Source: Georgenia sp. EYE_87 (GTDB lineage Bacteria; Actinomycetota; Actinomycetes; Actinomycetales; Actinomycetaceae). Taken from it: DNA of 64,000 nucleotides. Under the pieces are notes generated by a model. That model saw nothing but the letters and a program-made list of their open reading frames with translations. It had not been told where the DNA came from and did no database searches. The stretch is from the NCBI RefSeq assembly GCF_023148685.1, contig NZ_JAHXNL010000004.1, positions 72,594 to 136,593 of the forward strand, in the 5' to 3' direction. The position numbers were made by a program, and so were the translations under genes. This document shows, piece by piece, positions 1 through 64,000 of this stretch; the first letter of the stretch is position 1, and the number at the start of each line of letters is the position of its first letter.

Positions 1-1
1 G

Positions 2-1444
2 CCAACGGAGTACATGCCGGTGCGCAACCCGGCCAGGACTGAGGAGGTTGTGGGCCACTGTGCCCTCGGCACCCCGGGTATGGTCCACGAGGCAATCCGA
101 CACGCGGAGGCGGCAGCGGCTAACTGGCGCGAACTGGGCTACACCCAGCGCGCCCAGCTGTTGCGCGCGGCCTACCCGCGGTTGCAGGAAACCCTCGCCG
201 ACCGGGCAAACCTGCTCACGCGGGAGCAGGGCAAGGTGCTTTGGGAGTCGGTCGCTGATGCCCGAGGGCCGGAGACCATCATCGAGTACTTCGCCGGACT
301 CATTGACGACGGTTACGGGAGAGATGAGCGCACGGACGAGCGAGGCAGGGTGATCGTCCGACGCGTGCCGCGCGGCGTCACGGCGGTCATCGTCCCGTGG
401 AACTACCCGATCTATCTGGCCTGCCAGCACCTGATTCCTGCGCTCATCACGGGCAACACTGTGGTGGTCAAGCCTTCCGAGTATGCCCCGCTGGCCCTGT
501 CCCATACCCTTGCCATCCTCGCTGAAGCGCTCCCGAAAGGTGTGCTCAACGTGGTGCCCGGTGAAGGTCACGTCGCTGGCCGCGCGTTAATTGAGTCCGA
601 TGGTGTGAAGAACGTGCTCTTCACCGGCAGTGTGCCGGTCGGCCAGGAAATTCTGCGGGCAAACGCCGAAACTGTGCGGGCCGCCTCTCTGGAGCTCGGC
701 GGCAACGATCCCGCCCTCGTGCTTAGGGACGCCGTCTTCGACGAGAGCACGATGCACGAGATGGTGCGGGGAGTGTTCACGTGCGCCGGGCAGATCTGCT
801 TCAACATCAAGCGGATCTACGTGCCACGCACCCGGATGGCGGAGTTTCTCGAGATGTTCATCGCGGCGGCCGACACAATCGCGGTCGGCGACGGGCTGGA
901 CGCGCGCTCCACCATGGGGCCACTGAACAACGCCAACCAGGCAAGCCGGGTTCGCCGCCTGCTCGACGCCGCGCGGGAGGCCGGCGCCACCGTCCAGGCA
1001 GTCGGCAGCCAGCTCAACCCCGACAGCTGGGAACGCGGCTACTTCATGCTCCCGCACGTTGTCTCGGATATCGACCACGACCACCCCCTGGTGCAGACCG
1101 AGCAATTTGGCCCGGTCGTCCCAGTGCTCCCCTACGACTCCTTGGACGAAGGCATCGCCATGGCCAACGGCACCGAGTACGGCCTGGCGGCCTCGGTGTG
1201 GACGGCCGACCCGGAGGCCGGATTGCAGGTGGGGGAGCGGCTGGAAGCCGGCAGCGTCTTCATCAACACCCACCGCCTCGGCGCCTCGGACATGACAATG
1301 CCCTTCGGCGGGATGAAGAAGAGTGGCCTCGGCCGCACCCACACCACCATGATCCTGGACGAGTGCACCGAGGCCCAGGCACTGAGTTTCAGAAGCGATG
1401 TCTCGGCCTTTCCAGGGCCCGCCCTCGCGGAGCAGGCGCGATGA
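2..1444 (+). CDS. NAD(P)-dependent aldehyde dehydrogenase, 5' end outside window
   Basis: Aldehyde dehydrogenase superfamily enzyme that oxidises an aldehyde to its acid in the cytoplasm. The frame is open from base 2 through the first in-window ATG at 14, and the family usually has about 20 more residues before the PVRNPA segment, so the true start is probably upstream. Counting from the ATG at 14, the catalytic glutamate lies in LELGGNDP (Glu227) and the nucleophile in TCAGQIC (Cys257); the VPWNYP segment near residue 128 is the usual cofactor-side motif. The stop overlaps the start of the ThDP decarboxylase by four bases (ATGA), so the two are translationally coupled. The likely role is to oxidise the aldehyde that the next enzyme releases. 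The exact substrate cannot be read from the sequence; a benzaldehyde-type substrate is an inference from the neighbour. Confidence 0.9.
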   Translation, partial: PTEYMPVRNPARTEEVVGHCALGTPGMVHEAIRHAEAAAANWRELGYTQRAQLLRAAYPRLQETLADRANLLTREQGKVLWESVADARGPETIIEYFAGLIDDGYGRDERTDERGRVIVRRVPRGVTAVIVPWNYPIYLACQHLIPALITGNTVVVKPSEYAPLALSHTLAILAEALPKGVLNVVPGEGHVAGRALIESDGVKNVLFTGSVPVGQEILRANAETVRAASLELGGNDPALVLRDAVFDESTMHEMVRGVFTCAGQICFNIKRIYVPRTRMAEFLEMFIAAADTIAVGDGLDARSTMGPLNNANQASRVRRLLDAAREAGATVQAVGSQLNPDSWERGYFMLPHVVSDIDHDHPLVQTEQFGPVVPVLPYDSLDEGIAMANGTEYGLAASVWTADPEAGLQVGERLEAGSVFINTHRLGASDMTMPFGGMKKSGLGRTHTTMILDECTEAQALSFRSDVSAFPGPALAEQAR

Positions 1445-3120
1445 CGCCGGCACGACGGGCGGCCGATGTCCTGGTTGAGGTATTGCAGGACTGGGGCATT
1501 GATCGGCTCTTCATCTGCCCTGGCAGTACCGAGGCGGCGGCGCTGGAAGCCCTGTCGGAGGCCGGTATCGCGCTGTACCTGACGACACACGAGTCCGTGA
1601 CCGTGGCGATGGCCGACGGGTATAGCCGCGCCACCGGTCGCCCGTCGGTGGTGTACCTCCACGCCAACGTCGGGCTCACCAACGGGCTGGCCCACCTGTG
1701 GGCCGCCCGTTTGGCCCGCTCGCCCGTAATCGTGCTCAACGGTCTTAAGGCCGCAGGCGTCCAGTCACGCGAAGGTTTCACCACCGCCCCCCATGTCCGG
1801 TCCATGGTCCAGGACCATGTGAAGTGGGACTGGGAGACCCTCGAAGCGGACCTGGTCGGGGAAGACCTCAACCGGGCACTCGGCCGAGCGGTACAAGAGC
1901 CCGCTGGGCCCACATGGCTCGGACTGCGCCAGGAAGTGATGGAAGCCAAGACGCAGGCCAAGCCGCCCGCAGCCAAGCGGTACACCGGCGCGGCACGCAA
2001 CCGCCCGGATGAGGCGTCCGTGCGGGCAGCGGCCAGAGCCCTGCGCAGTGCGCAGCACCCACTGCTGGTCGCCGGAACGGACCTGGCACGTCACGGGGCG
2101 GGTGAACTCCTGGTCCAGCTTGCCGAGGAGCTCCGTGCCCCGGTGGTGCTGGAAGACCGGCGGAGCTTGGAGCGCGTGAGCTTCCCGACGGGGCACCCGC
2201 GCTACGCGGGCCCGTACGATCCCTCAGCGTCAGTGGTGCAGGAGGCCGACACCGTCTTCTTCGCCGGGTGCAATGCCTTCGTGCAGTTCGAGGACGTCGG
2301 CCTCCACCAGGTGTCTGACAGCGCAACGATCATCCACAGTCACCCCGACCCGGAGCACCTCAACAGGGTCTACGGCACCGACATCCCCCTGCTCGGCCAC
2401 CAGGCACTCGCCCTGCAGGACCTGCTCGAGGCCGTCCGGGTCGAAGGCAGCTCGTCAGCTCGCCCGGAGCGGCGCCCTGTCGTCGCCGCACCGGTAGAAC
2501 CGGCCGAGCTCCGGAAGGCTGCCTTGGCCGAGCCGCAAGGGAATGGTCAGCCGATCAGCCCGGCAGCCGCAGTGGCCACCATCACCGAACTTGTCGCCTC
2601 CGACGTCACGATCGTCAATGACTCGACCACGGCCAGCAGCCTGGTGCTACGGATGGCCCCGATCGAGTCGCCCGAGCAGTACCACGGAACTTCTTCCGGC
2701 TCATTGGGATGGGGCATGGGGGCCTCCCTCGGCTTCCAGCTGGCCAGTCCCGGCCGAAGAGTGGTGGCAGTCCTGGGCGACGGCGTCTTCCAGTTCGGCA
2801 TCAACGCCCTATGGACGGCCGCGTACTACGCCATCCCGGTTACGTACGTGGTGCTGAACAACCAGTCCTTCGCAGCCAACGGCGCCGCGATCCAGCGTTA
2901 CCGCCGTGCAGCGGGACTGGACCCGGACCGGAAACTGCCCGGCGTGGACATCTCCGGTACGGACGTCAGCGCCGCCGCCCGCGCCTTCGGGTTGGAGGCC
3001 GTACGCGTCACCGAGCTGTCTGAACTTCGCTCTGCAGTGCAGCGCATGTCCGTAGTTGCCGGACCGTCCTTGGTCGAAGTAATGACCGATCCCGCCGACC
3101 TAGGGCCGGCACCCTTCTGA
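1441..3120 (+). CDS. Thiamine-diphosphate-dependent decarboxylase, benzoylformate decarboxylase-like
   Basis: 559-residue ThDP enzyme of the acetolactate synthase / benzoylformate decarboxylase superfamily. The N-terminal pyrimidine-binding domain carries the catalytic glutamate in THES (Glu51). The C-terminal pyrophosphate domain has the GDG...NN metal/ThDP motif (Asp447; Asn473-Asn474). The segment HANVGLTNGLAHLWAA resembles the corresponding stretch of benzoylformate decarboxylase more than that of acetolactate synthase. The ATG at 1441 overlaps the dehydrogenase stop; a much longer upstream frame exists but lies out of frame inside the dehydrogenase. With the dehydrogenase before it and a TRAP transporter after it, the simplest reading is uptake of a 2-oxo acid, decarboxylation to an aldehyde, then oxidation. 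Substrate is inferred; an acyl-CoA lyase (oxalyl-CoA type) or carboligase role is possible. Confidence 0.85.
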   Translation: MTPARRAADVLVEVLQDWGIDRLFICPGSTEAAALEALSEAGIALYLTTHESVTVAMADGYSRATGRPSVVYLHANVGLTNGLAHLWAARLARSPVIVLNGLKAAGVQSREGFTTAPHVRSMVQDHVKWDWETLEADLVGEDLNRALGRAVQEPAGPTWLGLRQEVMEAKTQAKPPAAKRYTGAARNRPDEASVRAAARALRSAQHPLLVAGTDLARHGAGELLVQLAEELRAPVVLEDRRSLERVSFPTGHPRYAGPYDPSASVVQEADTVFFAGCNAFVQFEDVGLHQVSDSATIIHSHPDPEHLNRVYGTDIPLLGHQALALQDLLEAVRVEGSSSARPERRPVVAAPVEPAELRKAALAEPQGNGQPISPAAAVATITELVASDVTIVNDSTTASSLVLRMAPIESPEQYHGTSSGSLGWGMGASLGFQLASPGRRVVAVLGDGVFQFGINALWTAAYYAIPVTYVVLNNQSFAANGAAIQRYRRAAGLDPDRKLPGVDISGTDVSAAARAFGLEAVRVTELSELRSAVQRMSVVAGPSLVEVMTDPADLGPAPF

Positions 3121-3154
3121 TCCGCTGACCCTCTGAGCCAAAGGCGTACTCCAG

Positions 3155-5227
3155 ATGTCGATGTATAAGACCTTGTCAGAGCGCTTCAATCCAAAGCGGA
3201 ATCGTGCGGGCGACCCGACCACCAGCCACCAGGTCCCCGCCGAAGAGAGCGACCCGGTGGCGCAGAAACACGCCCGCGACAGGGGTGACGGCACGCCACC
3301 GTGGTCCGGGCCACGTTGGCTCAACCGCGGCTTCTGGGCAACCGGGATCATGCTCGCGGCTGCGGCCTTCCACCTCTACACCGGCTTCACCGCGCCGCTG
3401 CCAAGCATGCAGCAACGTGCTGTGCACCTATCCCTGGGACTCATCGTCGTCTTCCTGCTTTATCCACCGAAGTCCATGGCGGGGGCACGGCCGAACCGTC
3501 GAATCGGCGTCGTGGATTTTGTGCTGGTGGTTGCCTCAGCATTTATCGGGGTGGTCATCTACCTGCAGTACAGCGACATCCTCCAGACCATCACTCATGA
3601 CGACTTCCACGTTGTCCTCGCGTTCATCGCTGCCCTGCTAGTGCTGGAAGGCGCCCGGCGCACCACTGGGCCGGTACTCCCGGCCCTGGCGATCATCGCG
3701 ATCCTCTACGCGTTGTTCGGCCAGAACCTTGGCGGGCTGTTCCAGCACTCGGGCAGTTCCATCGCTCAGATTGCCGGGAACCTGTTCCTCTCCACCGAAG
3801 GCATCCTCGGCCTGGCGATCGGGGTCTCCGCCACCTACGTGGTCCTGTACGTCATCTTCGGATCCCTGCTCCAGCTCTGTGGAGCGGGAGAGTTCATCCT
3901 CGAGCAGTCAAAGCTCATGGTCGGGCGCTTCCGCGGCGGCCAGGCCAAGGGCGCCACTATCGCCAGCGGCATGTTCGGCAGCATCTCCGGCAGTCAGGTC
4001 GGCAACGTCGCGGCGACGGGTCCCGTAACCATCCCGCTGATGAAGGCCACCGGATTCAGCGCCAAGACGGCCGGCGCCGTGGAGGCCACCGCTTCTACCG
4101 GTGGCATGATCATGCCACCGGTCATGGGGGCCACGGCATTCCTCATCGCCGAAATACTGCAAGTGCCCTACGCCGAGATCGCTCTCGCCGCACTTCTCCC
4201 GGCACTTCTGTACTACCTGGCCGTGATCTTCACCGTGGACTTCGAGGCGGGCAGGATTGGCCTGAAGGGTGAGCACACCGAGGGGGCCGTTCGTAAGCTC
4301 GGAAAGCTCTTCCTGTCCCAGGGCTACCAGCTCATCCCCTTGGCAATCCTGGTGTACCTCCTGATCTTCGCAGGGACGTCCCCGGCCCGGGCGGCCGTCT
4401 GGGGCATTGCAGGTGCCGCAGGGATCATCGTCGTCACCGGTCTGGCGACGAAGAACTGGAAAAGCATCTTCCGACTGTTCGCGGCTGGTGCGACCCAGGG
4501 CTTCCAAGCCACGTTGATCATCATCATGGCGTGTGGTGCCGCCGGCATCGTGATGGGAATGCTCGGCGTCACCGGGCTCGGCTTCCGGCTGTCCTACATC
4601 CTCACGCAACTCGCAGGGGAAAGCGTGCCCCTGCTGCTGGTCCTGACAATGGTCGCCTCGATCATCCTTGGAATGAGCCTCCCCGCCGTGGCGGCCTACC
4701 TCATCCTGGCCGTGACCGTGGCACCAGCATTGGCCGACCTCGGTGTGGAACCGGTTGCGGCGCACATGTTCGTCTTCTACTTCGGCGTGCTCTCCGCGAT
4801 CACGCCACCGGTAGCACTGGCCGCATTCACCGCCGCCGGGATCTCGGGAGCACCACCCCACGCCACGGCGTTCGAGGCGGTTCGCCTCGCTCTCGCGGGA
4901 TTCCTCATCCCGTATGCGTTTATCTACTCCCCGGGACTGCTGCTCATCGGAGGCCCAAGTGAGATCGCGCAGGCGTTCATTTCCTGCCTGATGGGCATCA
5001 TCGCGTTGGCGGCAGCGGTGACCGGATACCTGTTTGCCCCGCTGAAGCTGCCATGGCGTGCGCTGTTGTTCGCGGCGGCCGTCGTATTACTGATTCCCGG
5101 CACCGTCTCGGACCTCGCCGGAGCGGTACTCCTCGGCGCCACCGCGGCGGTGAGTTGGACGAAACGGCGAAGGAAAGCCTCGGACAGCGTCGAGGAGAAA
5201 GTGCCCGCACAACGAGAGCGGGCCTGA
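3155..5227 (+). CDS. TRAP transporter fused large/small permease (TAXI type)
   Basis: 690-residue polytopic membrane protein in which the small (4TM, DctQ-like) and large (12TM, DctM-like) TRAP subunits are joined, the arrangement typical of TAXI-TRAP systems. After a hydrophilic N-terminal stretch of about 65 residues come many hydrophobic segments, with conserved DctM-type signatures such as SGSQVGNVAATGPVTIPLMK and ASTGGMIMPPVMGATAFL in the middle and ILGMSLPAVAAYL near residue 510. It would use an ion gradient to import a carboxylated substrate delivered by the lipoprotein encoded downstream. Two in-frame ATGs lie at 3155 and 3161; an AAGG stretch at about 3141 suits either. It starts 34 bases after the decarboxylase stop, so it is probably in the same transcript. 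The hydrophilic C-tail is rich in Lys/Arg/Glu. Confidence 0.93.
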   Translation: MSMYKTLSERFNPKRNRAGDPTTSHQVPAEESDPVAQKHARDRGDGTPPWSGPRWLNRGFWATGIMLAAAAFHLYTGFTAPLPSMQQRAVHLSLGLIVVFLLYPPKSMAGARPNRRIGVVDFVLVVASAFIGVVIYLQYSDILQTITHDDFHVVLAFIAALLVLEGARRTTGPVLPALAIIAILYALFGQNLGGLFQHSGSSIAQIAGNLFLSTEGILGLAIGVSATYVVLYVIFGSLLQLCGAGEFILEQSKLMVGRFRGGQAKGATIASGMFGSISGSQVGNVAATGPVTIPLMKATGFSAKTAGAVEATASTGGMIMPPVMGATAFLIAEILQVPYAEIALAALLPALLYYLAVIFTVDFEAGRIGLKGEHTEGAVRKLGKLFLSQGYQLIPLAILVYLLIFAGTSPARAAVWGIAGAAGIIVVTGLATKNWKSIFRLFAAGATQGFQATLIIIMACGAAGIVMGMLGVTGLGFRLSYILTQLAGESVPLLLVLTMVASIILGMSLPAVAAYLILAVTVAPALADLGVEPVAAHMFVFYFGVLSAITPPVALAAFTAAGISGAPPHATAFEAVRLALAGFLIPYAFIYSPGLLLIGGPSEIAQAFISCLMGIIALAAAVTGYLFAPLKLPWRALLFAAAVVLLIPGTVSDLAGAVLLGATAAVSWTKRRRKASDSVEEKVPAQRERA

Positions 5228-5271
5228 ACTACACCGCACTGCAGGAACCCAGATCCAATCAAGGAGGCACC

Positions 5272-6282
5272 ATGAGAAGCAAGACACTTGGACAGACCCT
5301 CGCAGCTGGAACGGCAATCCTGCTGCTGGCAGCGTGCGGCGGCACCGGCACCGGTGCCGGCGACAGTGCCGACGGCGACAACTACGGCATCGTCCCTATC
5401 TACACACCGCGACAGGGAGGCACCGCCTACATCGTCGGCGGAGGCATCGCCAACCTCATCAGCGAGCACGTCGATGGCGCGCAGGCCTCAGTCGAGGCCA
5501 CCACCGGAACCCTAGAGATGGTTCAGCGGCTCGATGAGCGGATGCAATCCGGGGACCCGGCTTTCACCCTGATGGATACGGCCGGTACCTTGTGGGCCTT
5601 CGAGGGGCAAGCACCGTACGAGCAGGAGTACACCGAGCTGCGGGCGCTGACATTCGCAGGCAATTCTGACCTTTACATGGTTACCCGCGCGGACTCCGGG
5701 ATTGAAAGCTACGCGGATTTGGAGGGTAAGACCATCGGCATCGGCGGGCCCGGCTCACCCACCAACCTCCTGACGGTGGAGGTCCTGGTCGCCCACGGGG
5801 TAGAGGAGGGCGAGTACACCGGGGAGTTCCTGGGCTACGAGGACGTCGTGGACGGCCTGTCCAACGGGAGCATCGACGCCGGGGTCCTGGCTGGCTCCCC
5901 GCCGGTGTCCGCTTACGCCGAGTTGGCAACGCAGCAGGACGTTCGCATTGTCCCCGTGGACGAGCAGATCGCCGACCAACTGGTGAAGGAGAGGCCGTAC
6001 TTCTACCGGGGCGTAGTCGAGGCCGGCCAATATCCCGGGGTTGAGGCGGAGATCCCAGTCATGGGCTTTGGGACGAACTTCGTGACACATTCTGAGACGC
6101 CGGATGACCTGGTCCGTCAAGTCATGGAAGTTATCTTCGACAACCACGACGCGCTGGTGTCTGTCCACGGCTCCGCCTCAGAGATGACATTGGAGAACGC
6201 CAACCGGGCGATCGGCATCCCCTTCCACCCGGCAGCGGAGGAGTACTTGTCCGAGCAAGGCGTCAACGTCGGTGGCCAGTAG
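5272..6282 (+). CDS. TAXI-family TRAP substrate-binding lipoprotein
   Basis: 336-residue extracytoplasmic binding protein. The N-terminus is a lipoprotein signal peptide with lipobox LLAAC at about residues 17-21, so the mature protein should be anchored to the outer face of the membrane. The body (YGIVPIYTPRQGGTAYIVGGGIANLI..., GKTIGIGGPGSPTNLLTVEVL) follows the TAXI subfamily pattern, whose members bind small carboxylates or amino acids for TRAP permeases. The start at 5272 is fixed by a near-perfect Shine-Dalgarno AAGGAGG eight bases upstream; longer upstream frames have no such site. It is last in the operon and is followed by a strong hairpin terminator at 6338-6374. Substrate is unknown; the decarboxylase and dehydrogenase upstream suggest an aromatic or branched 2-oxo acid. 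Confidence 0.92.
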   Translation: MRSKTLGQTLAAGTAILLLAACGGTGTGAGDSADGDNYGIVPIYTPRQGGTAYIVGGGIANLISEHVDGAQASVEATTGTLEMVQRLDERMQSGDPAFTLMDTAGTLWAFEGQAPYEQEYTELRALTFAGNSDLYMVTRADSGIESYADLEGKTIGIGGPGSPTNLLTVEVLVAHGVEEGEYTGEFLGYEDVVDGLSNGSIDAGVLAGSPPVSAYAELATQQDVRIVPVDEQIADQLVKERPYFYRGVVEAGQYPGVEAEIPVMGFGTNFVTHSETPDDLVRQVMEVIFDNHDALVSVHGSASEMTLENANRAIGIPFHPAAEEYLSEQGVNVGGQ

Positions 6283-6337
6283 CTCGCCGCCGAGTGTAAC
6301 ACCGTTGGTTCGACGTCGAACGTTGACCGACCAGCAG

Positions 6338-6374
6338 CCACTCGAAGGGCGCCCGGACGGCGCCCTTCGAGTGG
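6338..6374 (+). terminator. Hairpin terminator of the TRAP/decarboxylase operon
   Basis: A perfect 16-base inverted repeat (CCACTCGAAGGGCGCC and its complement) around a 5-base loop begins 56 bases after the binding-protein stop. Only a short T-rich stretch follows. It ends the operon that starts before the window. Confidence 0.85.
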
Positions 6375-6634
6375 TCTTGCAGGGTTACAGTTTGGCTTCA
6401 CCATTCGGAAGGTCAAAACGCCGACCACATTTGATTCGGCATCGCGACTTGCTGGTAGACAATTCACCCGCTTCTGCCAGAGCCGCCGCCCGCGAGACGC
6501 GCGAGTCTGATGGGCGGTGCCGAGGACCTGGAGATTGCGGTCTGCCATTATGTCGACCGCGCCTGAAAAGTGACCCTCGTCGGCGGGGCGGTTTCCGGTC
6601 TGGTCGGAACATTCCGGTAATCGTCGGGTGAAGA

Positions 6635-7320
6635 ATGGGCCCGGGGCGGCGTCTGCTGGCGGCCAAGCAGCAGCGCTTCACGGAGTTGCGCGGCCGTGGC
6701 ATTCGGGCGCGGCGCGGGAGGTGGCGGTGTCGCGAAACCACGGGGAACAGCTGGGCACGCGGGTACAAGTTCTACCGCAAGGACGGCGTCAGGGGGTTCG
6801 GCCGCCGCTGGAGCCACTGGCTGTGCGACAGATCAGTCCTAGGTTCTTGCCCCAGGACGCTGGTGCGTGCACCCTTCGCAAGTAGGCATGGGTCTCGAGT
6901 TCGAGGCGCACCGGCACGCAACCGCATTGCGGCCCTCGGGCCTGGCTTCGCGGCGGAGCGCCCGCCGGGCGGGGTATTGGCCGACGCAGGGCCCGCCACC
7001 ATCGCCGGCGCGACGAGCGCATCTACCAGGCCGCTCACCGCTGCGCTCGGGGCGCGACCCCACCGTTGCCCCAACCGCTCGGTCACCGTGCCTGCAGCAG
7101 ATCAGCCGCCATTATTGATCGTCGCGTGCGCCCACCCCAACCGATCACGCGCGAGCTGCGGCGCAATGCCGGTATGGACCGCTGGGGGAGCCGGCGTCGC
7201 CGGGCGTTCCATCCGCGGCATCGCTCAGGCGCTCCACCAGCAGGGATCGGCGCACCCCATCGCCGGGCCCATCAGAAGTTCGACCGGCGACGGCCGCGGT
7301 TGGAACAGCCCATGCTCTGC
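6635..7320 (+). pseudogene. Decayed IS30-family transposase remnant
   Basis: No intact frame exists here, but fragments in different frames match the N-terminal half of actinobacterial IS30 transposases: KQQRFTELRGRGI and TTGNSWARGYKFYRKDG in one frame, VRPPLEPLAVRQISPRFL in another (about 6790-6850), a QQISRHY-like piece near 7095, and ITRELRRNA near 7140 followed by an RRRRAFHPRHRS stretch. At least three frameshifts separate them. The QQISRH piece appears before ELRRN, the reverse of the normal order, so the locus is also rearranged or is built from two copies. The DDE catalytic part is missing. It sits between two catabolic clusters and probably marks an old insertion or joining event. 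Family assignment rests on remembered motifs, not a search. Confidence 0.6.
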
Positions 7321-7322
7321 CT

Positions 7323-8615
7323 TCACCAGCGCACCCTCGGCTGGCTGGCCTGGGCAGCGTGAGGTGAGAGGACGCGCAGAGGCTCATGTAGGGGCAGGGC
7401 GAGGTTTTCAGCGTAAACCTTGAGATTGAAAGCCGGGCCGGTCACGTCGTTGGGCGTGAGCGGGCAGTCACCAGCGAGAGCCTTGCGGGCGGCCATATGA
7501 TCGGCAGGCTTGTTGACCGACTCGACGGCGGTGAGTTGGCCCTGATCGAACGCGAGGACAGAGAACTTGCCGGTTCCGACTTCCCCGCACACCGCGGTCT
7601 CGTCACCGGGCCGGGTCAGGCCGGCGATCTGCAGGCGGATCGGGCCCTGCTGGGACCAAAACCAGGGCAGCGCCGCGTAGGGGGCTCGGGAGCCGAGGAT
7701 CGCGGCGGCTACGTGGCGGGCCTGGTCGGTGGCGTTCTGCACGGACTCCAAACGCACGCGGGTGCTGGCGTGCACGGAAGGGAAGGTGGCGCAGTCGCCC
7801 ACAGCGTAGACATGGGGGTCACTGGTTCTGAGGTGGGCGTCGACGACGATGCCGTTGTCCACCTGGAGGCCGGCCGCTGCGGCCAGCTCGGTGCGCGGGA
7901 GCGCGCCGATGCCAACCAGGACCAGGTCGGCGGGGTAGACCTCCCCGCGGGTGGAGGCCACCGCAAGCACGCGGCCATCGACGCTTTCGAAGCTGTCCAC
8001 CCCTTCCTCGAGGCGCAGGTCGACGCCCATCCGACGGTGAGCGCTGGCGAGGTACTCCGACATGGCAAGGGACACGGCGCGGCCCAGCACGCGGTTGGCT
8101 GTCTCGAGCACCGTCACACCCCGGCCTCGCTTGCGGGCAACGGCGGCCAGTTCGAGGCCGATGAACCCTGCCCCGACCACCACGACCGACTCGGCCCGGT
8201 CCAGCGCCCCGCGCAGGACCTGAGCCTCGGTGAGCGTGCGCAGGTGGTGCACGCCGTCCAGGTCCGCCCCGGGCAGGGTCCGGTTAGCAGCCCCGGTCGC
8301 CAGTACCAGCGCCTCGTAGTCGAGCACCGACCCGTCTGAAAGGGCCACCGAGCGTGCCGCGAGGTCCAGGCCGGTGGCCGCCAGCCCGGTGCGCAGGTCG
8401 ATGCCGCAGTCGGCGAAGAACCGATCCCCGCGCAGCGGCAGTGGTTCCCCGGGCCCGCCGGGGCCGAGGTAGTCCTTCGACAACGGCGGGCGCTGGTAGG
8501 GCAGCCCCGCCTCCTCGCCCACAACCGTCACCGCACCGGTGTACCCGCCGGCGCGGAGCGAGTCGGCCACCTGCACCCCGGCATGCCCGGCCCCGATCAC
8601 CACTACCCGGTCCAT
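7323..8615 (-). CDS. FAD-dependent ferredoxin reductase of the P450 system
   Basis: 430-residue pyridine-nucleotide-disulphide-type reductase that would pass electrons from NAD(P)H through FAD to the adjacent ferredoxin. It has two Rossmann motifs: GAGHAGVQVADSLR at the N-terminus for FAD and VVVGAGFIGLELAAVARKRG near residue 150 for NAD(P)H. The motif DPHVYAVGDCA near residue 280 contacts the flavin. The ATG at 8615 is preceded by GAGGG and lies 10 bases after the ferredoxin stop, so ferredoxin and reductase are co-transcribed. The C-terminus runs about 20-25 residues beyond where such reductases usually end (after FNLKVYAENL) and stops at the edge of the IS30 remnant, so the tail may be read-through into insertion DNA. 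The exact electron partner is inferred from gene order. Confidence 0.92.
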   Translation of the reverse strand: MDRVVVIGAGHAGVQVADSLRAGGYTGAVTVVGEEAGLPYQRPPLSKDYLGPGGPGEPLPLRGDRFFADCGIDLRTGLAATGLDLAARSVALSDGSVLDYEALVLATGAANRTLPGADLDGVHHLRTLTEAQVLRGALDRAESVVVVGAGFIGLELAAVARKRGRGVTVLETANRVLGRAVSLAMSEYLASAHRRMGVDLRLEEGVDSFESVDGRVLAVASTRGEVYPADLVLVGIGALPRTELAAAAGLQVDNGIVVDAHLRTSDPHVYAVGDCATFPSVHASTRVRLESVQNATDQARHVAAAILGSRAPYAALPWFWSQQGPIRLQIAGLTRPGDETAVCGEVGTGKFSVLAFDQGQLTAVESVNKPADHMAARKALAGDCPLTPNDVTGPAFNLKVYAENLALPLHEPLRVLSPHAAQASQPRVRW

Positions 8616-8625
8616 CGAAAAGCCC

Positions 8626-8952
8626 TCAGATCTGCCGTGCCGGCACATCGACCTCGATCTCGTCGAGGTGGACGCCCACCTTGATCTGGCAGCCGAGCCG
8701 GCTGCGCGCCGCGTCGCGCTCGGCGGCAGTGCACTCGAGCATCTCCTCTTCGTCCTCGCCGACCTCCGGCAAGGCCTCCAGATAGGGCTCCCGGACGTAG
8801 ACGTGGCAAGTCGCGCACATCGCTTGCCCGCCGCACTCGCCCACGATCCCGGCCACGCCGTTCGTGAGCGCCGCGCGCATCACGCTCGTGCCCGGCTCCA
8901 CCTCCAAGACCTCTGTGCCGCCACCGTCGTGGAAGTACGTCACCTTCGGCAT
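8626..8952 (-). CDS. [2Fe-2S] ferredoxin
   Basis: 108-residue plant/vertebrate-type [2Fe-2S] ferredoxin. The four cluster cysteines are Cys40, Cys46, Cys49 and Cys88 (C-x5-C-x2-C-x38-C; GECGGQAMCATC and LGC). This spacing fits the putidaredoxin/adrenodoxin class that serves P450s. A GTG at 8955 and an ATG at 8952 both follow an AAGGAG site at 8961-8966; the ATG with 8-base spacing is preferred. It sits between the P450 and the reductase genes on the same strand, giving a complete class I electron chain. The acidic stretch EVGEDEEE (about residues 63-70) is the expected docking surface for a reductase and P450. Confidence 0.95.
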   Translation of the reverse strand: MPKVTYFHDGGGTEVLEVEPGTSVMRAALTNGVAGIVGECGGQAMCATCHVYVREPYLEALPEVGEDEEEMLECTAAERDAARSRLGCQIKVGVHLDEIEVDVPARQI

Positions 8953-9022
8953 CACACACGCTCCTTCGTCGGCCGCGACAGGCCGAGGCTATGCGTCCCG
9001 GCCCGGGGCCGGCTGGTCAGGG

Positions 9023-10213
9023 TCAGTCCCACTGGACGGGGAGGCTGAGCATCCCGCGGAAGACCCAGCCGCCGTCGACGGCAGGGTGCTCTCGGTCGAG
9101 GCGGAGTTTCGGCAGCTCGGCGAAGAGTCGGGGCATAGCCACGCCGACCACCGAGGCCCGTGCCACCCAGGCGCCTGCGCAGAAGTGGTTGCCGCCGCCG
9201 AAGGCGAGGTGCGGTTTGCGGGGGCGGTTGATGTCGTAGGTCTCGGGGCTCTCGAAGACGGCGGGGTCGCGGTTCGCGGCGCCGACGACGACGCCGAGGC
9301 GGGCGCCCTTGGGGATGGCGACGCCTTCGAGGACGGTGTCCCGGGTGGCCTCACGTGGGTACATGCTTATGGGCGCAACCCAGCGGATGGACTCCTCGAA
9401 TGCATCCGACCACCGGTCGCCGTCTTGGACTTGGGCGAGCTGGTCCGGATTCGATAGCAATGCCCACACGGTGGTGCCGAGGGCGTCGCGGGGTTCGTTG
9501 AGGCCGCCGCCGATCGTCATCTTGAGGTTGGCGCGGATGGCCTCGAGCGGGATGGACATACTCGAAAGGCGCGAGAGGAGGCTTGCATCTGGCTTCTCGC
9601 GGAAGTAGGCGATCATCTCGTCGATCGCCCCATCGACCTCCCGGTAGGATTGTTCTGCCTTCGCCCAGACGTCAGGATCGTCCGCGTAGTTGCCTGTGCC
9701 GTCGATAAGCGTTTGCGACCAGCGCTGGAGGTCCGCCTGCGTGGCGTTGTAGAAGCCGATGATGAGGCGGAGGTTTTCCGCGGCGTACGGCGCCGCGAAC
9801 TCCCGGATGAGGTCGGCGCCCGGCCCCACCTCCTTGAGGCCGGCCAGGTAGGTCGCGGCGTTGCGCCTGAAGACCGCGTCCCAGTGCTGCTTGATGGCCT
9901 TAGGCCGCAGCACCCCGCCGTAGGACCGACGCTCGATGTCGTGCTCGGGGTCATCCTTGCGCAGCATGCTGTGCCCCATCGCGCGCTTCATCAGCGAGTT
10001 GGTCTCATCGGCGGAGAACGTCTCCTGGTCCTGCTCGACGACGTGGCACGCCTTGTACCCGACGGCCATGTAGCGGTTCACGGCCGGGACCCAGTGCACC
10101 GGCGCCTCTGGCCGCAGCCGCTCGTAGATCGGGTACGGGTTGTTGTACAGCTCCGTAATGGTCACCCAGTCGGCCACTGGTACCGGTCGAACGTGCGCTG
10201 CCTCTGCGGTCAT
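9023..10213 (-). CDS. Cytochrome P450, resembles the aromatic O-demethylase (CYP255/GcoA) group
   Basis: 396-residue soluble P450. The haem-binding loop is FGGGNHFCAGAW with the thiolate at Cys345, and the ExxR pair is Glu274/Arg277. The I-helix, which normally carries (A/G)Gx(D/E)T(T/S), reads GGGLNEPRD at residues 235-243, so the conserved oxygen-activating threonine is absent. From memory, guaiacol O-demethylase GcoA also replaces this motif with a Q-E-P-G type sequence, and both ends of the protein (NPYPIYERLRPEAP, W.FRG..SL.V.W) look similar to it; this was not aligned. The start ATG at 10213 has GAGGAGA 8 bases upstream. The order P450-ferredoxin-reductase suggests a three-gene operon, with a divergent LysR gene as the probable regulator. 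Demethylation of a methoxy-aromatic is an inference. Confidence 0.9.
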   Translation of the reverse strand: MTAEAAHVRPVPVADWVTITELYNNPYPIYERLRPEAPVHWVPAVNRYMAVGYKACHVVEQDQETFSADETNSLMKRAMGHSMLRKDDPEHDIERRSYGGVLRPKAIKQHWDAVFRRNAATYLAGLKEVGPGADLIREFAAPYAAENLRLIIGFYNATQADLQRWSQTLIDGTGNYADDPDVWAKAEQSYREVDGAIDEMIAYFREKPDASLLSRLSSMSIPLEAIRANLKMTIGGGLNEPRDALGTTVWALLSNPDQLAQVQDGDRWSDAFEESIRWVAPISMYPREATRDTVLEGVAIPKGARLGVVVGAANRDPAVFESPETYDINRPRKPHLAFGGGNHFCAGAWVARASVVGVAMPRLFAELPKLRLDREHPAVDGGWVFRGMLSLPVQWD

Positions 10214-10338
10214 CTGGCTCTCCTCGTCGATAGCTCCCCGCCACAGGGGCCCGTTCCTGGGCCATGCGACGAGTGTGTCCAGACGGGCTCGTCAGGTAAA
10301 GTTCCAATAAGTTCGGTACATCCAACATTGAGGTGGGA
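10214..10338. promoter_or_regulatory. Divergent promoter region between P450 operon and LysR gene
   Basis: This 125-base spacer drives the P450 operon leftward and the LysR gene rightward. It contains a direct repeat of AAGTTC at 10299-10304 and 10309-10314, spaced exactly 10 bases (one helical turn), in a locally AT-richer stretch. LysR proteins usually bind such divergent spacers, so this is a reasonable operator candidate. No clear -35/-10 pair was assigned. Confidence 0.45.
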
Positions 10339-11289
10339 ATGATGCCGCGTTACACCCTCCGTCAACTGAACTACTTCATGGCAGTGGCCGAGGCGGGCTC
10401 GATCACCGGGGCCGCCCAGCGGCTCCACGTGTCGCACACCGCCGTCTCCTCTGCCCTCTCCGAGCTGGAGCGGCTGCTGCACGCGCAGCTGCTCGTCCGG
10501 CGCAAGGCCCATGGTGTGACACTGACGCCGACGGGCTCCTACCTGCTCTCCCGGGCGTCCGAACTGCTAGAGGCGGCTGAGGAGCTGGAACTGAGCGTTG
10601 CCAGCAGCGGTGAGGAGCTTGTCGGTCCGCTTGTCGTCGGCTCGTACGTGACGGTGGCGCCCACAGTGCTGCCGCCGCTATGGGAGGGGTTCGCCGCGCG
10701 GCACCCCAAAGTGGAGCTCACCTTCGTGACCGGCACCCAGGACGAGATCCCCATGCGTCTCCTCGACGGTGAGCTGGACCTAGCGATCGTCTACGACATG
10801 GCCTTGCCACGTGGTGTTCGCTCGGTCCTCCTCTACGTCACCACTGCGCACATCATCATGCCGTCGGGGCACCGGCTTGCCGATGCCGAGGCCATTGCGC
10901 TCGGCGACCTCGCCGAGGATCCCATGGTGCTGCTTGAGGCGCCGCCGAGCAGCGAGCACACGATGCGGCTCTTCGAGGACGCCGGCGTCGAACCGCGCAT
11001 CCGGTACCGCACCACCGATTACGAATTCACGCGCTCACTCGTTGCGCGGGGTGTGGGCTACGCGGTGATGGTTCAGCGGCCTGCTGCAGACGTCTCCTAC
11101 GAAGGCCTGCCGCTAGTAGCCAAGCCCATCGTCCCGCCAGCGCGGCCAGTGCGGGTGCTCATGATCTGGCCCGAGGCCGTGCGGCTCAGCGATAGAGCTC
11201 GCGCAATGGTCGTCCTAGCGGCGGACTCAGGCTTACGCAGCGGGACGTCAGCGGCTGCGCGGCCGGCAGGTGTAGCAATCTCGGGGTGA
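10339..11289 (+). CDS. LysR-family transcriptional regulator
   Basis: 316-residue LysR-type regulator. An N-terminal winged helix-turn-helix (YTLRQLNYFMAVAEAGSITGAAQRLHVSHTAV, broken here only by position: about residues 4-38) is followed by a linker helix and a two-lobed effector-binding domain (LVVGSYVTVAPTVLPPLWEG onward). It is transcribed away from the P450 gene, the classic layout for a LysR protein that controls the neighbouring operon. A GTG at 10333 and ATGs at 10339 and 10342 are all in frame; GAGG at 10330-10333 best suits 10339. The last 20 residues or so are Ala/Gly/Pro-rich and probably disordered. The inducer is unknown; an aromatic substrate of the P450 is the obvious guess. 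Confidence 0.93.
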   Translation: MMPRYTLRQLNYFMAVAEAGSITGAAQRLHVSHTAVSSALSELERLLHAQLLVRRKAHGVTLTPTGSYLLSRASELLEAAEELELSVASSGEELVGPLVVGSYVTVAPTVLPPLWEGFAARHPKVELTFVTGTQDEIPMRLLDGELDLAIVYDMALPRGVRSVLLYVTTAHIIMPSGHRLADAEAIALGDLAEDPMVLLEAPPSSEHTMRLFEDAGVEPRIRYRTTDYEFTRSLVARGVGYAVMVQRPAADVSYEGLPLVAKPIVPPARPVRVLMIWPEAVRLSDRARAMVVLAADSGLRSGTSAAARPAGVAISG

Positions 11290-12305
11290 CTGCGGCTTTG
11301 CCCTGCTGCGGAATTCCAACCGTTGAGCGCGAGTTGGCCCGATGGATTCCGTGAACTAACGCATCGACGAGGGGGGACACGGGGCTGAAGGCCGAGAGCC
11401 ATTTGGCTCGCCGCCGCGCCGCCCTGTGGAGCCGGTCCCCGGAGGAACGACGGCGGATCGCGCCGTGGTGCTGTGGGTCCGCTGAGGCACCGGCATGACG
11501 ACCCTGGCCCACCCCCGTCGCGTCCTCGACGTCTCGCTCGTATGAGCGTTGGACCGGATCTTCCCGAGTGTCGAGGCCGCGGCTGCCGTGGGGTGGAACG
11601 CCGCGAAGCGCAACCGCTGCCCGACCATGCCTCAGCGAGAGACAGCCGAGGTCGACCCGCAGCTGTGGGAGCAGTACGCGGCCGAGCTGACCGCGATGCG
11701 CGAGCAGCTGCGCAGCGTGCCGGGCCACGACCGCGCCACCTAAGCCCAGGTGGCACGGGCAGGCTGGTGACCTGTACCAACGGGTTCGCGCTGGTCGTGC
11801 CACTTGAACCGGACCCTCCAGGTTGAGGAACCGCGACCTGGGGGCACCAACTAGTCGGAGAGGACCGGGCTCGCCGTCCGATGAATGGGCTTGCACGTCC
11901 ACTTGTCGAACAAGGGTGTGAAGCGCGCCCAGCAGTGCGTGATCCGGCGGGGCGGCGAAACTGCTGTTCCGGCCTCAGCAGCGTTCGTTTCCTGGACGAG
12001 AACGTGCTTTGTCGGACGCCCCGGTCGCCCCTGAGCCGCATACGAGGGCTGCCGCCCTCCGGTCGCTTCGCTCCCTTCGGTTGCCCTCGGAAAGGCTGCG
12101 AACCTTCCAGCCGTGAAGGCGTGGAGTACCTGAGTCGTGCGCTCTTCTGGGCAGTGGCGACGGGAGGGAGCGACGGTCGCCGGATGTTGAAGAGCCTTGG
12201 TCGGGTCTTCGACAGTTGAGATGCGACAGTCCGGCCGCATCGCTGATTCTTCCGCGCATGAGTGGCGGGACAGGATTCGTTTCTCGTCTGACCTCCGGGG
12301 CGGTT
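11290..12305. other. About 1 kb without a recognisable gene
   Basis: No frame here has both a ribosome binding site and a recognisable family. A 64-codon frame at 11549-11743 and the stop-interrupted frame just before it (from about 11385) have a coding-like composition, which suggests a decayed gene or insertion remnant, but nothing in them could be named. Widely spaced complementary arms GTGGCACG and CGTGCCAC occur at about 11750 and 11797. The stretch separates the P450/LysR block from genes that look like they belong to the conjugative element. Confidence 0.4.
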
Positions 12306-12803
12306 CTACGGCGTCGGGTGCCGGTGACGCCAGTATGTCCGCTCGGCTTCGTACGTTTGCTGGGCCCGCTCCCAGCTTGCGTCGGTGCCGAATGGTTTGT
12401 GCCCGAGCCTAAGGCAGGCGCCGCAGAAGATTCCGGTCTCGGGGTATGTGAAGAAGCCTGCGCCGCAGCGTACGCAGATCGGGCCCTGCGGTGGCGCTCC
12501 AGCGTCTGGGTAGAGGCGTTCGAGCTTGTCTGAGCCAGCGGCCGCGGCGATGGCCGCTTGTTGCAGTGCAGGGAGCAGCTCTCGGGCGTCCGCGGCCGTC
12601 AGAAACCACGGCAAGAGCGAGCGCCCCTCGTCACCGACCGCGGTACCGAGCGCGCAGGCGGTTATCGCTGCGAGGAACCGTCCCAACTGCTCGCCCGCCA
12701 GCCGGACGTGCCACTCCGTTCCCTCATGGTCTATCTCGAGAGTGCCGTATCCGGGGTCGTCGAGCATGATGCTGTATTCGGCGCGGAACCAGTAGGTGCT
12801 CAT
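12306..12803 (-). CDS. Uncharacterised protein with C-terminal zinc ribbon
   Basis: 165-residue protein of unknown function. The N-terminal two thirds (WFRAEYSIMLDDPGYGTLEIDHEG...) is a mixed domain I do not recognise. The C-terminal part has two CxxC knuckles, Cys110/Cys113 and Cys127/Cys130 (CVRC and CGAC), 13 residues apart, which should bind one zinc. The ATG at 12803 has GGAG six bases upstream and lies two bases after the stop of the glutaredoxin-like gene, so the pair forms an operon. Zinc ribbons of this sort occur in DNA- or RNA-binding proteins and in proteins that need metal for folding; nothing indicates which applies. It is probably part of the element's accessory load. Confidence 0.75.
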   Translation of the reverse strand: MSTYWFRAEYSIMLDDPGYGTLEIDHEGTEWHVRLAGEQLGRFLAAITACALGTAVGDEGRSLLPWFLTAADARELLPALQQAAIAAAAGSDKLERLYPDAGAPPQGPICVRCGAGFFTYPETGIFCGACLRLGHKPFGTDASWERAQQTYEAERTYWRHRHPTP

Positions 12804-12805
12804 TG

Positions 12806-13186
12806 TTACTCCGTCAGCCGCCCAGCTACGTCGCCTACAGGGCCGACGGTGGCGGGTGCTTGCGCTCGGCTCAAAGATGGGCCACCGCTATCGCCTGGCG
12901 CAGATCGGCGTCGGGTAGGGGGGTCGAGACTTCCTCGGTTGCCCTCACCCCTCGCGTCCCTCAACAAGGCAATTGCCTCGCGCAGCCGGTCGGGTTGCAA
13001 TCCGGACCACCATTGCTCGGCGTGCTCGACAACTGGCAGCGCTTGGTGCCCGGCAGCCCTGAATTCGTCAGCCTTCTTCGGGTGCCGCCCAAGGTCTACG
13101 ACCTGGAAGGGCGCACCGGCCCGCTCGAGGACGTTCCTCGTCAGTCGGCAGGCCGCACAACTGGGCGTGCCGTAGATGGTGAGCAT
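12806..13186 (-). CDS. Glutaredoxin/NrdH-like thiol-redox protein
   Basis: 126-residue protein whose first 75 residues are a glutaredoxin-fold domain: MLTIYGTPSCAACRLT gives the CxxC redox pair (Cys10, Cys13), and ALPVV near residue 50 is the cis-proline segment. The C-terminal 50 residues (GEGNRGSLDPPTRRRS...) are low complexity and probably disordered. The ATG at 13186 is chosen because AAGAGGAGG lies just upstream; a longer frame extends to 13681 but overlaps the neighbouring gene and has no reason to be used. It would reduce disulphides or mixed disulphides in the cytoplasm, perhaps with mycothiol. Its only partner in the transcript is the zinc-ribbon protein, whose cysteines could be a target; that link is speculation. 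Confidence 0.8.
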   Translation of the reverse strand: MLTIYGTPSCAACRLTRNVLERAGAPFQVVDLGRHPKKADEFRAAGHQALPVVEHAEQWWSGLQPDRLREAIALLRDARGEGNRGSLDPPTRRRSAPGDSGGPSLSRAQAPATVGPVGDVAGRLTE

Positions 13187-13260
13187 GGGTCCTCCTCTTG
13201 TCTGAATCGACTCGGCAGATCCGCTGGTGCCTTCTGCCAGGCGGTGTACGTGGCCGTTTC

Positions 13261-14634
13261 TTATGGAGCAACCACCGAGCGATGCGGTGTATTGGACAGA
13301 CTCGGGCCGACTGCGAGGTCGGGCGTTGCGGGCCTCTGCTCGCGAGTTCGTCGGGTCGTTCTGTGTCCGAGGGTGGTCCGGGCGGAATTCAGTTGAGCCC
13401 GCGGTGCTCGTCCGTGTTCGTTCGTCGGGTACGCGGCTCTGAGGCTGTGGAGCGCTGTGACCAGGCGGGGTGCGTCGTCCAGGAAGTTGTAGCGGTTCCA
13501 TGCGTAGGTTCCGGCATCTGAGTAAGAGATGAGCCAGCGTCCGGAGCTGAGTTGCTTGTTCGCAGCACGAGCAAGTTGCTCGACAACGAACGGCCCGTGG
13601 TGGATGAGGCCGCGTAGGGCGATGGCGTCGGGACCTCGAAGCGCCAGTGTTCCTGGTCGTTGTTCGCGGAGGTACTGCCACATGAGTGTGGTCTGAACAA
13701 GAGGTGTGGTGTCGCCAAGCACGAGCGCGGATACGTCCCGTGATTCGGGGCGAACCTCCTGTCCGATCCGCGTTGCCAGACTTCGCGCGAGTTCCACGCT
13801 GCGCCCGTGCTGGCGGGGCTCCAGGAGAGCGGCTGATGTGAGGAGGATGCGTGCCTGGCCGAGTGCGGTGCGGGCGATGACGTCGGGGCGTATCTCCTCT
13901 GCGTGTTCGAGCTGAGCCGGTATCCGGCGCTGTGCTTCGAGAAGCGCTGCAGTAGAGGTGACGGCAAGCGGGCGGGTGGAGCTCGGTGGGACGCGTAGCC
14001 CGGAGAGGTCTGGAAGCGCGCCCGCCCGCGAGATTGCGTCCGCTTCGACCGCGAGAAGTGAGGCCGGGCTCCTTTCGGCTTCTGCGAGAGCTCGAGCGAC
14101 CCGATCGGCACCTTCGCCGTCAGGATGGACGCGCCGCGCGGAGATGAGCAGCTGGCGATCGAGGTTCTGTACGACCGGCGTCATGGCGGCGACGTCTGCG
14201 ACGAGGCTCCACCGGTGGTGTGGCCCAAAGGCGCTTCTTTCGGCGGCGAGGTCGTGGCGAGCGATGATCGCGGACCGTGCCACATTGCGCCAGATCCCTG
14301 CCGTGGCGGAGGATAAACGCTCAGCACGTACGTCCAGAAACGACTGCTGCGTCGGAGTCAAGGGGTAACTCTCGATAGCCTGTCGGAGCGCCTCCACTGG
14401 ATGGTTCATGACCTCACCCAATGTGACTCGTGAGACGACGTCCGGGCTCTTTGATCGCTTCCCGTGGTCCTGCCCGGTAGCCACTGCCATCGACTCCTGC
14501 ATGAGCCGGATTGCTTCGTGCCGGCCCATAAGCGCGACGGCCAAACCGACTTCATCGAGGTACCTGGAGCCCAGACTGGTTGACAGGTGTGTCAGGTGTT
14601 GGGCCAGCTGTGCGCTCTCCTCTCGGTACGTCAT
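13261..14634 (-). CDS. Uncharacterised element protein
   Basis: 457-residue predicted soluble, largely alpha-helical protein with no signal peptide or membrane segment and no catalytic motif I recognise. The N-terminal half is rich in Ala/Arg/Glu helices; a patch around residues 350-380 (LSSGRWLISYSDAGTYAWNRYNFLDDAPRLV) is aromatic and probably a folded core. The last 60 residues are Arg/Thr/Pro-rich and likely disordered or nucleic-acid binding. The ATG overlaps the stop of the 109-residue gene upstream by ATGA, making it the third gene of a coupled operon transcribed away from the relaxase. A relaxosome-accessory or transfer-regulation role is possible only by position. Confidence 0.65.
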   Translation of the reverse strand: MTYREESAQLAQHLTHLSTSLGSRYLDEVGLAVALMGRHEAIRLMQESMAVATGQDHGKRSKSPDVVSRVTLGEVMNHPVEALRQAIESYPLTPTQQSFLDVRAERLSSATAGIWRNVARSAIIARHDLAAERSAFGPHHRWSLVADVAAMTPVVQNLDRQLLISARRVHPDGEGADRVARALAEAERSPASLLAVEADAISRAGALPDLSGLRVPPSSTRPLAVTSTAALLEAQRRIPAQLEHAEEIRPDVIARTALGQARILLTSAALLEPRQHGRSVELARSLATRIGQEVRPESRDVSALVLGDTTPLVQTTLMWQYLREQRPGTLALRGPDAIALRGLIHHGPFVVEQLARAANKQLSSGRWLISYSDAGTYAWNRYNFLDDAPRLVTALHSLRAAYPTNEHGRAPRAQLNSARTTLGHRTTRRTREQRPATPDLAVGPSLSNTPHRSVVAP

Positions 14635-14960
14635 GGCGTTCCGGCCCCATCGACGCCAAGTCGATCGCCCGCAAGTTCTCGGGCGGCGTGGGCTATCGCG
14701 GCGGCCTCCTCGATGGAGATGGCTGCCGAAGCCGCCGCCATCAGCGCACTGCGCACTTCTTCGATGTCTGGGACAGGCAGATGGCCAACACTGCCGGTCG
14801 GCGGGAACGGTGGATGTAATGCCTCGATGGCCCAGAAGGCGATACCGGCGTCGATGCCCTCAGCCACCATTAGCGCGCCGCCGTGGTCGGCACGGCGCTT
14901 GAGCAGTCGGCGGGCAACCGCCATCTGCTCGCTCTGGGGACGCTTTGAGATCCTGTTCAT
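14631..14960 (-). CDS. Small uncharacterised protein, middle gene of relaxase-divergent operon
   Basis: 109-residue protein of unknown function. It begins with a basic segment (MNRISKRPQSEQMAVARRLLKRR) and continues with Ala-rich helices (EEVRSALMAAASAAISIEEAAAIAHAARELAGD is one long helical stretch, residues about 66-98). Both ends overlap neighbours by four bases: its ATG overlaps the stop of the coiled-coil gene and its TGA overlaps the start of the 457-residue gene. This tight coupling suggests the three products are made in fixed proportion and may interact. The basic N-terminus would suit DNA contact near the presumed oriT just upstream; that is inference. Confidence 0.65.
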   Translation of the reverse strand: MNRISKRPQSEQMAVARRLLKRRADHGGALMVAEGIDAGIAFWAIEALHPPFPPTGSVGHLPVPDIEEVRSALMAAASAAISIEEAAAIAHAARELAGDRLGVDGAGTP

Positions 14961-15400
14961 GTCGACGAGTCTTCGTCGGCGGAGCCGAGCGCGTTTGGCG
15001 CAGTGTGGACAGCGGTCGACCCCTTCTGGCCCTGTGGATGCGAGTGCACCAAGGGCGAATCCTCTTCCGGCTCCTTATGGGACGAAGTCGAATGCGGCGT
15101 GCGCTGCTCCCGCTCCGCGTCCCTACGGATACGCCGTACTTCTCGCGCTTCGATTCCGAGGAGTACAGCCACACGGCTCGGCGTCTCGCCGAGGTTGAGG
15201 AGGTCCTGAACCGTTGCGTCCATCCGCTCATCGAGGGCCTGAAGCTTGGTGGCGAGTTCGTCCCGCTCGTCCCCAGCGGTGTAGTACTTCGCAGCAGCCT
15301 CCTCAATTAGGCGATCCCGCTTGTCACGCTCGGCGTCGAGCCTCAGCCGTGCACTCCTCGCACGTTCCCTTGCGTCGATCTGACGGTTCGTTCGAGCCAC
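14957..15400 (-). CDS. Coiled-coil protein, possible relaxosome accessory
   Basis: 147-residue protein starting with a strongly charged coiled coil (RQIDARERARSARLRLDAE and following, to about residue 50), then a short helix-turn-helix-like segment (LGETPSRVAVLLGIEAREVRRIRRDAE, about residues 70-97), then a disordered Ser/Glu/His tail. The frame is open from a GTG at 15412, but only the GTG at 15400 has a good Shine-Dalgarno (GAGG, six bases upstream), so I prefer it. It is first in a three-gene operon divergent from the MobF relaxase, with the inverted repeats at 15432-15473 between them. A small HTH/coiled-coil protein in this position is often an oriT-binding accessory protein; here that is an inference from layout. 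Confidence 0.6.
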   Translation of the reverse strand: MARTNRQIDARERARSARLRLDAERDKRDRLIEEAAAKYYTAGDERDELATKLQALDERMDATVQDLLNLGETPSRVAVLLGIEAREVRRIRRDAEREQRTPHSTSSHKEPEEDSPLVHSHPQGQKGSTAVHTAPNALGSADEDSST

Positions 15401-15431
15401 CTTTTGCCTCACTATGCGTAGTTGATGTCGT

Positions 15432-15473
15432 CATGTTGTGTCATACTCAACATGCAGAGGTCTACACACCTCT
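15432..15473. promoter_or_regulatory. Candidate oriT / operator between relaxase and accessory operon
   Basis: Two perfect inverted repeats lie side by side in an AT-richer patch: CATGTTG/CAACATG (15432-15438 and 15448-15454, 9-base loop) and AGAGGT/ACCTCT (15456-15461 and 15468-15473, 6-base loop), the latter extendable by GC pairs. MobF relaxases commonly nick beside such repeats close to their own gene, here 47 bases upstream of the relaxase start. The same spacer must also hold both divergent promoters, so the repeats could instead be repressor sites. No nick-site consensus was matched. Confidence 0.5.
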
Positions 15474-15519
15474 TGCACTACTAGTGGCGTCGGGCGCGCA
15501 CAGGGGGGCAGCGCTGGTG

Positions 15520-18500
15520 ATGACGGTGCACGTGCTCCACGCCGGGGACGGCTACACGTACCTCACGCGTCAGGTTGCCTCGGGCGACACGTCCCGCCGG
15601 GCGGGTGAGTCGTTGGCGGACTACTACGCCCACGAGGGCAACCCTCCGGGACGGTGGGTCGGCGCCGGGCTCGCCGGGCTCGGGACTTCCGGGCAGGTCA
15701 GCGAGGAGCAGATGAAGGCCCTGTTCGGTGAGGGGTTGCACCCTGATGCGGACCGGCTGATTCGGGAGGCGATGGCCGGCGGGGCGAGCGTGGAGGAGGC
15801 GGTCAAGGCGGCCCGCCTGGGGCGCCGGTTCCCACGGTTCGAGCCGGTCGACGACGAGGAGTGGACGAGCTCGATCCGGGCCGCCTACGCGAAGTTCAAG
15901 GCCGAGCACGGGCGCGCACCGGAGGCCGGTGTCGAGCGAGACCTGATCCGGTGGGACGTCGCCGGGGCGATCCTGACGGGTCGGTTCGGGCGGGAGCCGG
16001 CGGACGCGGAGCGGTCGCACTACCTTGCGCGGCTCGGTCGCCAGCAGCGTCAACCGGTGGCCGGTTACGACCTGGTTTTCACTCCGGCCAAGTCCGTCTC
16101 GACGCTGTGGGCGCTGGGGGATGCGGACGTTCGCCGTGAGGTCGCGGCCGCCCACGAGGCTGCGTGGCGGGGTGCGTTCGGGTGGGTCGAGCAGGAGGCC
16201 GGCTTGACCCGGGTGGGCACGGGCGGGGCCGCCCAGATCGACACCCGCGGCCTGGTCGCCGCGGCGTTCGACCATGCCGACTCGCGCACCGGGGACCCGA
16301 ACCTGCACACCCATGTCGCGGTGTCCAACAAGGTCCAGGGCAGCGACGGCAAGTGGCGGGCCCTGGACGCCCGTGTGCTGCACGCCCTGGGGGTGGCGGC
16401 GTCGGAGCGGTACAACACGCTCATCGAGGAGGAGCTGCGCAGCCGGCTCGGGGTGCGGTTCGTCGACGAGGACCGAGGCCGCGGCAAGCAGCCGGTGAGA
16501 GAGATCGAGGGCATCGATGCCCGGATGCGGGCGGCGTTCTCCTCGCGCCGGGCCGCGATCGAGGAGGTCTACGCCGAGCTCACCGAGCGGTACCGGGCCG
16601 ACCACGGCCATGAGCCGCCGAAGGCGGTCCAGCTGCGCCTGGCCCAGCAGGCCACCCTGGAGACGCGGGAGGGCAAAGAGGACGGCGTGACGCTGTCCGA
16701 GCGGCGGGAGCAGTGGCGCCGCCAGGCCGCCCAGGTGCTCGGCGAGGACCGCCAGGTGGGGGAGATGATCGCCGCCGCGGTGCACCGCGACAGCGGCGAG
16801 GACGGGACGGGTGTCGACGTTGACGAGCTCGCCCGTCGGGTCGTCGAAGAGGTCCAGGCCAAGCGTGCGACGTGGAAGCCGTGGCACCTGATGGCCGAGG
16901 CGATGCGGCAGGCTCGCCAGCACGCCACCGGGGACCTGGCCGGCGTCGCCGAGCAGGTCACCGCCCGCGCGGAGGCGCTGTCGCTGCGGCTCGACCCGCC
17001 CGAGCTGAACCCGGTTCCCGAGGTGCTCCAGCGCGCCGACGGGGAGTCGGTCTACACCGTGCACGGGCAGCGCGTCCTGACCTCCCAGGCCGTGCTGGAC
17101 GCCGAGCACAATCTCGTCCAGGGCGCGCTGCGCACCGGCGGGCTGGTCGTCGGCGAGCAGCAGTTCAGCGCCGCCCTACGAACGGTGGAGAAGGAGAGCG
17201 GGCGCACGCTGAACGACGGTCAGCGAGAGTTGGCGCGCGCGTTCGCCACCTCCGGGCGCGAGCTCGTGGCCGGGATCGGCCCGGCCGGGACCGGGAAGAC
17301 CACCGCCATGACGGTGTTTGCCCGCGCGGTGGAGAACGCCGGTGGCAGGGTGCTCGCGCTGGCACCGTCGGCGGCCGCGGCGAGCGTGCTGGGCGAGGAG
17401 CTCGGGGTGACCGCGGAGACCCTGCACAAGCTCATCCACGCCCACCGGACCGGCGTGGTGACCGAGGCGCTGCGCGTCGACGCCTCGACGGTGCTGCTCG
17501 TCGACGAGGCCGGCATGGCGGGCACGCCGCTGCTCGACCAGGCCCTGACCCTGGCGCGGGAGCACGGGGCGAGCGTGCGGCTGCTCGGTGATCCCCAGCA
17601 GCTCGCCGCCGTGGAGGCCGGTGGGGCGCTGCGCCTGATCGACGAACGCGTCGGGGCCGTGCGCCTCGAGCAGGTCCACCGGTTCGCTGACCCCGAAGAG
17701 GCCGCCGCATCGCTGCGGCTGCGCACGGGAGAGACTGGTGCTGGTGACTTCTACCTCGGGCGTGGACGGGTGCGTGGCGGGACGCGCGAAGCCATGCTCG
17801 AGGAGGTCTACGCCGCCTGGTCGGCCGACACCGAGACCGGTCAGGACGCGGTCATGATCGCCGGGTCGAACACCGACGTGACTTCGCTGGCCGGGCAGGC
17901 CCGCCGCGACCTGGTCGCGGCCGGCCGGGTCGAGACCGACGGCGTCGTGCTCCACGACGGCAACCAGGCTGGCCGCGGCGACCGGATCGTCACCCGGCTC
18001 AACGACCGCACCCTGGCCACCGCGAACGGCAAGGACTTCGTCAAGAACGGCGACGTCTGGGAGGTGCTCGATCGCGCCAACGACGGCCGGCTCCGCGTCC
18101 GGCACACCGGCCACCGCGGCACGCTGAACCTGCCCGCCGGTTACGTCGCCGAGAACGTCGAGCTCGCCTACGCCGCCACCGTGCATCGGGTGCAGGGCAT
18201 GACCGTCGACTCCTCCCACGCCCTGCTCGACGCTAGCACCGACCGCCAGGGCCTCTACACCGCCCTGACCCGCGGCCGCCAGAACAACCGGGCCTATCTG
18301 GTCACCGACACATTTCTCGGCGCCGACGGGCACGACGAGGCCGGCCCGGCATGGTCTCCCGCCCAGGTCCTAGCCGGGATCATCGCCCGGGACGGCGCCG
18401 CACTCTCGGCAACAACCGCACAGGAGACCGCCTACCGCGAGGCCCACAGCCTCGCCCGCCTGGTCCCCGAGGTCGAAGACGCCCTCGACCGCTTCGGGCA

Positions 18501-19149
18501 CTACCCACCCGGCCTCGAGCCATGGCGCCCCGCCCCGGACGCCCCGGAGTGGATCACCGTGCCCGACCTCAGCAGCCACCCGCAGGTGCGGGAGTGGGCC
18601 GCCCGGCACGTCGAACTCATCGAGCAGCGCGTGGATCACCTCGCCGACCTGGCCCTCGCCGGCCGTACCGAATGGAGCCGGCGTCTCGGTCTACCGAGCG
18701 ACGTGACGGAAGGAGCGGTCGTCGGGGCTCGGCTGGTGGCCGCCTACCGCGACCGGTATGGCATCACCGGTAGCGATCCGCTCGGTACCGAGCCCGAGCA
18801 CGGCCGCCAGCTGGAGGACTACTGGCGCGCAGTGGCCGGACTGGATCAGATGCACAAAGGCCTGGACCGAAACGATGAGCGTGCACAATCGCTGGCCGGA
18901 CAGGTCACCGGCGAGAGGCAAGACCAGCGACAGCGCACTTCCTCCGCGGCTGAACTGCTCCGCCGCCGCCCCAACCGCCCCCTGGACCTCAACGACCACG
19001 GAGACGAGCACGGCGCGACGGACAGACTCGACCGCGCGCGCGAGCAGCTGCGCAAGCGGCGCGAGACGCGCGGGAAAGCGGACCTGCCAGACAACAACGA
19101 TGGCACTAAGCACAGGGGGCCACGACGCGGCGGACCGTTATACCTCTAG
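15520..19149 (+). CDS. MobF-family conjugative relaxase-helicase (TraA/TrwC-like)
   Basis: 1209-residue bifunctional transfer protein that nicks oriT, stays covalently bound to the 5' end and unwinds the transferred strand. The N-terminal TrwC-type relaxase domain has candidate nicking tyrosines in the first 45 residues (GYTYLTRQV, LADYYAHEG) and the metal-binding histidine triad His252, His263, His265 (HADSRT...NLHTH). The superfamily I helicase part has Walker A GPAGTGKT at 587-594, Walker B VLLVDEAGMAG near 665 and the C-terminal HRVQGMTVDSSH motif near 889. A C-terminal helical, charged tail of about 300 residues follows. ATG 15520 is chosen because the protein then begins MTVHVLHAGDGY as in the family; the 100 codons before it read through the presumed oriT. 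It is divergent from the accessory operon. Confidence 0.95.
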   Translation: MTVHVLHAGDGYTYLTRQVASGDTSRRAGESLADYYAHEGNPPGRWVGAGLAGLGTSGQVSEEQMKALFGEGLHPDADRLIREAMAGGASVEEAVKAARLGRRFPRFEPVDDEEWTSSIRAAYAKFKAEHGRAPEAGVERDLIRWDVAGAILTGRFGREPADAERSHYLARLGRQQRQPVAGYDLVFTPAKSVSTLWALGDADVRREVAAAHEAAWRGAFGWVEQEAGLTRVGTGGAAQIDTRGLVAAAFDHADSRTGDPNLHTHVAVSNKVQGSDGKWRALDARVLHALGVAASERYNTLIEEELRSRLGVRFVDEDRGRGKQPVREIEGIDARMRAAFSSRRAAIEEVYAELTERYRADHGHEPPKAVQLRLAQQATLETREGKEDGVTLSERREQWRRQAAQVLGEDRQVGEMIAAAVHRDSGEDGTGVDVDELARRVVEEVQAKRATWKPWHLMAEAMRQARQHATGDLAGVAEQVTARAEALSLRLDPPELNPVPEVLQRADGESVYTVHGQRVLTSQAVLDAEHNLVQGALRTGGLVVGEQQFSAALRTVEKESGRTLNDGQRELARAFATSGRELVAGIGPAGTGKTTAMTVFARAVENAGGRVLALAPSAAAASVLGEELGVTAETLHKLIHAHRTGVVTEALRVDASTVLLVDEAGMAGTPLLDQALTLAREHGASVRLLGDPQQLAAVEAGGALRLIDERVGAVRLEQVHRFADPEEAAASLRLRTGETGAGDFYLGRGRVRGGTREAMLEEVYAAWSADTETGQDAVMIAGSNTDVTSLAGQARRDLVAAGRVETDGVVLHDGNQAGRGDRIVTRLNDRTLATANGKDFVKNGDVWEVLDRANDGRLRVRHTGHRGTLNLPAGYVAENVELAYAATVHRVQGMTVDSSHALLDASTDRQGLYTALTRGRQNNRAYLVTDTFLGADGHDEAGPAWSPAQVLAGIIARDGAALSATTAQETAYREAHSLARLVPEVEDALDRFGHYPPGLEPWRPAPDAPEWITVPDLSSHPQVREWAARHVELIEQRVDHLADLALAGRTEWSRRLGLPSDVTEGAVVGARLVAAYRDRYGITGSDPLGTEPEHGRQLEDYWRAVAGLDQMHKGLDRNDERAQSLAGQVTGERQDQRQRTSSAAELLRRRPNRPLDLNDHGDEHGATDRLDRAREQLRKRRETRGKADLPDNNDGTKHRGPRRGGPLYL

Positions 19150-19226
19150 CCGGTGGTCATCGGCGGTGCGTCGGTTCAGCGTCACGAAGCCGGGAGATTG
19201 AGTCAGCCCAGTATCTGATCGACATC

Positions 19227-19262
19227 AGTCGCTCTGCCGGCCGGTCGACCGGCAGAGCGACT
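19227..19262. terminator. Bidirectional hairpin terminator between relaxase and nanE
   Basis: Perfect 14-base inverted repeat (AGTCGCTCTGCCGG and its complement) with an 8-base loop. It lies between the convergent ends of the relaxase gene and the amino-sugar operon and can serve both. It also marks the left border of the amino-sugar cargo. Confidence 0.8.
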
Positions 19263-19291
19263 GGGCGTGCGTCTCGACGGGTCGACCCAAA

Positions 19292-19978
19292 CTAGAGAGT
19301 GATACGAGCCCTAGAGACCTCCTGCGCAAACCACCGTGTGATCGAGGTGGGGTGCGTGATGGCCGTCCCTACGCACACAGCAAAGGCTCCGCGCTCGAGT
19401 GCAATCCGCGCATCATCCGGCGTCTTTATCCGGCCCTCGACGACGAGAGGGAGTTGAGCGAATGCCCTAATCTCGTCAACTAGCGCGAGATCTGGCCCCT
19501 GAGTCTTCACTCGATCACCTGTGTAGCCGGAGAGAGTCGTACTCAGGATGTCTACCCGCGCGGACTCTGCGGCTCGCGCATCCTCGGCTGATCCGCAGTC
19601 CGCCATTATGAGAGCGTCCGAGTGCTCTCTGATGCGCGCGACCGTTTCAGCGAGGGTGAGACCATCCGGGCGAGCTCGTCTCGTTCCATCGATCGCGACG
19701 ATGTCTACACCAGTGGATGTTACCGCTCGGGCATGCTCGACAGTGGGCGTGATGTAAACGCCCGAATCCCCGTCCTTCCACAGTCCGATCACAGGTACGG
19801 GGACCGTTCCGACGATGGCCCGGAGGTCCTCCACACCCTCCACCCGGACGGCGCAGGCACCGCCGTTGATGACGGATCGTGCCATCTGCGCCATCGTGCG
19901 GGGATCCCGCAGTGGCTCCCCCGGGTAGGCCTGGCACGAGACGATGAGCCCGTTGCGAAGCCGTTCGAGGACGGACAT
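19292..19978 (-). CDS. nanE: N-acetylmannosamine-6-phosphate 2-epimerase
   Basis: 228-residue TIM-barrel epimerase that converts ManNAc-6-phosphate to GlcNAc-6-phosphate. The sequence is typical NanE: start LIVSCQAYPGEPL, the loop VIGLWKDGDSGVYITPT with the catalytic-region lysine (about Lys67), VDIVAIDGTRRARPDG, and VVEGRIKTPDDARIALERGA near the C-terminus. The start is either GTG 19981 or ATG 19978; both overlap the stop of the oxidoreductase gene, so translation is coupled. It is the last gene of the amino-sugar operon. NanE is the most diagnostic member: it ties the cluster to ManNAc-6-P, hence to sialic acid or ManNAc, with the ROK protein as the probable kinase. Confidence 0.93.
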   Translation of the reverse strand: MSVLERLRNGLIVSCQAYPGEPLRDPRTMAQMARSVINGGACAVRVEGVEDLRAIVGTVPVPVIGLWKDGDSGVYITPTVEHARAVTSTGVDIVAIDGTRRARPDGLTLAETVARIREHSDALIMADCGSAEDARAAESARVDILSTTLSGYTGDRVKTQGPDLALVDEIRAFAQLPLVVEGRIKTPDDARIALERGAFAVCVGTAITHPTSITRWFAQEVSRARITL

Positions 19979-21027
19979 CACGCGGTGACCGGCGAGCCGC
20001 TCGCCACTGCCGCAACCTGCACCGTGATTCCCTTTGTGACGGCCTCCTCCAGTGCGGCGACCACTTTGACGGCCTTTGCCGCTTCGCGCACCGTCACCGG
20101 GACCGCAGCTCCAGTCAGGCAGGACCGAACGAAGGTCTGCAGTTCCACGGCGAGTGCGCCCTGCGGGGAGCCATACAGTGGGGCACCGGCCGGCATCGGG
20201 AGCGCGAACTGGTCACCGGCGACATGGATGCCGCTGTCGAATGAGTCGATCGACAATGCTGCCTGTGAGCCGACCAGCCGGAATCGGGCGTCGAGGTCGG
20301 TCGGGTAGTCCTCGGGCAGGTTCCAAGACGACTCGACCTGGACTACGCCGCCGCCCGACAATCGAAGGTTGCCGAGTACCGCCATACTCTGTCGTCCGGT
20401 TCGTTCCAGCGCCGCTGAGGCGAACCCCTGGACCTCGATCACGTCTTCGCCGGTGATCCACTGCAGAGCGTCGATGTCGTGGATGCCCAGGAAGAACGCG
20501 ACGCTGACTCGGCCGCCCGCTCGTTCGCCGACGGAGACCTTGTTGTCGCGGCGTAGGTATCCGTGCTGGACCTCACCGAGACCGCCTGCCTTGACCACTT
20601 GGCGGGCGTGGTGGTAGCGCGGCTCAAACCGAAGCGTCTGACCGGGCATCACGACGACGTCTGCATTCTCCGCGAGGAGCGTGAGCGCGTCTGCCTCTGC
20701 CGGGTCGGTGGTGATCGGCTTCTCCAGGAGGAGGTGAAGCCCTGACTCGATGATGCGCTTGGAGTCGGCGAAGTGGAGGTGATCCGGGGTGCAGAGACTG
20801 ATGGCGTCGACTGCATTCGCAGCCAGGAGTTCGTCGAGCGTGGCGTAGGCGGTCGCGCCGGTCTGTTCGGCAACGTCAGCGCGGACTTCGTCCCGCGGAT
20901 CGACGACGGCGGTCAGTACGACGTCGGGCGTCCCCCGGTAGATCCCAACGTGCTCAAGACCGATCGCGCCGAGCCCGACGACGCCGATTCGCAGCGGCGA
21001 CTTCGCCGCCTGGTGCTGGTTTGTCAT
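19978..21027 (-). CDS. Gfo/Idh/MocA-family NAD(P)-dependent oxidoreductase
   Basis: 349-residue sugar-type oxidoreductase. An N-terminal Rossmann fold (RIGVVGLGAIGLEHVGIYRG) is followed by the family's EKP signature (LLLEKPITTDPAEADAL, about residues 108-124) and the C-terminal alpha/beta substrate domain with GIHDIDALQWITGED, where the His is the usual catalytic-site residue. The ATG at 21027 has GGAGGAG upstream and overlaps the permease stop (ATGA). In a NanE/ROK cluster the closest known parallel is the Gfo/Idh/MocA enzyme (NanOx, YjhC) that converts 2,7-anhydro-sialic acid to sialic acid; assignment here is inference from context. Oxidation at C3 of another amino sugar is the main alternative. 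Confidence 0.88.
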   Translation of the reverse strand: MTNQHQAAKSPLRIGVVGLGAIGLEHVGIYRGTPDVVLTAVVDPRDEVRADVAEQTGATAYATLDELLAANAVDAISLCTPDHLHFADSKRIIESGLHLLLEKPITTDPAEADALTLLAENADVVVMPGQTLRFEPRYHHARQVVKAGGLGEVQHGYLRRDNKVSVGERAGGRVSVAFFLGIHDIDALQWITGEDVIEVQGFASAALERTGRQSMAVLGNLRLSGGGVVQVESSWNLPEDYPTDLDARFRLVGSQAALSIDSFDSGIHVAGDQFALPMPAGAPLYGSPQGALAVELQTFVRSCLTGAAVPVTVREAAKAVKVVAALEEAVTKGITVQVAAVASGSPVTA

Positions 21028-21848
21028 TTCACTCCTCCATAGGAAAGGCCGGTGGCCATTTGCTTTCGTGCCAAGATCGCGAATACGACGATCGGCAGCG
21101 TCCCGATTACGCCGGCGGCGGTCAGGGTGGACCAGTTGGTGCCGACGAAGCTCAGGAAGCCTGAGACCCTCACGGGCACCGTCTGTGTGGCGCCGCCGGT
21201 GATGACGAGCGCGTATAGGTATTCGTTCCACGACTGGATCAAGGACAGGATCAGCGTCGCGAAGATCGCGCCGGTCATGTTCGGCGCCACGCATTGAAGC
21301 ATCGTGCGCCACTCGCCGGCGCCGTCGATCAGCGCTGCCTCACGAACCTCTCGCGGGAAGTTCACGAGGAACGAACGGAGGATCAGGACGGCGAGCAGGA
21401 CGGCATAGTAGGAATGGATAAGGGTGATCCCGATGGTGGTGCGCGATAGGCCGAGGTCATCAAAGGTGCGGTAGAGCGGCGTGAGCCCCAACACCGGCGG
21501 GACCGTTGTGAGCAGCAGGATCACCAGAGCCACCCGGCGCGAGCCGTTGCTCCTTTCCGGCCAAACCTGCGTGGTCAAGTAGGCCAGGGGCAGGCCGCCG
21601 ATGACCCCGACGAGGCTTGACACCACCGCGACTATCGTGCTGGTCAGCATTGCCTGCGACATGCCGCCCTCGGTCCAGGCCTGTGCGTAGTTGGACCACT
21701 GCGGCGTGAAAATCCACACCGGCTCGGCGCTGAAAGCCTCGACGTCTGACTTCAGTGAAGTGCTAACCAACCATGCCACCGGCGCCAAGCACCAAACGAC
21801 GAATATATAAACGAGTACGGTCCTGACCTCGCCGATTAGGTGCTTCAC
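21024..21848 (-). CDS. ABC sugar transporter permease, MalG-type (CUT1)
   Basis: 274-residue inner-membrane permease with about six membrane segments. The EAA loop that docks the ATPase is REAALIDGAGEWRTMLQCVAP near residue 180. The N-terminal segment and the periplasmic loop before the second helix (VWIFTPQWSNYAQAWTEGGM) are typical of the MalG half of carbohydrate uptake (CUT1) systems. Its ATG overlaps the stop of the MalF-type permease, and its TGA overlaps the oxidoreductase start, so the operon is fully coupled. No ATPase gene lies in the cluster; actinobacterial CUT1 systems often share one MsiK-like ATPase encoded elsewhere. Confidence 0.92.
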   Translation of the reverse strand: MKHLIGEVRTVLVYIFVVWCLAPVAWLVSTSLKSDVEAFSAEPVWIFTPQWSNYAQAWTEGGMSQAMLTSTIVAVVSSLVGVIGGLPLAYLTTQVWPERSNGSRRVALVILLLTTVPPVLGLTPLYRTFDDLGLSRTTIGITLIHSYYAVLLAVLILRSFLVNFPREVREAALIDGAGEWRTMLQCVAPNMTGAIFATLILSLIQSWNEYLYALVITGGATQTVPVRVSGFLSFVGTNWSTLTAAGVIGTLPIVVFAILARKQMATGLSYGGVK

Positions 21849-22801
21849 TTCTTATCTCCGTCCTGCTTGCCAAACCCCATAATCCGACGCGCCAGCGGGA
21901 AGACGAGCACCACGAGCGCGACCGATGTGAGGAGTGCAAGCGCGGTCGAGTAGCCAATGTCGAACACCTCGAACCCGACTCGGTAGACGTAGTTGCTGAT
22001 CGCCAGTGAGGACGTGCCCGGCCCGCCTTCTGTCATGGTCTGGACAAGCGCAAAAGTCTTGACGGCGTCGATAATTCGTAGCAAGAGCACGATCGACATG
22101 ACCGGCGCAAGCATTGGCAAAGTGACGTGGCGCAGCATCGTCCACCCGTGTGCGCCGTCAAGTTGTCCGGCCTCGAAGGGCGCGGGGTCGAGCGACTCCA
22201 GGCCTGCAAGGACGATAATGACGACGTACGGAGTGTTCTGCCAGACCTCGACAAGGATGACGGCGAACAGCGCCGTGCTCGGGTTCGAAAGGAAGGCGTG
22301 GTCTGACCCCAGTCCCAACTGCCCGAGGAAGTAGTTGATCATGCCCGACGTCGGATCCATCAGTAACCGCCAGGTGAGCCCGGCCACTACGGGTGTCAGG
22401 ACCATTGGCACCAGGATTAGAGCTCTGACGATGCCCTTCCCGAAGAACTTCCGGTGCATGAGGAGGGCGATCGCGACACCGAGCACCATCTCGACACCGA
22501 CACCAACGGCAACGTACGTCAGGGTAACGACGATTGATTTTAGGAGCGTCGGGTCGGAGAGGGCCCGGGTGAAGTTTTCCAGGCCGACGAATGTTTCGCC
22601 GCTCCCAGGGATCAAGAGGTTCTCGCCGTGAAGCGCGAGCCAGATGCCCCTAATCAGAATGACAAGTAGGAACGGGATGATCACGATCCCGGCCGGGATC
22701 ATCAGCGACAGCGGGGATCCTGTCGCTGACTTGCGGCGTCGCCGTTCCGCTGGGCTGGCGGTGGGCTCGCGTACTCGTTGGTTAAGGGTTAGGCCTGACA
22801 T
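21845..22801 (-). CDS. ABC sugar transporter permease, MalF-type (CUT1)
   Basis: 318-residue permease, partner of the MalG-type subunit. A basic N-terminal tail of about 28 residues precedes the first membrane segment (IPAGIVIIPFLLVILIRGIW). The EAA loop is EAGQLDGAHGWTMLRHVTLP, near residue 215. Six membrane segments are apparent. The ATG at 22801 lies 13 bases after the binding-protein stop with only a weak Shine-Dalgarno (AGAA), so it may rely on read-on from the lipoprotein gene. Imports a mono- or oligosaccharide delivered by the adjacent lipoprotein; by context an amino sugar or sialic-acid derivative. Confidence 0.92.
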   Translation of the reverse strand: MSGLTLNQRVREPTASPAERRRRKSATGSPLSLMIPAGIVIIPFLLVILIRGIWLALHGENLLIPGSGETFVGLENFTRALSDPTLLKSIVVTLTYVAVGVGVEMVLGVAIALLMHRKFFGKGIVRALILVPMVLTPVVAGLTWRLLMDPTSGMINYFLGQLGLGSDHAFLSNPSTALFAVILVEVWQNTPYVVIIVLAGLESLDPAPFEAGQLDGAHGWTMLRHVTLPMLAPVMSIVLLLRIIDAVKTFALVQTMTEGGPGTSSLAISNYVYRVGFEVFDIGYSTALALLTSVALVVLVFPLARRIMGFGKQDGDKK

Positions 22802-22814
22802 GAATCAGTTCTTT

Positions 22815-24122
22815 TCAGCCGAGCTGCCGGTTGATGTTCTCCGCCGCCATGTTCAGGGCGTCGGAGGCGCTGGTCTGGCCCGACAGAATGTTGGAGAGCG
22901 CCTGCCCTGTCTCGACGATGATCACGTTCGCGTTCTGACCGCTCGGAAGGTAGTCGACGTTCCCCGTCTCGAGCTGGGACAGCACGGCTTCCTGGAATGC
23001 GCCGTACTTCTCCTGGTACTCCGAGCCCGTCAGCACGGATTCGAGGGTGACGCCGACGGCTTCGGTAGTTGCAACGGCGTTCTCCTGCACGTCGAGACTC
23101 GTCGCCCAGGACATGAACTTGTACGTCTCCTCAGGGTTTTCGCTGAAGGAGCTCAGGTATAGCGCGTGCACGTTCAGCGAGTTGTTCGTGTTCTCCCCGG
23201 ACTCGACGCCGTCCGCGTACGGAATGGCCGCGTACCCGACCTTGCCGGCCACGGTCGACGATTCGGGGTCCTCATTGAAAGGACCGTTGGCCGTCGCATC
23301 GATGGTCATTGCTGCCCTGCCCTGCGTGAAGGCAATGCGATTCTGCTCCCAGTCGAAGTTTGCGGCGCCCGAGGCGCCGTACTCTCTCAGGAGCGTCGAC
23401 CAGTACTCCGCGGCCTCCACTGCCTCGGGGCTGTTGATCGCCGATTTGCCGTCGGCGTCGAAGAAGTCACCGCCGAAGGACCGCAGGAGCCCTGCCCACG
23501 GGTACACGCTTTGAATCCCTGGAGCGCCGCGCATGGTGATCCCGGCGACCTCGCCGCCGGAGCCCTCACTGATGGTGCGGGCGGCTTCCATCAACTCGTC
23601 GGTCGTCTGCGGCGGGCCGGCGATCCCGTGCTCCTCGAACAGGTCGGTTCGGTACATCAGGAACGTGCTCTCGCCGTAGACAGGCAGGCCGTAAACGGCG
23701 CCGTTGTCGGTACTCATCGGTGCGATGTATGGGTCGTAGAACGCGTCGAGGTCTCCGAACTCGGTGTCACTCTCCGCCAACGGCGCTAGGTCCTGGATGT
23801 ATCCGGACTCGAAGTAGCCACTTCCGTAGACGTTGTCGGTGAAGACGGCGTCGTAGTAGTCGGATTCCTGCGAGAACTCCTGGAGAATCTTGGCTGCCTG
23901 GTCGCTGTAGGGGACAGTCTCGATCGTTACATCGATCCCCGTGGACTCCTCAAACTCTGGCAGCATCGTCTTGATGTTGTCCGTATAGGAGATGTCCTCC
24001 ATGAGGACCGTGATCTTGCCTGAGTCACCTCCCGCCGAGTCATCACTGGTGCCGCACGCGGCGAGGCCGGTGACAAGTGCTGCCGACGTGCCGATAACGA
24101 GGAACTTCCTTGTTTGCATCAT
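22815..24122 (-). CDS. ABC sugar-binding lipoprotein
   Basis: 435-residue extracellular substrate-binding protein of the CUT1 type. The signal peptide ends in a lipobox (LVTGLAACG; Cys at about residue 22). The mature part has the usual two-lobe pattern, for example TMLPEFEESTGIDVTIETVPY and YGLPVYGESTFLMYRTDLFEE, the latter a common cluster-B binding-protein segment. Two adjacent in-frame ATGs (24122, 24119) follow a GGGAG stretch; a longer frame reaching 24311 runs into the divergent ROK gene and is rejected. It is the first gene of the leftward operon and should be the most highly expressed. Neutral or amino sugar ligand expected; the exact ligand is unknown. Confidence 0.93.
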   Translation of the reverse strand: MMQTRKFLVIGTSAALVTGLAACGTSDDSAGGDSGKITVLMEDISYTDNIKTMLPEFEESTGIDVTIETVPYSDQAAKILQEFSQESDYYDAVFTDNVYGSGYFESGYIQDLAPLAESDTEFGDLDAFYDPYIAPMSTDNGAVYGLPVYGESTFLMYRTDLFEEHGIAGPPQTTDELMEAARTISEGSGGEVAGITMRGAPGIQSVYPWAGLLRSFGGDFFDADGKSAINSPEAVEAAEYWSTLLREYGASGAANFDWEQNRIAFTQGRAAMTIDATANGPFNEDPESSTVAGKVGYAAIPYADGVESGENTNNSLNVHALYLSSFSENPEETYKFMSWATSLDVQENAVATTEAVGVTLESVLTGSEYQEKYGAFQEAVLSQLETGNVDYLPSGQNANVIIVETGQALSNILSGQTSASDALNMAAENINRQLG

Positions 24123-24267
24123 TCGAACTCCCGGGGACGGAGGGGCGCCTTCATTGGAGCACCCTATGGATCTTGTGAGTACCCTAGGGTGATGGCGGTC
24201 ACTGTACGGCGCATGTGACGTACAACGCAAACACCCAGTGAACGAGCTGTAGGGGGAAGAGGGAGCG
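24123..24267. promoter_or_regulatory. Divergent promoter/operator region of the amino-sugar cluster
   Basis: This spacer drives the transport/catabolic operon leftward and the ROK-GntR operon rightward. Three sites stand out: a perfect 10-base palindrome ACCCTAGGGT at 24181-24190; a related ACCCTATGG at 24161-24169, exactly 20 bases away; and an imperfect 20-base palindrome at 24204-24223 (GTACG...CATG...CGTAC, two mismatched pairs). The GntR/HutC regulator encoded at 25221 is the natural candidate to bind here. Confidence 0.5.
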
Positions 24268-25224
24268 ATGACGGCAGACATGCTGATAGGCGTCGACATC
24301 GGTGGAACCAAGACTGCTGCGGCGTGGGTCTCGCAGGAGGGGCGCGTGGGTCCGGTTGTTAGTACGCCTACGCCCGCAGCCGACGGGCCGAATGCCGTTT
24401 TGGAGACTGTGGTCAGTCTCGTCCAGTCCCTCCTGGGCGATCCTTCCGACCGTGAGGAGGGCCGTAAACGTCACGCTGTCGCGCTCGGAGTCGGGACGGC
24501 CGGACTGGTCGACGTGACCACCGGTGTCGTCGTGGGCGCAAACGACACGTTCCCCGGGTGGGTAGGGACGCCGGTAGGCGAGGTGCTCGCAAATCGGCTG
24601 CGGCTCCCGGTCCATGTCGAGAATGACGTGGACGCACATGCGGCAGGTGAGGCATGGGTCGGTGCTGCAGCAGGAGCCTCTTCTGCGCTTGTCGTCGCAG
24701 TCGGAACTGGTGTGGGGTGCTCCTTGGTGCTGGGCGGGAAACCGCTCCGCGGAGCGCACTCTGGCGCGGGCGAAATTGGCCACATGCCGTGCGCCCTCGC
24801 GGCGGGCCTCATGTGTCCGTGCGGACGACCGGGGCATCTGGAGGCGCTAGCCTCAGGGCCCGCCGTGCACCGCGAATACCTCAGAAGAGGCGGAAATCCG
24901 GAGTCTCAGGACGCCCCATCAGTCCTCGCTCAAATGAGGAACGGTGATGCCATCGCGTCGGGTGTCGTCAGAGACGCGGCCGTCGCGCTCGGTCAAGCCG
25001 TGGCAGGCCTAATCACTGCACTTGACCCGCAGATCGTCGTGGTCGGGGGTGGATTTGCGCTGGCCGATGAGACGTGGTGGGGCTGGCTCGAAGAAGAACT
25101 CCGGAGACAGCTCATTGCCCCGCTTGCCACCGTGCCGATTCGTCGGTCGGAACTGGGGGGCGCCGCACCTATCGTAGGTGCAGCAGCGGGAGCGCGCCGG
25201 CTGGTCAATGGGGGCCAAGGATGA
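24268..25224 (+). CDS. ROK-family sugar kinase, probable N-acetylmannosamine kinase
   Basis: 318-residue ROK kinase. The N-terminal phosphate loop is LIGVDIGGTKTAAAW. The zinc-site region reads GEIGHMPC...CPCGRPGHLEALASG: the usual ROK pattern is CxCG(x2)GC, and here His172, Cys183 and Cys185 are kept but the last cysteine is His190. A histidine can still bind zinc. The ATG at 24268 has GAGGGAGC just upstream. Next to nanE the likely reaction is ATP-dependent phosphorylation of ManNAc to ManNAc-6-P, but ROK kinases also act on glucose or GlcNAc and some are repressors; no DNA-binding domain is present. Its stop overlaps the GntR start (ATGA), so enzyme and regulator are co-expressed. Confidence 0.88.
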   Translation: MTADMLIGVDIGGTKTAAAWVSQEGRVGPVVSTPTPAADGPNAVLETVVSLVQSLLGDPSDREEGRKRHAVALGVGTAGLVDVTTGVVVGANDTFPGWVGTPVGEVLANRLRLPVHVENDVDAHAAGEAWVGAAAGASSALVVAVGTGVGCSLVLGGKPLRGAHSGAGEIGHMPCALAAGLMCPCGRPGHLEALASGPAVHREYLRRGGNPESQDAPSVLAQMRNGDAIASGVVRDAAVALGQAVAGLITALDPQIVVVGGGFALADETWWGWLEEELRRQLIAPLATVPIRRSELGGAAPIVGAAAGARRLVNGGQG

Positions 25225-25922
25225 GTCCTGTGAAGAAGTACGACGCCATTGTCAAAGACCTATTGGCGCTGATTGACACCAAGCGTCCCGGTGACCGCAT
25301 ACCGAGCGAGCAGGAACTCGCTGCTTCGTACAATGTGTCGGCGATGACCGTGCGGCGCGCGATGCAGGTTCTCAATGCGAGCGGACGGACCGTGGGTATA
25401 CCTGGCAAGGGCACGTTTGTACGTGCGCCTACGGTGTTGAAAGCACTTTCATCAACGTCGTTTAGTGAAACTATACGCGCCTCTGGGAAACGTCCGAGCA
25501 GCCGACTTCTGTTGGCGTCGATGGAGCCGGCGAACGAAGAGGAGCGGGAGATCCTTGAACTCGCACCAAATAGTTTGGTCATTCACGTGCATCGCGTACG
25601 CTACGGCGACGATGTGCCACTGTGTGTCGAGCGTGCGACTTTGGTGGCAGACCTCTTTCCGGGGCTTCTGGGCCGCGACCTTACGGACTCTCTGTACGCG
25701 ACCTTGCGCTCTAAGTACGGCACACTAATCTCGAGAACTCGTTTCGAGGTGACTGCAACTTTCGCCGATCGCGAGACATCAGCATTGCTCGAGATTGGGT
25801 CTCCAACTCCATGTCTTGAGACCCGCACCGTGAGCAGGAACCAAGACGGTGCGCTGGTCGAGTTCACGACGTCGCTCTACCGTGGGGATATGTATCGACT
25901 AGTCCTTGAGACGGGCTCGTAG
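25221..25922 (+). CDS. GntR/HutC-family transcriptional regulator
   Basis: 233-residue regulator. Residues about 1-70 form the GntR winged helix (RIPSEQELAASYNVSAMTVRR) and residues about 85-230 the UTRA ligand-binding domain typical of the HutC subfamily, which senses sugar phosphates or similar small molecules (NagR/YvoA senses GlcNAc-6-P or GlcN-6-P). The start at 25221 overlaps the ROK stop. Its likely operators lie in the 24123-24267 spacer, giving autoregulation of its own operon and control of the divergent transport operon. Base composition of this gene is clearly less GC-rich than the chromosome on the right, in keeping with acquisition by transfer. Confidence 0.93.
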   Translation: MSPVKKYDAIVKDLLALIDTKRPGDRIPSEQELAASYNVSAMTVRRAMQVLNASGRTVGIPGKGTFVRAPTVLKALSSTSFSETIRASGKRPSSRLLLASMEPANEEEREILELAPNSLVIHVHRVRYGDDVPLCVERATLVADLFPGLLGRDLTDSLYATLRSKYGTLISRTRFEVTATFADRETSALLEIGSPTPCLETRTVSRNQDGALVEFTTSLYRGDMYRLVLETGS

Positions 25923-25981
25923 CATGTCGGGGCCACCTGGCCGATGCGCAGAGTTAGCGTGCGCCATATGAATACATTATT

Positions 25982-27490
25982 TCAACGTTTGCTGATCGCC
26001 CGCTGGCCATAATCGTGATCCGCTAAATGCGCACGTTTGCTGTCAGTTCTGCCCGATGCCGGCGTGACGATTTGCGACCCTCCAAGGTGCGCGCCTCGGG
26101 CGGCCATGAAGGGCTCGGGGTCGGTGTGCTCGCCGTTAAGGTAGACACCGAAGTGCAGGTGGCAGTTGGTGGAGTTGCCGTCGTTGCCGACGAGAGCGAT
26201 GAGCTGGCCGGCGGTGACGTGCTGGCCGGGCCGGGCCAGCAGGCCGCTGGCGTACATGTGGTTGTAGCTGGTCTGGATGCCGTCGCCGTGGTCGAGGACG
26301 ATGACGTGCCCGGTCAGCCCGAGGCGGGGGTGCGGGCCGCCGGCGTAGGCGATCCGGCCGTCGGCGGCGGCGTAGATCGGTGTCCCGCATGCGGCGCCGA
26401 AGTCGGTGCCGGTGTGGAAGCTGGAGCCGAAGAGCAGGCGTGGCCCGTACGGGGAGGTGATGGGTCCGTCGACCGGCGCCATCCACTGCCCGGTGGGTCC
26501 GGCCGGTCCCGCTGTGGTGGCGGTGAGGCAGTCCAGTGGCCCGGTTCCGGCGTTCACCGAGGGAGTCGGGGTGACGTTGACGTGCGGGTGGTCGAGGTGG
26601 TTGGCGGTGTCCGAGCCGCGGTCGGCCATGGGCTGCCAGCCCTTGTCAGCCTCGGCGGCGCGCCAGATCGCTTGGCGCCAGATGATGTAGTCCACGCTGA
26701 GTCGGTCGGTGTGCTCGATGAGGTAGGAGACGATGGCGTCGCCGGTGGCGGTGTCGTCGTGGGTCATGAAGTCCACGGCGAGTCCGGCTGGGTGGCCGCC
26801 GGCGTCGACTGCGCTGTCCCGGTAGCCGCCGATCTCGGCGAGGTCGAACCGGGCGCCGACTTCCTCGGCGAGTGCTTGCGTGTGAGGTTTGACCGGGCCG
26901 AGCTCGTAGCGATGACCCGGAGTGGGGTCGTCGGTCGTGTCTGTCTGGCTGAGAGCCGTGACGATCTGGACGGCGGCGTCCCAGTAGTCGGCGTAGTGAA
27001 GCGGGTCGGCGTTGCGCTGGACCCGGTTGGCGGCCAGCGTGGGTTGGAGGTCGCGCCAGCCCTCGATCTTGTTCAGGGCGTCGAAGAACATGGCGGCCGA
27101 GCGGGCGGGGTCCATGCGGTCGGCGTAGGTGCCCCAGGCGCCGTTGTCGCGCTGCTGGAACAGGCCGCGGCTGTCGGGGCCGGCGGCGTCGCCGCGGTCG
27201 AGGATCCGCAGGCCGGACTCGCCCATGGCCGTCATGACGCCGATGGTCTGGCCCCAGGCGTCCATGCCGCGCTCGGCGCCCACGCGCATGATCGTGGCGG
27301 CGTTTGCCAGCTGCTCGCCGGAGTAGCCGGCGATCTCACCGTCGGGGACGTCGCCGACTGCGAGGGCAGTGCCCGGTGTGCACACGCCCGCGGGGGAGGG
27401 CCGGCTCAGGCCCGTGCCGACGAAGAGCACCAGCACGAACCCACCGAGCACGGCGAGCACCGTGCAGACCACGACGGCAGCCTTCTTCAC
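25982..27490 (-). CDS. Conjugation cell-wall hydrolase: transglycosylase-like, carboxypeptidase-like and M23 domains
   Basis: 502-residue exported protein with an N-terminal membrane anchor or signal (VVVCTVLAVLGGFVLVLFVGTGL). Three modules follow: residues about 60-180, a lytic-transglycosylase-like domain with candidate catalytic Glu in MTAMGESGL; about 190-325, a domain like those in ARB_07466-type proteins (IGGYRD...HPAGLAVDFM...LDHPHVNV); and about 345-470, an M23 LytM-type endopeptidase with HTGTDFGAACG and HLHFG. Together they would open peptidoglycan locally for the transfer channel, the VirB1 role. The start is GTG 27490, with GGAGGACG upstream. It is the last gene of the transfer operon, 33 bases after the lipoprotein. 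The C-tail is basic. Confidence 0.9.
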   Translation of the reverse strand: MKKAAVVVCTVLAVLGGFVLVLFVGTGLSRPSPAGVCTPGTALAVGDVPDGEIAGYSGEQLANAATIMRVGAERGMDAWGQTIGVMTAMGESGLRILDRGDAAGPDSRGLFQQRDNGAWGTYADRMDPARSAAMFFDALNKIEGWRDLQPTLAANRVQRNADPLHYADYWDAAVQIVTALSQTDTTDDPTPGHRYELGPVKPHTQALAEEVGARFDLAEIGGYRDSAVDAGGHPAGLAVDFMTHDDTATGDAIVSYLIEHTDRLSVDYIIWRQAIWRAAEADKGWQPMADRGSDTANHLDHPHVNVTPTPSVNAGTGPLDCLTATTAGPAGPTGQWMAPVDGPITSPYGPRLLFGSSFHTGTDFGAACGTPIYAAADGRIAYAGGPHPRLGLTGHVIVLDHGDGIQTSYNHMYASGLLARPGQHVTAGQLIALVGNDGNSTNCHLHFGVYLNGEHTDPEPFMAARGAHLGGSQIVTPASGRTDSKRAHLADHDYGQRAISKR

Positions 27491-27523
27491 GTGTTTCTCG
27501 TCCTCCCCCCGGGACGGGCGTGT

Positions 27524-28057
27524 TCAGTTGATCGGGTCGGCGTACTCGACCAGCCAGGGATCGGTGGCCCCGGTGCGGGTGAGCGTGACCAGGTACGGGC
27601 CGGCGTCGGTCCCGACACGGACCTCGGCGAGCGACGCCGAGCCGGTGTCCAGTACCTCCCCGCCGTCGGTCACGGTCGTGGCCGGCACCGCCGCCGGGTC
27701 GACGTAGGCGAAGGTCTCCACTCCGGTGGTGGTCATCAGCCCGGCGATCCCGGCGTGCCACTCCTGAGCGGTCAGGTCAGGGCGGGCGAAGGCGCGCATG
27801 AACGCCACCGCCCGGTCTGCGGCCTCCTCGGCCGCGGTCTCGTCCCACGTCGGCGGCGGTCCGATGGGGTCCTGCTCGTGCCCGGTCAGCTCCTCCATCG
27901 GCTCGTCCGTCGGCCGGGAGCTCGAGGTGGCCGGTGCGGAGCTCGGTGCCGCCGGTGCGGCGGCCGGCTGCGGCTCGGCCGGGGTCGCCGCGCACCCGGC
28001 GGCCGTCAGGATCGCGGCCACCGCGGCCACGATGCCGACGGTGCGGCGCGGCGTCAC
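27524..28057 (-). CDS. Transfer-operon lipoprotein, NTF2-like
   Basis: 177-residue lipoprotein. The signal peptide ends in LTAAGC (Cys about residue 22), followed by a Pro/Ala/Ser/Thr linker of about 30 residues and then a compact domain (AEEAADRAVAFMRAFARPDLTAQEWHAGI...DPWLVEYADPIN) whose pattern resembles NTF2-like folds seen in VirB8/TcpC-type conjugation proteins. The start is GTG 28057, which overlaps the preceding stop (GTGA) and has GGAGGAGC upstream; a longer frame to 28462 lies over the neighbouring gene. Expected on the outer face of the membrane as part of, or close to, the transfer channel. Function is by position only. Confidence 0.75.
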   Translation of the reverse strand: MTPRRTVGIVAAVAAILTAAGCAATPAEPQPAAAPAAPSSAPATSSSRPTDEPMEELTGHEQDPIGPPPTWDETAAEEAADRAVAFMRAFARPDLTAQEWHAGIAGLMTTTGVETFAYVDPAAVPATTVTDGGEVLDTGSASLAEVRVGTDAGPYLVTLTRTGATDPWLVEYADPIN

Positions 28058-28569
28058 CGCTCCTCCTCGTCGGCAGGGAGGGACTGTGCGACGAACTCGT
28101 GGAACGTCTCGTCGGCCTGCCAGGCTGGGGCGGTCCACTGGTGGTCCTGGTGGCCGTCGTCGCATCCGGAGAAGACCTTGAGGTGCCGGAGCCGGTCGAG
28201 GGTCGGCCACAGGGACCGCTCGTGCCAGTCGACCAGGGCGGGCGAGGGCTCGGCCGCGGACTCGTTGTAGGCGCCCTGGTGGGCGACCATCAGGGCGGTG
28301 AGCTGCTCGACGGCGACGGGGTGGCGGTACCAGCACGGCGGGAGGCGGTACTCCCGGCCGGGCAGGTTGGACAGGTATCGGGCGGTGAGCCAGGCGACGA
28401 ACTCGGCGAGCTCTTCCCACAGGACGATCTGGCGGTCCCGGTCCAGGCGGGTCCACAGCCACGGCCCGCCGGCGGGCCGCTCCGAGACGGCATCGATGAG
28501 GTCGGCCAGGGCGCCCTCGACGGTCTCGAGCCGCGCCTCGAGGTCGCCGAGGTCTTCGGTGGTCGTCAT
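28054..28569 (-). CDS. Small transfer-operon protein, function unknown
   Basis: 171-residue cytoplasmic protein. The first 30 residues form a leucine-rich heptad helix (LGDLEARLETVEGALADLID), followed by a Trp-rich domain (GGPWLWTRLDRDRQIVLWEEL, HQWTAPAWQADETFHEFVAQ). I do not recognise a family, but similar small proteins are encoded after the coupling protein in actinobacterial conjugation operons. Both ends overlap neighbours by four bases, its ATG with the VirD4-like stop and its TGA with the lipoprotein GTG, so expression is locked to the coupling protein. A role as a coupling-protein partner is plausible but unproven. Confidence 0.7.
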   Translation of the reverse strand: MTTTEDLGDLEARLETVEGALADLIDAVSERPAGGPWLWTRLDRDRQIVLWEELAEFVAWLTARYLSNLPGREYRLPPCWYRHPVAVEQLTALMVAHQGAYNESAAEPSPALVDWHERSLWPTLDRLRHLKVFSGCDDGHQDHQWTAPAWQADETFHEFVAQSLPADEEER

Positions 28570-30248
28570 GCGGTGATGCCCTCCCGTTCCAGCACCCAGG
28601 ACGTCGAGGTCTTGAGCGCCTCGGCGTCGGAGCGCTTCCACCACGGGGTGAGATCGACGATCCCGCCGGGCAGGTCGCGGTAGAGCAGCAGCGCCCGTCC
28701 CTCGGGGATGGTGCGCAGGTCGGAGACGCTGAGCACGCGTTCCTTCTCCGTCGAGACGTTGAACGAGGTCGTCTCGCCGCTGTCGGAGTAGTGGCGGGCG
28801 GAACGGGTGACCCGGCGGTCCCCGAGGAGCCGGGACACGGACTCCAGGAAGCCGTCGTTGCTCACCCCGCCCATGAGGAGCTTGACCGCGGCCGCCGCCC
28901 AGATGGTCTTGGCGCCCTCGTCGCCGTAGCGGCTGCGCAGCTGGGACTCGTCCTGGACGACCGGCCACACGCTCATCCCGCGGCCGCCGCCGTCGGCCAT
29001 GAGCTGGGGCAGGTCCGGGATCGGCGCGATGTTGGCGACCTCGTCGAGGACGAACGTGATCGGCGGGTCAAGGCGGCCGGCGGCGGTGCGCTGGGAGGCG
29101 AGTCGCCCGGCCCGGACCACCGCGGAGACCAGGGCGGTGATGAGCGGGGCGACGCCGCTGGACCCGCCCTCGGAGAGCAGGTAGAGGGTGTCGGAGGACC
29201 GGACGAACCGGTCCGGGTCGAACGCCTCGCCGTCGTCCTGCGGGGGGCAGACGAAGTCGACCACCCGGGGGTCGGCCAGCGGCTTGAGCACCAGCGAGAG
29301 GGACATGTCGGTGGAGGAGACGGTCTCCCGGGCCTCGCCCCGGGCGAACTTCTCCAGATCCTTCGCCCAGCCCGGGGCCGCGCCCTCGTGCTCGCGCAGG
29401 ATCGCGTAGGGGGTCTCGTTGTCGAAGTCCCGCGCCCAGGCGAGGACCTCCCGAATGGTGTGACCACCGAGGTCGGCGGCGTGCAGCAGGCAGCGCAGCA
29501 CCGTGTCGGCGGCCTCGTGGAAGAAGCCCGCGTTGCGGGAGCCGTCCGTCGGCCGGGCCGCGACCATCGCCTTCGCGCGGTCCATCGCGACCTTGACGTC
29601 TGAGCAGCCGGCGACGATGTTCCACCTGGCCGCCTCGGGCCACGCGGAGACGCCCTCGGGGTCGAAGACCCACACCCGGCCACGCTCGGCGCGCCGCTGG
29701 GCGGTCACGCGGAACAGGTCGACCTTCGTCGAGGTCGCCACCACCGCGCCCGGGGCGTCGACGACCTGCCCGACGGCGAGATAGGCCGTCTTGCCCTGCC
29801 GGGGCGGGGCGATCACGCAGCCGGTGTCCTCGGTGCGGGGGCGCACCGGCTGCCCGTGATAGCTGGCGATCGGCTCCAGGAGCGTCGCGGACGGTCCGCC
29901 GGTCGCGCGCTCCTTGAGCGCCTTGCCGGTGACCATGCCCTTCTCGGCCCGGCCGCGGTGGCGCGCCGCCACGGCCGCGACCAGGGCGATGGCGGTGAAA
30001 ATGACCAGGGCGAACCAGGTCGCCAGGACCACCGGCAGGCTCGCGGTGGTCACGTCCTCGCCGAGGTCGAGCGGCGACAGACGCAGCAGCGCGAGGAGGG
30101 TGCGGTCGACGTCGGCGAGCCCCAGGCCCGCCGAGGCCAACCACAGGGTCAGGTGCCAGTAGCCGAGCAGAAGCACGGCGAGCAGTGCGAGCTGGACGTT
30201 GGCCTTGGTGCTCGCCTTGATCGGCGGGCGGTTCTCTCTCGTCACCAT
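28566..30248 (-). CDS. VirD4/TraG-type conjugative coupling ATPase
   Basis: 560-residue membrane-anchored ATPase that brings the relaxase-DNA complex to the secretion channel. Two N-terminal membrane segments (about residues 20-40 and 70-95) precede the motor domain. Walker A is APPRQGKT at 147-154 and Walker B is ITFVLDEVANI near residue 395; the following QDESQLRSRYG is the usual TraG/VirD4 sensor region. The ATG at 30248 overlaps the VirB4 stop (TGATG). A much longer open frame upstream belongs to the antisense of other genes and was discarded. The C-terminus (VDLTPWWKRSDAEAL) is typical of actinobacterial members. Presence of this gene separates the element from FtsK/TraB-type actinobacterial elements. 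Confidence 0.93.
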   Translation of the reverse strand: MVTRENRPPIKASTKANVQLALLAVLLLGYWHLTLWLASAGLGLADVDRTLLALLRLSPLDLGEDVTTASLPVVLATWFALVIFTAIALVAAVAARHRGRAEKGMVTGKALKERATGGPSATLLEPIASYHGQPVRPRTEDTGCVIAPPRQGKTAYLAVGQVVDAPGAVVATSTKVDLFRVTAQRRAERGRVWVFDPEGVSAWPEAARWNIVAGCSDVKVAMDRAKAMVAARPTDGSRNAGFFHEAADTVLRCLLHAADLGGHTIREVLAWARDFDNETPYAILREHEGAAPGWAKDLEKFARGEARETVSSTDMSLSLVLKPLADPRVVDFVCPPQDDGEAFDPDRFVRSSDTLYLLSEGGSSGVAPLITALVSAVVRAGRLASQRTAAGRLDPPITFVLDEVANIAPIPDLPQLMADGGGRGMSVWPVVQDESQLRSRYGDEGAKTIWAAAAVKLLMGGVSNDGFLESVSRLLGDRRVTRSARHYSDSGETTSFNVSTEKERVLSVSDLRTIPEGRALLLYRDLPGGIVDLTPWWKRSDAEALKTSTSWVLEREGITA

Positions 30249-31729
30249 CAGCGCCGGCCTCCCATCGCCGCGTCGGTCTCTGTCAGCCGCTCCTCGAGGT
30301 CGGAGCGCACGTGCTGGACCATCACCTCCGGGGCGGTTCCCCGCTTGAACAGGTGGAACCCGGTCTGCAACGACGGGATGACCTCGGCAGCGTCGGCGGT
30401 GAGGTTGAAGTCGCGCACGCACCGCTCGACATCGGCGGCGCGGGACTGGCGGTAGACGTGGACGGTTTGTGCCTCCTGCAGGACCGCCATGGCCGGGGAG
30501 GTCACCGGAATGTCGGCGAGCTTGTGGATCGCCACCACCAGGGCCAGGCCGAGGGCGCGGGCGAGTTTCGTGTTCGAGCGCAGCAGGCCGGCGTTCGGGC
30601 CGGCGACCAGGTGCCAGCCCTCCTCGACGACGAGGTTGGTCATCTTGCCGCGGTTGCGGCGCAGCGACCCGAGCAGCCACAGGTTCGCGATCGCCATCAC
30701 GGTCGGGACCGCCGGGCCGTCGTCGGGCAGCTGGGAGATGTCGAAGCTGGTCAGCTTCTCCTCCAGCCGCACGCCCTTGGAGGTCGGTCCGTCGAAGATG
30801 CCGCCGTACTCCTCGAGCAGGCCCCCCATCAGGAACCGCACTCCCAGGGCGGCCTCGTGCAGCCGTTCGCGGGCGGCGGCCGAGGCGTCGCCGTAGCCGC
30901 CCACGTGGTCGGCCTCGATGTGGCCCAGGTTGGCGAGCACGTCGGGCAGGACCGGCACCCGGCCGTCCACCTCCGCCTGACGCATGGTCAGCCGGTACGC
31001 CGAGCGCAGCGCCTCGCGCTCCCACTCGTCCAGCGGCTCGCCGTCCTGTGCGAGCTCGGCGGCGACCTGGAGGAGACGGACCTGGTTCTTCGCCCCGGCG
31101 CCGGTGATGATCGGGTCGAGCAGGTTCAGCACGACCCCGTCGCCGTCGGTGCTGAACGTCAACGGCTCACCGCCGAAGAAGCGGACCAGCTCGGCGTACT
31201 CGCCCTCACCGCCGCGGTCCTTCTTGTCGAAGATAACCGCGCGGCGGTCCCGCAGGAGCAGCGGGCGCAGCGCGTAGGCGGACTTGCAGACCGAGGACTT
31301 GCCCGAGCCGACGTCGCCGACCACCACCACGTTCGGCGAGGAGACGATGCCCTTCTGGTAGGCCACGAACGGGTCGTGGTGGACCCGGGAGGAGCTGAGG
31401 CAGTCCAGGCCGACGATGAGCGCCTCGACGTCCGTGGGGGCGGCGACCACACCGGTGTTGAGCACCTCGGCCTGCCGGGTCGTGCTCGGCGCGCCCTGGG
31501 CCAGCGGGGCGTAGTAGCCGCGCCTGGCCCAGCCCGGCTTGCGGCGCAGGCGCGTACCGCGCGCGTTGTGCGGGGTCAGACCTTCCTCCCGCGGGGGTGG
31601 CGGCGGGGGCGGCGCGAGCAGCCGGCGTCGCCGCTTGGTCTCCTTGGCCGGCGGTGTGGTCGGTGCCTGGTTCTGGACCGCGAGCTCGCGCTGGGCGCGG
31701 CGCGTGGCCGGGATGTTCGTGGTCGTCAC
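30248..31729 (-). CDS. VirB4-type conjugation ATPase
   Basis: 493-residue ATP-binding protein of the VirB4/TraC-like group that powers the type IV secretion channel. Walker A is GDVGSGKS at 138-145; Walker B is in MTNLVVEEGWHLV near residue 385, followed by the QSRAADVERCVRDFNLTADAAEVIPSL segment (positions about 430-460) common to this group. The N-terminus is cytoplasmic and basic with a run of seven or more prolines near residue 40, likely a flexible linker. The start is GTG 31729, which overlaps the preceding stop and has AAGGAGG upstream; the frame stays open far beyond it on the antisense of other genes. Shorter than classical VirB4 because the N-terminal domain is carried by the SCO6880-type protein upstream. 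Confidence 0.9.
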   Translation of the reverse strand: MTTTNIPATRRAQRELAVQNQAPTTPPAKETKRRRRLLAPPPPPPPREEGLTPHNARGTRLRRKPGWARRGYYAPLAQGAPSTTRQAEVLNTGVVAAPTDVEALIVGLDCLSSSRVHHDPFVAYQKGIVSSPNVVVVGDVGSGKSSVCKSAYALRPLLLRDRRAVIFDKKDRGGEGEYAELVRFFGGEPLTFSTDGDGVVLNLLDPIITGAGAKNQVRLLQVAAELAQDGEPLDEWEREALRSAYRLTMRQAEVDGRVPVLPDVLANLGHIEADHVGGYGDASAAARERLHEAALGVRFLMGGLLEEYGGIFDGPTSKGVRLEEKLTSFDISQLPDDGPAVPTVMAIANLWLLGSLRRNRGKMTNLVVEEGWHLVAGPNAGLLRSNTKLARALGLALVVAIHKLADIPVTSPAMAVLQEAQTVHVYRQSRAADVERCVRDFNLTADAAEVIPSLQTGFHLFKRGTAPEVMVQHVRSDLEERLTETDAAMGGRR

Positions 31730-33351
31730 AGAGCCTCCTTCGCGCCATGGCCGGACAGGGCGCTCATCACGCGGTCTCCGGCCGAGAACAGCGGGGTCCT
31801 GATGCCCCGCACGATCGGCCACGTGCACCCCGAGGCCGCCGCCTGATAGGTGTCGAGCCACTCCAGGCGCTCGATGCCCAGGTCGCGCTCGGCGATCGCG
31901 GCTGCGTGGCGGGCGGCGCGGCCGAGCTCTTCCCGGGTGCGGGCGCTGATCGTGAGGTAGCCGGCCCACTCCACCCCGGCGTTGTGCTGCCCCGGGCGCA
32001 GGTCGGCGGCCCGGCGCTGCGCGGCGCTGAGGCGCAGCTCGTTCTCCTCGTCCAGCAGGCGCCCGTCCTGGTTGCGGGCCACCCGGTCGGCCGCATCGCG
32101 GGTCAGGTCCGAGCGGGCGGCCCCGCGGGCCTGTCGGGCGGGGATGATCCACGTCTGAAAGCTGAGCGTGAGCAGCGTGCCGTCCGGGCCGCCGGAGAGC
32201 ATCGGGGTCAGCCACATCGACGTGCGCGGTACCGTGGCCAAGGCGTCGGCGCTGATCCGTGCGGTGCGGTGCCACCACTGCGCCTCCTCCCCGGTGGCCG
32301 AGTCGGTCGCCGTGACCACGTGGGCGGAGTACTCGTCGCGGCTCGGCAGCCCGAACCGGTCCGGGTCGACGTCGGCGACCTGGTCGATCGGCCGGGAGGG
32401 GTCCTGCATGTGCAGCATCACCGCAGCGACCTGCGCGGCGCTGAGCGCCCGCACCTGCACGTGGCGCGCCTGGCGCAGCCCCCGGGCGATCGAGGCGATC
32501 TCCGTGGTCATGAACGCCCGCCACCCGTCCCGACCCTCGCCGAACCGGGCGGCCGCGGCGTGGAAGGCCGCGCTCAGCGGCCAGCGCACCGCGATGTAGT
32601 GGCGCTGGACCATGCTCGAGGCGTCGCTGCGCCGGATCAGATCGTCGTAGGACTGTGCGAGCTCGCGCGGCGCCGCGGGGTCGAGGTTCTCCAGCAGCCA
32701 CGCCTCGTGGCGGGCCGAGTCCGGGGGGAGCACCCGGGTCAGGGACTGGACCACCCGGGCCACGGACTCCTCCGAGCCCAGCGTGGCCAGGAACCGGCCC
32801 CACCGGGCGGCGGCCTCTCCCGTGGCCCGGTCGGACTCCAGACCGCGGATCTGCCCGGACACCTCGAAGACCACCGAGAGATAGGCGTTCTCCCCGGTCG
32901 GGGCGTGCCAGGCGATGCCCGGCCGGCGCGGCCGCCGCTCGAGCCAGCCCATGCCCTCCGCCCCGTCGGGGACCTCCCGGTACGCCGCGGCCTGCCGGGC
33001 CGCGTCCGCGCGCACCTTGCCGTCCCGGGCGCGGGCCTGCGCGGCCAGCGCGTCCCACTCGCCCTGGTCGAAGGGGCGGAACGCGACCGTGCCGGTCCTG
33101 TTGCGCTCGAGCCAGCGCCGCCGGGTCACGTACCGCGAGACCACCGAGCCGCGCGCGGTGGCGGCAGTCGCGGCCCAGGTCGCCGCGACGACCACGACGC
33201 CGGTGACGAACCCGGCCTCGGCCATCGTCATCGTCAGCACCATCGCGACCAGGACTGCCGCGCCGGCGCTGACCAGGCGCCAGGTCGGCACCGACCCACC
33301 CAGCCAGGACCGGCGGCCGGACTCCCCGCCCAGGACCGACGTGCGGCTCAT
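31726..33351 (-). CDS. SCO6880-family conjugation membrane protein
   Basis: 541-residue protein matching the SCO6880 family found beside VirB4 ATPases in actinobacterial conjugation operons. Two N-terminal membrane segments (about residues 25-63: VSAGAAVLVAMVLTMTMAEA and the next stretch) are followed by a large cytoplasmic domain with motifs such as IAWHAPTGENAYLSVVFEV and QTWIIPARQARGAARSDL. This layout corresponds to PrgI-like/VirB3 membrane hairpins plus a VirB4 N-terminal-like domain. It overlaps both neighbours by four bases. Probably forms one functional unit with the ATPase encoded next. Family name is known; the biochemical role is inferred from gene order. Confidence 0.87.
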   Translation of the reverse strand: MSRTSVLGGESGRRSWLGGSVPTWRLVSAGAAVLVAMVLTMTMAEAGFVTGVVVVAATWAATAATARGSVVSRYVTRRRWLERNRTGTVAFRPFDQGEWDALAAQARARDGKVRADAARQAAAYREVPDGAEGMGWLERRPRRPGIAWHAPTGENAYLSVVFEVSGQIRGLESDRATGEAAARWGRFLATLGSEESVARVVQSLTRVLPPDSARHEAWLLENLDPAAPRELAQSYDDLIRRSDASSMVQRHYIAVRWPLSAAFHAAAARFGEGRDGWRAFMTTEIASIARGLRQARHVQVRALSAAQVAAVMLHMQDPSRPIDQVADVDPDRFGLPSRDEYSAHVVTATDSATGEEAQWWHRTARISADALATVPRTSMWLTPMLSGGPDGTLLTLSFQTWIIPARQARGAARSDLTRDAADRVARNQDGRLLDEENELRLSAAQRRAADLRPGQHNAGVEWAGYLTISARTREELGRAARHAAAIAERDLGIERLEWLDTYQAAASGCTWPIVRGIRTPLFSAGDRVMSALSGHGAKEAL

Positions 33352-34829
33352 CGCGCACCCCCGGCCGGGTCCTCATCCATCTCCGCGGCCGCGATCTCCC
33401 CGCCTCGGGTACCGAAGTCGGCCGCCTTCTTCGTGGCCACGACCGCCACGGCCCCGGCCGCGACCGCGGCACCGGCAGCGGCACCGGAGGAGCCGGCGGC
33501 CGCGTTCGACGAGCTGCTTGTCGCGGCCGCACCGTCGGAGCCGGCGGCCGAGCCCTTCGCGGCCGCAGCCTCGGTGGTCGACCCGCCCGCCGAGGTGCTC
33601 TTGCCCGCGGCGTCACCATCGTCGCCGCCCTGGCCGTCACTTGCTGCCTGCTGCTTGGCCTCCAACGCCTTCTGGATCGTCCCGCCCTCATCCGCGCGCC
33701 GGGACGAGGTCGACGACGAACCCGCCGAATCGCCGCCCGCGTCGTTGTCGGAACCGTCGTCCGGGCCGCCATCGTCGCCCGAGTCGGTGCCGGCGTCGGA
33801 CCGCTGCGCCCGGTCCTTTGCCCGGCGAGCGGTCTCCGATCCACCCCAGCCGCCGCCCGAGGGGCCGTCGCTGGCGGCCATGCTCAGCGCAGGACCGGCC
33901 TGCCCCGCCGTGGTCGGCAGCACCGGCGCGAACCTGAACAGCAGAAACGGCGTCAGGCCGGCCAGGCACAGCGCACACGCGGCCGCCAGATGGTTCGCCA
34001 GCGTCGCCACGTCCGGGGTGTCGCTGAGCCACTCGGCCTGGCTCGCCGCCAACCGGTAGGCCAGTCCCAGCACCAGGAACAGCACCGGCTTGGCGGCGAT
34101 CACACCACCAAGGACCATCAGCAGCCGGGTCGCGATCCGGCGCTGGTCCGGGCTGGCGTACCAGGCCAGGGCGATCGGGACCACGGCGCCACCGATGTAG
34201 ATGGTGACCATCGTGACGATCAGCATCGCGATGACCAGCACCAGGCCGACGAGCATCAGCACCATCAGGCACAGGGCGACCACCACGCCGCCCGTGACTC
34301 CCGAGGCGTCGCTGTCCGCGACCATCTCCGAGATGCTCGAGACGACCTCGTCGGTGGACGACTCGATCGCCCACTTGGCGATGACGTCGCTCAACGAGCC
34401 GACGAACTCCAGGACGAACCACCCGGCCGCCGGCCCGAACATCGCCCCGCCCAGGAACAGCACCGAGCCACGGGTGAGCACGTCAGCCACCTGGTTCGAG
34501 GAGTACACCCCCTGAGCGCTGCGGACCACCGTCACCAGCAGGAGGAACGCCCACAGGAAGACCCCGAGCGCAAAGCTCACCCGGTACGCATCGAGAAACC
34601 ATTCCGCGGACAGGTCCGGCTGGGTCGCGTCGAACAACGTCGGCAGCACCGACGAGCTCAGCCCGTGCGCGGCCTCCTGCGTCTTGTCGAACAAGAACCC
34701 CAACGGGTCCGAGCCAAAGTCCACGGCCGTCCTGACAGCACGCGCGGTGTTACCGACAGCTTCTCGGCCGGCCTCCACCCAGTTGCCCGCACGCTCGAGC
34801 AGACCGCCGCCACCGTCTTCCGAGTTCAT
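33348..34829 (-). CDS. Polytopic VirB6/TrbL-like channel protein with low-complexity tail
   Basis: 493-residue membrane protein. After a soluble N-terminus of about 75 residues come roughly seven hydrophobic segments between residues 80 and 310 (for example FALGVFLWAFLLLVTVVR, GGVVVALCLMVLMLVGLVL, VLFLVLGLAYRLAA). The remaining 180 residues are hydrophilic and very low complexity, with Gly/Ser/Asp/Glu/Ala runs, ending in an Ala-rich segment. This is the pattern of actinobacterial VirB6/TrbL-like proteins that form the inner-membrane pore. The ATG at 34829 lies three bases after the preceding stop and its own stop overlaps the SCO6880 gene. The tail is probably cytoplasmic and disordered. Confidence 0.85.
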   Translation of the reverse strand: MNSEDGGGGLLERAGNWVEAGREAVGNTARAVRTAVDFGSDPLGFLFDKTQEAAHGLSSSVLPTLFDATQPDLSAEWFLDAYRVSFALGVFLWAFLLLVTVVRSAQGVYSSNQVADVLTRGSVLFLGGAMFGPAAGWFVLEFVGSLSDVIAKWAIESSTDEVVSSISEMVADSDASGVTGGVVVALCLMVLMLVGLVLVIAMLIVTMVTIYIGGAVVPIALAWYASPDQRRIATRLLMVLGGVIAAKPVLFLVLGLAYRLAASQAEWLSDTPDVATLANHLAAACALCLAGLTPFLLFRFAPVLPTTAGQAGPALSMAASDGPSGGGWGGSETARRAKDRAQRSDAGTDSGDDGGPDDGSDNDAGGDSAGSSSTSSRRADEGGTIQKALEAKQQAASDGQGGDDGDAAGKSTSAGGSTTEAAAAKGSAAGSDGAAATSSSSNAAAGSSGAAAGAAVAAGAVAVVATKKAADFGTRGGEIAAAEMDEDPAGGAR

Positions 34830-34832
34830 CGC

Positions 34833-35519
34833 TTAGCAACTCCCAGCGAAAGGCTGAGCAATGGATTTGAGGTCCGAGACCTCGCGGCTCGCACTGAAGT
34901 CCTTGAGCAGCCACACTCCCGTCGAGCGGTCGAGTGTGTATGTCGCGCCTTGGGCCCACATTTGGCCGGCCTGGTTAGTCACCTCGGGGACCATGAGAAG
35001 GACGGAAACGACGACTTCGTCGTCAGTAGAGGACTCGATGAAGTACCCGCCGCCCTCGGTGGTGGCTGCTGGCCCTTCCCGCTCTTCCGGCGCCCCGAGC
35101 TCCTCGAAACGTGCCGGCAGACCGGTCACGGTCTCGATGGCGTCGGGAGCCGTGATCGCCTTGAGGACAACCGGGACCTCATCGGCCGGCGGCAATGACT
35201 CGTCCGAGCCCGCCCACCTGTCGAACGTGGCGGCGAACTCGGCCGCTCCGACGTCGTCGAGCTGGGCCTGCTGCTGGGCCGTCAGCACGGTCTGAGCGGT
35301 GATCGCGGCCCCACCGAGACACCCGTTCGCCACCCGGCCGGCTGTCGGTGTGGCGGTCGGTGCCGTAGCGGTGGTCGGAGCGGGCGAGGGCGCGGCGGTC
35401 CCGTCACGCTGGCCATGCAGCCAGGTCAGGGCACCCGCAGTAAATGCCACCACGAGAATGCCGGCGACGATCCACCGCACCCAGCGGCGGCGGTAGCGGA
35501 ACTGCGGTTCGAAGCTCAT
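34833..35519 (-). CDS. VirB8-like single-pass transfer protein
   Basis: 228-residue bitopic protein: a basic N-terminus (MSFEPQFRYRRRWVRW), one membrane segment (IVAGILVVAFTAGALTWLHG, about residues 17-36), an Ala/Pro/Thr linker, and an extracytoplasmic domain ending in WLLKDFSASREVSDLKSIAQ. The overall design and the DRSTGVWLLKDF ending fit VirB8/TcpC-type NTF2-fold proteins that scaffold conjugation channels. The ATG at 35519 has GGGAG upstream. Located between the small membrane protein and the VirB6-like gene, the usual place. A conserved cysteine pair (about residues 67 and 228, the last residue) could form a disulphide. Confidence 0.8.
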   Translation of the reverse strand: MSFEPQFRYRRRWVRWIVAGILVVAFTAGALTWLHGQRDGTAAPSPAPTTATAPTATPTAGRVANGCLGGAAITAQTVLTAQQQAQLDDVGAAEFAATFDRWAGSDESLPPADEVPVVLKAITAPDAIETVTGLPARFEELGAPEEREGPAATTEGGGYFIESSTDDEVVVSVLLMVPEVTNQAGQMWAQGATYTLDRSTGVWLLKDFSASREVSDLKSIAQPFAGSC

Positions 35520-35534
35520 CGGCTGCTCCCCCTG

Positions 35535-35849
35535 TCAGGTGGCCACGGAGAGGATTGCCCCCACGAGGATCGCGAAAGCTGCCACCAACACCAGGCCGAT
35601 CAGCGCCTTGATCGCGCGGCCGCGACCTTGGGCGTAGTCGTGCGGGTTGTCGCCGGCGTTCGCCATCGTCACCACGCCCTGGAGCAGGAAGAAGATTGCG
35701 ACGAGGATGCCGATCGCCCACGCGGCGGCGAAGAGTTTCTGCCACCACGCGGTGAACTCGGCACCGAAGATCCCGAAATTGGGGACGATACCGTCGATGG
35801 GGTTGTCGATGGCCATGACTGTGGCGCCGGCCGAAATGACGTCGTACAC
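35535..35849 (-). CDS. Small two-helix membrane protein, VirB2-like
   Basis: 104-residue protein with two hydrophobic segments (about residues 40-62, AAAWAIGILVAIFFLLQGV, and 80-103) separated by a short polar loop (NAGDNPHDYAQGRGRAI). Size and topology match VirB2-type pilin or small integral membrane subunits in Gram-positive conjugation systems. The start is GTG 35849, preceded by AGGAGGTCGC; no ATG fits. It lies between the ParA-like ATPase and the VirB8-like gene in the transfer operon, with 15 bases to the latter. Whether it forms a pilus or only part of the channel cannot be told. Confidence 0.8.
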   Translation of the reverse strand: MYDVISAGATVMAIDNPIDGIVPNFGIFGAEFTAWWQKLFAAAWAIGILVAIFFLLQGVVTMANAGDNPHDYAQGRGRAIKALIGLVLVAAFAILVGAILSVAT

Positions 35850-35858
35850 CGCGACCTC

Positions 35859-36950
35859 CTACTGAGCCTCGTACGCGAGTTGTGCAATGACTGCCGAACC
35901 GACCCTCGTCCAGGCGCGCAGCGACCGGTCGGAAAGCGAGGCGAGGGTGATCTCGCCGCCCTCCGCCAGGTGAGGGTCGAAGGGGACTTCGAGAACCGTC
36001 GCTCCCTCGCGAGCCAGCCGCTCGAGCTCTCGGCGGACCCGGTGGCTGGCGTCCGCCGGCTTCGGCCGGCCGTCGTCGTTGACGACGATGAGGGGCTTGG
36101 CGCTGAGGTGCCTGCCGTGCTCTCCCATGGCGCGTACCGCGGTCAGCACGTCCACCATGTCGAGGAACGGCACCGCCGAGACCTGAACCGGAAGTAGGAG
36201 GACGTCCGCTGTCGAGACAGCCGCACAGAACGCGTCGGAGTGGGGGTTGTTTCCCGAGTCGGCGACGGTGACGCGGTAGTACCGGTCAAGAACGGTGCGA
36301 ACCGCGAGTACGTCCTCGGCCGTCAGCACCGGCCGGTCCCGGACCGATCCGATGAGGTCCGCGTGCGACGTCTGCGGCATGGTGTACCCGCCCAGCTCAC
36401 CAGCCGATTCGATTGCGTGCAGGCGCTCGATAAGTTCGCCAAGGCCGCGCACGGGAGCACCCTCGGCGCGCTTGCTCAATGCGCCGCTCGCGTCCGAGAC
36501 CTCGAACGCTGCGACCGAGCCACCTCGGGCAGCGGCGAGGACGCCAGCGAGGACGACCGAGGTCACGGTCTTGCCGACGCCGCCGGACTTGTTGGCGACG
36601 AGGACGTTGACGGCCCGAGACCAGGTCGCCTGCCTGATGGTGCGTTCGGCGGCAAGGTGGGCGAGCTCTGCGGCGCCCGGCCGCACTCTGACTATGCCGC
36701 CTGTAGCGCGGACGACAGCGCCCCGCCATCCCCACGAGGCGACGGGCTTCATCCCAGAGCCGGGTGGGATCAGGCCGGCTCGTGAGGCCTCTGGCAGGAC
36801 CAACTGGTGGGCAGGCCACTGAACCCCGGGGAGCTCCGGCGTGATCACGTCCAAGCCAGACCCACTGGCACTCACCGGGTCCGGATCCTGCTCCTCGAAC
36901 AGGCTGACGCGATGGGCGCCAGCGAACGGGCTTCCCTCAATCGATGGCAT
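35859..36950 (-). CDS. ParA/MinD-family P-loop ATPase
   Basis: 363-residue protein with a deviant Walker A KSGGVGKT at 121-128 (the extra lysine at 121 is the ParA/MinD signature), switch I/II-type segments YRVTVADSGNNPHSDAF and ADVLLLPVQVSAVP, and ADAS/PFDPHL features toward the C-terminus. A 110-residue N-terminal extension is not part of the ATPase fold. Such proteins open many actinobacterial conjugation operons and may place the transfer apparatus or the element at a particular site; partition is the alternative. No ParB-like partner or parS repeat was seen nearby. ATG 36950 is 47 bases after the replication gene stop and probably starts or continues the ten-gene transfer operon. Confidence 0.88.
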   Translation of the reverse strand: MPSIEGSPFAGAHRVSLFEEQDPDPVSASGSGLDVITPELPGVQWPAHQLVLPEASRAGLIPPGSGMKPVASWGWRGAVVRATGGIVRVRPGAAELAHLAAERTIRQATWSRAVNVLVANKSGGVGKTVTSVVLAGVLAAARGGSVAAFEVSDASGALSKRAEGAPVRGLGELIERLHAIESAGELGGYTMPQTSHADLIGSVRDRPVLTAEDVLAVRTVLDRYYRVTVADSGNNPHSDAFCAAVSTADVLLLPVQVSAVPFLDMVDVLTAVRAMGEHGRHLSAKPLIVVNDDGRPKPADASHRVRRELERLAREGATVLEVPFDPHLAEGGEITLASLSDRSLRAWTRVGSAVIAQLAYEAQ

Positions 36951-36997
36951 CGGAGTTCCCCTCGTTGGATCCAGCCGCTGGTTCGGCGGCCGCTCGG

Positions 36998-38932
36998 TTA
37001 CCTAGTGGGCAGGGCCGCGCACCGGTTCGTCTGGCCCATCGTGGGGCGATGCGATGGTGCGGTGTCGGCTGCCTGTGGACAGCCACCTGAATGTCGCCGT
37101 CCCTGTGTAAGAGCGTTCGCGAGGACCGAGGCGGACGGCTCCGGGCAATGGCTTCCGTGTGACTCAAGCTGTCCGCCGAGGGGGTGGGCCAGCAGCCACT
37201 CCAGGTAGGCATGCCACGCCCTGCGCTGCAGCCTGTAGGCCTCGACTTGGTCGCGCAGTTCGATGTGGGCGCCGAGGTACTCCGCGAGTGTCGGCAGCCG
37301 GCCCGGCCGGGCGACAAGCCGGCCTGCGGCTCGCGTCAGGAGGCCGTAGGACAGCAAGATGTCCGTCGCCTCCCTGGCCGCGGTCAGCGACATCCGGCAG
37401 ACCAAGGAGGCAGACACGGCGGAGTCCGCGCGTCCGTCTTCCACCGCTTCGAAGATCTCCGCGGCGACGTGGCCAAGGGCGCGGAAGGCCGGTCGGAGGG
37501 CAAAGACCCGTCGGCGTCCACGAGGTGGCACGGTCGGGCAGAACTCGTCGGGAATGACGAGCAAGTACGTGTCGGCGTGCTCGAGGCGCCCGACCCGGTC
37601 GAGCACGACGGGCGGGTCCGGGAGGCTGCGCAGCCACTTCAGGTGCGTGGCCACTGATGTGTGCGACATGCCGGCCGCGACCGCGAGCGACCGGACGCCG
37701 AATGCGACGTTCTCACCTCCGCTTTTCACCGCGGCCTCGGCGAGTGCTCTGGCGACCCACCGGGCCGACCGGGCCTGACGCGAGGAGGCGGAGTGGGCGG
37801 TGAGCTGACGGTCCGCGGCCGCGAGCCACTGCAGGATGAATTCTCGGTGCGAGCGAGTCTCCCTGGTGGGGGCGTGTGACCCTGCGGGGCTGGTGTAAGA
37901 GATACGGCCGTGGCTCTCCCGGTGCGTTGGCGGCGGCTGCTTCAGCCCGTTGGCGGCGAGGAAGCGGTGGGCCTTGTTCCACTCCGATGCGAGCCTGCGG
38001 CGGGCGACCGTGCCGGTGTACTTGGCGTAGAACGAGGCCAGTCCGGCCCACCGCCCGTCCTCGACACGGGCAACGACGTCCTGAAATCGCATTCCGATAC
38101 GCGCGGCGCCGACCAGGACGGCCATGCGGGCCTCGGAGCGGCTCTTGTACGCCTCGGTCGTCCCCTCACGCGCGACCGCCTCGAGACGGGCGAAGAACGG
38201 GCGGGTGGTCGAGACGCCGGCCGCAGCCTGTGTGGCCTCGGGCTCCGGTGCCGCCGGCTCGTTCGTGCCTAGCTCATGTCGTTCCTGCTCGAGGCTGCTC
38301 CACATACTCAGCCACAGCGATTCGGCGTTTCTCGTGCTCAGGATGAAGCTGGCTTCGTCGATGTCTCCAAGCAGGAGTTGGTAGCCGCCGTGTTTCCATC
38401 GCGCTCCAGGGGGGCGGATGCACCCGTGGACGCTGTTGAACACAGAGGGGTCGAGGGATGGGGCGATCGACCGCAGCGCGCGGACGACCTCCCAGGCATC
38501 CCGGTACGGCACCGGACCCGCGAGGGGGACGTAGATGTGGTGGCCGCCAGAGGGAGACCGGTCGGTCACATACTTCGCGCCGAACGAGTCGAGCCAGGCG
38601 CTGAGTGTGCGCCGGTCCGCCTCAACCTGTTGGGCGCCGTGCCTACCGACGTCGAGGTCGAGGCACAGCGTGTGGATGCACCCGTGTTTGTCCGCGAGCC
38701 TGACGGCGGCCGGTGCGCTCGGGAGCGCGGCGGTTAGCGGCCTCTCGGCCCGTTGGGGGTATGTGAACTCACCGGGGCGTCCGGTTCGGACGCCTACGCG
38801 CACTCGTGCACGGCCGGCGATCATGGGCGCCAGCGACCAGGCGCGCTCAGCGGTCACCGCGTCCGCGTCGACGCGAAAGTCTGGACCAGCACCGTGGCCC
38901 GGCGGTACCGTCGTGGTCACCTTTAACCTCAT
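36998..38932 (-). CDS. Replication protein with primase-polymerase-like N-terminus
   Basis: 644-residue protein. The N-terminal 200 residues carry archaeo-eukaryotic primase-like motifs: DxD at Asp92/Asp94 (LCLDLDV), SGGHHIYV at 128-134 and IRPPGARWKHGG at 172-183. Residues about 330-450 include a winged-helix-like stretch (LAVAAGMSHTSVATHLKWLR). The C-terminal 80 residues look disordered. This matches replication initiators of actinobacterial plasmids and integrative elements. The frame begins at ATG 38932, but the in-frame GTG at 38920 has a better Shine-Dalgarno (GAGG, six bases away) and may be the true start. The gene implies that the excised element can replicate. No origin repeats were identified; the 38933-39056 gap is the first place to look. 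Confidence 0.82.
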   Translation of the reverse strand: MRLKVTTTVPPGHGAGPDFRVDADAVTAERAWSLAPMIAGRARVRVGVRTGRPGEFTYPQRAERPLTAALPSAPAAVRLADKHGCIHTLCLDLDVGRHGAQQVEADRRTLSAWLDSFGAKYVTDRSPSGGHHIYVPLAGPVPYRDAWEVVRALRSIAPSLDPSVFNSVHGCIRPPGARWKHGGYQLLLGDIDEASFILSTRNAESLWLSMWSSLEQERHELGTNEPAAPEPEATQAAAGVSTTRPFFARLEAVAREGTTEAYKSRSEARMAVLVGAARIGMRFQDVVARVEDGRWAGLASFYAKYTGTVARRRLASEWNKAHRFLAANGLKQPPPTHRESHGRISYTSPAGSHAPTRETRSHREFILQWLAAADRQLTAHSASSRQARSARWVARALAEAAVKSGGENVAFGVRSLAVAAGMSHTSVATHLKWLRSLPDPPVVLDRVGRLEHADTYLLVIPDEFCPTVPPRGRRRVFALRPAFRALGHVAAEIFEAVEDGRADSAVSASLVCRMSLTAAREATDILLSYGLLTRAAGRLVARPGRLPTLAEYLGAHIELRDQVEAYRLQRRAWHAYLEWLLAHPLGGQLESHGSHCPEPSASVLANALTQGRRHSGGCPQAADTAPSHRPTMGQTNRCAALPTR

Positions 38933-39056
38933 CTCTGCGGTCGTGTGCGACGGGCGAGGGGGTTGTCAGTGGTCTCGAGCGCCTGCCAGCACTGTGCGGG
39001 ACCACTACTCGGGACAGGAGGCTCGGCCGTGTGCCGGGCCTTCGGTCTTTGGAGCC

Positions 39057-39926
39057 TCAGGCCGCGAACGGCAAGGGCATCTGGAAGCCGGGCGGGATCT
39101 CTGAGGGAGTTGCTGCGCAGAAGAGCCAGCTCATCTGCTGCCACGTAAGCGCCGCCTTGTCGATGCCGCCCCTGGTGGCGGCCTGCAGCAGCACCGAGCT
39201 CTGAGGCCCCCCGCGGCGCGTTCCCACCAGAAGGTTCATAAGGGCCGAGGCGCGTTCGGGGTTGAAACCCAGCGAATGGAGCGTGCCCCCGGGTTCTGCA
39301 TCCCGTCTGGCGGCGCCGTGCCGGTAGGAAGCCCTCATTCTGACGGCCAGCTCGCCTGCTCGTGCCACAGCCCGCCGTGCACAGGCGCGGCCGAGGCCGT
39401 GGTGGGCGAGGAGATCACTGACACCGCTGAGCAGCGGGCCTAGTTCGTCCACCGTGACTGCGGCGGTCGCCTTGGAAGCCACACCGTCGAGCGGGCGCGC
39501 GGCTACCTCGAGCTGTCGGAACGTCGTGAAGTCACGGAGGTCCACTGCGACGGTCTCCGCAGCGCGTCGCGCGGAGTGCGGCTGCGCCATGCCGGCCACC
39601 CTGGCGGCGGCGTCGTCCTTGGCCGCCTCGCGGGACGCGATCGTGACGACCAGCCCCCATGCGTTTGCCTGCGCCGCGCAGATGCGGTCCGTATGCGTCC
39701 GCGCGGCCTCCCATGAGCGGGAGGCGAGGTCCGCGCGAGCCTCGGTGAAATCGACACCGCGCCTGCGTGCCGCGAGACCGCCGACGCGACGAGACGCCTC
39801 GGAGACAATCTCGTTACCGACAGCGTGCGCCAGTCCTGAGTCCCAGCCTGCTTCGACAACACCGCGTAACGCGTCGCGGAGTGACTCGTCTGTTGAGACG
39901 TCCACCGGCCCGGCAAGACGTGTCAT
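39057..39926 (-). CDS. Uncharacterised protein co-expressed with the excisionase-like gene
   Basis: 289-residue, Ala/Arg-rich, mostly helical soluble protein with no recognised family. Features are a positively charged middle (residues about 50-130, including LAARRRGVDF) and a hydrophobic C-terminal region (ALTWQQMSWLFCAATPSEIPPGFQMPLPFA) containing a single Trp-rich helix. It starts with ATG 39926 overlapping the stop of the HTH gene by ATGA, so the two are made together. It lies 124 bases upstream of the replication gene. Position between excisionase and Rep suggests a role in replication or excision control; nothing in the sequence proves it. Confidence 0.65.
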   Translation of the reverse strand: MTRLAGPVDVSTDESLRDALRGVVEAGWDSGLAHAVGNEIVSEASRRVGGLAARRRGVDFTEARADLASRSWEAARTHTDRICAAQANAWGLVVTIASREAAKDDAAARVAGMAQPHSARRAAETVAVDLRDFTTFRQLEVAARPLDGVASKATAAVTVDELGPLLSGVSDLLAHHGLGRACARRAVARAGELAVRMRASYRHGAARRDAEPGGTLHSLGFNPERASALMNLLVGTRRGGPQSSVLLQAATRGGIDKAALTWQQMSWLFCAATPSEIPPGFQMPLPFAA

Positions 39927-40153
39927 TGCTCGTTTCCTATCGCGCGTGCCGTAGACGGTGACGTGCCGCTGGGTCTGAGCAGCCGCTCGACGTCGAGCTG
40001 GCGGAAACGGCGCTGCCCCGTGGGTGTGCGGAAGCCAGCAACCCGGCCATCCCGCTCCCAGCGGCGGACCGTGTCCGTCGAAACACCGAGGATCGCGGCG
40101 GCCTGGCCAACAGTGAGTAACCCTCCGCCTGTTTCAGCATGCTTGGGTTTCAT
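39923..40153 (-). CDS. Excisionase-like MerR/HTH_17 DNA-binding protein
   Basis: 76-residue protein that is almost entirely a winged helix-turn-helix of the excisionase/MerR type (LLTVGQAAAILGVSTDTVRRWERDGRV...GQRRFRQLDVERLL). Proteins like this direct excision of tRNA-integrated elements or activate their replication genes. The open frame extends to 40255, but ATG 40153 fits the family start; no Shine-Dalgarno precedes it, so it may be leaderless. The next gene overlaps its stop. It is divergent from the XRE gene across an 87-base spacer with paired GCATGC sites. Placement within 400 bases of the tRNA attachment site supports an Xis role. Confidence 0.82.
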   Translation of the reverse strand: MKPKHAETGGGLLTVGQAAAILGVSTDTVRRWERDGRVAGFRTPTGQRRFRQLDVERLLRPSGTSPSTARAIGNEQ

Positions 40154-40240
40154 AGGTGTACACAAGCATGCATCGACGAAGTAAGTCAACTTAGTTTGCG
40201 AGGGTTGCACACATACACATGTGGGTGCATGCTGTAGCGC
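40154..40240. promoter_or_regulatory. Divergent operator region between excisionase-like and XRE genes
   Basis: Two oppositely oriented copies of a site built on GCATGC lie 61 bases apart: TACACAAGCATGCATC around 40166-40171 and, on the other strand, CTACAGCATGCACC around 40227-40232. Further short palindromes (TGTACA at 40157, CACATGTG near 40217) and an AT-rich centre complete the spacer, and a TTGACT that could act as a leftward -35 lies at about 40188. The layout suggests a phage-style switch in which the XRE protein controls both genes. Confidence 0.45.
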
Positions 40241-40601
<361 letters not shown>

Positions 40602-40715
40602 TCGGTGCGAGATGTGACTTTACCGCACGCCGCAGGAGGCCTCAAAGCCGTGGCCGGGTATACGGCGGGTGATGTCCGGCACACCGGTCCGGCCCGCTCG
40701 CCGCCGGGCGTCGGC

Positions 40716-41378
40716 CTACCGGCGCAGCACCCTCCGGGCCAGGTGGTTGCCGAGGAACTGCACCAGCTGCACGATCACGACGATGACCAGGACGGTGACG
40801 TACGTGACCACCCAGTCGAACCGCTGGTAGCCCTGGGTGAGCGCGAAGTTACCGAGGCCGCCGCCGCCCACGATGCCCGCCAGGGCGGACATGTCCACCA
40901 CGGCGACGAAGAGGAACGTGTAGCCCAGGATCAGCGGCGCCAGCGCCTCCGGGATGATCACCGTGCGGATGATCCGCATGGGGGAGGCGCCCATCGACCG
41001 GGCCGCCTCGATCACCCCGGGGTCGAGGGCCACGAGATTCTGCTCTACGATCCGCGCGGTCGCGAAGGAGGCCATGGTCGCCGCCGGCACGATGAAGGCG
41101 TCGGTCCCGATCCGCGACCCGGTCAGGGTGATCGTGAGGGGCCCGATCGCGGTGATGAAGATGACGAACGGGATCGGCCGCACGAAGTTCACCAGCACGT
41201 TCAGCGCCGCGAAGACGTAGCGGTTCTCGAGCAGGCCGCCCCGCCGGGTTGTGTACAGCACCAGGCCCAGCACGAGCCCGATCGCGCCACCGATCCCGAG
41301 CGAGAGCGCGACGATGTAGAGGGTCTCCCAGAACGCCTGGAGGAAGACCGGCCAGTCGTTCGCCCAGTCGAACTTCAT
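40716..41378 (-). CDS. metI: Methionine ABC transporter permease MetI
   Basis: 220-residue inner-membrane permease of the MetI type with about five membrane segments. The ATPase-docking EAA loop is IEAARSMGASPMRIIRTVIIP near residue 140 and the N-terminal ETLYIVALSLGIGGAIG is characteristic. It forms the D-/L-methionine importer with the ATPase and lipoprotein encoded just upstream. The ATG at 41378 overlaps the metN stop (ATGA). It is the first chromosomal gene beyond the tRNA-Lys attachment site, transcribed toward it. Confidence 0.95.
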   Translation of the reverse strand: MKFDWANDWPVFLQAFWETLYIVALSLGIGGAIGLVLGLVLYTTRRGGLLENRYVFAALNVLVNFVRPIPFVIFITAIGPLTITLTGSRIGTDAFIVPAATMASFATARIVEQNLVALDPGVIEAARSMGASPMRIIRTVIIPEALAPLILGYTFLFVAVVDMSALAGIVGGGGLGNFALTQGYQRFDWVVTYVTVLVIVVIVQLVQFLGNHLARRVLRR

Positions 41379-42421
41379 GAGCGCTCCCTCCCCGCCAACG
41401 ACGGGTAGTCCTCGACGGTGGTGAACGTGCGCAGCTCGGCGAGCGCCTGGTCGATGGCCGCCGGCTCGCCGGTCAGGGCGAGCGTCAGCGAGCCGAAGGG
41501 GCGCTCACCGATCTCGGTGATCCCGCCGTAGACGATGGCACCGTCCACCTCCCGGTCGGCGATGGTGCGCATGATGCGAGCGGAGGAACCGGTGTCCTCC
41601 TGCACCGCGACGGTGACCAGCGTCCCGGGGTGGCTCGCCGCCAGGCGGGCGAGCACCTCGGGGCTCGGCCGGTCGCGCAGCGACGTGCCGACGAAGCGCC
41701 GGGTCGCCTCCTGCTGCGGGCGGGAGAAGACGTCGTAGACGGCGCCCATCTCGACGACCCGCCCGTGCTCCATGACCGCCACCCGGTCGCACAGGTACTT
41801 CACCACGTCCATCTCGTGCGTGATCACCACGATCGTCAGGCCAAGCTCGGAGTTCACCCGGCGCAGCAGCCCCAGCACCTCGCGGGTGGTCTCCGGGTCG
41901 AGCGCGGAGGTCGCCTCGTCGGCCAGCAGGATCTTCGGATGGCTGGCGAGCGCGCGGGCGATGCCGACGCGCTGCTTCTGCCCGCCGGAGAGCTCCGCCG
42001 GCCGCGCCTGCGCCTTGTCCGAGAGGCCGACGAACTGCAGCAGCTCGGCCACCCGGGCCCGTCGGCGGTCGGCCTCCCACCCGGCCACCCGCAGCGGGTA
42101 CGCCACGTTCTCCGAGACGGACTTGGAGGAGAAGAGGTTGAACTGCTGGAACACCATGCCGATGTCCGTGCGCAGCGGCCGCAGCTGCTTCTCGCTGAGG
42201 GAGGAGACGGTGTGGCCGTGCACCCACACGGTCCCGGAGGTCGCCCGCTCCAGGCCGTTGATGAGCCGGACGAGCGTGGACTTTCCGGCACCGGAGTAGC
42301 CGATGACCCCGAAGATCTCGCCCTCGTCGATGTCGAGCGTGACGTCCTCGACGGCGTGCACGGCCTTCGGTCCCTCGCCGAAGGTCTTGTGCACGCCGTC
42401 GAACCGGATGATCGGACTCAT
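41375..42421 (-). CDS. metN: Methionine ABC transporter ATPase MetN
   Basis: 348-residue ATP-binding subunit. Walker A is GYSGAGKS at 41-48, the ABC signature LSGGQ at 144-148 and Walker B ILLADEATSALDP follows. The C-terminal 90 residues (VTVAVQEDTGSSARIMRTIADREVDGAIV) form the NIL/ACT-type regulatory domain through which methionine inhibits transport, confirming the methionine family rather than a generic importer. Coupled to metI by ATGA overlap, and 43 bases after the metQ stop. Confidence 0.97.
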   Translation of the reverse strand: MSPIIRFDGVHKTFGEGPKAVHAVEDVTLDIDEGEIFGVIGYSGAGKSTLVRLINGLERATSGTVWVHGHTVSSLSEKQLRPLRTDIGMVFQQFNLFSSKSVSENVAYPLRVAGWEADRRRARVAELLQFVGLSDKAQARPAELSGGQKQRVGIARALASHPKILLADEATSALDPETTREVLGLLRRVNSELGLTIVVITHEMDVVKYLCDRVAVMEHGRVVEMGAVYDVFSRPQQEATRRFVGTSLRDRPSPEVLARLAASHPGTLVTVAVQEDTGSSARIMRTIADREVDGAIVYGGITEIGERPFGSLTLALTGEPAAIDQALAELRTFTTVEDYPSLAGRERS

Positions 42422-42464
42422 GCGCCCATCTTCCCGGCGACGGGCGTCCGCCGCCCGGCGGGTG

Positions 42465-43355
42465 TCATTCGGCGATGCTCGCCTGGACCTCGGCGAGGAT
42501 CTCCTGGAGCTCCTCGGCGCTCTGGTCGGCCAGCGAGGCGGTGCCGCCCGCGGACTCCTGCAGCGCCTCGGTCACCCCGGGGGACTTGTGAATCTCGACG
42601 AGCTGCTGGTACGTCTCGTTGTCGGCGTCCTCGGCGCGCGAGACCCACACGTTGATGTACGGGCGGGCGCCCTCGGACTCGGCGCTGTCGGCGAAGAGCG
42701 CGTCCTCGGGGTTGAGGCCGGCGTCGTCGATGAAGTCGTTGTTGACGATGGAGGCGTCGACCGAGTCGAGGGAGACGACCGTCTGGTTCGCGTCGACGGG
42801 CGTGACGGTGACCTTCGACTCCTCCGCGACGACGTCCGTCGGGTCGGGCACGACGCCCGCGTCGTCGGCGAGGGTGACGAGGCCGGCCTCCTCGAGGACG
42901 AAGAGGGCGCGGGCCTGGTTGGTGACGTCGTTCGGGATCGCGATCTCGCCGCCCTCGGGGATGTCCTCGACCGCGTCGTGCTTCAGGGAGTACAGCGCGA
43001 GCGGGTACACGGCGGTGGCGCCGATCGGGGTCAGGTCCTGCCCGTCGGCCTCGTTGTACTGGGCCAGGTAGAGGATGTGCTGGAACTGGTTGAGGTCGAG
43101 GTCGCCGTCCGTGAGCGCCGGGTTGGGCTGGGTGTACTCGGTGAAGTCGACGATCTCGACGGCGATGCCCTCCTCCTCGGCGAGGTCCTCGAAGATGGGC
43201 CACTGCGGGTCCGAGGCACCGACCACGCCGATGCGCACGGGGTTGTCCTCGGTGCCCTTCTCGGCACTGTCGGCGTCCGAGCCGCCACAGGCGGCCAGGG
43301 TGAGGGCGAGGGCGGCGGACGCTCCGAGAGCGGCGCGGCGGCGCAGGTTGAGCAT
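42465..43355 (-). CDS. metQ: Methionine-binding lipoprotein MetQ
   Basis: 296-residue NLPA-family lipoprotein. The signal peptide ends with the lipobox TLAACG (Cys about residue 22). The mature domain has the typical EEEGIAVEIVDFTEYTQPN, QHILYLAQYN and AIPNDVTNQARAL segments that form the methionine pocket. The ATG at 43355 has GAAGGA upstream; a longer frame to 43472 lacks a signal-peptide layout and is rejected. First gene of the metQNI operon. I looked for a SAM or other methionine riboswitch in the 250-base leader and did not find a convincing one. Confidence 0.95.
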   Translation of the reverse strand: MLNLRRRAALGASAALALTLAACGGSDADSAEKGTEDNPVRIGVVGASDPQWPIFEDLAEEEGIAVEIVDFTEYTQPNPALTDGDLDLNQFQHILYLAQYNEADGQDLTPIGATAVYPLALYSLKHDAVEDIPEGGEIAIPNDVTNQARALFVLEEAGLVTLADDAGVVPDPTDVVAEESKVTVTPVDANQTVVSLDSVDASIVNNDFIDDAGLNPEDALFADSAESEGARPYINVWVSRAEDADNETYQQLVEIHKSPGVTEALQESAGGTASLADQSAEELQEILAEVQASIAE

Positions 43356-43614
43356 GTCAGTCCTTCGGGGTCGGTCCGGCCCGCCGGAGGGTGACGGGGA
43401 CCGGGGAGCCACCCGGATCGGCGGCTCGACTGCATCCAGGGAACCTTGTGAGGACCCCTGCCCGAAAGCCATGGACCCCTACGTCTCAGATGATGAGCGG
43501 CTGTCGGTGCTTGTTGAGTCGTACCTCACACTGCCGTTCCCGCGGTGGGTCGCCCCCGAGGCCCGCGGCTGGCCGCCGTCTGCGCCGGAGCGGGGCGCGC
43601 GGTAGGTTGACCGC

Positions 43615-44526
43615 GTGTCAAAGCCGATCGTGACCCTCGCAACCTGCGCGGCGCTGCCCCAGCTCTCCGAGGATGATGCCCCCCTGCCCGACGCGCTGGC
43701 CGAGCGCGGCATCGAGCCGCGCGTCGCCGTCTGGGACGACCCGAGCGTGGACTGGTCCGCGGCGGGGACCGTCGTCGTCCGTTCCGTCAGCGACTACGCG
43801 CCCCGGCGTGAGGAGTTCGTGCGCTGGGCCGAGTCCGTGCCCCGGATCTGCAACCACGCCGACGTCATCCGCTGGAACACGGACAAGCATTACCTGCTCG
43901 AGCTGGAGAAGCGCGGGATGCCGACCATCCCGACCGTGTGGCTCGAGCCGGAGCGCAACCTCAGCAAGCACCAGGTGCACACGCGCTTTCCCGCGGGCGG
44001 GGACTTCGTGGTCAAGCCGGCCGTCTCCTCCGGCGCCCACGACACGGGTCGCTACACCGCGGTGGACGCCGTCTCCCGCCAGCAGGCGATCGGGCACGCG
44101 ATGGACCTGCTCTCGCAGGGGCGGGCCGTCATGGTGCAGCGCTACCTGGAGTCGGTCGACCAGCGTGGCGAGACGGCGCTGATCTTCATGAACGGGCTGG
44201 TCTCGCACGCCGTCGAGAAGGAGGCCATGCTCCACGGGCCCTTCCGCGGCGAGGTGGACGCCCCGGAGGAGGTCGCGCACGCCCGGCAGGCCACCGAGGC
44301 CGAGTGGCGCCTCGGCGAGGAGGCCCGCAAGGCGATCCACTCCTACATCAAGGAACGGATGGGCCGCGACGAGCAGCTCACCTTCTGCCGCATCGACGTC
44401 GTCGAGGGCGAGGACGGCTTGCACGTCATGGAGGTGGGGCTGGTGGACGCCTCGCTCTACCTGTCCACCACGCCGGGCGCGGTGGACAACTTCGCCGACG
44501 CGATCGCGGTGCGCGCCTTCTGGTGA
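43615..44526 (+). CDS. ATP-grasp domain protein
   Basis: 303-residue cytoplasmic protein. The central and C-terminal parts have the ATP-grasp pattern: a lysine in DFVVKPAVSSGAHDTGRY (glycine-rich loop, about residues 124-141), MVQRYLESVDQRGETALIF and the metal-binding end FCRIDVVEGEDGLHVMEVGLVD. Members of this branch ligate a carboxylate to an amine with ATP, for example in small-peptide or antibiotic biosynthesis, but many are uncharacterised housekeeping genes in actinobacteria. The start is GTG 43615; no ATG fits the N-terminal strand KPIVTLATC. It converges on tRNA-His with a strong hairpin between. Confidence 0.85.
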   Translation: MSKPIVTLATCAALPQLSEDDAPLPDALAERGIEPRVAVWDDPSVDWSAAGTVVVRSVSDYAPRREEFVRWAESVPRICNHADVIRWNTDKHYLLELEKRGMPTIPTVWLEPERNLSKHQVHTRFPAGGDFVVKPAVSSGAHDTGRYTAVDAVSRQQAIGHAMDLLSQGRAVMVQRYLESVDQRGETALIFMNGLVSHAVEKEAMLHGPFRGEVDAPEEVAHARQATEAEWRLGEEARKAIHSYIKERMGRDEQLTFCRIDVVEGEDGLHVMEVGLVDASLYLSTTPGAVDNFADAIAVRAFW

Positions 44527-44552
44527 CGAGGCGCCCGGACCGGGCGTGAACG

Positions 44553-44588
44553 AGGAAGGGCGGGCCGCCGGAGCGGCCCGCCCTTCCT
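44553..44588. terminator. Bidirectional terminator between ATP-grasp gene and tRNA-His
   Basis: Perfect 16-base stem (AGGAAGGGCGGGCCGC and complement) with a 4-base CGGA loop, 26 bases after the ATP-grasp stop and 7 bases beyond the tRNA-His 3' end. It can stop transcription from both sides. Confidence 0.85.
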
Positions 44589-44594
44589 GAATGG

Positions 44595-44668
44595 GGTGAG
44601 TGACGGGACTTGAACCCGCGACATCCGCGACCACAACGCGGCGCTCTACCAGCTGAGCTACACCCACC
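44595..44668 (-). tRNA. tRNA-His (GTG)
   Basis: 74 nucleotides including the extra G at position -1 that pairs with C73, a hallmark of tRNA-His. Acceptor GTGGGTG/CACTCAC, anticodon GTG in loop TTGTGGT, T-arm CGCGGGTTCAAGTCCCG. No encoded CCA. It lies downstream of the oligoribonuclease gene on the same strand. Confidence 0.95.
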
Positions 44669-44755
44669 ATCGCTGCACGCGATCACCCGCGGCAACAGTG
44701 GACGAGCATAGCCGATCTGCGGGGTCCGGCTGTAACTCGTCCGCCGTGGTCTGGG

Positions 44756-45490
44756 TCACGCCGGCGCGTCGGCGCTCCGCCCGAGCCCGGCCGCCGCGGC
44801 GCCGTGGGCGGCGTCCTCGGTGGCCTTCTCCTCGAGCGCCGCCTCCTGCGCCAGCGCCTCGACGACGGCGGAGGTGGGGGCCGCGGCCACCGCGGCGGCA
44901 GCCGCCCGGGCGGTGGGGGAGTCGGGCCCCTCGTCCTCCGGGAACAGCACGGCGCGGTAGTACCGCAGCTCGTCGATCGACTCGAGGATGTCGGCCAGCG
45001 CGCGGTGCCCGCCGTTCTTGGCCGGGGACTGGAAGTACGCCCGCGGGTACCAGCGGCGCGCGAGCTCCTTGATCGAGGAGACGTCGATGATCCGGTAGTG
45101 CAGGTGGTCGACCAGCTCGGGCATGTCGCGGGCGAGGAACGACCGGTCCGTGCCGACGGAGTTGCCCGCCAGCGGGGCCCTGCGCGGCTCCGGCACCCAC
45201 CGGCGCACGTACTCGAGCACCTTCTCCTGCGCGTCGGCCATGGTCAGGCCCGCGGCGAGCTCCTCGAGCAGCCCGGAGGTGGTGTGCATCGTCCGCACGA
45301 CGTCGTTCATCTGCTCCACCGACCCCGGGGTGGGGGCGATGACCAGGTCGATGCCGGCGTCGACCGGGACGAGCTCCGAGTCGGTGACGACGACGGCCAC
45401 CTCGATGAGGGCGTCCTTCTCGAGGTCCAGCCCGGTCATCTCGCAGTCGATCCAGACGATCGGGTCCGTGGGTGCGGTGTTTCGGCTCAC
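44756..45490 (-). CDS. orn: Oligoribonuclease
   Basis: 244-residue DEDDh 3'-5' exonuclease that degrades very short RNAs, including cyclic-di-GMP breakdown products, to mononucleotides. Metal ligands: Asp15 and Glu17 (WIDCEMTGLD), an aspartate in GNSVGTDRSFLARDMPEL, and His/Asp in HRALADILESIDEL. The C-terminal 55 residues beyond the catalytic domain are an Ala/Glu-rich tail often seen in actinobacterial Orn. GTG 45490 is the preferred start; it gives the normal short N-terminus, although no strong Shine-Dalgarno is visible, and the frame stays open upstream through a tRNA-like sequence. Confidence 0.95.
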   Translation of the reverse strand: MSRNTAPTDPIVWIDCEMTGLDLEKDALIEVAVVVTDSELVPVDAGIDLVIAPTPGSVEQMNDVVRTMHTTSGLLEELAAGLTMADAQEKVLEYVRRWVPEPRRAPLAGNSVGTDRSFLARDMPELVDHLHYRIIDVSSIKELARRWYPRAYFQSPAKNGGHRALADILESIDELRYYRAVLFPEDEGPDSPTARAAAAAVAAAPTSAVVEALAQEAALEEKATEDAAHGAAAAGLGRSADAPA

Positions 45491-45503
45491 CGGGCCAGGG
45501 TAC

Positions 45504-45537
45504 GGCGCACCCAACCGGACTCGAACCTGCAACCTGA
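45504..45537 (-). tRNA. Fragment resembling a tRNA 3' half
   Basis: On the minus strand, GCAGGTTCGAGTCCGGT followed by an acceptor-like GGGTGC resembles a T-arm plus 3' acceptor strand. The T-stem has one mismatch and one wobble, and no D-arm or anticodon arm precedes it, so it is not a functional tRNA. It could be a remnant left by an old insertion near the orn/tRNA-Arg region. Confidence 0.3.
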
Positions 45538-45637
45538 CTGGACCCTGCGGGATGCGAAGCCTCACCCGGCGACATCGGCGCGCTTTCACAAGACCGTACG
45601 GGGACGAGCGCCTGCGCAGGCTAACCTTTCTGCCCGA

Positions 45638-45710
45638 GCCCCCGTAGCTCAGCGGATAGAGCACCCGCCTTCTAAGCGGATGGCCGCAGGTTCGAACCCT
45701 GCCGGGGGCG
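45638..45710 (+). tRNA. tRNA-Arg (TCT)
   Basis: 73 nucleotides: acceptor GCCCCCG/CGGGGGC, D-arm AGCTCAGCGGATAGAGC, anticodon TCT in loop CTTCTAA (reads AGA), T-arm CGCAGGTTCGAACCCTGC. Discriminator G, no encoded CCA. AGA is a rare codon in a genome this GC-rich. Confidence 0.95.
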
Positions 45711-45786
45711 CAGTTCTGCCCGGGCCGATACCCGGCGCGCGGCGCGCTTGCGCCGGGACCGCGCGCCGATCACCGACAATGGGCCG

Positions 45787-47412
45787 GTGACAACGCTGAA
45801 CCTTGATCGCCGTGCCGCACCCGGGGACGGTTCGGCGCCGGACGAGGACGGGGCGGGGGCCCGCGGCCCGCGCGTCTCCGTCGTCACCGACCTGCAGGCG
45901 GACGTCGACCGCGTCGCGTTCCCCCTCGACCTGCCCGGCGCGACCGAGCTGCGGGAGCTGCGCGAGCAGGTCCTCACGCAGACCGGCGCCCGCCTCCTCC
46001 CGCGCCTCCGCCGCACCGACGCCCCCGCCGTCGTCGTGCTCGGCGGCTCCTCCGGCGTCGGCAAGTCCACCGTCCTGAACTCCCTGCTCGGCGACGAGGT
46101 CAGCGACGCCGGCGTCCTGCGGCCCACCACCCGCCGCGCCGTCGTCGCGGTCCACCCCGTCGACGCGCCCGCCCTCGACGGCCAGCCGCTCGCGGAGCTG
46201 GCCACGGTGGTCACCCACCCCGAGGTGCCCGCCGGGCTCGCCCTCCTCGACGCGCCCGACCTGAACTCCGTGCACGCGAGCAACCGCTCGCTCGCCAACC
46301 GGCTCCTGGAGACGGCCGACCTGTGGGTGTTCGTCACCACGGCGTCGCGTTACGGCGACGCGCTGCCCTGGCACCTGCTCACCGAGGCGCACGGGCGCGG
46401 CATCTCCACCGCCGTCGTCCTCAACCGGCTGCCGGCGCGGGTCCGCGTCCCCGTGCGCCGGGACCTGCTCGAGCGCATGGACGCCCTCGGCCTCGGCTCC
46501 GCACCGCTCTTCGTCGTCCCCGAGACCGGGCCCCGCGAGGGCCCGCTCGACCCCGGCGTCGTGGCCGAGCTGAAGGAGTGGCTCGCGCTGGTGGCGGACC
46601 GGCGCCGGTCCGCGGGCCTCGTGCGCCGGACCACCCGCGGGGTGTGGGGCGGGCTGCGCGAGCAGCTCCTGGCCCTGGCTGCCGGCGCCGACGCGCAGGT
46701 CGAGGCGGTGGAGACCCTCCGCCGGCTCGCCGAGGAGGCGTCCGAGGCTCCCGTCCGCGCGTTGACGGACGCGCTGCGCGAGGGGCGGGCCGGCCTCGGC
46801 GCCCCTGCCACCCGGTGGCTGTCCCTGGCCTCCACCGGCGGCCACCTCGCCCCTCTGGTCCAGGAGGGCGCGCGCGTGCGCCACGGCCGCAACGGGCGGG
46901 ACCTGGCCGCGCGCGACGCGGCCGTCTCGGCCCTGGCCGAGGAGGCGGCAGCGGCGGTGGTGCTGGTGGTGGCCGACGCGATCCGGGGCGCCGCCGACGG
47001 CGTCCGGCGAGCCTGGGAGCCGGCGTCGTCCGGGGCGCGCGGGCTGGGCCCGGCGGTGCCGGAGCCGGCCCGCGGCCGCAGCCTCGGCGCCGCTCGCGAG
47101 GTGGTCGAGCAGTGGCGCGCCGGCGTGCGGGCCGCGGTGCCCGACGGCGGAGCCGCGCAGGTGCTCGGACCTGCCGGTCTTGCCGGGCTCGTCGTCGCCG
47201 CGGCCGCCGGCGTCGCGGGCGCCGACGGTGCGGCCCGGCGGCTGACCGGCGGCGACACGCTGGTCGACGCCGCCCGGACGGACCTGGTCCAGCGCGCCGG
47301 TGCCGTCGTGCGCGCGACCGTCGAGCCCTACCTGACGGAGCTGGACGCGCTCCCGGTGCAGCCGGGCACCGCGCTCCGGCTCCGGGCGACCGAGCTCAAG
47401 GAGCACGCATGA
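45787..47412 (+). CDS. Dynamin-like GTPase, first of a pair
   Basis: 541-residue P-loop GTPase. G1/Walker A is GGSSGVGKST at 86-95, with G3 LLDAPDLNS near residue 160. The G4 position reads VLNRLPA instead of NKxD, so guanine specificity may be weak or it may act only with its partner. The C-terminal 300 residues are long helices with Ala-rich hydrophobic stretches (AAAAVVLVVADAI, GLAGLVVAAAAGVAGA) that could touch a membrane. The GTG at 45787 fits the family; a frame from 45748 has no binding site. Its stop overlaps the second GTPase by ATGA. Paired GTPases of this size are common in actinobacteria, but I know of no fixed function for this pair. Confidence 0.82.
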   Translation: MTTLNLDRRAAPGDGSAPDEDGAGARGPRVSVVTDLQADVDRVAFPLDLPGATELRELREQVLTQTGARLLPRLRRTDAPAVVVLGGSSGVGKSTVLNSLLGDEVSDAGVLRPTTRRAVVAVHPVDAPALDGQPLAELATVVTHPEVPAGLALLDAPDLNSVHASNRSLANRLLETADLWVFVTTASRYGDALPWHLLTEAHGRGISTAVVLNRLPARVRVPVRRDLLERMDALGLGSAPLFVVPETGPREGPLDPGVVAELKEWLALVADRRRSAGLVRRTTRGVWGGLREQLLALAAGADAQVEAVETLRRLAEEASEAPVRALTDALREGRAGLGAPATRWLSLASTGGHLAPLVQEGARVRHGRNGRDLAARDAAVSALAEEAAAAVVLVVADAIRGAADGVRRAWEPASSGARGLGPAVPEPARGRSLGAAREVVEQWRAGVRAAVPDGGAAQVLGPAGLAGLVVAAAAGVAGADGAARRLTGGDTLVDAARTDLVQRAGAVVRATVEPYLTELDALPVQPGTALRLRATELKEHA

Positions 47413-48893
47413 CCACGATCACCTCCCGACGCGCCGACGTCCTCCCGGACGTGGACGTCGACCTCGACGCCACCACGCTCGCCGAGCGCGCCGACACCCT
47501 CGCGCTGGCGCTCGACGCCGCGGGAGGCCTCGTCGACCCGCTGGACGCGGCCCGGGCCCACGCCGACCTGGACGCGGTCGCCGAGCGCCTCGCCCTCGGC
47601 GGGGACCGCACCGTCGTCGCCCTGGTCGGCGGGACCGGCTCGGGCAAGTCCTCCCTCTTCAACGCGATCTCCGGCCTGGAGTTCGCGGACGTCGGTGCGC
47701 TGCGCCCCACCACGGAGGTCGCGGCGGCCTGCGTGTGGGGCGGCGAGGCGGACCAGCTGCTCGACTTCCTCCAGGTCTCCCCGGACCGGCGCATCCAGCG
47801 TGAGTCGGAGCTCGACGGCGACCACGAGCGCGCGCTCGGCGGCATGGTCCTCCTCGACCTGCCCGACCACGACTCCGTCGCGGTGGAGCACGCCGTGCAG
47901 GTCGACCGCCTCCTGCCGCTCGTCGACCTGCTGGTGTGGGTCGTGGACCCGCAGAAGTACGCGGACAACGCGCTCCACGAGCGCTACCTCAGCGCGCTCG
48001 CGGGACGCAGCGAGAGCATGCTCGTGCTCGTCAACCAGGCGGACACCCTGACGGCGGGGGCGGTCGAGCGCGTCGTCGAGGACGTCCGCCAGCTCCTCGC
48101 CGCGGACGGGCTGCCCGACGTCCGCGTGCTCGCGACCTCGGCGCTGGCGCACGCCGGCATCGACGAGGTCCGCGCGGTCCTCGCGGAGGCGGTCGGCCGG
48201 CCCTCGGTGTCGGTCCGGACCGCGCTGGCGGAGGTGGACGCGGTCTCCGCGCGGCTGGCCCACGCGGTGGGGGATCGGGAGGCGGACCTTGACGACGTCG
48301 GAGACGTCGCCGAGGAGCTGGCTCGCGCCGCCGGCGTGGACGCCGTGGCCGACTCGGTGCGGACGGCCGTCGGCGCGTCCCGCGGCGGTGCGGTGGCCCC
48401 GCCCGAGCCGCCCGCGGACGCGACCGTCGCCGCCGTGCGTGACGGCTGGGTCGGCCGTGCCCAGGAGGGGCTGCCCGGCCCCTGGGCCGCCGCCGTCGAC
48501 GCCGCGGTCCCCGGCCCCGCCGTCCTGCGGGAGGCGGTGGTCTTAGCCGTCGGGGAGGTCCCGCTGCCGCCCGCCCGGTCCGGGCGTGCGGGCCGGTTCG
48601 TCGCGGCGGCCGCGGCCCTGACCGCCGGCGCCGTCGTGTGGCTGGTGCTGGCGCTGCTGCTGTCGCTGCCGTGGCTGGCCGTGGCGGTGCCGCCGGTGGC
48701 CGGGCTCGTCGCCGCGTGGTTCCTGCTCTCCTGCGCCGCCTCGGTCCGGCGCGAGGACGCCTCGGCGGCCGCCGAGGCGTACCGGTCGGCCGTGCTGGAC
48801 CGCACCGCCGCGGTGGTCCGCGAGACGCTCGCCGAGCCGGCTCGTGACGTCCTGCGCCGGCACCGCACGCTCCGCGCCGCGCTCGGCCGCTGA
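47409..48893 (+). CDS. Dynamin-like/YfjP-type membrane GTPase, second of a pair
   Basis: 494-residue GTPase. G1 is GGTGSGKSS at 74-82, G3 LLDLPDHDSV near 158 and a standard G4-like NQAD near 213, so this partner has a complete nucleotide pocket. Two or three adjacent membrane segments lie at about residues 400-445 (FVAAAAALTAGAVVWLVLAL and LLSLPWLAVAVPPVAG), followed by a charged helix. ATG 47409 has AAGGAG upstream and overlaps the first GTPase stop. Tight coupling suggests the two form a heteromeric membrane-remodelling or stress GTPase, comparable in layout to mycobacterial IniA/IniC; that comparison is by architecture only. Confidence 0.85.
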   Translation: MTTITSRRADVLPDVDVDLDATTLAERADTLALALDAAGGLVDPLDAARAHADLDAVAERLALGGDRTVVALVGGTGSGKSSLFNAISGLEFADVGALRPTTEVAAACVWGGEADQLLDFLQVSPDRRIQRESELDGDHERALGGMVLLDLPDHDSVAVEHAVQVDRLLPLVDLLVWVVDPQKYADNALHERYLSALAGRSESMLVLVNQADTLTAGAVERVVEDVRQLLAADGLPDVRVLATSALAHAGIDEVRAVLAEAVGRPSVSVRTALAEVDAVSARLAHAVGDREADLDDVGDVAEELARAAGVDAVADSVRTAVGASRGGAVAPPEPPADATVAAVRDGWVGRAQEGLPGPWAAAVDAAVPGPAVLREAVVLAVGEVPLPPARSGRAGRFVAAAAALTAGAVVWLVLALLLSLPWLAVAVPPVAGLVAAWFLLSCAASVRREDASAAAEAYRSAVLDRTAAVVRETLAEPARDVLRRHRTLRAALGR

Positions 48894-49021
48894 CTCCACA
48901 GCCCACGGGCGGTGCCGCCGCGTCCACAGGACCGGGACCGGCGGCCGCCGGGGCCGGCCCGGGTACGGAACCGTGCCGTTCAGGGCCGGCGCCCGGCCGG
49001 CCCGCGAGCCGAGGAGCGAGC

Positions 49022-49582
49022 ATGAGCAACGAGATCCAGATCACCGTGCGCGGCTGGATGGGCAGCGACCCCGTCCGCCACGTCGGGCCGACCGGCGTCA
49101 CCCTCGCGATGTTCCGCGTGGGGTCGACGCCGCGTCTGCGCGACCGCGCCACCGGGGAGTTCCGCGACGGCGAGACCCAGTGGTTCACGGTCAAGGCGTG
49201 GCGCGACCTGGCCGAGAACGTCATCGCCAGCCTCAAGAAGGGCATGCCGGTGATCCTGCGGGGCACCCTGCGCACGGAGACGTGGCAGGGCGAGAACGGC
49301 GAGCGCTCGGCCAACGTCATCTCCGTCGACTCCATCGGCGCCGACCTCGGCACGGGCACCGCGCAGTTCGTCCGGACCGTGCGCGCCTCGGCGGCCGCGG
49401 AGCCCGGGGCCGGGGACGGGTCGGCCACCGGCGGGGACGCCACGCAGAGCCCGGGCGCGGGCCTGACCGGACCGGACGGGACCCGCTTCACCGGTCAGGA
49501 GCTGCCGGACGACCCGGACGAGGGCCTGGCCGACGAGCTGGCGGAGGAGCTCGCCGAGGCGGACGGGTACGCGCTGGCCTGA
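49022..49582 (+). CDS. Single-stranded DNA-binding protein (second-type SSB)
   Basis: 186-residue protein with an N-terminal OB fold (about residues 1-115: QITVRGWMGSDPVRHVGPTG, WFTVKAWRDLAENVIASLKKG). The C-terminal third is Gly/Ala/Asp/Glu-rich and disordered, but it ends in EADGYALA and lacks the acidic DDDIPF-type tip that recruits repair proteins in the main SSB. This suggests a secondary SSB, like SsbB of Streptomyces. ATG 49022 has GAGGAGCGA upstream. It converges with the HAD gene, whose stop is two bases from its own. Confidence 0.9.
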   Translation: MSNEIQITVRGWMGSDPVRHVGPTGVTLAMFRVGSTPRLRDRATGEFRDGETQWFTVKAWRDLAENVIASLKKGMPVILRGTLRTETWQGENGERSANVISVDSIGADLGTGTAQFVRTVRASAAAEPGAGDGSATGGDATQSPGAGLTGPDGTRFTGQELPDDPDEGLADELAEELAEADGYALA

Positions 49583-49583
49583 G

Positions 49584-50261
49584 TCAACGCGTCCAGAGCC
49601 GAGCGAGCGGGGAGTCGTCGAGACGCTCGCCCAGCTCCGCGACGGACCGGTACACCGCCACGGCGCCGGCGTCGGTGAGCTCGGCGGCGCTGATGCCGCC
49701 GGTGAGGACGCCGACGCACGGCACGCCGGCGCGGCCGCACGCCTCGACGTCCCACACGGAGTCGCCCACGAACACGGCGCGGTCGGCCGTGACGCCGGCC
49801 GTGTCCAGCGCGGCACGGACGAGGTCGGGTGCCGGTTTGGCGTCCTCCACGTCGGCGGCCGCGGTGACGCCGTCGACGTCGAGGTCGAGCACCCTGCGCA
49901 GGTGCTCCAGCTCGTCCGGGGAGGCCGAGGTCGAGACGACGACGCGTTGGCCCCGCTCGTGCAGCGCCCGGACGAGCTCGACCACCCCGTCGAGCCGGCG
50001 CAGCCGGTCTGCCGTCCGGCCGTAGAGGTCGGCATGGAGCTCACGCACCCGCGCCCCGACCTCCCGTGCGGCGTCCTCACCGAGCAGCTCCGGCACCAGG
50101 AGCTCGGAGCCCATGCCGATCCGGCGGTGGATCCGCCACGCGTCGACAGGGTGCCCCACCTGCGCGAACGCCCGTGACCAGGCGTCGACGTGGAGGTAGT
50201 TGGAGTCCACCAGGGTGCCGTCGGCGTCGAGCAGGACGGCGCCTGGCCAGGAGTCGGTCAT
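49584..50261 (-). CDS. HAD-superfamily hydrolase
   Basis: 225-residue phosphatase of the phosphoglycolate phosphatase/beta-phosphoglucomutase group. Motif I is VLLDADGTLVDS with nucleophile Asp12 and acid/base Asp14; motif II VVVSTSAS is near residue 110; motif IV is AVFVGDSVWDVEA with an aspartate near residue 167. A helical cap domain lies between residues about 20 and 85. Substrate specificity cannot be predicted. It is a single gene, divergent from ettA with 135 bases between the starts. Confidence 0.9.
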   Translation of the reverse strand: MTDSWPGAVLLDADGTLVDSNYLHVDAWSRAFAQVGHPVDAWRIHRRIGMGSELLVPELLGEDAAREVGARVRELHADLYGRTADRLRRLDGVVELVRALHERGQRVVVSTSASPDELEHLRRVLDLDVDGVTAAADVEDAKPAPDLVRAALDTAGVTADRAVFVGDSVWDVEACGRAGVPCVGVLTGGISAAELTDAGAVAVYRSVAELGERLDDSPLARLWTR

Positions 50262-50396
50262 GGGGCAGTGCTACCGCCACGGGGCCCGGCCCGCATCTCA
50301 GCGGGGGAGGAGCGGCCGGGCCCGCGTGGCCTACCCTGGAAGCCGAAGAGGCCGCCCGCCGGGCGGCCGAGAACCACGTACGCGATGCGGAGAGCA

Positions 50397-52079
<1,683 letters not shown>

Positions 52080-52135
52080 CCGGTTCCCTCCCGGCCCCGG
52101 CCCTGGCCCCCGGCCGGGCAGGCCGACGGACCCGC

Positions 52136-52169
52136 ACGGCCGCCGCCGAGTCGTCTCGGCGGCGGCCGT
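52136..52169 (+). terminator. Hairpin terminator after ettA
   Basis: Perfect 15-base stem (ACGGCCGCCGCCGAG and complement) with a TCGT loop, 57 bases after the ettA stop. Confidence 0.85.
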
Positions 52170-52225
52170 CCCGCGTCCGCGCCTGAGGACCCTAGGCTGA
52201 CGGGGAAGTCCGACGAGAGGAACCC

Positions 52226-52747
52226 ATGGCCCGGCTGACCATCCCGCTGCACATCCGGTGGAGCGACATCGACGGCTACCAGCACGTCAACAACGCCAAG
52301 ATGTTCACCCTCCTGGAGGAGGCGCGCATCGCGGCGTTCTGGGCCTCGGTCCCCGGGGACGCCCGCCTCGACGCCGTCGGCGGGGGCGTCGACCCCGTCC
52401 ACCACCCGGCGGACGACCGCGCGCCGGGGACGAAGATCCTGGCCACCGGGCCGGGCTCCGGCACCAACACCTACATCGCGCGGCAGGAGATCGAGTACCT
52501 GGCGCCCCTGCCTTACACGCTGCGGCCCGTCGAGGTGCAGCTGTGGATCTCTCACCTCGGCGGCGCCAGCATCGACGTCTGCTACGAGATCCCAGGCCCC
52601 GACGGCGACCCGGCGGTGCGCGCGATGACCACCCTGGTCCTCATCGACGAGGAGACGGAGAAGCCGCGGCGCATGACCCCGGCGGAGCGCGCCAGCTGGG
52701 AGCCGTACCTGGACGAGCCGGTCCCGTTCCGGCGCCGCGGCCGCTGA
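52226..52747 (+). CDS. Acyl-CoA thioesterase, hot-dog fold (4HBT)
   Basis: 173-residue thioesterase. The signature WSDIDGYQHVNNAKMFTLLEEAR (residues 11-33; catalytic aspartate region at WSDID) is the YbgC/FcbC-type active-site motif. It probably hydrolyses an acyl-CoA. Preceded by GAGAGGAACC before ATG 52226. Often found beside ettA in actinobacteria. Convergent with the topoisomerase gene. Acyl chain specificity cannot be judged. Confidence 0.9.
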   Translation: MARLTIPLHIRWSDIDGYQHVNNAKMFTLLEEARIAAFWASVPGDARLDAVGGGVDPVHHPADDRAPGTKILATGPGSGTNTYIARQEIEYLAPLPYTLRPVEVQLWISHLGGASIDVCYEIPGPDGDPAVRAMTTLVLIDEETEKPRRMTPAERASWEPYLDEPVPFRRRGR

Positions 52748-52817
52748 GGCGTCACCGGCGGGCACGCCCGCCCACCCGTGCAGAGCCTCGCCCGTCCGCC
52801 CGGCAGCGGCCGGTGCG

Positions 52818-53834
52818 TCACCCGAGCAGCTCGAGGACCGCTCTCTCGACGGCCCCGTGCGTGTCGGGCGGCGCCGGGTCGCCCGGGTTGTCCGCCCGCC
52901 GCGCGAGCCGGAGGTCGATCGTCCGGCCGCGCTCGGCGAGGTCGAGCACCCGGGAGTCGATGTAGGACGACCGGCTGACGGCGGGGGTGTTGCCCAGGTA
53001 CTGCGCCACGGCCTTCACCGCCTCCCGCTCCGCCCGTTTCCGCGCGGTGCGCGTGGTGGCTCCCGGGGCGCGGACCGCCAGCTCGAGCGCGGCGAGCACC
53101 GTGCCGTGCCAGGTGCGGAAGTCCTTGGCCGACGCGTCCGGCCCCAGCCGCTCCTTGACGTACTCGTTGATGTCGGCGCTGGTCACGTCGACCCACTCGC
53201 CGCGGCGCCGGTACGCGAGCAGCTCCTCGCCGCCGCCCCGGCGCCGGCGCATCATCGTCAGCGGCTCGACGAGCGCCTCGTCGCGCAGCACGAGTCGCCG
53301 GGACTGCCCGGACTTGGCCAGGTAGGCGAACGTCATCTCCCCGTCGCGGGTGATGCGCACGTGCCGCTTGAGGAGGGTGGCGAGGCCGTAGCTGCCGTTG
53401 TTCTCCGCGTAGGTCTCGCCGCCGATCCGGAAGAACCCGATGTCCAGCAGCCGGAAGGCGACCGCGAGGGCGCGCTCGCGCGGCATGCCGTTGCGCGCGA
53501 GGTCCATCGTCACCTGACGGCGGGCGGACGGGAGCCGGCGCGCGAGGTCGAGGACGCGCTCGTGCTTGGCCGCGTCGCGGCTCTCGCGCCACGCGGGGTG
53601 GTAGAGGTACTGGCGGCGCCCGGCGTCGTCGGTACCCACCGCCTGGATGTGCCCGTTGACGACCGGGCAGATCCACACGTCCTTCCAGGCGGGCGGGATG
53701 ACCAGCGCGCGGCAGCGCGCCAGCACGTCCGGATCGCTGACCCGGGCGCCGTCGGCGTCGAGGTAGACGAACCCGGTCCCGGCCCGGCGCCTGCTCAGGC
53801 CCGGTCCGTCCACCCGCACCCGCCGGAGTCTCAC
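52818..53834 (-). CDS. DNA topoisomerase IB
   Basis: 338-residue type IB topoisomerase of the poxvirus/bacterial kind that relaxes supercoils by transient 3'-phosphotyrosyl cleavage. The nucleophile is Tyr291 in AVSRSSYIDSRV; other catalytic-region motifs are VIPPAWKDVWICP (residues 45-57), RDAAKHERV and FRTWHGTVLAALEL (Arg240, His243). The start is GTG 53834, which overlaps the stop of the acetyltransferase gene (GTGA), so it is third in the kinase-acetyltransferase-topoisomerase operon. The C-terminal 20 residues are non-conserved. Confidence 0.95.
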   Translation of the reverse strand: MRLRRVRVDGPGLSRRRAGTGFVYLDADGARVSDPDVLARCRALVIPPAWKDVWICPVVNGHIQAVGTDDAGRRQYLYHPAWRESRDAAKHERVLDLARRLPSARRQVTMDLARNGMPRERALAVAFRLLDIGFFRIGGETYAENNGSYGLATLLKRHVRITRDGEMTFAYLAKSGQSRRLVLRDEALVEPLTMMRRRRGGGEELLAYRRRGEWVDVTSADINEYVKERLGPDASAKDFRTWHGTVLAALELAVRAPGATTRTARKRAEREAVKAVAQYLGNTPAVSRSSYIDSRVLDLAERGRTIDLRLARRADNPGDPAPPDTHGAVERAVLELLG

Positions 53835-54505
53835 CCGTCACCTCTCACGGGGTCAGTGTGCTGGCGTGTGCCGCCTCGCGCTCGCCGACCCAGGCGCAGG
53901 CCCAGCACGAGGGCGTCCGTCCGCTCGAGCACGCGCATACCAAGGTGCTGGTAGAACCCGACGGCACCCTCGTTGGCCGGGTCGACGCCGAGGTGCACGC
54001 CCGGCGCGCCCGCCACGGCGAGCGCCGCGAGGACCGACTCCAGCAGCTGGCGGCCGTGCCCGCCGCCCTGCGCCTCCGGCAGCAGGTCCACGTGAAGGTG
54101 CGCCGGGTGGTCGACGAGCCAGGCGCCCGCGGTGCGCGTCCCGGCGTGGATCGCCCGGACGAGCCGGGCGTCGGGCGAGTCGTCGCCGGGCTCCGGGAGC
54201 GGGTACCGCGCCCGCAGCGGCGGCCACCAGGACGCCTCGCACGCGTCCTCGAACGCCGTGGTTCCGACGGTGGCGACGGCGTAGCCGACCGGCTCGCCGC
54301 CGGGGCGGCGCAGCACGCGGGCGAGGCCCGGCTCGAGCGCGAGGTAGGCGCCGAGGTAGACGTGGCCGAGGAGCTCCGGGTCCCGGTGGAGGCTGGTGGC
54401 GTCCCGGCCGGCGTCCCCCGTGCGCAGGCAGATCTCGTACAGCGCCGGACGGTCGCCGGGACGGTAGGGGCCGACGGCGAGGCCCGACCCGGCGCGCTCA
54501 GCCAC
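53831..54505 (-). CDS. GNAT-family N-acetyltransferase
   Basis: 224-residue acetyltransferase with the acetyl-CoA pyrophosphate loop in LLPEAQGGGHGRQLLESVLAAL and the family ending GAVGFYQHLGMRVLER near residue 195. The start is GTG 54505, giving AERAGSGLAVGPYRPGD; it overlaps the kinase stop by eight bases. The size and pattern resemble acetyltransferases that are fused or linked to glycoside-hydrolase (O-GlcNAcase) genes, and the neighbour is a BadF-type amino-sugar kinase, so an amino-sugar substrate is possible but not shown. Confidence 0.87.
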   Translation of the reverse strand: MAERAGSGLAVGPYRPGDRPALYEICLRTGDAGRDATSLHRDPELLGHVYLGAYLALEPGLARVLRRPGGEPVGYAVATVGTTAFEDACEASWWPPLRARYPLPEPGDDSPDARLVRAIHAGTRTAGAWLVDHPAHLHVDLLPEAQGGGHGRQLLESVLAALAVAGAPGVHLGVDPANEGAVGFYQHLGMRVLERTDALVLGLRLGRRARGGTRQHTDPVRGDG

Positions 54506-55526
54506 GTGCCGCCCCGACGGCGGCGGTGAGGGCGGCGACGTCCGGCAGCGGCCAGCCGGCCCGGTCCGCGGCCAGGCGCAGCGCGCCGACCACCGGCGCG
54601 GCGGCGTCGTGGACGCGCAGGTCGTGGGCGGGCTGTCGCAGGCCGGCCAGCACGCCGTCGCGGACGGGACCGGGCCGGGTGAGCACCGAGCCCGCGAGCA
54701 CGACGTCCGCGGCGCCGTCGGCCACGGCGGACAGCGAGCGCAGCAGGCCGGCGACCCCCTCGGCCACGATGCCGGCGGCGACGGCGTCACCGACGGCCGC
54801 GCACGCCGTCACCTCTCGGGCGAAGGAGCCGAGCTGGGCGGGGGAGCGGGTGTCGGTCAGGCGCACGAGATCCTGGCGCGGGTCGCCGGTGACGGCGGCC
54901 CCGGCCGCGGCGGCCAGCTCCGCCGCCGCTGGCGTCAGCGCGGTCGCGGGGCCACGCCCGTCGAGGTGGGCCGCCGCTGCGCGCAGGCCGGCCAGGGCCA
55001 GCCAGACGCCCGAGCCGACGTCCCCGAGGAGCCAGCCGAGCCCGTCGGAGCGGGCCCGCTCGGCGAAGCCGGCCACTCGCAGGGCGATCGCGCCGGTGCC
55101 CGCCAGCAGGAGGGCGCCGTCGGGCCCGGGCGCCCCGGCCGCGTAGGCGACGACCGGGTCCGTCACGACCTCGGCGGCCACCGGGACCGGCATCCCGCTG
55201 CCCGGCAGCGCGTCGTGGAGCAGGGCGACGGCGCGGGCCCGGCCGGCGGGTCCCGCCCCGGCGATCCCCGCCACGAGCGCGTCGGCCTGCCAGCGGCCGT
55301 CCAGCCGCCCATCCGCCTGCGCGGCCGCGGCGGCGAGGACCGCCCGCAGATGATCGACGACCACGCCGGGGGAGGACCGGAAGTTGGCGCCGGGCCCTTC
55401 GACGACGGCGAGCACGGCCCCGTCCGGGGCCAGGACGCCCGCGGTCGAGGAGGTCCCGCCCACGTCGAGGCCGACCACGGCGCGCAGCGCGCCCGCGGTG
55501 CCGGCGTACTCAGAGATTGGAGGCAC
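54498..55526 (-). CDS. BadF/BadG-type N-acetylglucosamine kinase
   Basis: 342-residue member of the BcrAD/BadFG ATPase family (hexokinase-actin fold). Phosphate-binding loops are VVGLDVGGTSSTAGV (near residue 18) and LLLAGTGAIALRV (about 148); GWLLGDVGSGVWL is the family adenosine-side motif. Related proteins phosphorylate GlcNAc or MurNAc. The GTG at 55526 has GGTGGGG upstream and gives a short N-terminus; the frame open to 55622 lacks a site. It is divergent from murQ, consistent with cell-wall amino-sugar recycling: this enzyme would make GlcNAc-6-P or MurNAc-6-P, the substrate of MurQ. Confidence 0.88.
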   Translation of the reverse strand: MPPISEYAGTAGALRAVVGLDVGGTSSTAGVLAPDGAVLAVVEGPGANFRSSPGVVVDHLRAVLAAAAAQADGRLDGRWQADALVAGIAGAGPAGRARAVALLHDALPGSGMPVPVAAEVVTDPVVAYAAGAPGPDGALLLAGTGAIALRVAGFAERARSDGLGWLLGDVGSGVWLALAGLRAAAAHLDGRGPATALTPAAAELAAAAGAAVTGDPRQDLVRLTDTRSPAQLGSFAREVTACAAVGDAVAAGIVAEGVAGLLRSLSAVADGAADVVLAGSVLTRPGPVRDGVLAGLRQPAHDLRVHDAAAPVVGALRLAADRAGWPLPDVAALTAAVGAARG

Positions 55527-55693
55527 GCTATTCCCCACCTCGGTCGACGGTGGTAACTTTCCAACTTGCGTCGGTGAACGGAAGTTATCACCACCACAGG
55601 AGCTTCCGCTCCATCGAACCACCGCCCGGTCCGCGCGTCCGACCGCCGGACCGCAGCAGCCCCGCGCGACCCGAGCCCGACCCTGGAGCCGCC
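55527..55693. promoter_or_regulatory. Divergent promoter/operator region of the murQ locus
   Basis: Two oppositely oriented TAACTT-containing sites lie about 30 bases apart: GTAACTTTCC at 55553-55562 and, inverted, GGAAGTTATCACC at 55580-55592 (reading GGTGATAACTTCC on the minus strand). The spacing and location between the kinase and murQ, with an RpiR regulator downstream, make these likely RpiR/MurR operators. Confidence 0.5.
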
Positions 55694-56656
55694 ATGAGCC
55701 GGACCGACAACGACTGGCGCGAGGTCATCGGCCTGCGCTCGCCCACGGAGGAACGCAACCCGCGCACCGCCGGGATCGACCAGCTGCCGGCCCGCGAGCT
55801 GGTCGCCCTGGTGATGGCCGAGGACCGCACGGTCCACGACGCCGTCGCGACGGTGGCCGGGCCCGTGGCCGAGCTCGTCGAGCGCGCCGTCGGGGCGATC
55901 GCGGCGGGCGGGCGCGTGCACTACGTCGGCTCCGGCACGTCCGGGCGGCTCGGTGTCCTCGACGCGGTCGAGCTGCTGCCGACCTACGACGTGGGCGAGG
56001 AGGCCTTCCGCGCGCACCTCGCCGGCGGCCCGGGGGCGATGATGCTGGCCGTCGAGGGCGCCGAGGACGACGCCGGCGCCGGCCGGACCCTCGGCGAGCA
56101 GTTCGGGCCGGACGACCTCGTGGTGGGGCTGACCGCGAGCGGGCGCACCCCGTTCGTCGGGGGCGCGCTCGCCGCGGCGCGCGAGCGCGGCGCGGCGACC
56201 GCCCTGGTCTCCACCAACCCCGCCGCCCCGCTGGCCGGTGCGGTGGACGTCGCGGTGCTGGTGGACACCGGCCCCGAGGTGGTCACCGGCTCGACCCGGA
56301 TGAAGGCGGCGACCGCGCAGAAGCTGGTCCTGAACACTTTCTCGACGGCCGTGATGGTGCGCCTGGGCAAGACGTACTCCAACCTCATGATCGAGGTGCG
56401 GCCGACCAACCAGAAGCTCCGGGCGCGGACGGTGCGGATGCTCGTGCAGGCCACCGACCAGGAGCCGGCGCGCTGCGCGGAGGTTCTCGAGGAGGCCGGC
56501 GGGCGCGTCCGCGTCGCGCTCGTAGCCCTGCTGGCCGGCAGCACGGTGGAGGCGGCGGCCCGGGCGTCCGCTACGTTCCCGCCGGACCCCGCCCGGGCCG
56601 ACGACCCCGCCGGGGTGCGCTCCGCCGTCGCCGCCCTCGGGGCGGGCGTGCGGTGA
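55694..56656 (+). CDS. murQ: N-acetylmuramic acid 6-phosphate etherase MurQ
   Basis: 320-residue SIS-domain etherase that cleaves lactate from MurNAc-6-P to give GlcNAc-6-P. Diagnostic segments: VHYVGSGTSGRLGVLDA (residues about 73-89, SIS sugar-phosphate site), VGLTASGRTPFVGGAL, and KAATAQKLVLNTFSTAVMVRLGKTYSNLM... with the conserved NTFST. ATG 55694 follows GGAGCC. Its stop overlaps the GTG of the RpiR regulator. Together with the divergent kinase it makes a peptidoglycan-recycling unit. Confidence 0.96.
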   Translation: MSRTDNDWREVIGLRSPTEERNPRTAGIDQLPARELVALVMAEDRTVHDAVATVAGPVAELVERAVGAIAAGGRVHYVGSGTSGRLGVLDAVELLPTYDVGEEAFRAHLAGGPGAMMLAVEGAEDDAGAGRTLGEQFGPDDLVVGLTASGRTPFVGGALAAARERGAATALVSTNPAAPLAGAVDVAVLVDTGPEVVTGSTRMKAATAQKLVLNTFSTAVMVRLGKTYSNLMIEVRPTNQKLRARTVRMLVQATDQEPARCAEVLEEAGGRVRVALVALLAGSTVEAAARASATFPPDPARADDPAGVRSAVAALGAGVR

Positions 56657-57543
56657 GCGAGGTGCCGCTCGCGGTGCGTCTGCGGGGGCTGCTGGAGAAC
56701 CTCCAGCCCTCGACCCGGCGGGTGGCCGAGCTCGTCCTCGCCGACCCCGAGCGCGCGGCCGGCCTGACGATCACCCAGCTGGCCCAGGCCTCCGGGACGT
56801 CGCAGTCCACCATCGTGCGGCTGTGCCGCGAGGCCGGGCTCGACGGGTACCGGCAGTTCCGGCTCGCGCTGGTCGCCGACCTCGGACGGCGGGAGGGCGA
56901 GTCCCGCCCCGCCGAGATCACCGGCGACATCGCCGAGGGGGACGACCTGGACTCCGTCGTCGCCAAGATCGCCTTCGCGGACGCCCGGGCGGTCGAGGAG
57001 ACGGGCCGCGCGCTGTCGGTCCCGGAGCTGGAGGCGGTCGTGGACGCCGTGGTGGCCGCCGGGCGCACGGACGTCTACGGGGTGGGGGCCTCGGGCATCG
57101 TGGCGGCCGACCTCCAGCAGAAGCTCCACCGCATCGGGCGCGTCGCGTTCTCCTTCCCGGACGCCCACCTCGCGCTCACGTCCGCGGCGCTCCTGGGCGT
57201 CGGCGACGTCGCTATCGGCATCTCCCACACCGGCACCACCGTCGACACCGCGGACGCGCTCGCCATCGCCCGGCGCAACGGGGCCACGACCGTGGCCATC
57301 ACGAACGCACCGCGCTCGCCGATCGCGCTCGGGGCGGACCACGTGCTGCTCACCGCGGCCCGGGAGACGACGTTCCGCTCCGGGGCGACCGCGTCGCGGC
57401 TCGCGCAGCTGACCGTCGTGGACTGCGTCTTCGTCGGCGTCGCCCAGCGCACCTTCGCGGCGAGCCAGCGGGCGCTGGAGGCCACCCGCGACGCCGTCCG
57501 CGACCGGCGCGTGGAGCACCGCCCGCGCACGACCTCGCACTGA
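56653..57543 (+). CDS. RpiR/MurR-family transcriptional regulator
   Basis: 296-residue regulator: an N-terminal RpiR helix-turn-helix (about residues 10-75; LTITQLAQASGTSQSTIVR) and a C-terminal SIS domain (about 125-265; TDVYGVGASGIVAADLQQKL, GISHTGTTVDTADALAIA) that should bind a sugar phosphate such as MurNAc-6-P. The GTG at 56653 overlaps the murQ stop. By homology with MurR it probably represses the murQ and kinase promoters through the repeats at 55553-55592 until the sugar phosphate accumulates. Confidence 0.93.
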   Translation: MSEVPLAVRLRGLLENLQPSTRRVAELVLADPERAAGLTITQLAQASGTSQSTIVRLCREAGLDGYRQFRLALVADLGRREGESRPAEITGDIAEGDDLDSVVAKIAFADARAVEETGRALSVPELEAVVDAVVAAGRTDVYGVGASGIVAADLQQKLHRIGRVAFSFPDAHLALTSAALLGVGDVAIGISHTGTTVDTADALAIARRNGATTVAITNAPRSPIALGADHVLLTAARETTFRSGATASRLAQLTVVDCVFVGVAQRTFAASQRALEATRDAVRDRRVEHRPRTTSH

Positions 57544-57694
57544 GGCCCGCCGCGCCAACCGACTCGCACCGTCACCGAGCAGGAAGGAGCACCGCCGCGG
57601 GGAACGCCCGCCAGGCCCGCCGCCCGATGACGCGCGCCGGGCCCGCCTCGCGCAGAGCCGCGCGACGGCAGGACAACTCGAGAGGAGCAGGACG

Positions 57695-59245
57695 ATGAGA
57701 CGACCGACTTCACGGACGATCGCCGCACTGGGGGGTTTTGCACTTCTGCCCGCACTCGCGCTCGCCGCGCCGGTCACGGCGCAGGCCGAGGACCGGCCCG
57801 AGCAGTGGCGCGGGTACTGGGTCGACGCGTTCAACGCAGGGATCTACGACGCCGAGCAGGTCACGGAGCTCGTGGCCGACGCCGAGGACCTCGGCGCCAA
57901 CGTGCTGGTGGTCCAGGTGGGCCGCCGGTTCGACTGCTTCTGCAACGACGCGCTCTACCCGCGCACCGACGCGTTCGTGGACCCGGCGCCGTACGACCCG
58001 CTCGCCGAGGTGATCGAGCAGGCGCACGCCGCGGGCATCGAGGTCCACGCCTGGGTCAACGCCACGACGCTGTGGAACTCCGCGACCCCGCCGAGGTCGC
58101 CCGAGCACGCCTACAACGCCCACGGCTTCGCCGCCGAGGGCGAGCACCGCTGGCTGAACAAGCGGGCCGACGGCGTGGAGAAGGTGGGCAACAACTCCTT
58201 CATCGACCCGGCCAACCCGCACGCCGTCGACTACGTGGTGGACGCCGTCGCCTCCATCACCGAGAACTACGACGTGGACGGCGTCAACCTCGACTACATC
58301 CGCTACCCGGACTACAACAGCGGGGACTTCGTCAACGACTGGGGGTACTCCGAGGTCTCCCTCGCACGGTTCGCCGCCGAGACCGGCCGCACGGACGTCC
58401 CGGCCCCGACCGACGAGCAGTTCAGCGACTGGCGCCGCGACCAGGTCTCCGGGCTGGTCCGCAAGATCTATCTCGCGATGTACGAGGTCGACCCGACCGA
58501 CCGGCTCAGCATCAACGGCATCACCTACGCCTACGGGCCGGCCACGTACGGCGGGTGGGAGGGCACCCGCCCCTACCGCAACGTCATGCAGGACTGGAAG
58601 GGCTGGCTGGACGAGGGCATCGTCGACACCGTCACCGCGATGAACTACAAGCGGGACTGGGTGCCCGCGCAGGCGCAGATGTTCGACGAGTGGAGCGAGG
58701 CGCTGGTCGACTACCGGGCCGGGCGGCACGTGGTGAACGGCCCCGCCCTCTACCTCAACGACGTCGACAGCTCGGTGGAGCAGGCCCGCAAGACGGTCGA
58801 GGCCGGCTTCGACGGCTGGATGGGCTACTCCTACGCCAACGCCACCATGGCCGCGACGGCGTCCGGCGACGCCGCCGTCAAGGACGCGGAGCGGGCCGCG
58901 CTGACGGACGCCCTGCGCGCCGACGTGCTCGCCGACGAGGTCGTCGTGCCCGAGATGACCTGGAGGACGGCGCCGACGACCGGGCACGTCTCGGGCACCG
59001 TCGTCCTGGCGGGCGGGGCCCCCGCCGACCAGGCCGACGTGGTGCTCCACCGGGTCGACGGGCCGGCGCAGAAGGTGCTCGCGCGCACCGACGGCTCGGG
59101 CTGGTTCGGCGCGGTGGATCTTGAGCCCGGCCGCTACCGCGTGCAGGTGGTGGAGGCGGGCGCCGAGGGGACGGCGTCGGCCTTCGTCACCGTGGGTGCG
59201 GGCGCCGTCGCCGAGGTCGCGGTGCGGGCCGACACCCTCGGCTGA
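57695..59245 (+). CDS. Secreted GHL10-family glycoside hydrolase-like protein
   Basis: 516-residue secreted protein. A Sec signal peptide (about residues 1-31, ending ALAAPVTAQAE) is followed by a TIM-barrel domain of the family-10-like GHL10/DUF187 type (about 37-395): RGYWVDAFNAGIY, VQVGRRFDCFCNDALYPRT, VHAWVNATTLWNS, DVDGVNLDYIRYPD (Asp/Glu-bearing beta-strand 4) and VTAMNYKRDW. The C-terminal 95 residues form a carboxypeptidase-regulatory-like beta domain (GHVSGTVVLAGGAPADQADVVL). ATG 57695 has GAGAGGAGCAGG upstream. Located just after murQ and its regulator, it may release muropeptide or glycan fragments outside the cell for recycling; that link is positional. Confidence 0.87.
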   Translation: MRRPTSRTIAALGGFALLPALALAAPVTAQAEDRPEQWRGYWVDAFNAGIYDAEQVTELVADAEDLGANVLVVQVGRRFDCFCNDALYPRTDAFVDPAPYDPLAEVIEQAHAAGIEVHAWVNATTLWNSATPPRSPEHAYNAHGFAAEGEHRWLNKRADGVEKVGNNSFIDPANPHAVDYVVDAVASITENYDVDGVNLDYIRYPDYNSGDFVNDWGYSEVSLARFAAETGRTDVPAPTDEQFSDWRRDQVSGLVRKIYLAMYEVDPTDRLSINGITYAYGPATYGGWEGTRPYRNVMQDWKGWLDEGIVDTVTAMNYKRDWVPAQAQMFDEWSEALVDYRAGRHVVNGPALYLNDVDSSVEQARKTVEAGFDGWMGYSYANATMAATASGDAAVKDAERAALTDALRADVLADEVVVPEMTWRTAPTTGHVSGTVVLAGGAPADQADVVLHRVDGPAQKVLARTDGSGWFGAVDLEPGRYRVQVVEAGAEGTASAFVTVGAGAVAEVAVRADTLG

Positions 59246-59271
59246 CGGCGTCCGACGGCCCTCGAGCGCCG

Positions 59272-59321
59272 CCCGACCCGACGACCGCTGCCGGCGCGCC
59301 CGCGGCGGTCGTCGGGTCGGG
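59272..59321. terminator. Bidirectional hairpin terminator between GHL10 gene and tesB
   Basis: Perfect 17-base stem (CCCGACCCGACGACCGC and complement) with a 16-base GC-rich loop, 27 bases after the glycosidase stop and between two convergent genes. Confidence 0.8.
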
Positions 59322-59365
59322 GCGCGGTCGCGTCGGGGCCGCGCCCCGACCATGACCCGCAGCCC

Positions 59366-60379
59366 TCAGCGCAGCGACGGCCGCTTCCACTCCTCGTCCG
59401 GGCGTGGCACCGAGGGCGGCCGGTCCGCGGCCGGCCGCGCACCGGGCCCGGCGTCGTCGGGCACGCGGACCATGCCCTCCTGGGCGACGGTCGCCACGTG
59501 GGTCCCGGCCGTGTCGAACACCTTGGCGATGCCGAGCCCGCGACCACCCTGCGCCGACGGGGACTCCTGGACGTAGAGCAGCCACTGGCCGACGTCGAGC
59601 GGCCGGTGCCACCACATGCCGTGGTCCAGGCTCGCCACGCTCAGCCCCGGTGTCCGCCAGCTCAGCCCGTGGCGGCGCAGCACCGGCTCCAGGAGCACCT
59701 GGTCGCAGGCGTACGCGAGCAGCGCCCGGTGCTGCAGCTGGGTCAGCCCCGCCGGCAGCGGGGAGCGGGCACGCATCCACAGCATCTGCGCGTCGGTCCG
59801 CTCGCCCGCGCCCCGCAGGTAGATGTCCTGCTCGACGTGGCGGATGTCGAACGCGGCCGTGGAGGACATGAACTTCGCGACGGGGTGGTCCACCTCGTCG
59901 AAGAGCGTCAGCGCGCTGCGCAGGCTCTCCGGGTCCGGGGCCTCGGGCGCTGCCGCGGCGTGCTCCCGCCCCGGCTGGTCCTCCTGGTAGGAGCTGATGA
60001 GGGAGAGGATCGGCTTGCCCTGCTGCAGGGCGTGGGTGCGCCGCGTGCTGAAGGACCGGCCGTCGTGCAGCCGCTCCACCGCGAACGTGATCGGCAGCTC
60101 GACCTTCCCGGGCCGCAGGAAGTACCCGTGCACCGAGTGCAGCTGGCGCCGGCCGTCGCCGTCGTCGGGCAGCGTCGCGGCCGCGGCCAGCACGGACTGC
60201 GCGAGCACCTGGCCGCCGTAGATGCGCCCGCTCAGCTGCGGCAGGGAGGTCCCCGCGAACTCGTCCGGCCCCAGCCGGGTCAGGCGCAGGGTGCTCAGGA
60301 CCGTCGCCATCGGCTCGGCGTCGGTCTGGGGGACGTCCAGCACGGCGGCGGCGTCGGGGGCTTCGGGCAGCTGGGGCAT
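59366..60379 (-). CDS. tesB: Acyl-CoA thioesterase II (TesB-like)
   Basis: 337-residue double hot-dog thioesterase. The N-terminal half has GRIYGGQVLAQSVLAAAATL and HSVHGYFLRPG; the C-terminal half has ASLDHGMWWHRPLDVGQWLLY, where the aspartate of SLDH is the catalytic residue, and the pattern ends with GLGIAKVFDTAGTHVATVAQEGMVR. The C-terminal 35 residues are a Pro/Arg-rich extension. ATG 60379 gives the usual N-terminus. It hydrolyses medium- and long-chain acyl-CoAs in the cytoplasm. Confidence 0.94.
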   Translation of the reverse strand: MPQLPEAPDAAAVLDVPQTDAEPMATVLSTLRLTRLGPDEFAGTSLPQLSGRIYGGQVLAQSVLAAAATLPDDGDGRRQLHSVHGYFLRPGKVELPITFAVERLHDGRSFSTRRTHALQQGKPILSLISSYQEDQPGREHAAAAPEAPDPESLRSALTLFDEVDHPVAKFMSSTAAFDIRHVEQDIYLRGAGERTDAQMLWMRARSPLPAGLTQLQHRALLAYACDQVLLEPVLRRHGLSWRTPGLSVASLDHGMWWHRPLDVGQWLLYVQESPSAQGGRGLGIAKVFDTAGTHVATVAQEGMVRVPDDAGPGARPAADRPPSVPRPDEEWKRPSLR

Positions 60380-60440
60380 GACGCTCCTGGGTGGTGGGTG
60401 GACGGGTGGTCGTCCCGCGCACGCGACGGCGCGGCGAGGC

Positions 60441-60884
60441 TCAGATCAGGCTGCGGCGGCCGGGCTCGGGCGTGTTGACCATTGCGTGCGCCGCGCGCTC
60501 GAGGTAGTCCCACAGCAGCGTCTCGAGCTCCGGGGCGAGCTCCAGCTCGTCGACGCCGACCCGCATGTGCGCGAGCCAGCGGTCGCGGGCCGCCGGGGTC
60601 ACCGGGAAGGGCAGGTGCCGACGGCGCAGCATGGGGTGCCCGCGCTGCTGCGAGTACGTGGTGGGCCCGCCCCAGTACTGCTCCAGGAACATCGTCAGGC
60701 GCTCCTCGGCGCCCGCCCAGTCGTCCTGCGGGTACATCGGGGCGAGCAGCTCGTCCTCGCGCACGCCCTGGTAGAACCGGTGCACGAGCCGGGCGAACGT
60801 CGGGTGCCCGCCCATCGCCTCGTACACGCGGGCGAGATCGGCGTGGGTGGGCTGCTGCGCTGTCACCGTCCCATCATCGCTCAC
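60441..60884 (-). CDS. Group II truncated haemoglobin (GlbO-like)
   Basis: 147-residue truncated globin. The pattern DDWAGAEERLTMFLEQYWGGP, TYSQQRGHPMLRRRH and PFPV is that of mycobacterial trHbO; the proximal haem ligand is His90. Group II signature residues (Trp near position 71, Gly-Gly) are kept. Likely roles are oxygen or nitric-oxide chemistry near the membrane. The start GTG 60884 overlaps the ptsI stop (GTGA); a second in-frame GTG 18 bases on is also possible. Co-transcription with ptsI seems likely. Confidence 0.93.
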   Translation of the reverse strand: MSDDGTVTAQQPTHADLARVYEAMGGHPTFARLVHRFYQGVREDELLAPMYPQDDWAGAEERLTMFLEQYWGGPTTYSQQRGHPMLRRRHLPFPVTPAARDRWLAHMRVGVDELELAPELETLLWDYLERAAHAMVNTPEPGRRSLI

Positions 60885-62626
60885 AGCCCGAGGTCCGCGA
60901 GAACCGGCAGCCCCTCCCGCACGCGCGCCCGGGCGTCGGCCGCGGACTCGGCGTCGACCGCCGCGCGGGCCAGCCGCCGGCACGTCGCGAGGTCGGTGGC
61001 CGCCAGCACGGCGGCGACGTCGGCCAGGGCTCGCGGCGTCATGGACAGCGAGGAGATGCCCAGACCCACGAGGACGACGGCGAGTGCTGGGTCGGCCGCG
61101 GCCTCGCCGCACACCCCGACCGGCCGGGACTGCTGCGCGCCGCCGAGGCAGGTCGACTCCACGAGCCGCAGGACGGCGGGCTGCCACGGGTCGGACAGCT
61201 CGGCGAGGGAGCCCAGCAGCCGGTCGGCGGCCATCGCGTACTGGGTCAGGTCGTTCGTGCCGATCGACGCGAACGAGGCCCGCGCCAGGATCGGCCCCGC
61301 GAGCAGCGCCGCGCTCGGCACCTCGACCATGACGCCCGCCGTGCCCAGCCCGTGGCGCTCGCACGCGGCGACGAACTCCTCGGTCTCGGCCACGGTCGCG
61401 ACCATGGGGGCCATCACCCAGACGTCCGCGCTGGTCGCCTCGGCGGCGCGGGCGATCGCGGCGAGCTGGTTCTCGAGGACCTCGGGCGCCTTCCGGGCGG
61501 TGCGCAGCCCACGCACGCCGAGGGCCGGGTTGGCCTCCTCGGCGTCGGTGACGAACGGCAGCGGCTTGTCCGCGCCGGCGTCGAGGGTGCGGACCACGAC
61601 CTTCTTGCCGGGGAACTGCTCGAGCACGCGCCGGTACTGCTCGGCCTGCTCGTCGACGCCCGGCTCCTCGGTGCGGTCGAGGAAGCAGAACTCCGTGCGG
61701 AACAGGCCCACGCCCTGGGCGCCCGCCTCGGCCGCGGACCGGGCGCCGTCCGGGTCGCCGACGTTGGCCAGGAGCGCCACCTCGTGCCCGTCCGCGGTGC
61801 GGCCGTGGCCGTCGAAGGTGCGGACGACCGCGCTCCGCTCCTCGGCGCGGCGGACGCGCTCGGGGTCGGGCGAGAGCTCGACGGTGCCGGCCCCGCCGTC
61901 GACGAGGACGAGCTCCCCCTCGGGCAGCGCCGCGGGGGCGCCGGCCAGGCCGACGACGGCCGGGATGCCGAGGGACCGGGCGAGGATCGCGGTGTGCGAC
62001 GTCGGGCCGCCCTCCGCGGTGACGATGGCGCGCACGAGCGCGGGGTCCAGCAGCGCGGTGTCCGCCGGGGCGAGGTCGGTGGCCACGAGCACGAACGGCT
62101 CCGCGCGCTGCGGGACCCCCGGCATCGGCTGCCCGGTGAGCTCGGCGATGATGCGGTTGCGCACGTCGGCGACGTCTCTAGCCCGTTCGGCCATGTACCC
62201 GCCCAGCGCACCCAGCTGCTCCGCCACCTTCCCGGCGGCCAGCCACACCGCCCGCGGCGCCGGCAGGTGCTCCTCGCGCACCAGCGCGGAGGCGCTCTTC
62301 ACGAGCGTGGGGTCGGCCGCCATCTGCGCCGTCGTCTCGAGCAGCTCGCGGCGCTCGCCCTCGACCGTCGTCGCCGCCTGCTCCAGGGCGCCGCGCACGG
62401 CCTCCGCGGCGGCGGCGATCCGTCCCGCCTCGGCCTCGGCCTGCTCCTCCGCGACCGCGGGACCGGCCGGGGGCTCGCCGGCGGGCGGGCGGACCTGCGC
62501 CACGGGGCCGGCGGCGAGGCCGGGGCTGACGCCGACGCCGCGCAGCGGCTCGGCCGCGCCCGCCGGGGCGCCGGGGTCGGGCATGACGGTGTCCGGGGCG
62601 TCCTCGCCCGCGGCCTGGGTGCTCAT
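60881..62626 (-). CDS. ptsI: PTS enzyme I (phosphoenolpyruvate-protein phosphotransferase)
   Basis: 581-residue enzyme I that takes phosphate from PEP and passes it to HPr at the start of all PTS sugar uptake. The phospho-histidine is His211 in AEGGPTSHTAILARSLG. The PEP-binding barrel has LFRTEFCFLDR, FASIGTNDLTQYAMAADR and PVGVCGEAAADP with the conserved cysteine (near residue 500). The N-terminal 30 residues (Ala/Pro/Asp-rich) are an extension. ATG 62626 has AGGAGCATCC upstream. A PTS EIIB domain gene is divergent, 224 bases away. HPr and EIIA/EIIC partners are not in the window. Confidence 0.97.
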   Translation of the reverse strand: MSTQAAGEDAPDTVMPDPGAPAGAAEPLRGVGVSPGLAAGPVAQVRPPAGEPPAGPAVAEEQAEAEAGRIAAAAEAVRGALEQAATTVEGERRELLETTAQMAADPTLVKSASALVREEHLPAPRAVWLAAGKVAEQLGALGGYMAERARDVADVRNRIIAELTGQPMPGVPQRAEPFVLVATDLAPADTALLDPALVRAIVTAEGGPTSHTAILARSLGIPAVVGLAGAPAALPEGELVLVDGGAGTVELSPDPERVRRAEERSAVVRTFDGHGRTADGHEVALLANVGDPDGARSAAEAGAQGVGLFRTEFCFLDRTEEPGVDEQAEQYRRVLEQFPGKKVVVRTLDAGADKPLPFVTDAEEANPALGVRGLRTARKAPEVLENQLAAIARAAEATSADVWVMAPMVATVAETEEFVAACERHGLGTAGVMVEVPSAALLAGPILARASFASIGTNDLTQYAMAADRLLGSLAELSDPWQPAVLRLVESTCLGGAQQSRPVGVCGEAAADPALAVVLVGLGISSLSMTPRALADVAAVLAATDLATCRRLARAAVDAESAADARARVREGLPVLADLGL

Positions 62627-62849
62627 GGATGCTCCTGTCCTCGGAATGCGCCCCATCATGCCGCGCCTCGGCCCGCCCGCCCGGCGCACGCGCCGGGAGC
62701 ACGGTGACCGGCCCCGGGTGACGCCGCCGGACGCGCCCCCGCGCGCCGATCCGCTGGTGCACCGGTAGCGCGCGGGTAGGCTCGGAGGAGGTCGCGGGAA
62801 CGTGACGAATCCCGCACGCACACCGTCTCAACACCGTTGGAGGAGTTCG

Positions 62850-63080
62850 ATGAACAAGGCCGAGAGCATCCTGGCCGCCCTGGGAGGTGCGCCGAACGTC
62901 GTCGACGTCGAGCCGTGCATCACCCGTCTGCGCGTGGAGGTCCGGGACCCGGCCGTCGTGGGTGAGAGTGACCTCAAGGCCACCGGTGCGTTCGGCGTCG
63001 TGCGGGTGGGCCGTGTGGTGCAGATCGTGGTCGGCCCGGAGGCGGACGACCTGGCCGAGGAGATCAGCGCGCTCCTGTAA
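62850..63080 (+). CDS. Stand-alone PTS EIIB domain (glucose/GlcNAc type)
   Basis: 76-residue protein that is just a EIIB domain of the glucose/N-acetylglucosamine family. The phosphorylated cysteine is Cys23 in VEPCITRLRVEV, the standard context. The ATG at 62850 has TTGGAGGAG upstream. In most bacteria this domain is fused to the EIIC membrane subunit; here no EIIC or EIIA gene is next to it, so it must work with a partner encoded elsewhere or have a regulatory role. Its divergence from ptsI puts both PTS genes under one intergenic region. Confidence 0.9.
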   Translation: MNKAESILAALGGAPNVVDVEPCITRLRVEVRDPAVVGESDLKATGAFGVVRVGRVVQIVVGPEADDLAEEISALL

Positions 63081-63174
63081 CCCAGGACCGTCGCGCGGTG
63101 CGCCGGCGAGGGCGAGGCCCCGGGCGCGAACACCTACGGCGGACCTGACGCGTCCGTCCAGACCGAGGAGCACC

Positions 63175-64000
63175 ATGACGTCCAGCCCGGCACCGGCCGC
63201 GGACACCACCACCCCCTCGCCGGAGCTGCGGCGGCTCGCCGACAGCCTCGGCGTGGCGACCGAGTTCTGGGACTTCACCGGTCACCACCGGATCGTCTCC
63301 GCCGCGACCATCCGCGCCGTGCTGGCCGCGCTCGGCGTGCCCGCGGGCGACGAGGGCCAGGTGCGCGCCGCGCTCGCGGACGCCGAGCTGGCGCCGTGGC
63401 GCGCGGTGCTCCCGCCGTCCGTGGTGGTGCGGGAGGGACGGACGCACGAGCTCGCGGTGCACGTGCCCGACGGCACGGGCGTCGCCGTCGTCGTCGAGCT
63501 CGAGGCGGGCGGCACGCGCGAGCTGGAGCAGAAGGACGCCTGGGTGGAGCCGCGCGTGGTGGACGGCGTGCTCGTCGGCCGGGCCACCTTCGTCCTGCCC
63601 GCCGACCTGCCGGTCGGCTGGCACGAGGTGGAGGCCCGGGTCGACGGCGGACGAGCCGTCCGCAGCCCGCTCGCCGTCACGCCCGACCGGCTCCCGGACC
63701 CGGGGGTCGCCACCGCCCGCGGGTGGGGCCTGATGGCGCAGCTGTACTCGGTGCGCTCGGCCCGCTCGTGGGGGATCGGGGACCTCTCGGACCTGGCGGA
63801 GCTGACGAGCTTCTCGGGCGATCTGGGCGCGGACTTCCTGCTCATCAACCCGCTGCACGCGGCGGAGCCGAGCGGCCGGATGACCCCCTCGCCGTACCTG
63901 CCGGTCACGCGCCGGTTCGTCAACCCGATCTACATCCGCCCGGAGGAGGTGCGCGAGGCCGCGTACCTCAGCGGACCCCAGCGCGCCCTCGTGGAGTGGG
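63175..64000 (+). CDS. malQ: 4-alpha-glucanotransferase MalQ, 3' end outside window
   Basis: The first 275 residues of an amylomaltase. An N-terminal extension of about 160 residues typical of actinobacterial MalQ (LRRLADSLGVATEFWDFTGH...) leads into the GH77 barrel: TARGWGLMAQLYSVRSARSWGIGDL and ADFLLINPLHAAEPSGRMTPSPYLP are the characteristic early segments. The catalytic residues lie beyond the window. ATG 63175 follows GAGGAGCACC, 94 bases after the EIIB stop. It transfers maltosyl units between alpha-1,4-glucans in maltodextrin and glycogen metabolism. Confidence 0.93.
   Translation, partial: MTSSPAPAADTTTPSPELRRLADSLGVATEFWDFTGHHRIVSAATIRAVLAALGVPAGDEGQVRAALADAELAPWRAVLPPSVVVREGRTHELAVHVPDGTGVAVVVELEAGGTRELEQKDAWVEPRVVDGVLVGRATFVLPADLPVGWHEVEARVDGGRAVRSPLAVTPDRLPDPGVATARGWGLMAQLYSVRSARSWGIGDLSDLAELTSFSGDLGADFLLINPLHAAEPSGRMTPSPYLPVTRRFVNPIYIRPEEVREAAYLSGPQRALVEW

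Follow-up and report, generated by a model that had tools for sequence, protein, structure and literature searches.

The lmo2795-nanE operon of Listeria monocytogenes is one of the closest known systems to the gene cluster described here. The available text of its study (PMC10667646) reports that NanE is required for growth on ManNAc and that Neu5Ac gives no growth, mentions no defect for deletion of the oxidoreductase, and adds that strains without the operon's PTS EIIBC grow better on ManNAc, not worse. The first three points fit an oxidoreductase step that lies upstream of ManNAc. Two branches of the Gfo/Idh/MocA superfamily provide further points of reference. NanOx/NanY (YjhC) is a 2,7-anhydro-Neu5Ac hydratase, and the His-175 and His-176 mutants of RgNanOx are both inactive (PMC7535918). 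The NAD-dependent sulfoquinovosidases of GH188 replace the missing classical glycosidase in sulfoquinovose clusters, as stated in the available text of PMC10755693. Clustered sialic acid catabolism itself has been defined by a NanA no more than 10 ORFs from NanK and NanE (PMC8754123, available text).

The window, the whole 64,000-nucleotide stretch of DNA analysed (C33:72594-136593), carries seven genes that the earlier note had placed between a relaxase and transfer genes, and ORFs with Pfam and NCBIfam profiles bear out all seven at 19292-25922. Five lie on the minus strand: NanE, the ManNAc-6-phosphate 2-epimerase (19292-19981; PF04131, 2.3e-52; NCBIfam PRK01130, 275.5 bits against a cut-off of 189); a Gfo/Idh/MocA-family NAD(P) oxidoreductase (Gfo), the proposed entry enzyme (19978-21027; PF01408, 1.1e-25); CUT1 ABC permeases of the MalG type (21024-21848) and the MalF/UgpA type (21845-22801), each matching PF00528 and falling below every NCBIfam cut-off; and an extracellular sugar-binding lipoprotein (SBP_bac_1; 22815-24119; PF01547, 2.6e-44). 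The plus strand encodes a ROK sugar kinase (24268-25224; PF00480, 2e-54, below every NCBIfam cut-off) and a GntR/HutC-type (UTRA) regulator (25221-25922), recognized by profile matches, which shares 4 bases with the end of the ROK frame. The lipoprotein frame is open to 24311, and its likely start, by reading of the sequence, is MQTRKF. A promoter and terminator scan of 24000-24400 returned nothing. By motif, NanE keeps five of the six SaNanE active-site residues (Gln17, Arg46, Lys69, Asp128 and Glu182), while the position of SaNanE Arg208 is His in both NanE copies of the host genome.

In both this cargo and the Listeria operon, NanE lies beside a Gfo/Idh/MocA enzyme, a ROK protein accompanies them and NanA is absent. 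Matched to lmo2795-nanE by gene order, NanE is 40%, Gfo 29% and ROK 30% identical. The two differ in their remaining genes: Listeria has a PTS importer, a HAD hydrolase and RpiR, whereas the cargo has a CUT1 ABC importer and HutC.

The claim that the locus has no NanA lyase stands for the cluster, where neither the seven proteins nor the two flanking genes scanned show a DHDPS/NanA match, but fails for the genome. The genome search that the earlier note had called for finds a DHDPS-family lyase on the same contig, in a separate nan cluster (C33:8-20 kb) with a ROK kinase, a NanE and its own transporter, and with a sialidase-family gene nearby. A NagB-like gene also lies within this cluster, by reading. 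The cargo is about 76 kb from this lyase candidate and the window edge about 57 kb, so the nanA/K/E clustering defined above is absent from the cargo, the lyase belonging to another operon. Compared with this canonical actinobacterial nan cluster, the cargo has a homologous NanE (66% identical) and kinase (54%), but it lacks NanA, carries a HutC/UTRA rather than a FadR-type regulator, uses another class of importer and has Gfo in addition. A truncated nan operon was considered as an explanation and ruled out, because the host has a nan operon elsewhere and the cargo transporter belongs to a different class.

This gene set turns up again in unrelated bacteria. The binding protein is 39-80% identical to that of the window in 57 loci; of these, 53 have Gfo (missing in 4) and 49 have NanE (missing in 8), whereas 2 have a NanA-like gene. 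A sugar kinase is found in 48 loci, as ROK in 36, as a BadF type in 6 (one of them scanned) and fused to NanE in 6; in six rhizobial loci a single open frame encodes both NanE and ROK, as seen by Pfam in two and by BLAST in all six. NanE and Gfo lie at most 300 bp apart in 34 of 49 loci. In the same BLAST step, Gfo, NanE and the sugar kinase were found in 0 of 23 loci whose binding protein is 29-34% identical. One locus of this more distant set, L117, has a Gfo-superfamily gene with YjhC as its best match. The module loci span Actinomycetota, Pseudomonadota, Bacillota and Chloroflexota. Binding proteins of the actinobacterial loci share 58-80% identity with that of the window (58% in L064), and in Microbacterium NanE is 43-44% and Gfo 30-33% identical, with a kinase of another type; to judge from these homologies, the three roles seem to persist where the proteins themselves diverge. 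Of 396 genomes in a phylum sample, a search with the binding protein at 1e-90 returned one, that of the host. Membership in the module is defined by a NanE next to a Gfo that carries the shared signature, a sugar kinase, a dedicated importer and no NanA, all of which the cargo shows. No description of the CUT1 form was found among the literature matches listed, which are mostly titles and abstract openings.

On balance, and with slightly more confidence than doubt, we read the cluster as a mobile representative of a widespread catabolic module that has no lyase and acts on a mannosamine-type compound distinct from sialic acid; the compound would be used via Gfo, kinase and NanE. By homology, the lipoprotein and permeases would import it. 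Gfo would turn it into ManNAc with NAD, perhaps by oxidizing the sugar transiently in the manner of the NAD-dependent glycosidases GH109 and GH188. The ROK kinase would then convert ManNAc to ManNAc-6-P and NanE would convert this to GlcNAc-6-P, steps suggested by the kept residues, the NanE-kinase fusions and the Listeria genetics. The host's NagA and NagB would complete the pathway, and the HutC-type regulator probably governs transcription of the divergent units. The second of two options in the earlier note was another ManNAc-yielding sugar that enters by a new reaction, and the conserved module, the fusions and the Listeria operon suggest that it is the better one.

The conservation of Gfo was followed in 60 module rows, two of which repeat L057 and L065. 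With residues numbered from 21042, such that Lys108 is the EKP lysine and His188 the main histidine, 56 of 56 rows share H31, K108, L137, R138, H160, R165, H188, D189, D191, W195, E237 and W240; this count leaves aside L077 (truncated) and L091 (an outlier), which are both included in the 60-row comparison. All 15 signature sites are present in 55 of the 60 module rows and at most 13 in any of 32 other Gfo rows, a contrast that is the informative part, as the sites were picked from the module rows themselves. A Gfo tree, built without YcjQ (a member of another family), rows shorter than 250 aa and identical rows, places several well-supported module groups in an unresolved fork shared with non-module Gfos and YjhC, so a single origin of the module Gfos is not claimed. 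YjhC sits there on a long branch whose placement is unresolved.

The other option in the earlier note was that the cluster handles 2,7-anhydro-Neu5Ac with a lyase elsewhere. The cargo Gfo would then be a NanOx yielding Neu5Ac for the host NanA to cleave, an arrangement consistent with the NanA-like lyase and sialidase-family gene on the same contig and with the pairing of an ABC importer (ST7) with NanOx in R. gnavus (PMC10955332, available text). Gfo shares with NanOx/NanY the superfamily, the EKP lysine and one histidine. However, it is only 25% identical to E. coli NanY/YjhC over 237 aa, below both orthologue benchmarks in the available texts, at least 60% (PMC10955332) and more than 30% (PMC8754123), and two other host Gfo genes score above it against YjhC. 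The comparison of active sites that the earlier note had proposed, made here with NanOx residues placed by alignment, gives a divided result: Lys-93 (EKP) and His-178 are kept in 60 of 60 module rows, as is general to the superfamily, but the columns of His-175 and His-176, equated via the YjhC HHxH motif, hold no His in any of the 60. In module Gfo this motif reads (L/Q/V)(G/T/A/M)(I/V)H. None of the 57 module loci has a gene with YjhC as its best match.

The number of NanE genes per genome bears on the same question. It was used in place of a NanA search with TIGR00683, which gave 0 of 50 module genomes above 382 bits but scores the lyase of the host nan cluster at only 83 bits and is thus blind to that type. 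The module NanE is the sole NanE in 36 of the 50 module genomes (host counted), which also counts against the anhydro-sialic acid route, and 3 further genomes have two NanE, both inside the module. In L110 (Lachnospiraceae), a second group of genes, for a NanE, a lyase of the DHDPS family, a symporter-like protein and a ROK, lies directly beside the module, which retains its own NanE and ROK; the window's host likewise has both sets. The NanOx reading was rejected on identity to YjhC and catalytic residues, and, with the host lyase in its own operon, we consider it very improbable.

The chemistry of the entry step is less clear-cut. That the Gfo step is a glycosidase step is a tentative idea, which we rate as somewhat unlikely. 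Like GH188 and GH109 enzymes, Gfo belongs to the superfamily, has its fold and is the only gene of its kind in a cluster from which a classical glycosidase is absent. Foldseek matches the AF2 model of Gfo (mean pLDDT 90.1) to GH188 (8qc5/8qc6, TM 0.77-0.78 by query length), a fold common to the whole superfamily, and inositol and other dehydrogenases outscore GH188 in this search. At the fourth position before His188, where Asp is usual, module rows have Phe, Tyr or His; GH188 has Glu there. No counterpart of ArSqgA His321/AmGH109A His404 is found among the 30 positions conserved in at least 95% of module rows, the only rows in this alignment. These last two features make the glycosidase mechanism a guess.

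By profile and fold, the solved structures closest to Gfo are those of inositol, aminoglycoside and unassigned dehydrogenases (3ezy, 3cea, GenD2 and KanD2), and the Gfo/Idh/MocA family most often catalyses simple redox steps. Both points favour a plain dehydrogenase or epimerase that reshapes a ManNAc stereoisomer, an alditol or an oxidized sugar to ManNAc with no glycosidic cut, for example by oxidation at C3 or C4 and reduction from the other face. The lipoprotein speaks mildly against this. The nearest solved folds to its AF2 model (pLDDT 86.0) are 4rya, 5iai, MalE3 and the SQ-glycerol-binding protein, and most listed neighbours hold disaccharides or larger glycosides, suggesting a larger ligand; the signal is weak, as the best neighbour, 4rya, is named a sorbitol-binding protein. 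We regard the dehydrogenase or epimerase as unlikely. The fuller form of the glycosidase proposal, in which Gfo would be an NAD-dependent glycosidase freeing ManNAc or mannosamine from an unrecognized natural glycoside, is a shade more doubtful still. Wall teichoic acid linkage units contain ManNAc-beta-1,4-GlcNAc, which we propose as a candidate glycoside. The word mannosaminidase is absent from the literature searched. If the glycosidase proposal is true, the enzyme would be a widespread gateway, perhaps the first described to release ManNAc from a glycoside. Rhizopine or MocA-type inosamine catabolism, prompted by the family name, was rejected because NanE would have no role there.

A simpler arrangement would be a system for free ManNAc, in which the transporter takes up ManNAc, its breakdown falls to the kinase and NanE, and Gfo serves a side task. 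The Listeria data lend themselves to this, as NanE is needed on ManNAc and the available text of PMC10667646 states no effect of the oxidoreductase deletion. But Gfo is as constant as NanE across the loci, and the better growth on ManNAc of Listeria without EIIBC in the same text indicates that ManNAc need not be the operon's substrate. We judge a free-ManNAc system improbable and prefer the lyase-free module with Gfo as its entry enzyme.

The presence of NanE is commonly taken to signal that sialic acid is used, yet here a NanE module in four phyla carries no lyase of its own. Some genomes classed as sialic acid users on account of NanE may therefore live on a different compound, and an unrecognized ManNAc-yielding nutrient may be widely used.

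The setting of the cargo is that of a mobile element. To its left lies a MobF relaxase (TrwC with helicase; 15214-19149, plus strand; NCBIfam MobF, 258.5 bits against a cut-off of 100). To its right, on the minus strand, Pfam identifies an M23 peptidase (25982-27490) and a TraG/VirD4 coupling protein (28566-31025), followed by a weak TrbL/VirB6-like match (33348-34829; E 4.2e-4, below the Pfam cut-off). Relatives of the relaxase occur in 23 of 294 genomes of the order; six stretches around them (4-18 kb, L155-L160) showed none of the cargo genes. Apart from the relaxase, the one match in these stretches is a partial M23 in L157, so they are not taken as empty sites. A plasmid search for an empty site matched 24 records, none over more than 80% of the query, and the ten matches listed each span 1-4% of it and contain MobF or CHAP genes. 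The GC content of the cargo is 0.626, compared with 0.717 for the relaxase, 0.732 at 26-34 kb and 0.756 at 46-64 kb. The location of this copy amid genes for conjugation suggests a transferable trait.

The cargo at 19292-25922 of the window carries every gene that the earlier note had assigned to it, each with a family profile match. Five genes that overlap or almost touch run on the minus strand and encode a substrate-binding (SBP) lipoprotein, two CUT1 permeases, a Gfo/Idh/MocA-family oxidoreductase (Gfo) and NanE, while a divergent plus-strand pair, overlapping by 4 bases, encodes a ROK kinase and a GntR/HutC-UTRA regulator. A family scan of these seven proteins found no ATPase subunit and no DHDPS-family match, bearing out the claimed absence of a NanA lyase from the cluster. 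The bracketing by relaxase and transfer genes holds as well: a MobF relaxase lies to the left, and an M23 peptidase, a TraG/VirD4 coupling protein and a weak TrbL match lie to the right. GC content is 0.626 in the cargo, 0.717 and 0.732 in its flanks, and 0.756 at 46-64 kb of the window. Cargo amid conjugation genes is thus a fair description; neither element ends nor an empty site were found among matching plasmid records and relatives of the relaxase. The window also holds a TRAP transporter large subunit (DctM) with an NMT1_3 (TAXI-type) binding protein at 3155-6282, and an ORF at 9023-10213 that matches part of the cytochrome P450 profile (positions 328-419 of 462).

The cluster recurs as a module in other bacteria. 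An alignment built from six binding proteins served as the query against named genomes, and the best 80 of at least 539 relatives were inspected over up to 10 kb on each side of the binding-protein gene, some stretches stopping at a contig end. Fifty-seven of these 80 loci have a binding protein at 39-80% identity; 53 contain Gfo, 49 NanE, 49 both and 48 a sugar kinase (36 ROK, 6 BadF-type in Microbacterium, of which one was scanned, and 6 fused to NanE). At the 23 loci at 29-34%, the Gfo, NanE and kinase queries matched nothing by BLAST at 55 bits or more; one, L117, has a Gfo-superfamily gene whose best match is YjhC, and five have distant DHDPS-family genes. A DHDPS-family gene falls within the stretch at 2 of the 57 module loci, L103 (24% identity, about 9 kb off) and L110. 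Record labels place the loci in Actinomycetota, Pseudomonadota, Bacillota and Chloroflexota. NanE is missing from L061, L068, L073, L084, L091, L096, L104 and L107, eight loci in all. Four of them (L084, L096, L104 and L107) are without Gfo too; there a conserved regulator, which gives a weak NagC/Mlc model match in L104, adjoins the relatives of the binding protein and permeases. The same four share a conserved neighbour protein that on visual inspection resembles an SGNH hydrolase. Among the plasmid records matching the Gfo protein are a Listeria record with NanE lying under the match or next to it, Pantoea and Rhizobium plasmids with NanE alongside and the same transporter type, and an Arthrobacter plasmid where Gfo sits without NanE in a cluster of another kind. 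The Listeria record (L041, NZ_LR134400.1) is titled plasmid 3 (594 kb) and looks like a piece of chromosome, because it carries mnmE, mnmG, rsmG, noc and parB-like genes. Among the matches listed in the literature searched, we found no description of the CUT1 form of the module.

According to one proposal of the earlier note, Gfo would convert 2,7-anhydro-Neu5Ac to Neu5Ac, as do NanOx of R. gnavus (RgNanOx) and YjhC (NanY) of E. coli. The sequence comparison speaks against this. The window enzyme is 25% identical to YjhC over 237 aa (54.8 bits) and is outscored by the host Gfo at C23:52018-52770 (29%, 67.3 bits); the host's best YjhC match is the Gfo at C36:101476-102075 (34% over 201 aa, 78.8 bits). 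The 30% identity used for NanOx/NanY in an actinobacterial survey (PMC8754123) would admit this last protein, yet it lacks the HHxH motif, and the NanOx/NanY orthologues of PMC10955332 are 60% or more identical. RgNanOx activity is lost in K93A, K163A, H175A, H176A and H178A (PMC7535918); the comparison with the module enzymes covers Lys-93, His-175, His-176 and His-178. When YjhC His173 and His174 are equated with RgNanOx His-175 and His-176 through the HHxH motif, their columns hold Leu/Gln/Val and Gly/Thr/Ala/Met, and no His, in all 60 module rows of the alignment (two of which duplicate L057 and L065). The EKP lysine and the final histidine of HHxH are kept in 60 of 60, both being superfamily-wide features. 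In the Gfo tree YjhC sits on a long branch within an unresolved fork, so the tree alone would allow kinship with it. A sialic acid reading of the cluster is unlikely.

That proposal also placed a lyase elsewhere in the genome, and a DHDPS-family lyase does occur in the 4.35 Mb draft. A canonical-looking nan locus at C33:8-20 kb, interrupted by runs of N, comprises a GntR regulator, dipeptide-type SBP, permeases, ATPases, the lyase (C33:14642-15493, PF00701 match), ROK kinase, NanE and NagB; NanE and the lyase were named by family matches, the other names, including the lyase as NanA, from translations and neighbourhood. This second NanE lies at 16.7 kb of contig C33, of which the window is 72594-136593, and about 75 kb from the NanE of the window; the window proteins are 66% (NanE) and 54% (ROK) identical to the copies here. 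A lyase is thus present elsewhere, as the earlier note thought possible, but in an operon already equipped with a kinase, an epimerase and an importer. Just upstream lie a sialidase-family match (C33:4689-5600; PF13859, 44 bits against a cut-off of 27) and two Gfo/Idh/MocA matches (C33:5930-8028), one with an internal stop; the Gfo at C33:7039-8028 lacks the NanOx HHxH motif. In the 50 module genomes, TIGR00683 gave no NanA over its cut-off of 382 bits, a null that carries no inference because the host's nan-cluster lyase itself scores only 83 bits.

The better reading is the alternative raised in the earlier note: a different sugar that yields ManNAc through a new, here proposed, entry reaction. 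By motif, Gln17, Arg46, Lys69, Asp128 and Glu182 of the window NanE correspond to Gln11, Arg40, Lys63, Asp124 and Glu180 of S. aureus NanE, and the sixth residue, Arg208 (PMC8482478), is His210 here and also His in the host's other NanE. The R208A variant retains 3.7% of kcat, with a higher KM (PMC8482478), so this change need not abolish the predicted activity. Genetics of the Listeria operon lmo2795-nanE, to which the Listeria record was matched by gene order, point the same way. Schulz and co-workers (PMC10667646) report that cells without NanE hardly grow on ManNAc, that loss of the regulator or HAD hydrolase reduces this growth, that growth improves when PTS EIIBC is lost, by itself or together with EIIA, and that Neu5Ac supports no growth. 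ManNAc use therefore requires NanE in this operon type, which does not serve sialic acid. For the oxidoreductase deletion, the available text of that paper states no defect; the enzyme appears dispensable once ManNAc is supplied, which fits an oxidoreductase step before ManNAc.

Proteins of the module diverge while their roles stay, which suggests that the epimerase, kinase and Gfo reactions are all required. Binding proteins of actinobacterial loci are 58-80% identical to that of the window, and Microbacterium loci have NanE at 43-44%, Gfo at 30-33% and a kinase of a different type. Here (L060:12940-14676 and five more loci) a BadF/BadG-type kinase with a weak GlcNAc kinase model match replaces ROK. 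NanE and ROK share a single open frame of about 515 aa in six rhizobial loci (L090:9326-10885, L069:14893-16440 and four similar ones; BLAST 6/6, both Pfam domains in the 2 scanned). L069, L070 and L090 have an additional NanE within the cluster, that of L090 looking degenerate. Across the 50 module genomes, mostly drafts and including the host, the module NanE is the sole one in 36 (E 1e-15); 3 have two, both inside the module, and 11, the host among them, have one elsewhere. The L110 module has as neighbours another NanE, a lyase of the DHDPS family (201 bits to TIGR00683), a gene that looks symporter-like by eye and a ROK kinase, and it retains its own NanE and ROK. Neighbouring sets that each have a kinase and an epimerase argue for separate substrates. 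We consider the proposed pathway from ManNAc onward probable and, with less assurance, favour Gfo as its entry step.

The chemistry of that step might be glycosidic. The Gfo model (mean pLDDT 90.1, 23 sequences) best matches the folds of 3cea, 3ezy, GenD2 and KanD2; its TM-score by query length against the GH188 glycosidases 8qc5 and 8qc6 is 0.77-0.78. GH188 enzymes use transient C3 oxidation, a like mechanism is invoked for GH109, and a GH188 enzyme replaces a missing classical glycosidase (PMC10755693); by that logic the module Gfo would take the place of the absent classical glycosidase. Against this, a conserved second histidine was not found among the conserved positions of 56 module-alignment rows, aligned apart from GH188 sequences. 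Moreover, of 60 module rows, 34 have His, 17 Phe and 9 Tyr four residues before His188 (numbered from the start at 21042), a position at which GH188 has Glu (PMC10755693) and the superfamily usually Asp (PMC7535918). We regard a glycosidase as a doubtful proposal.

Thirty Gfo positions are at least 95% conserved in the 56 rows. A signature made of fifteen of these positions is complete in 55 of 60 module rows, a circular score since the sites were chosen from the module; only the contrast with 32 other Gfo rows is informative, where one (L039) has 13 sites, three have 11 and none of the others exceeds 9. The 13-site Gfo (L039/L054) belongs to G075, a genome of another genus in the same family, and lies near distant CUT1 permeases; the 18 kb inspected there gave no match to NanE. 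The solved folds closest to the SBP model (pLDDT 86.0) are those of 4rya (sorbitol), 5iai, MalE3 (maltose-binding) and an SQ-glycerol-binding protein, which single out no ligand. An Eis-like GNAT acetyltransferase stands beside the module in 25 of 57 loci (L088:4981-6405 and 24 others; one scanned), whose titles all name Hyphomicrobiales genera or 'Rhizobiales', and these hosts may encounter the sugar lacking the N-acetyl group, as a free amine.
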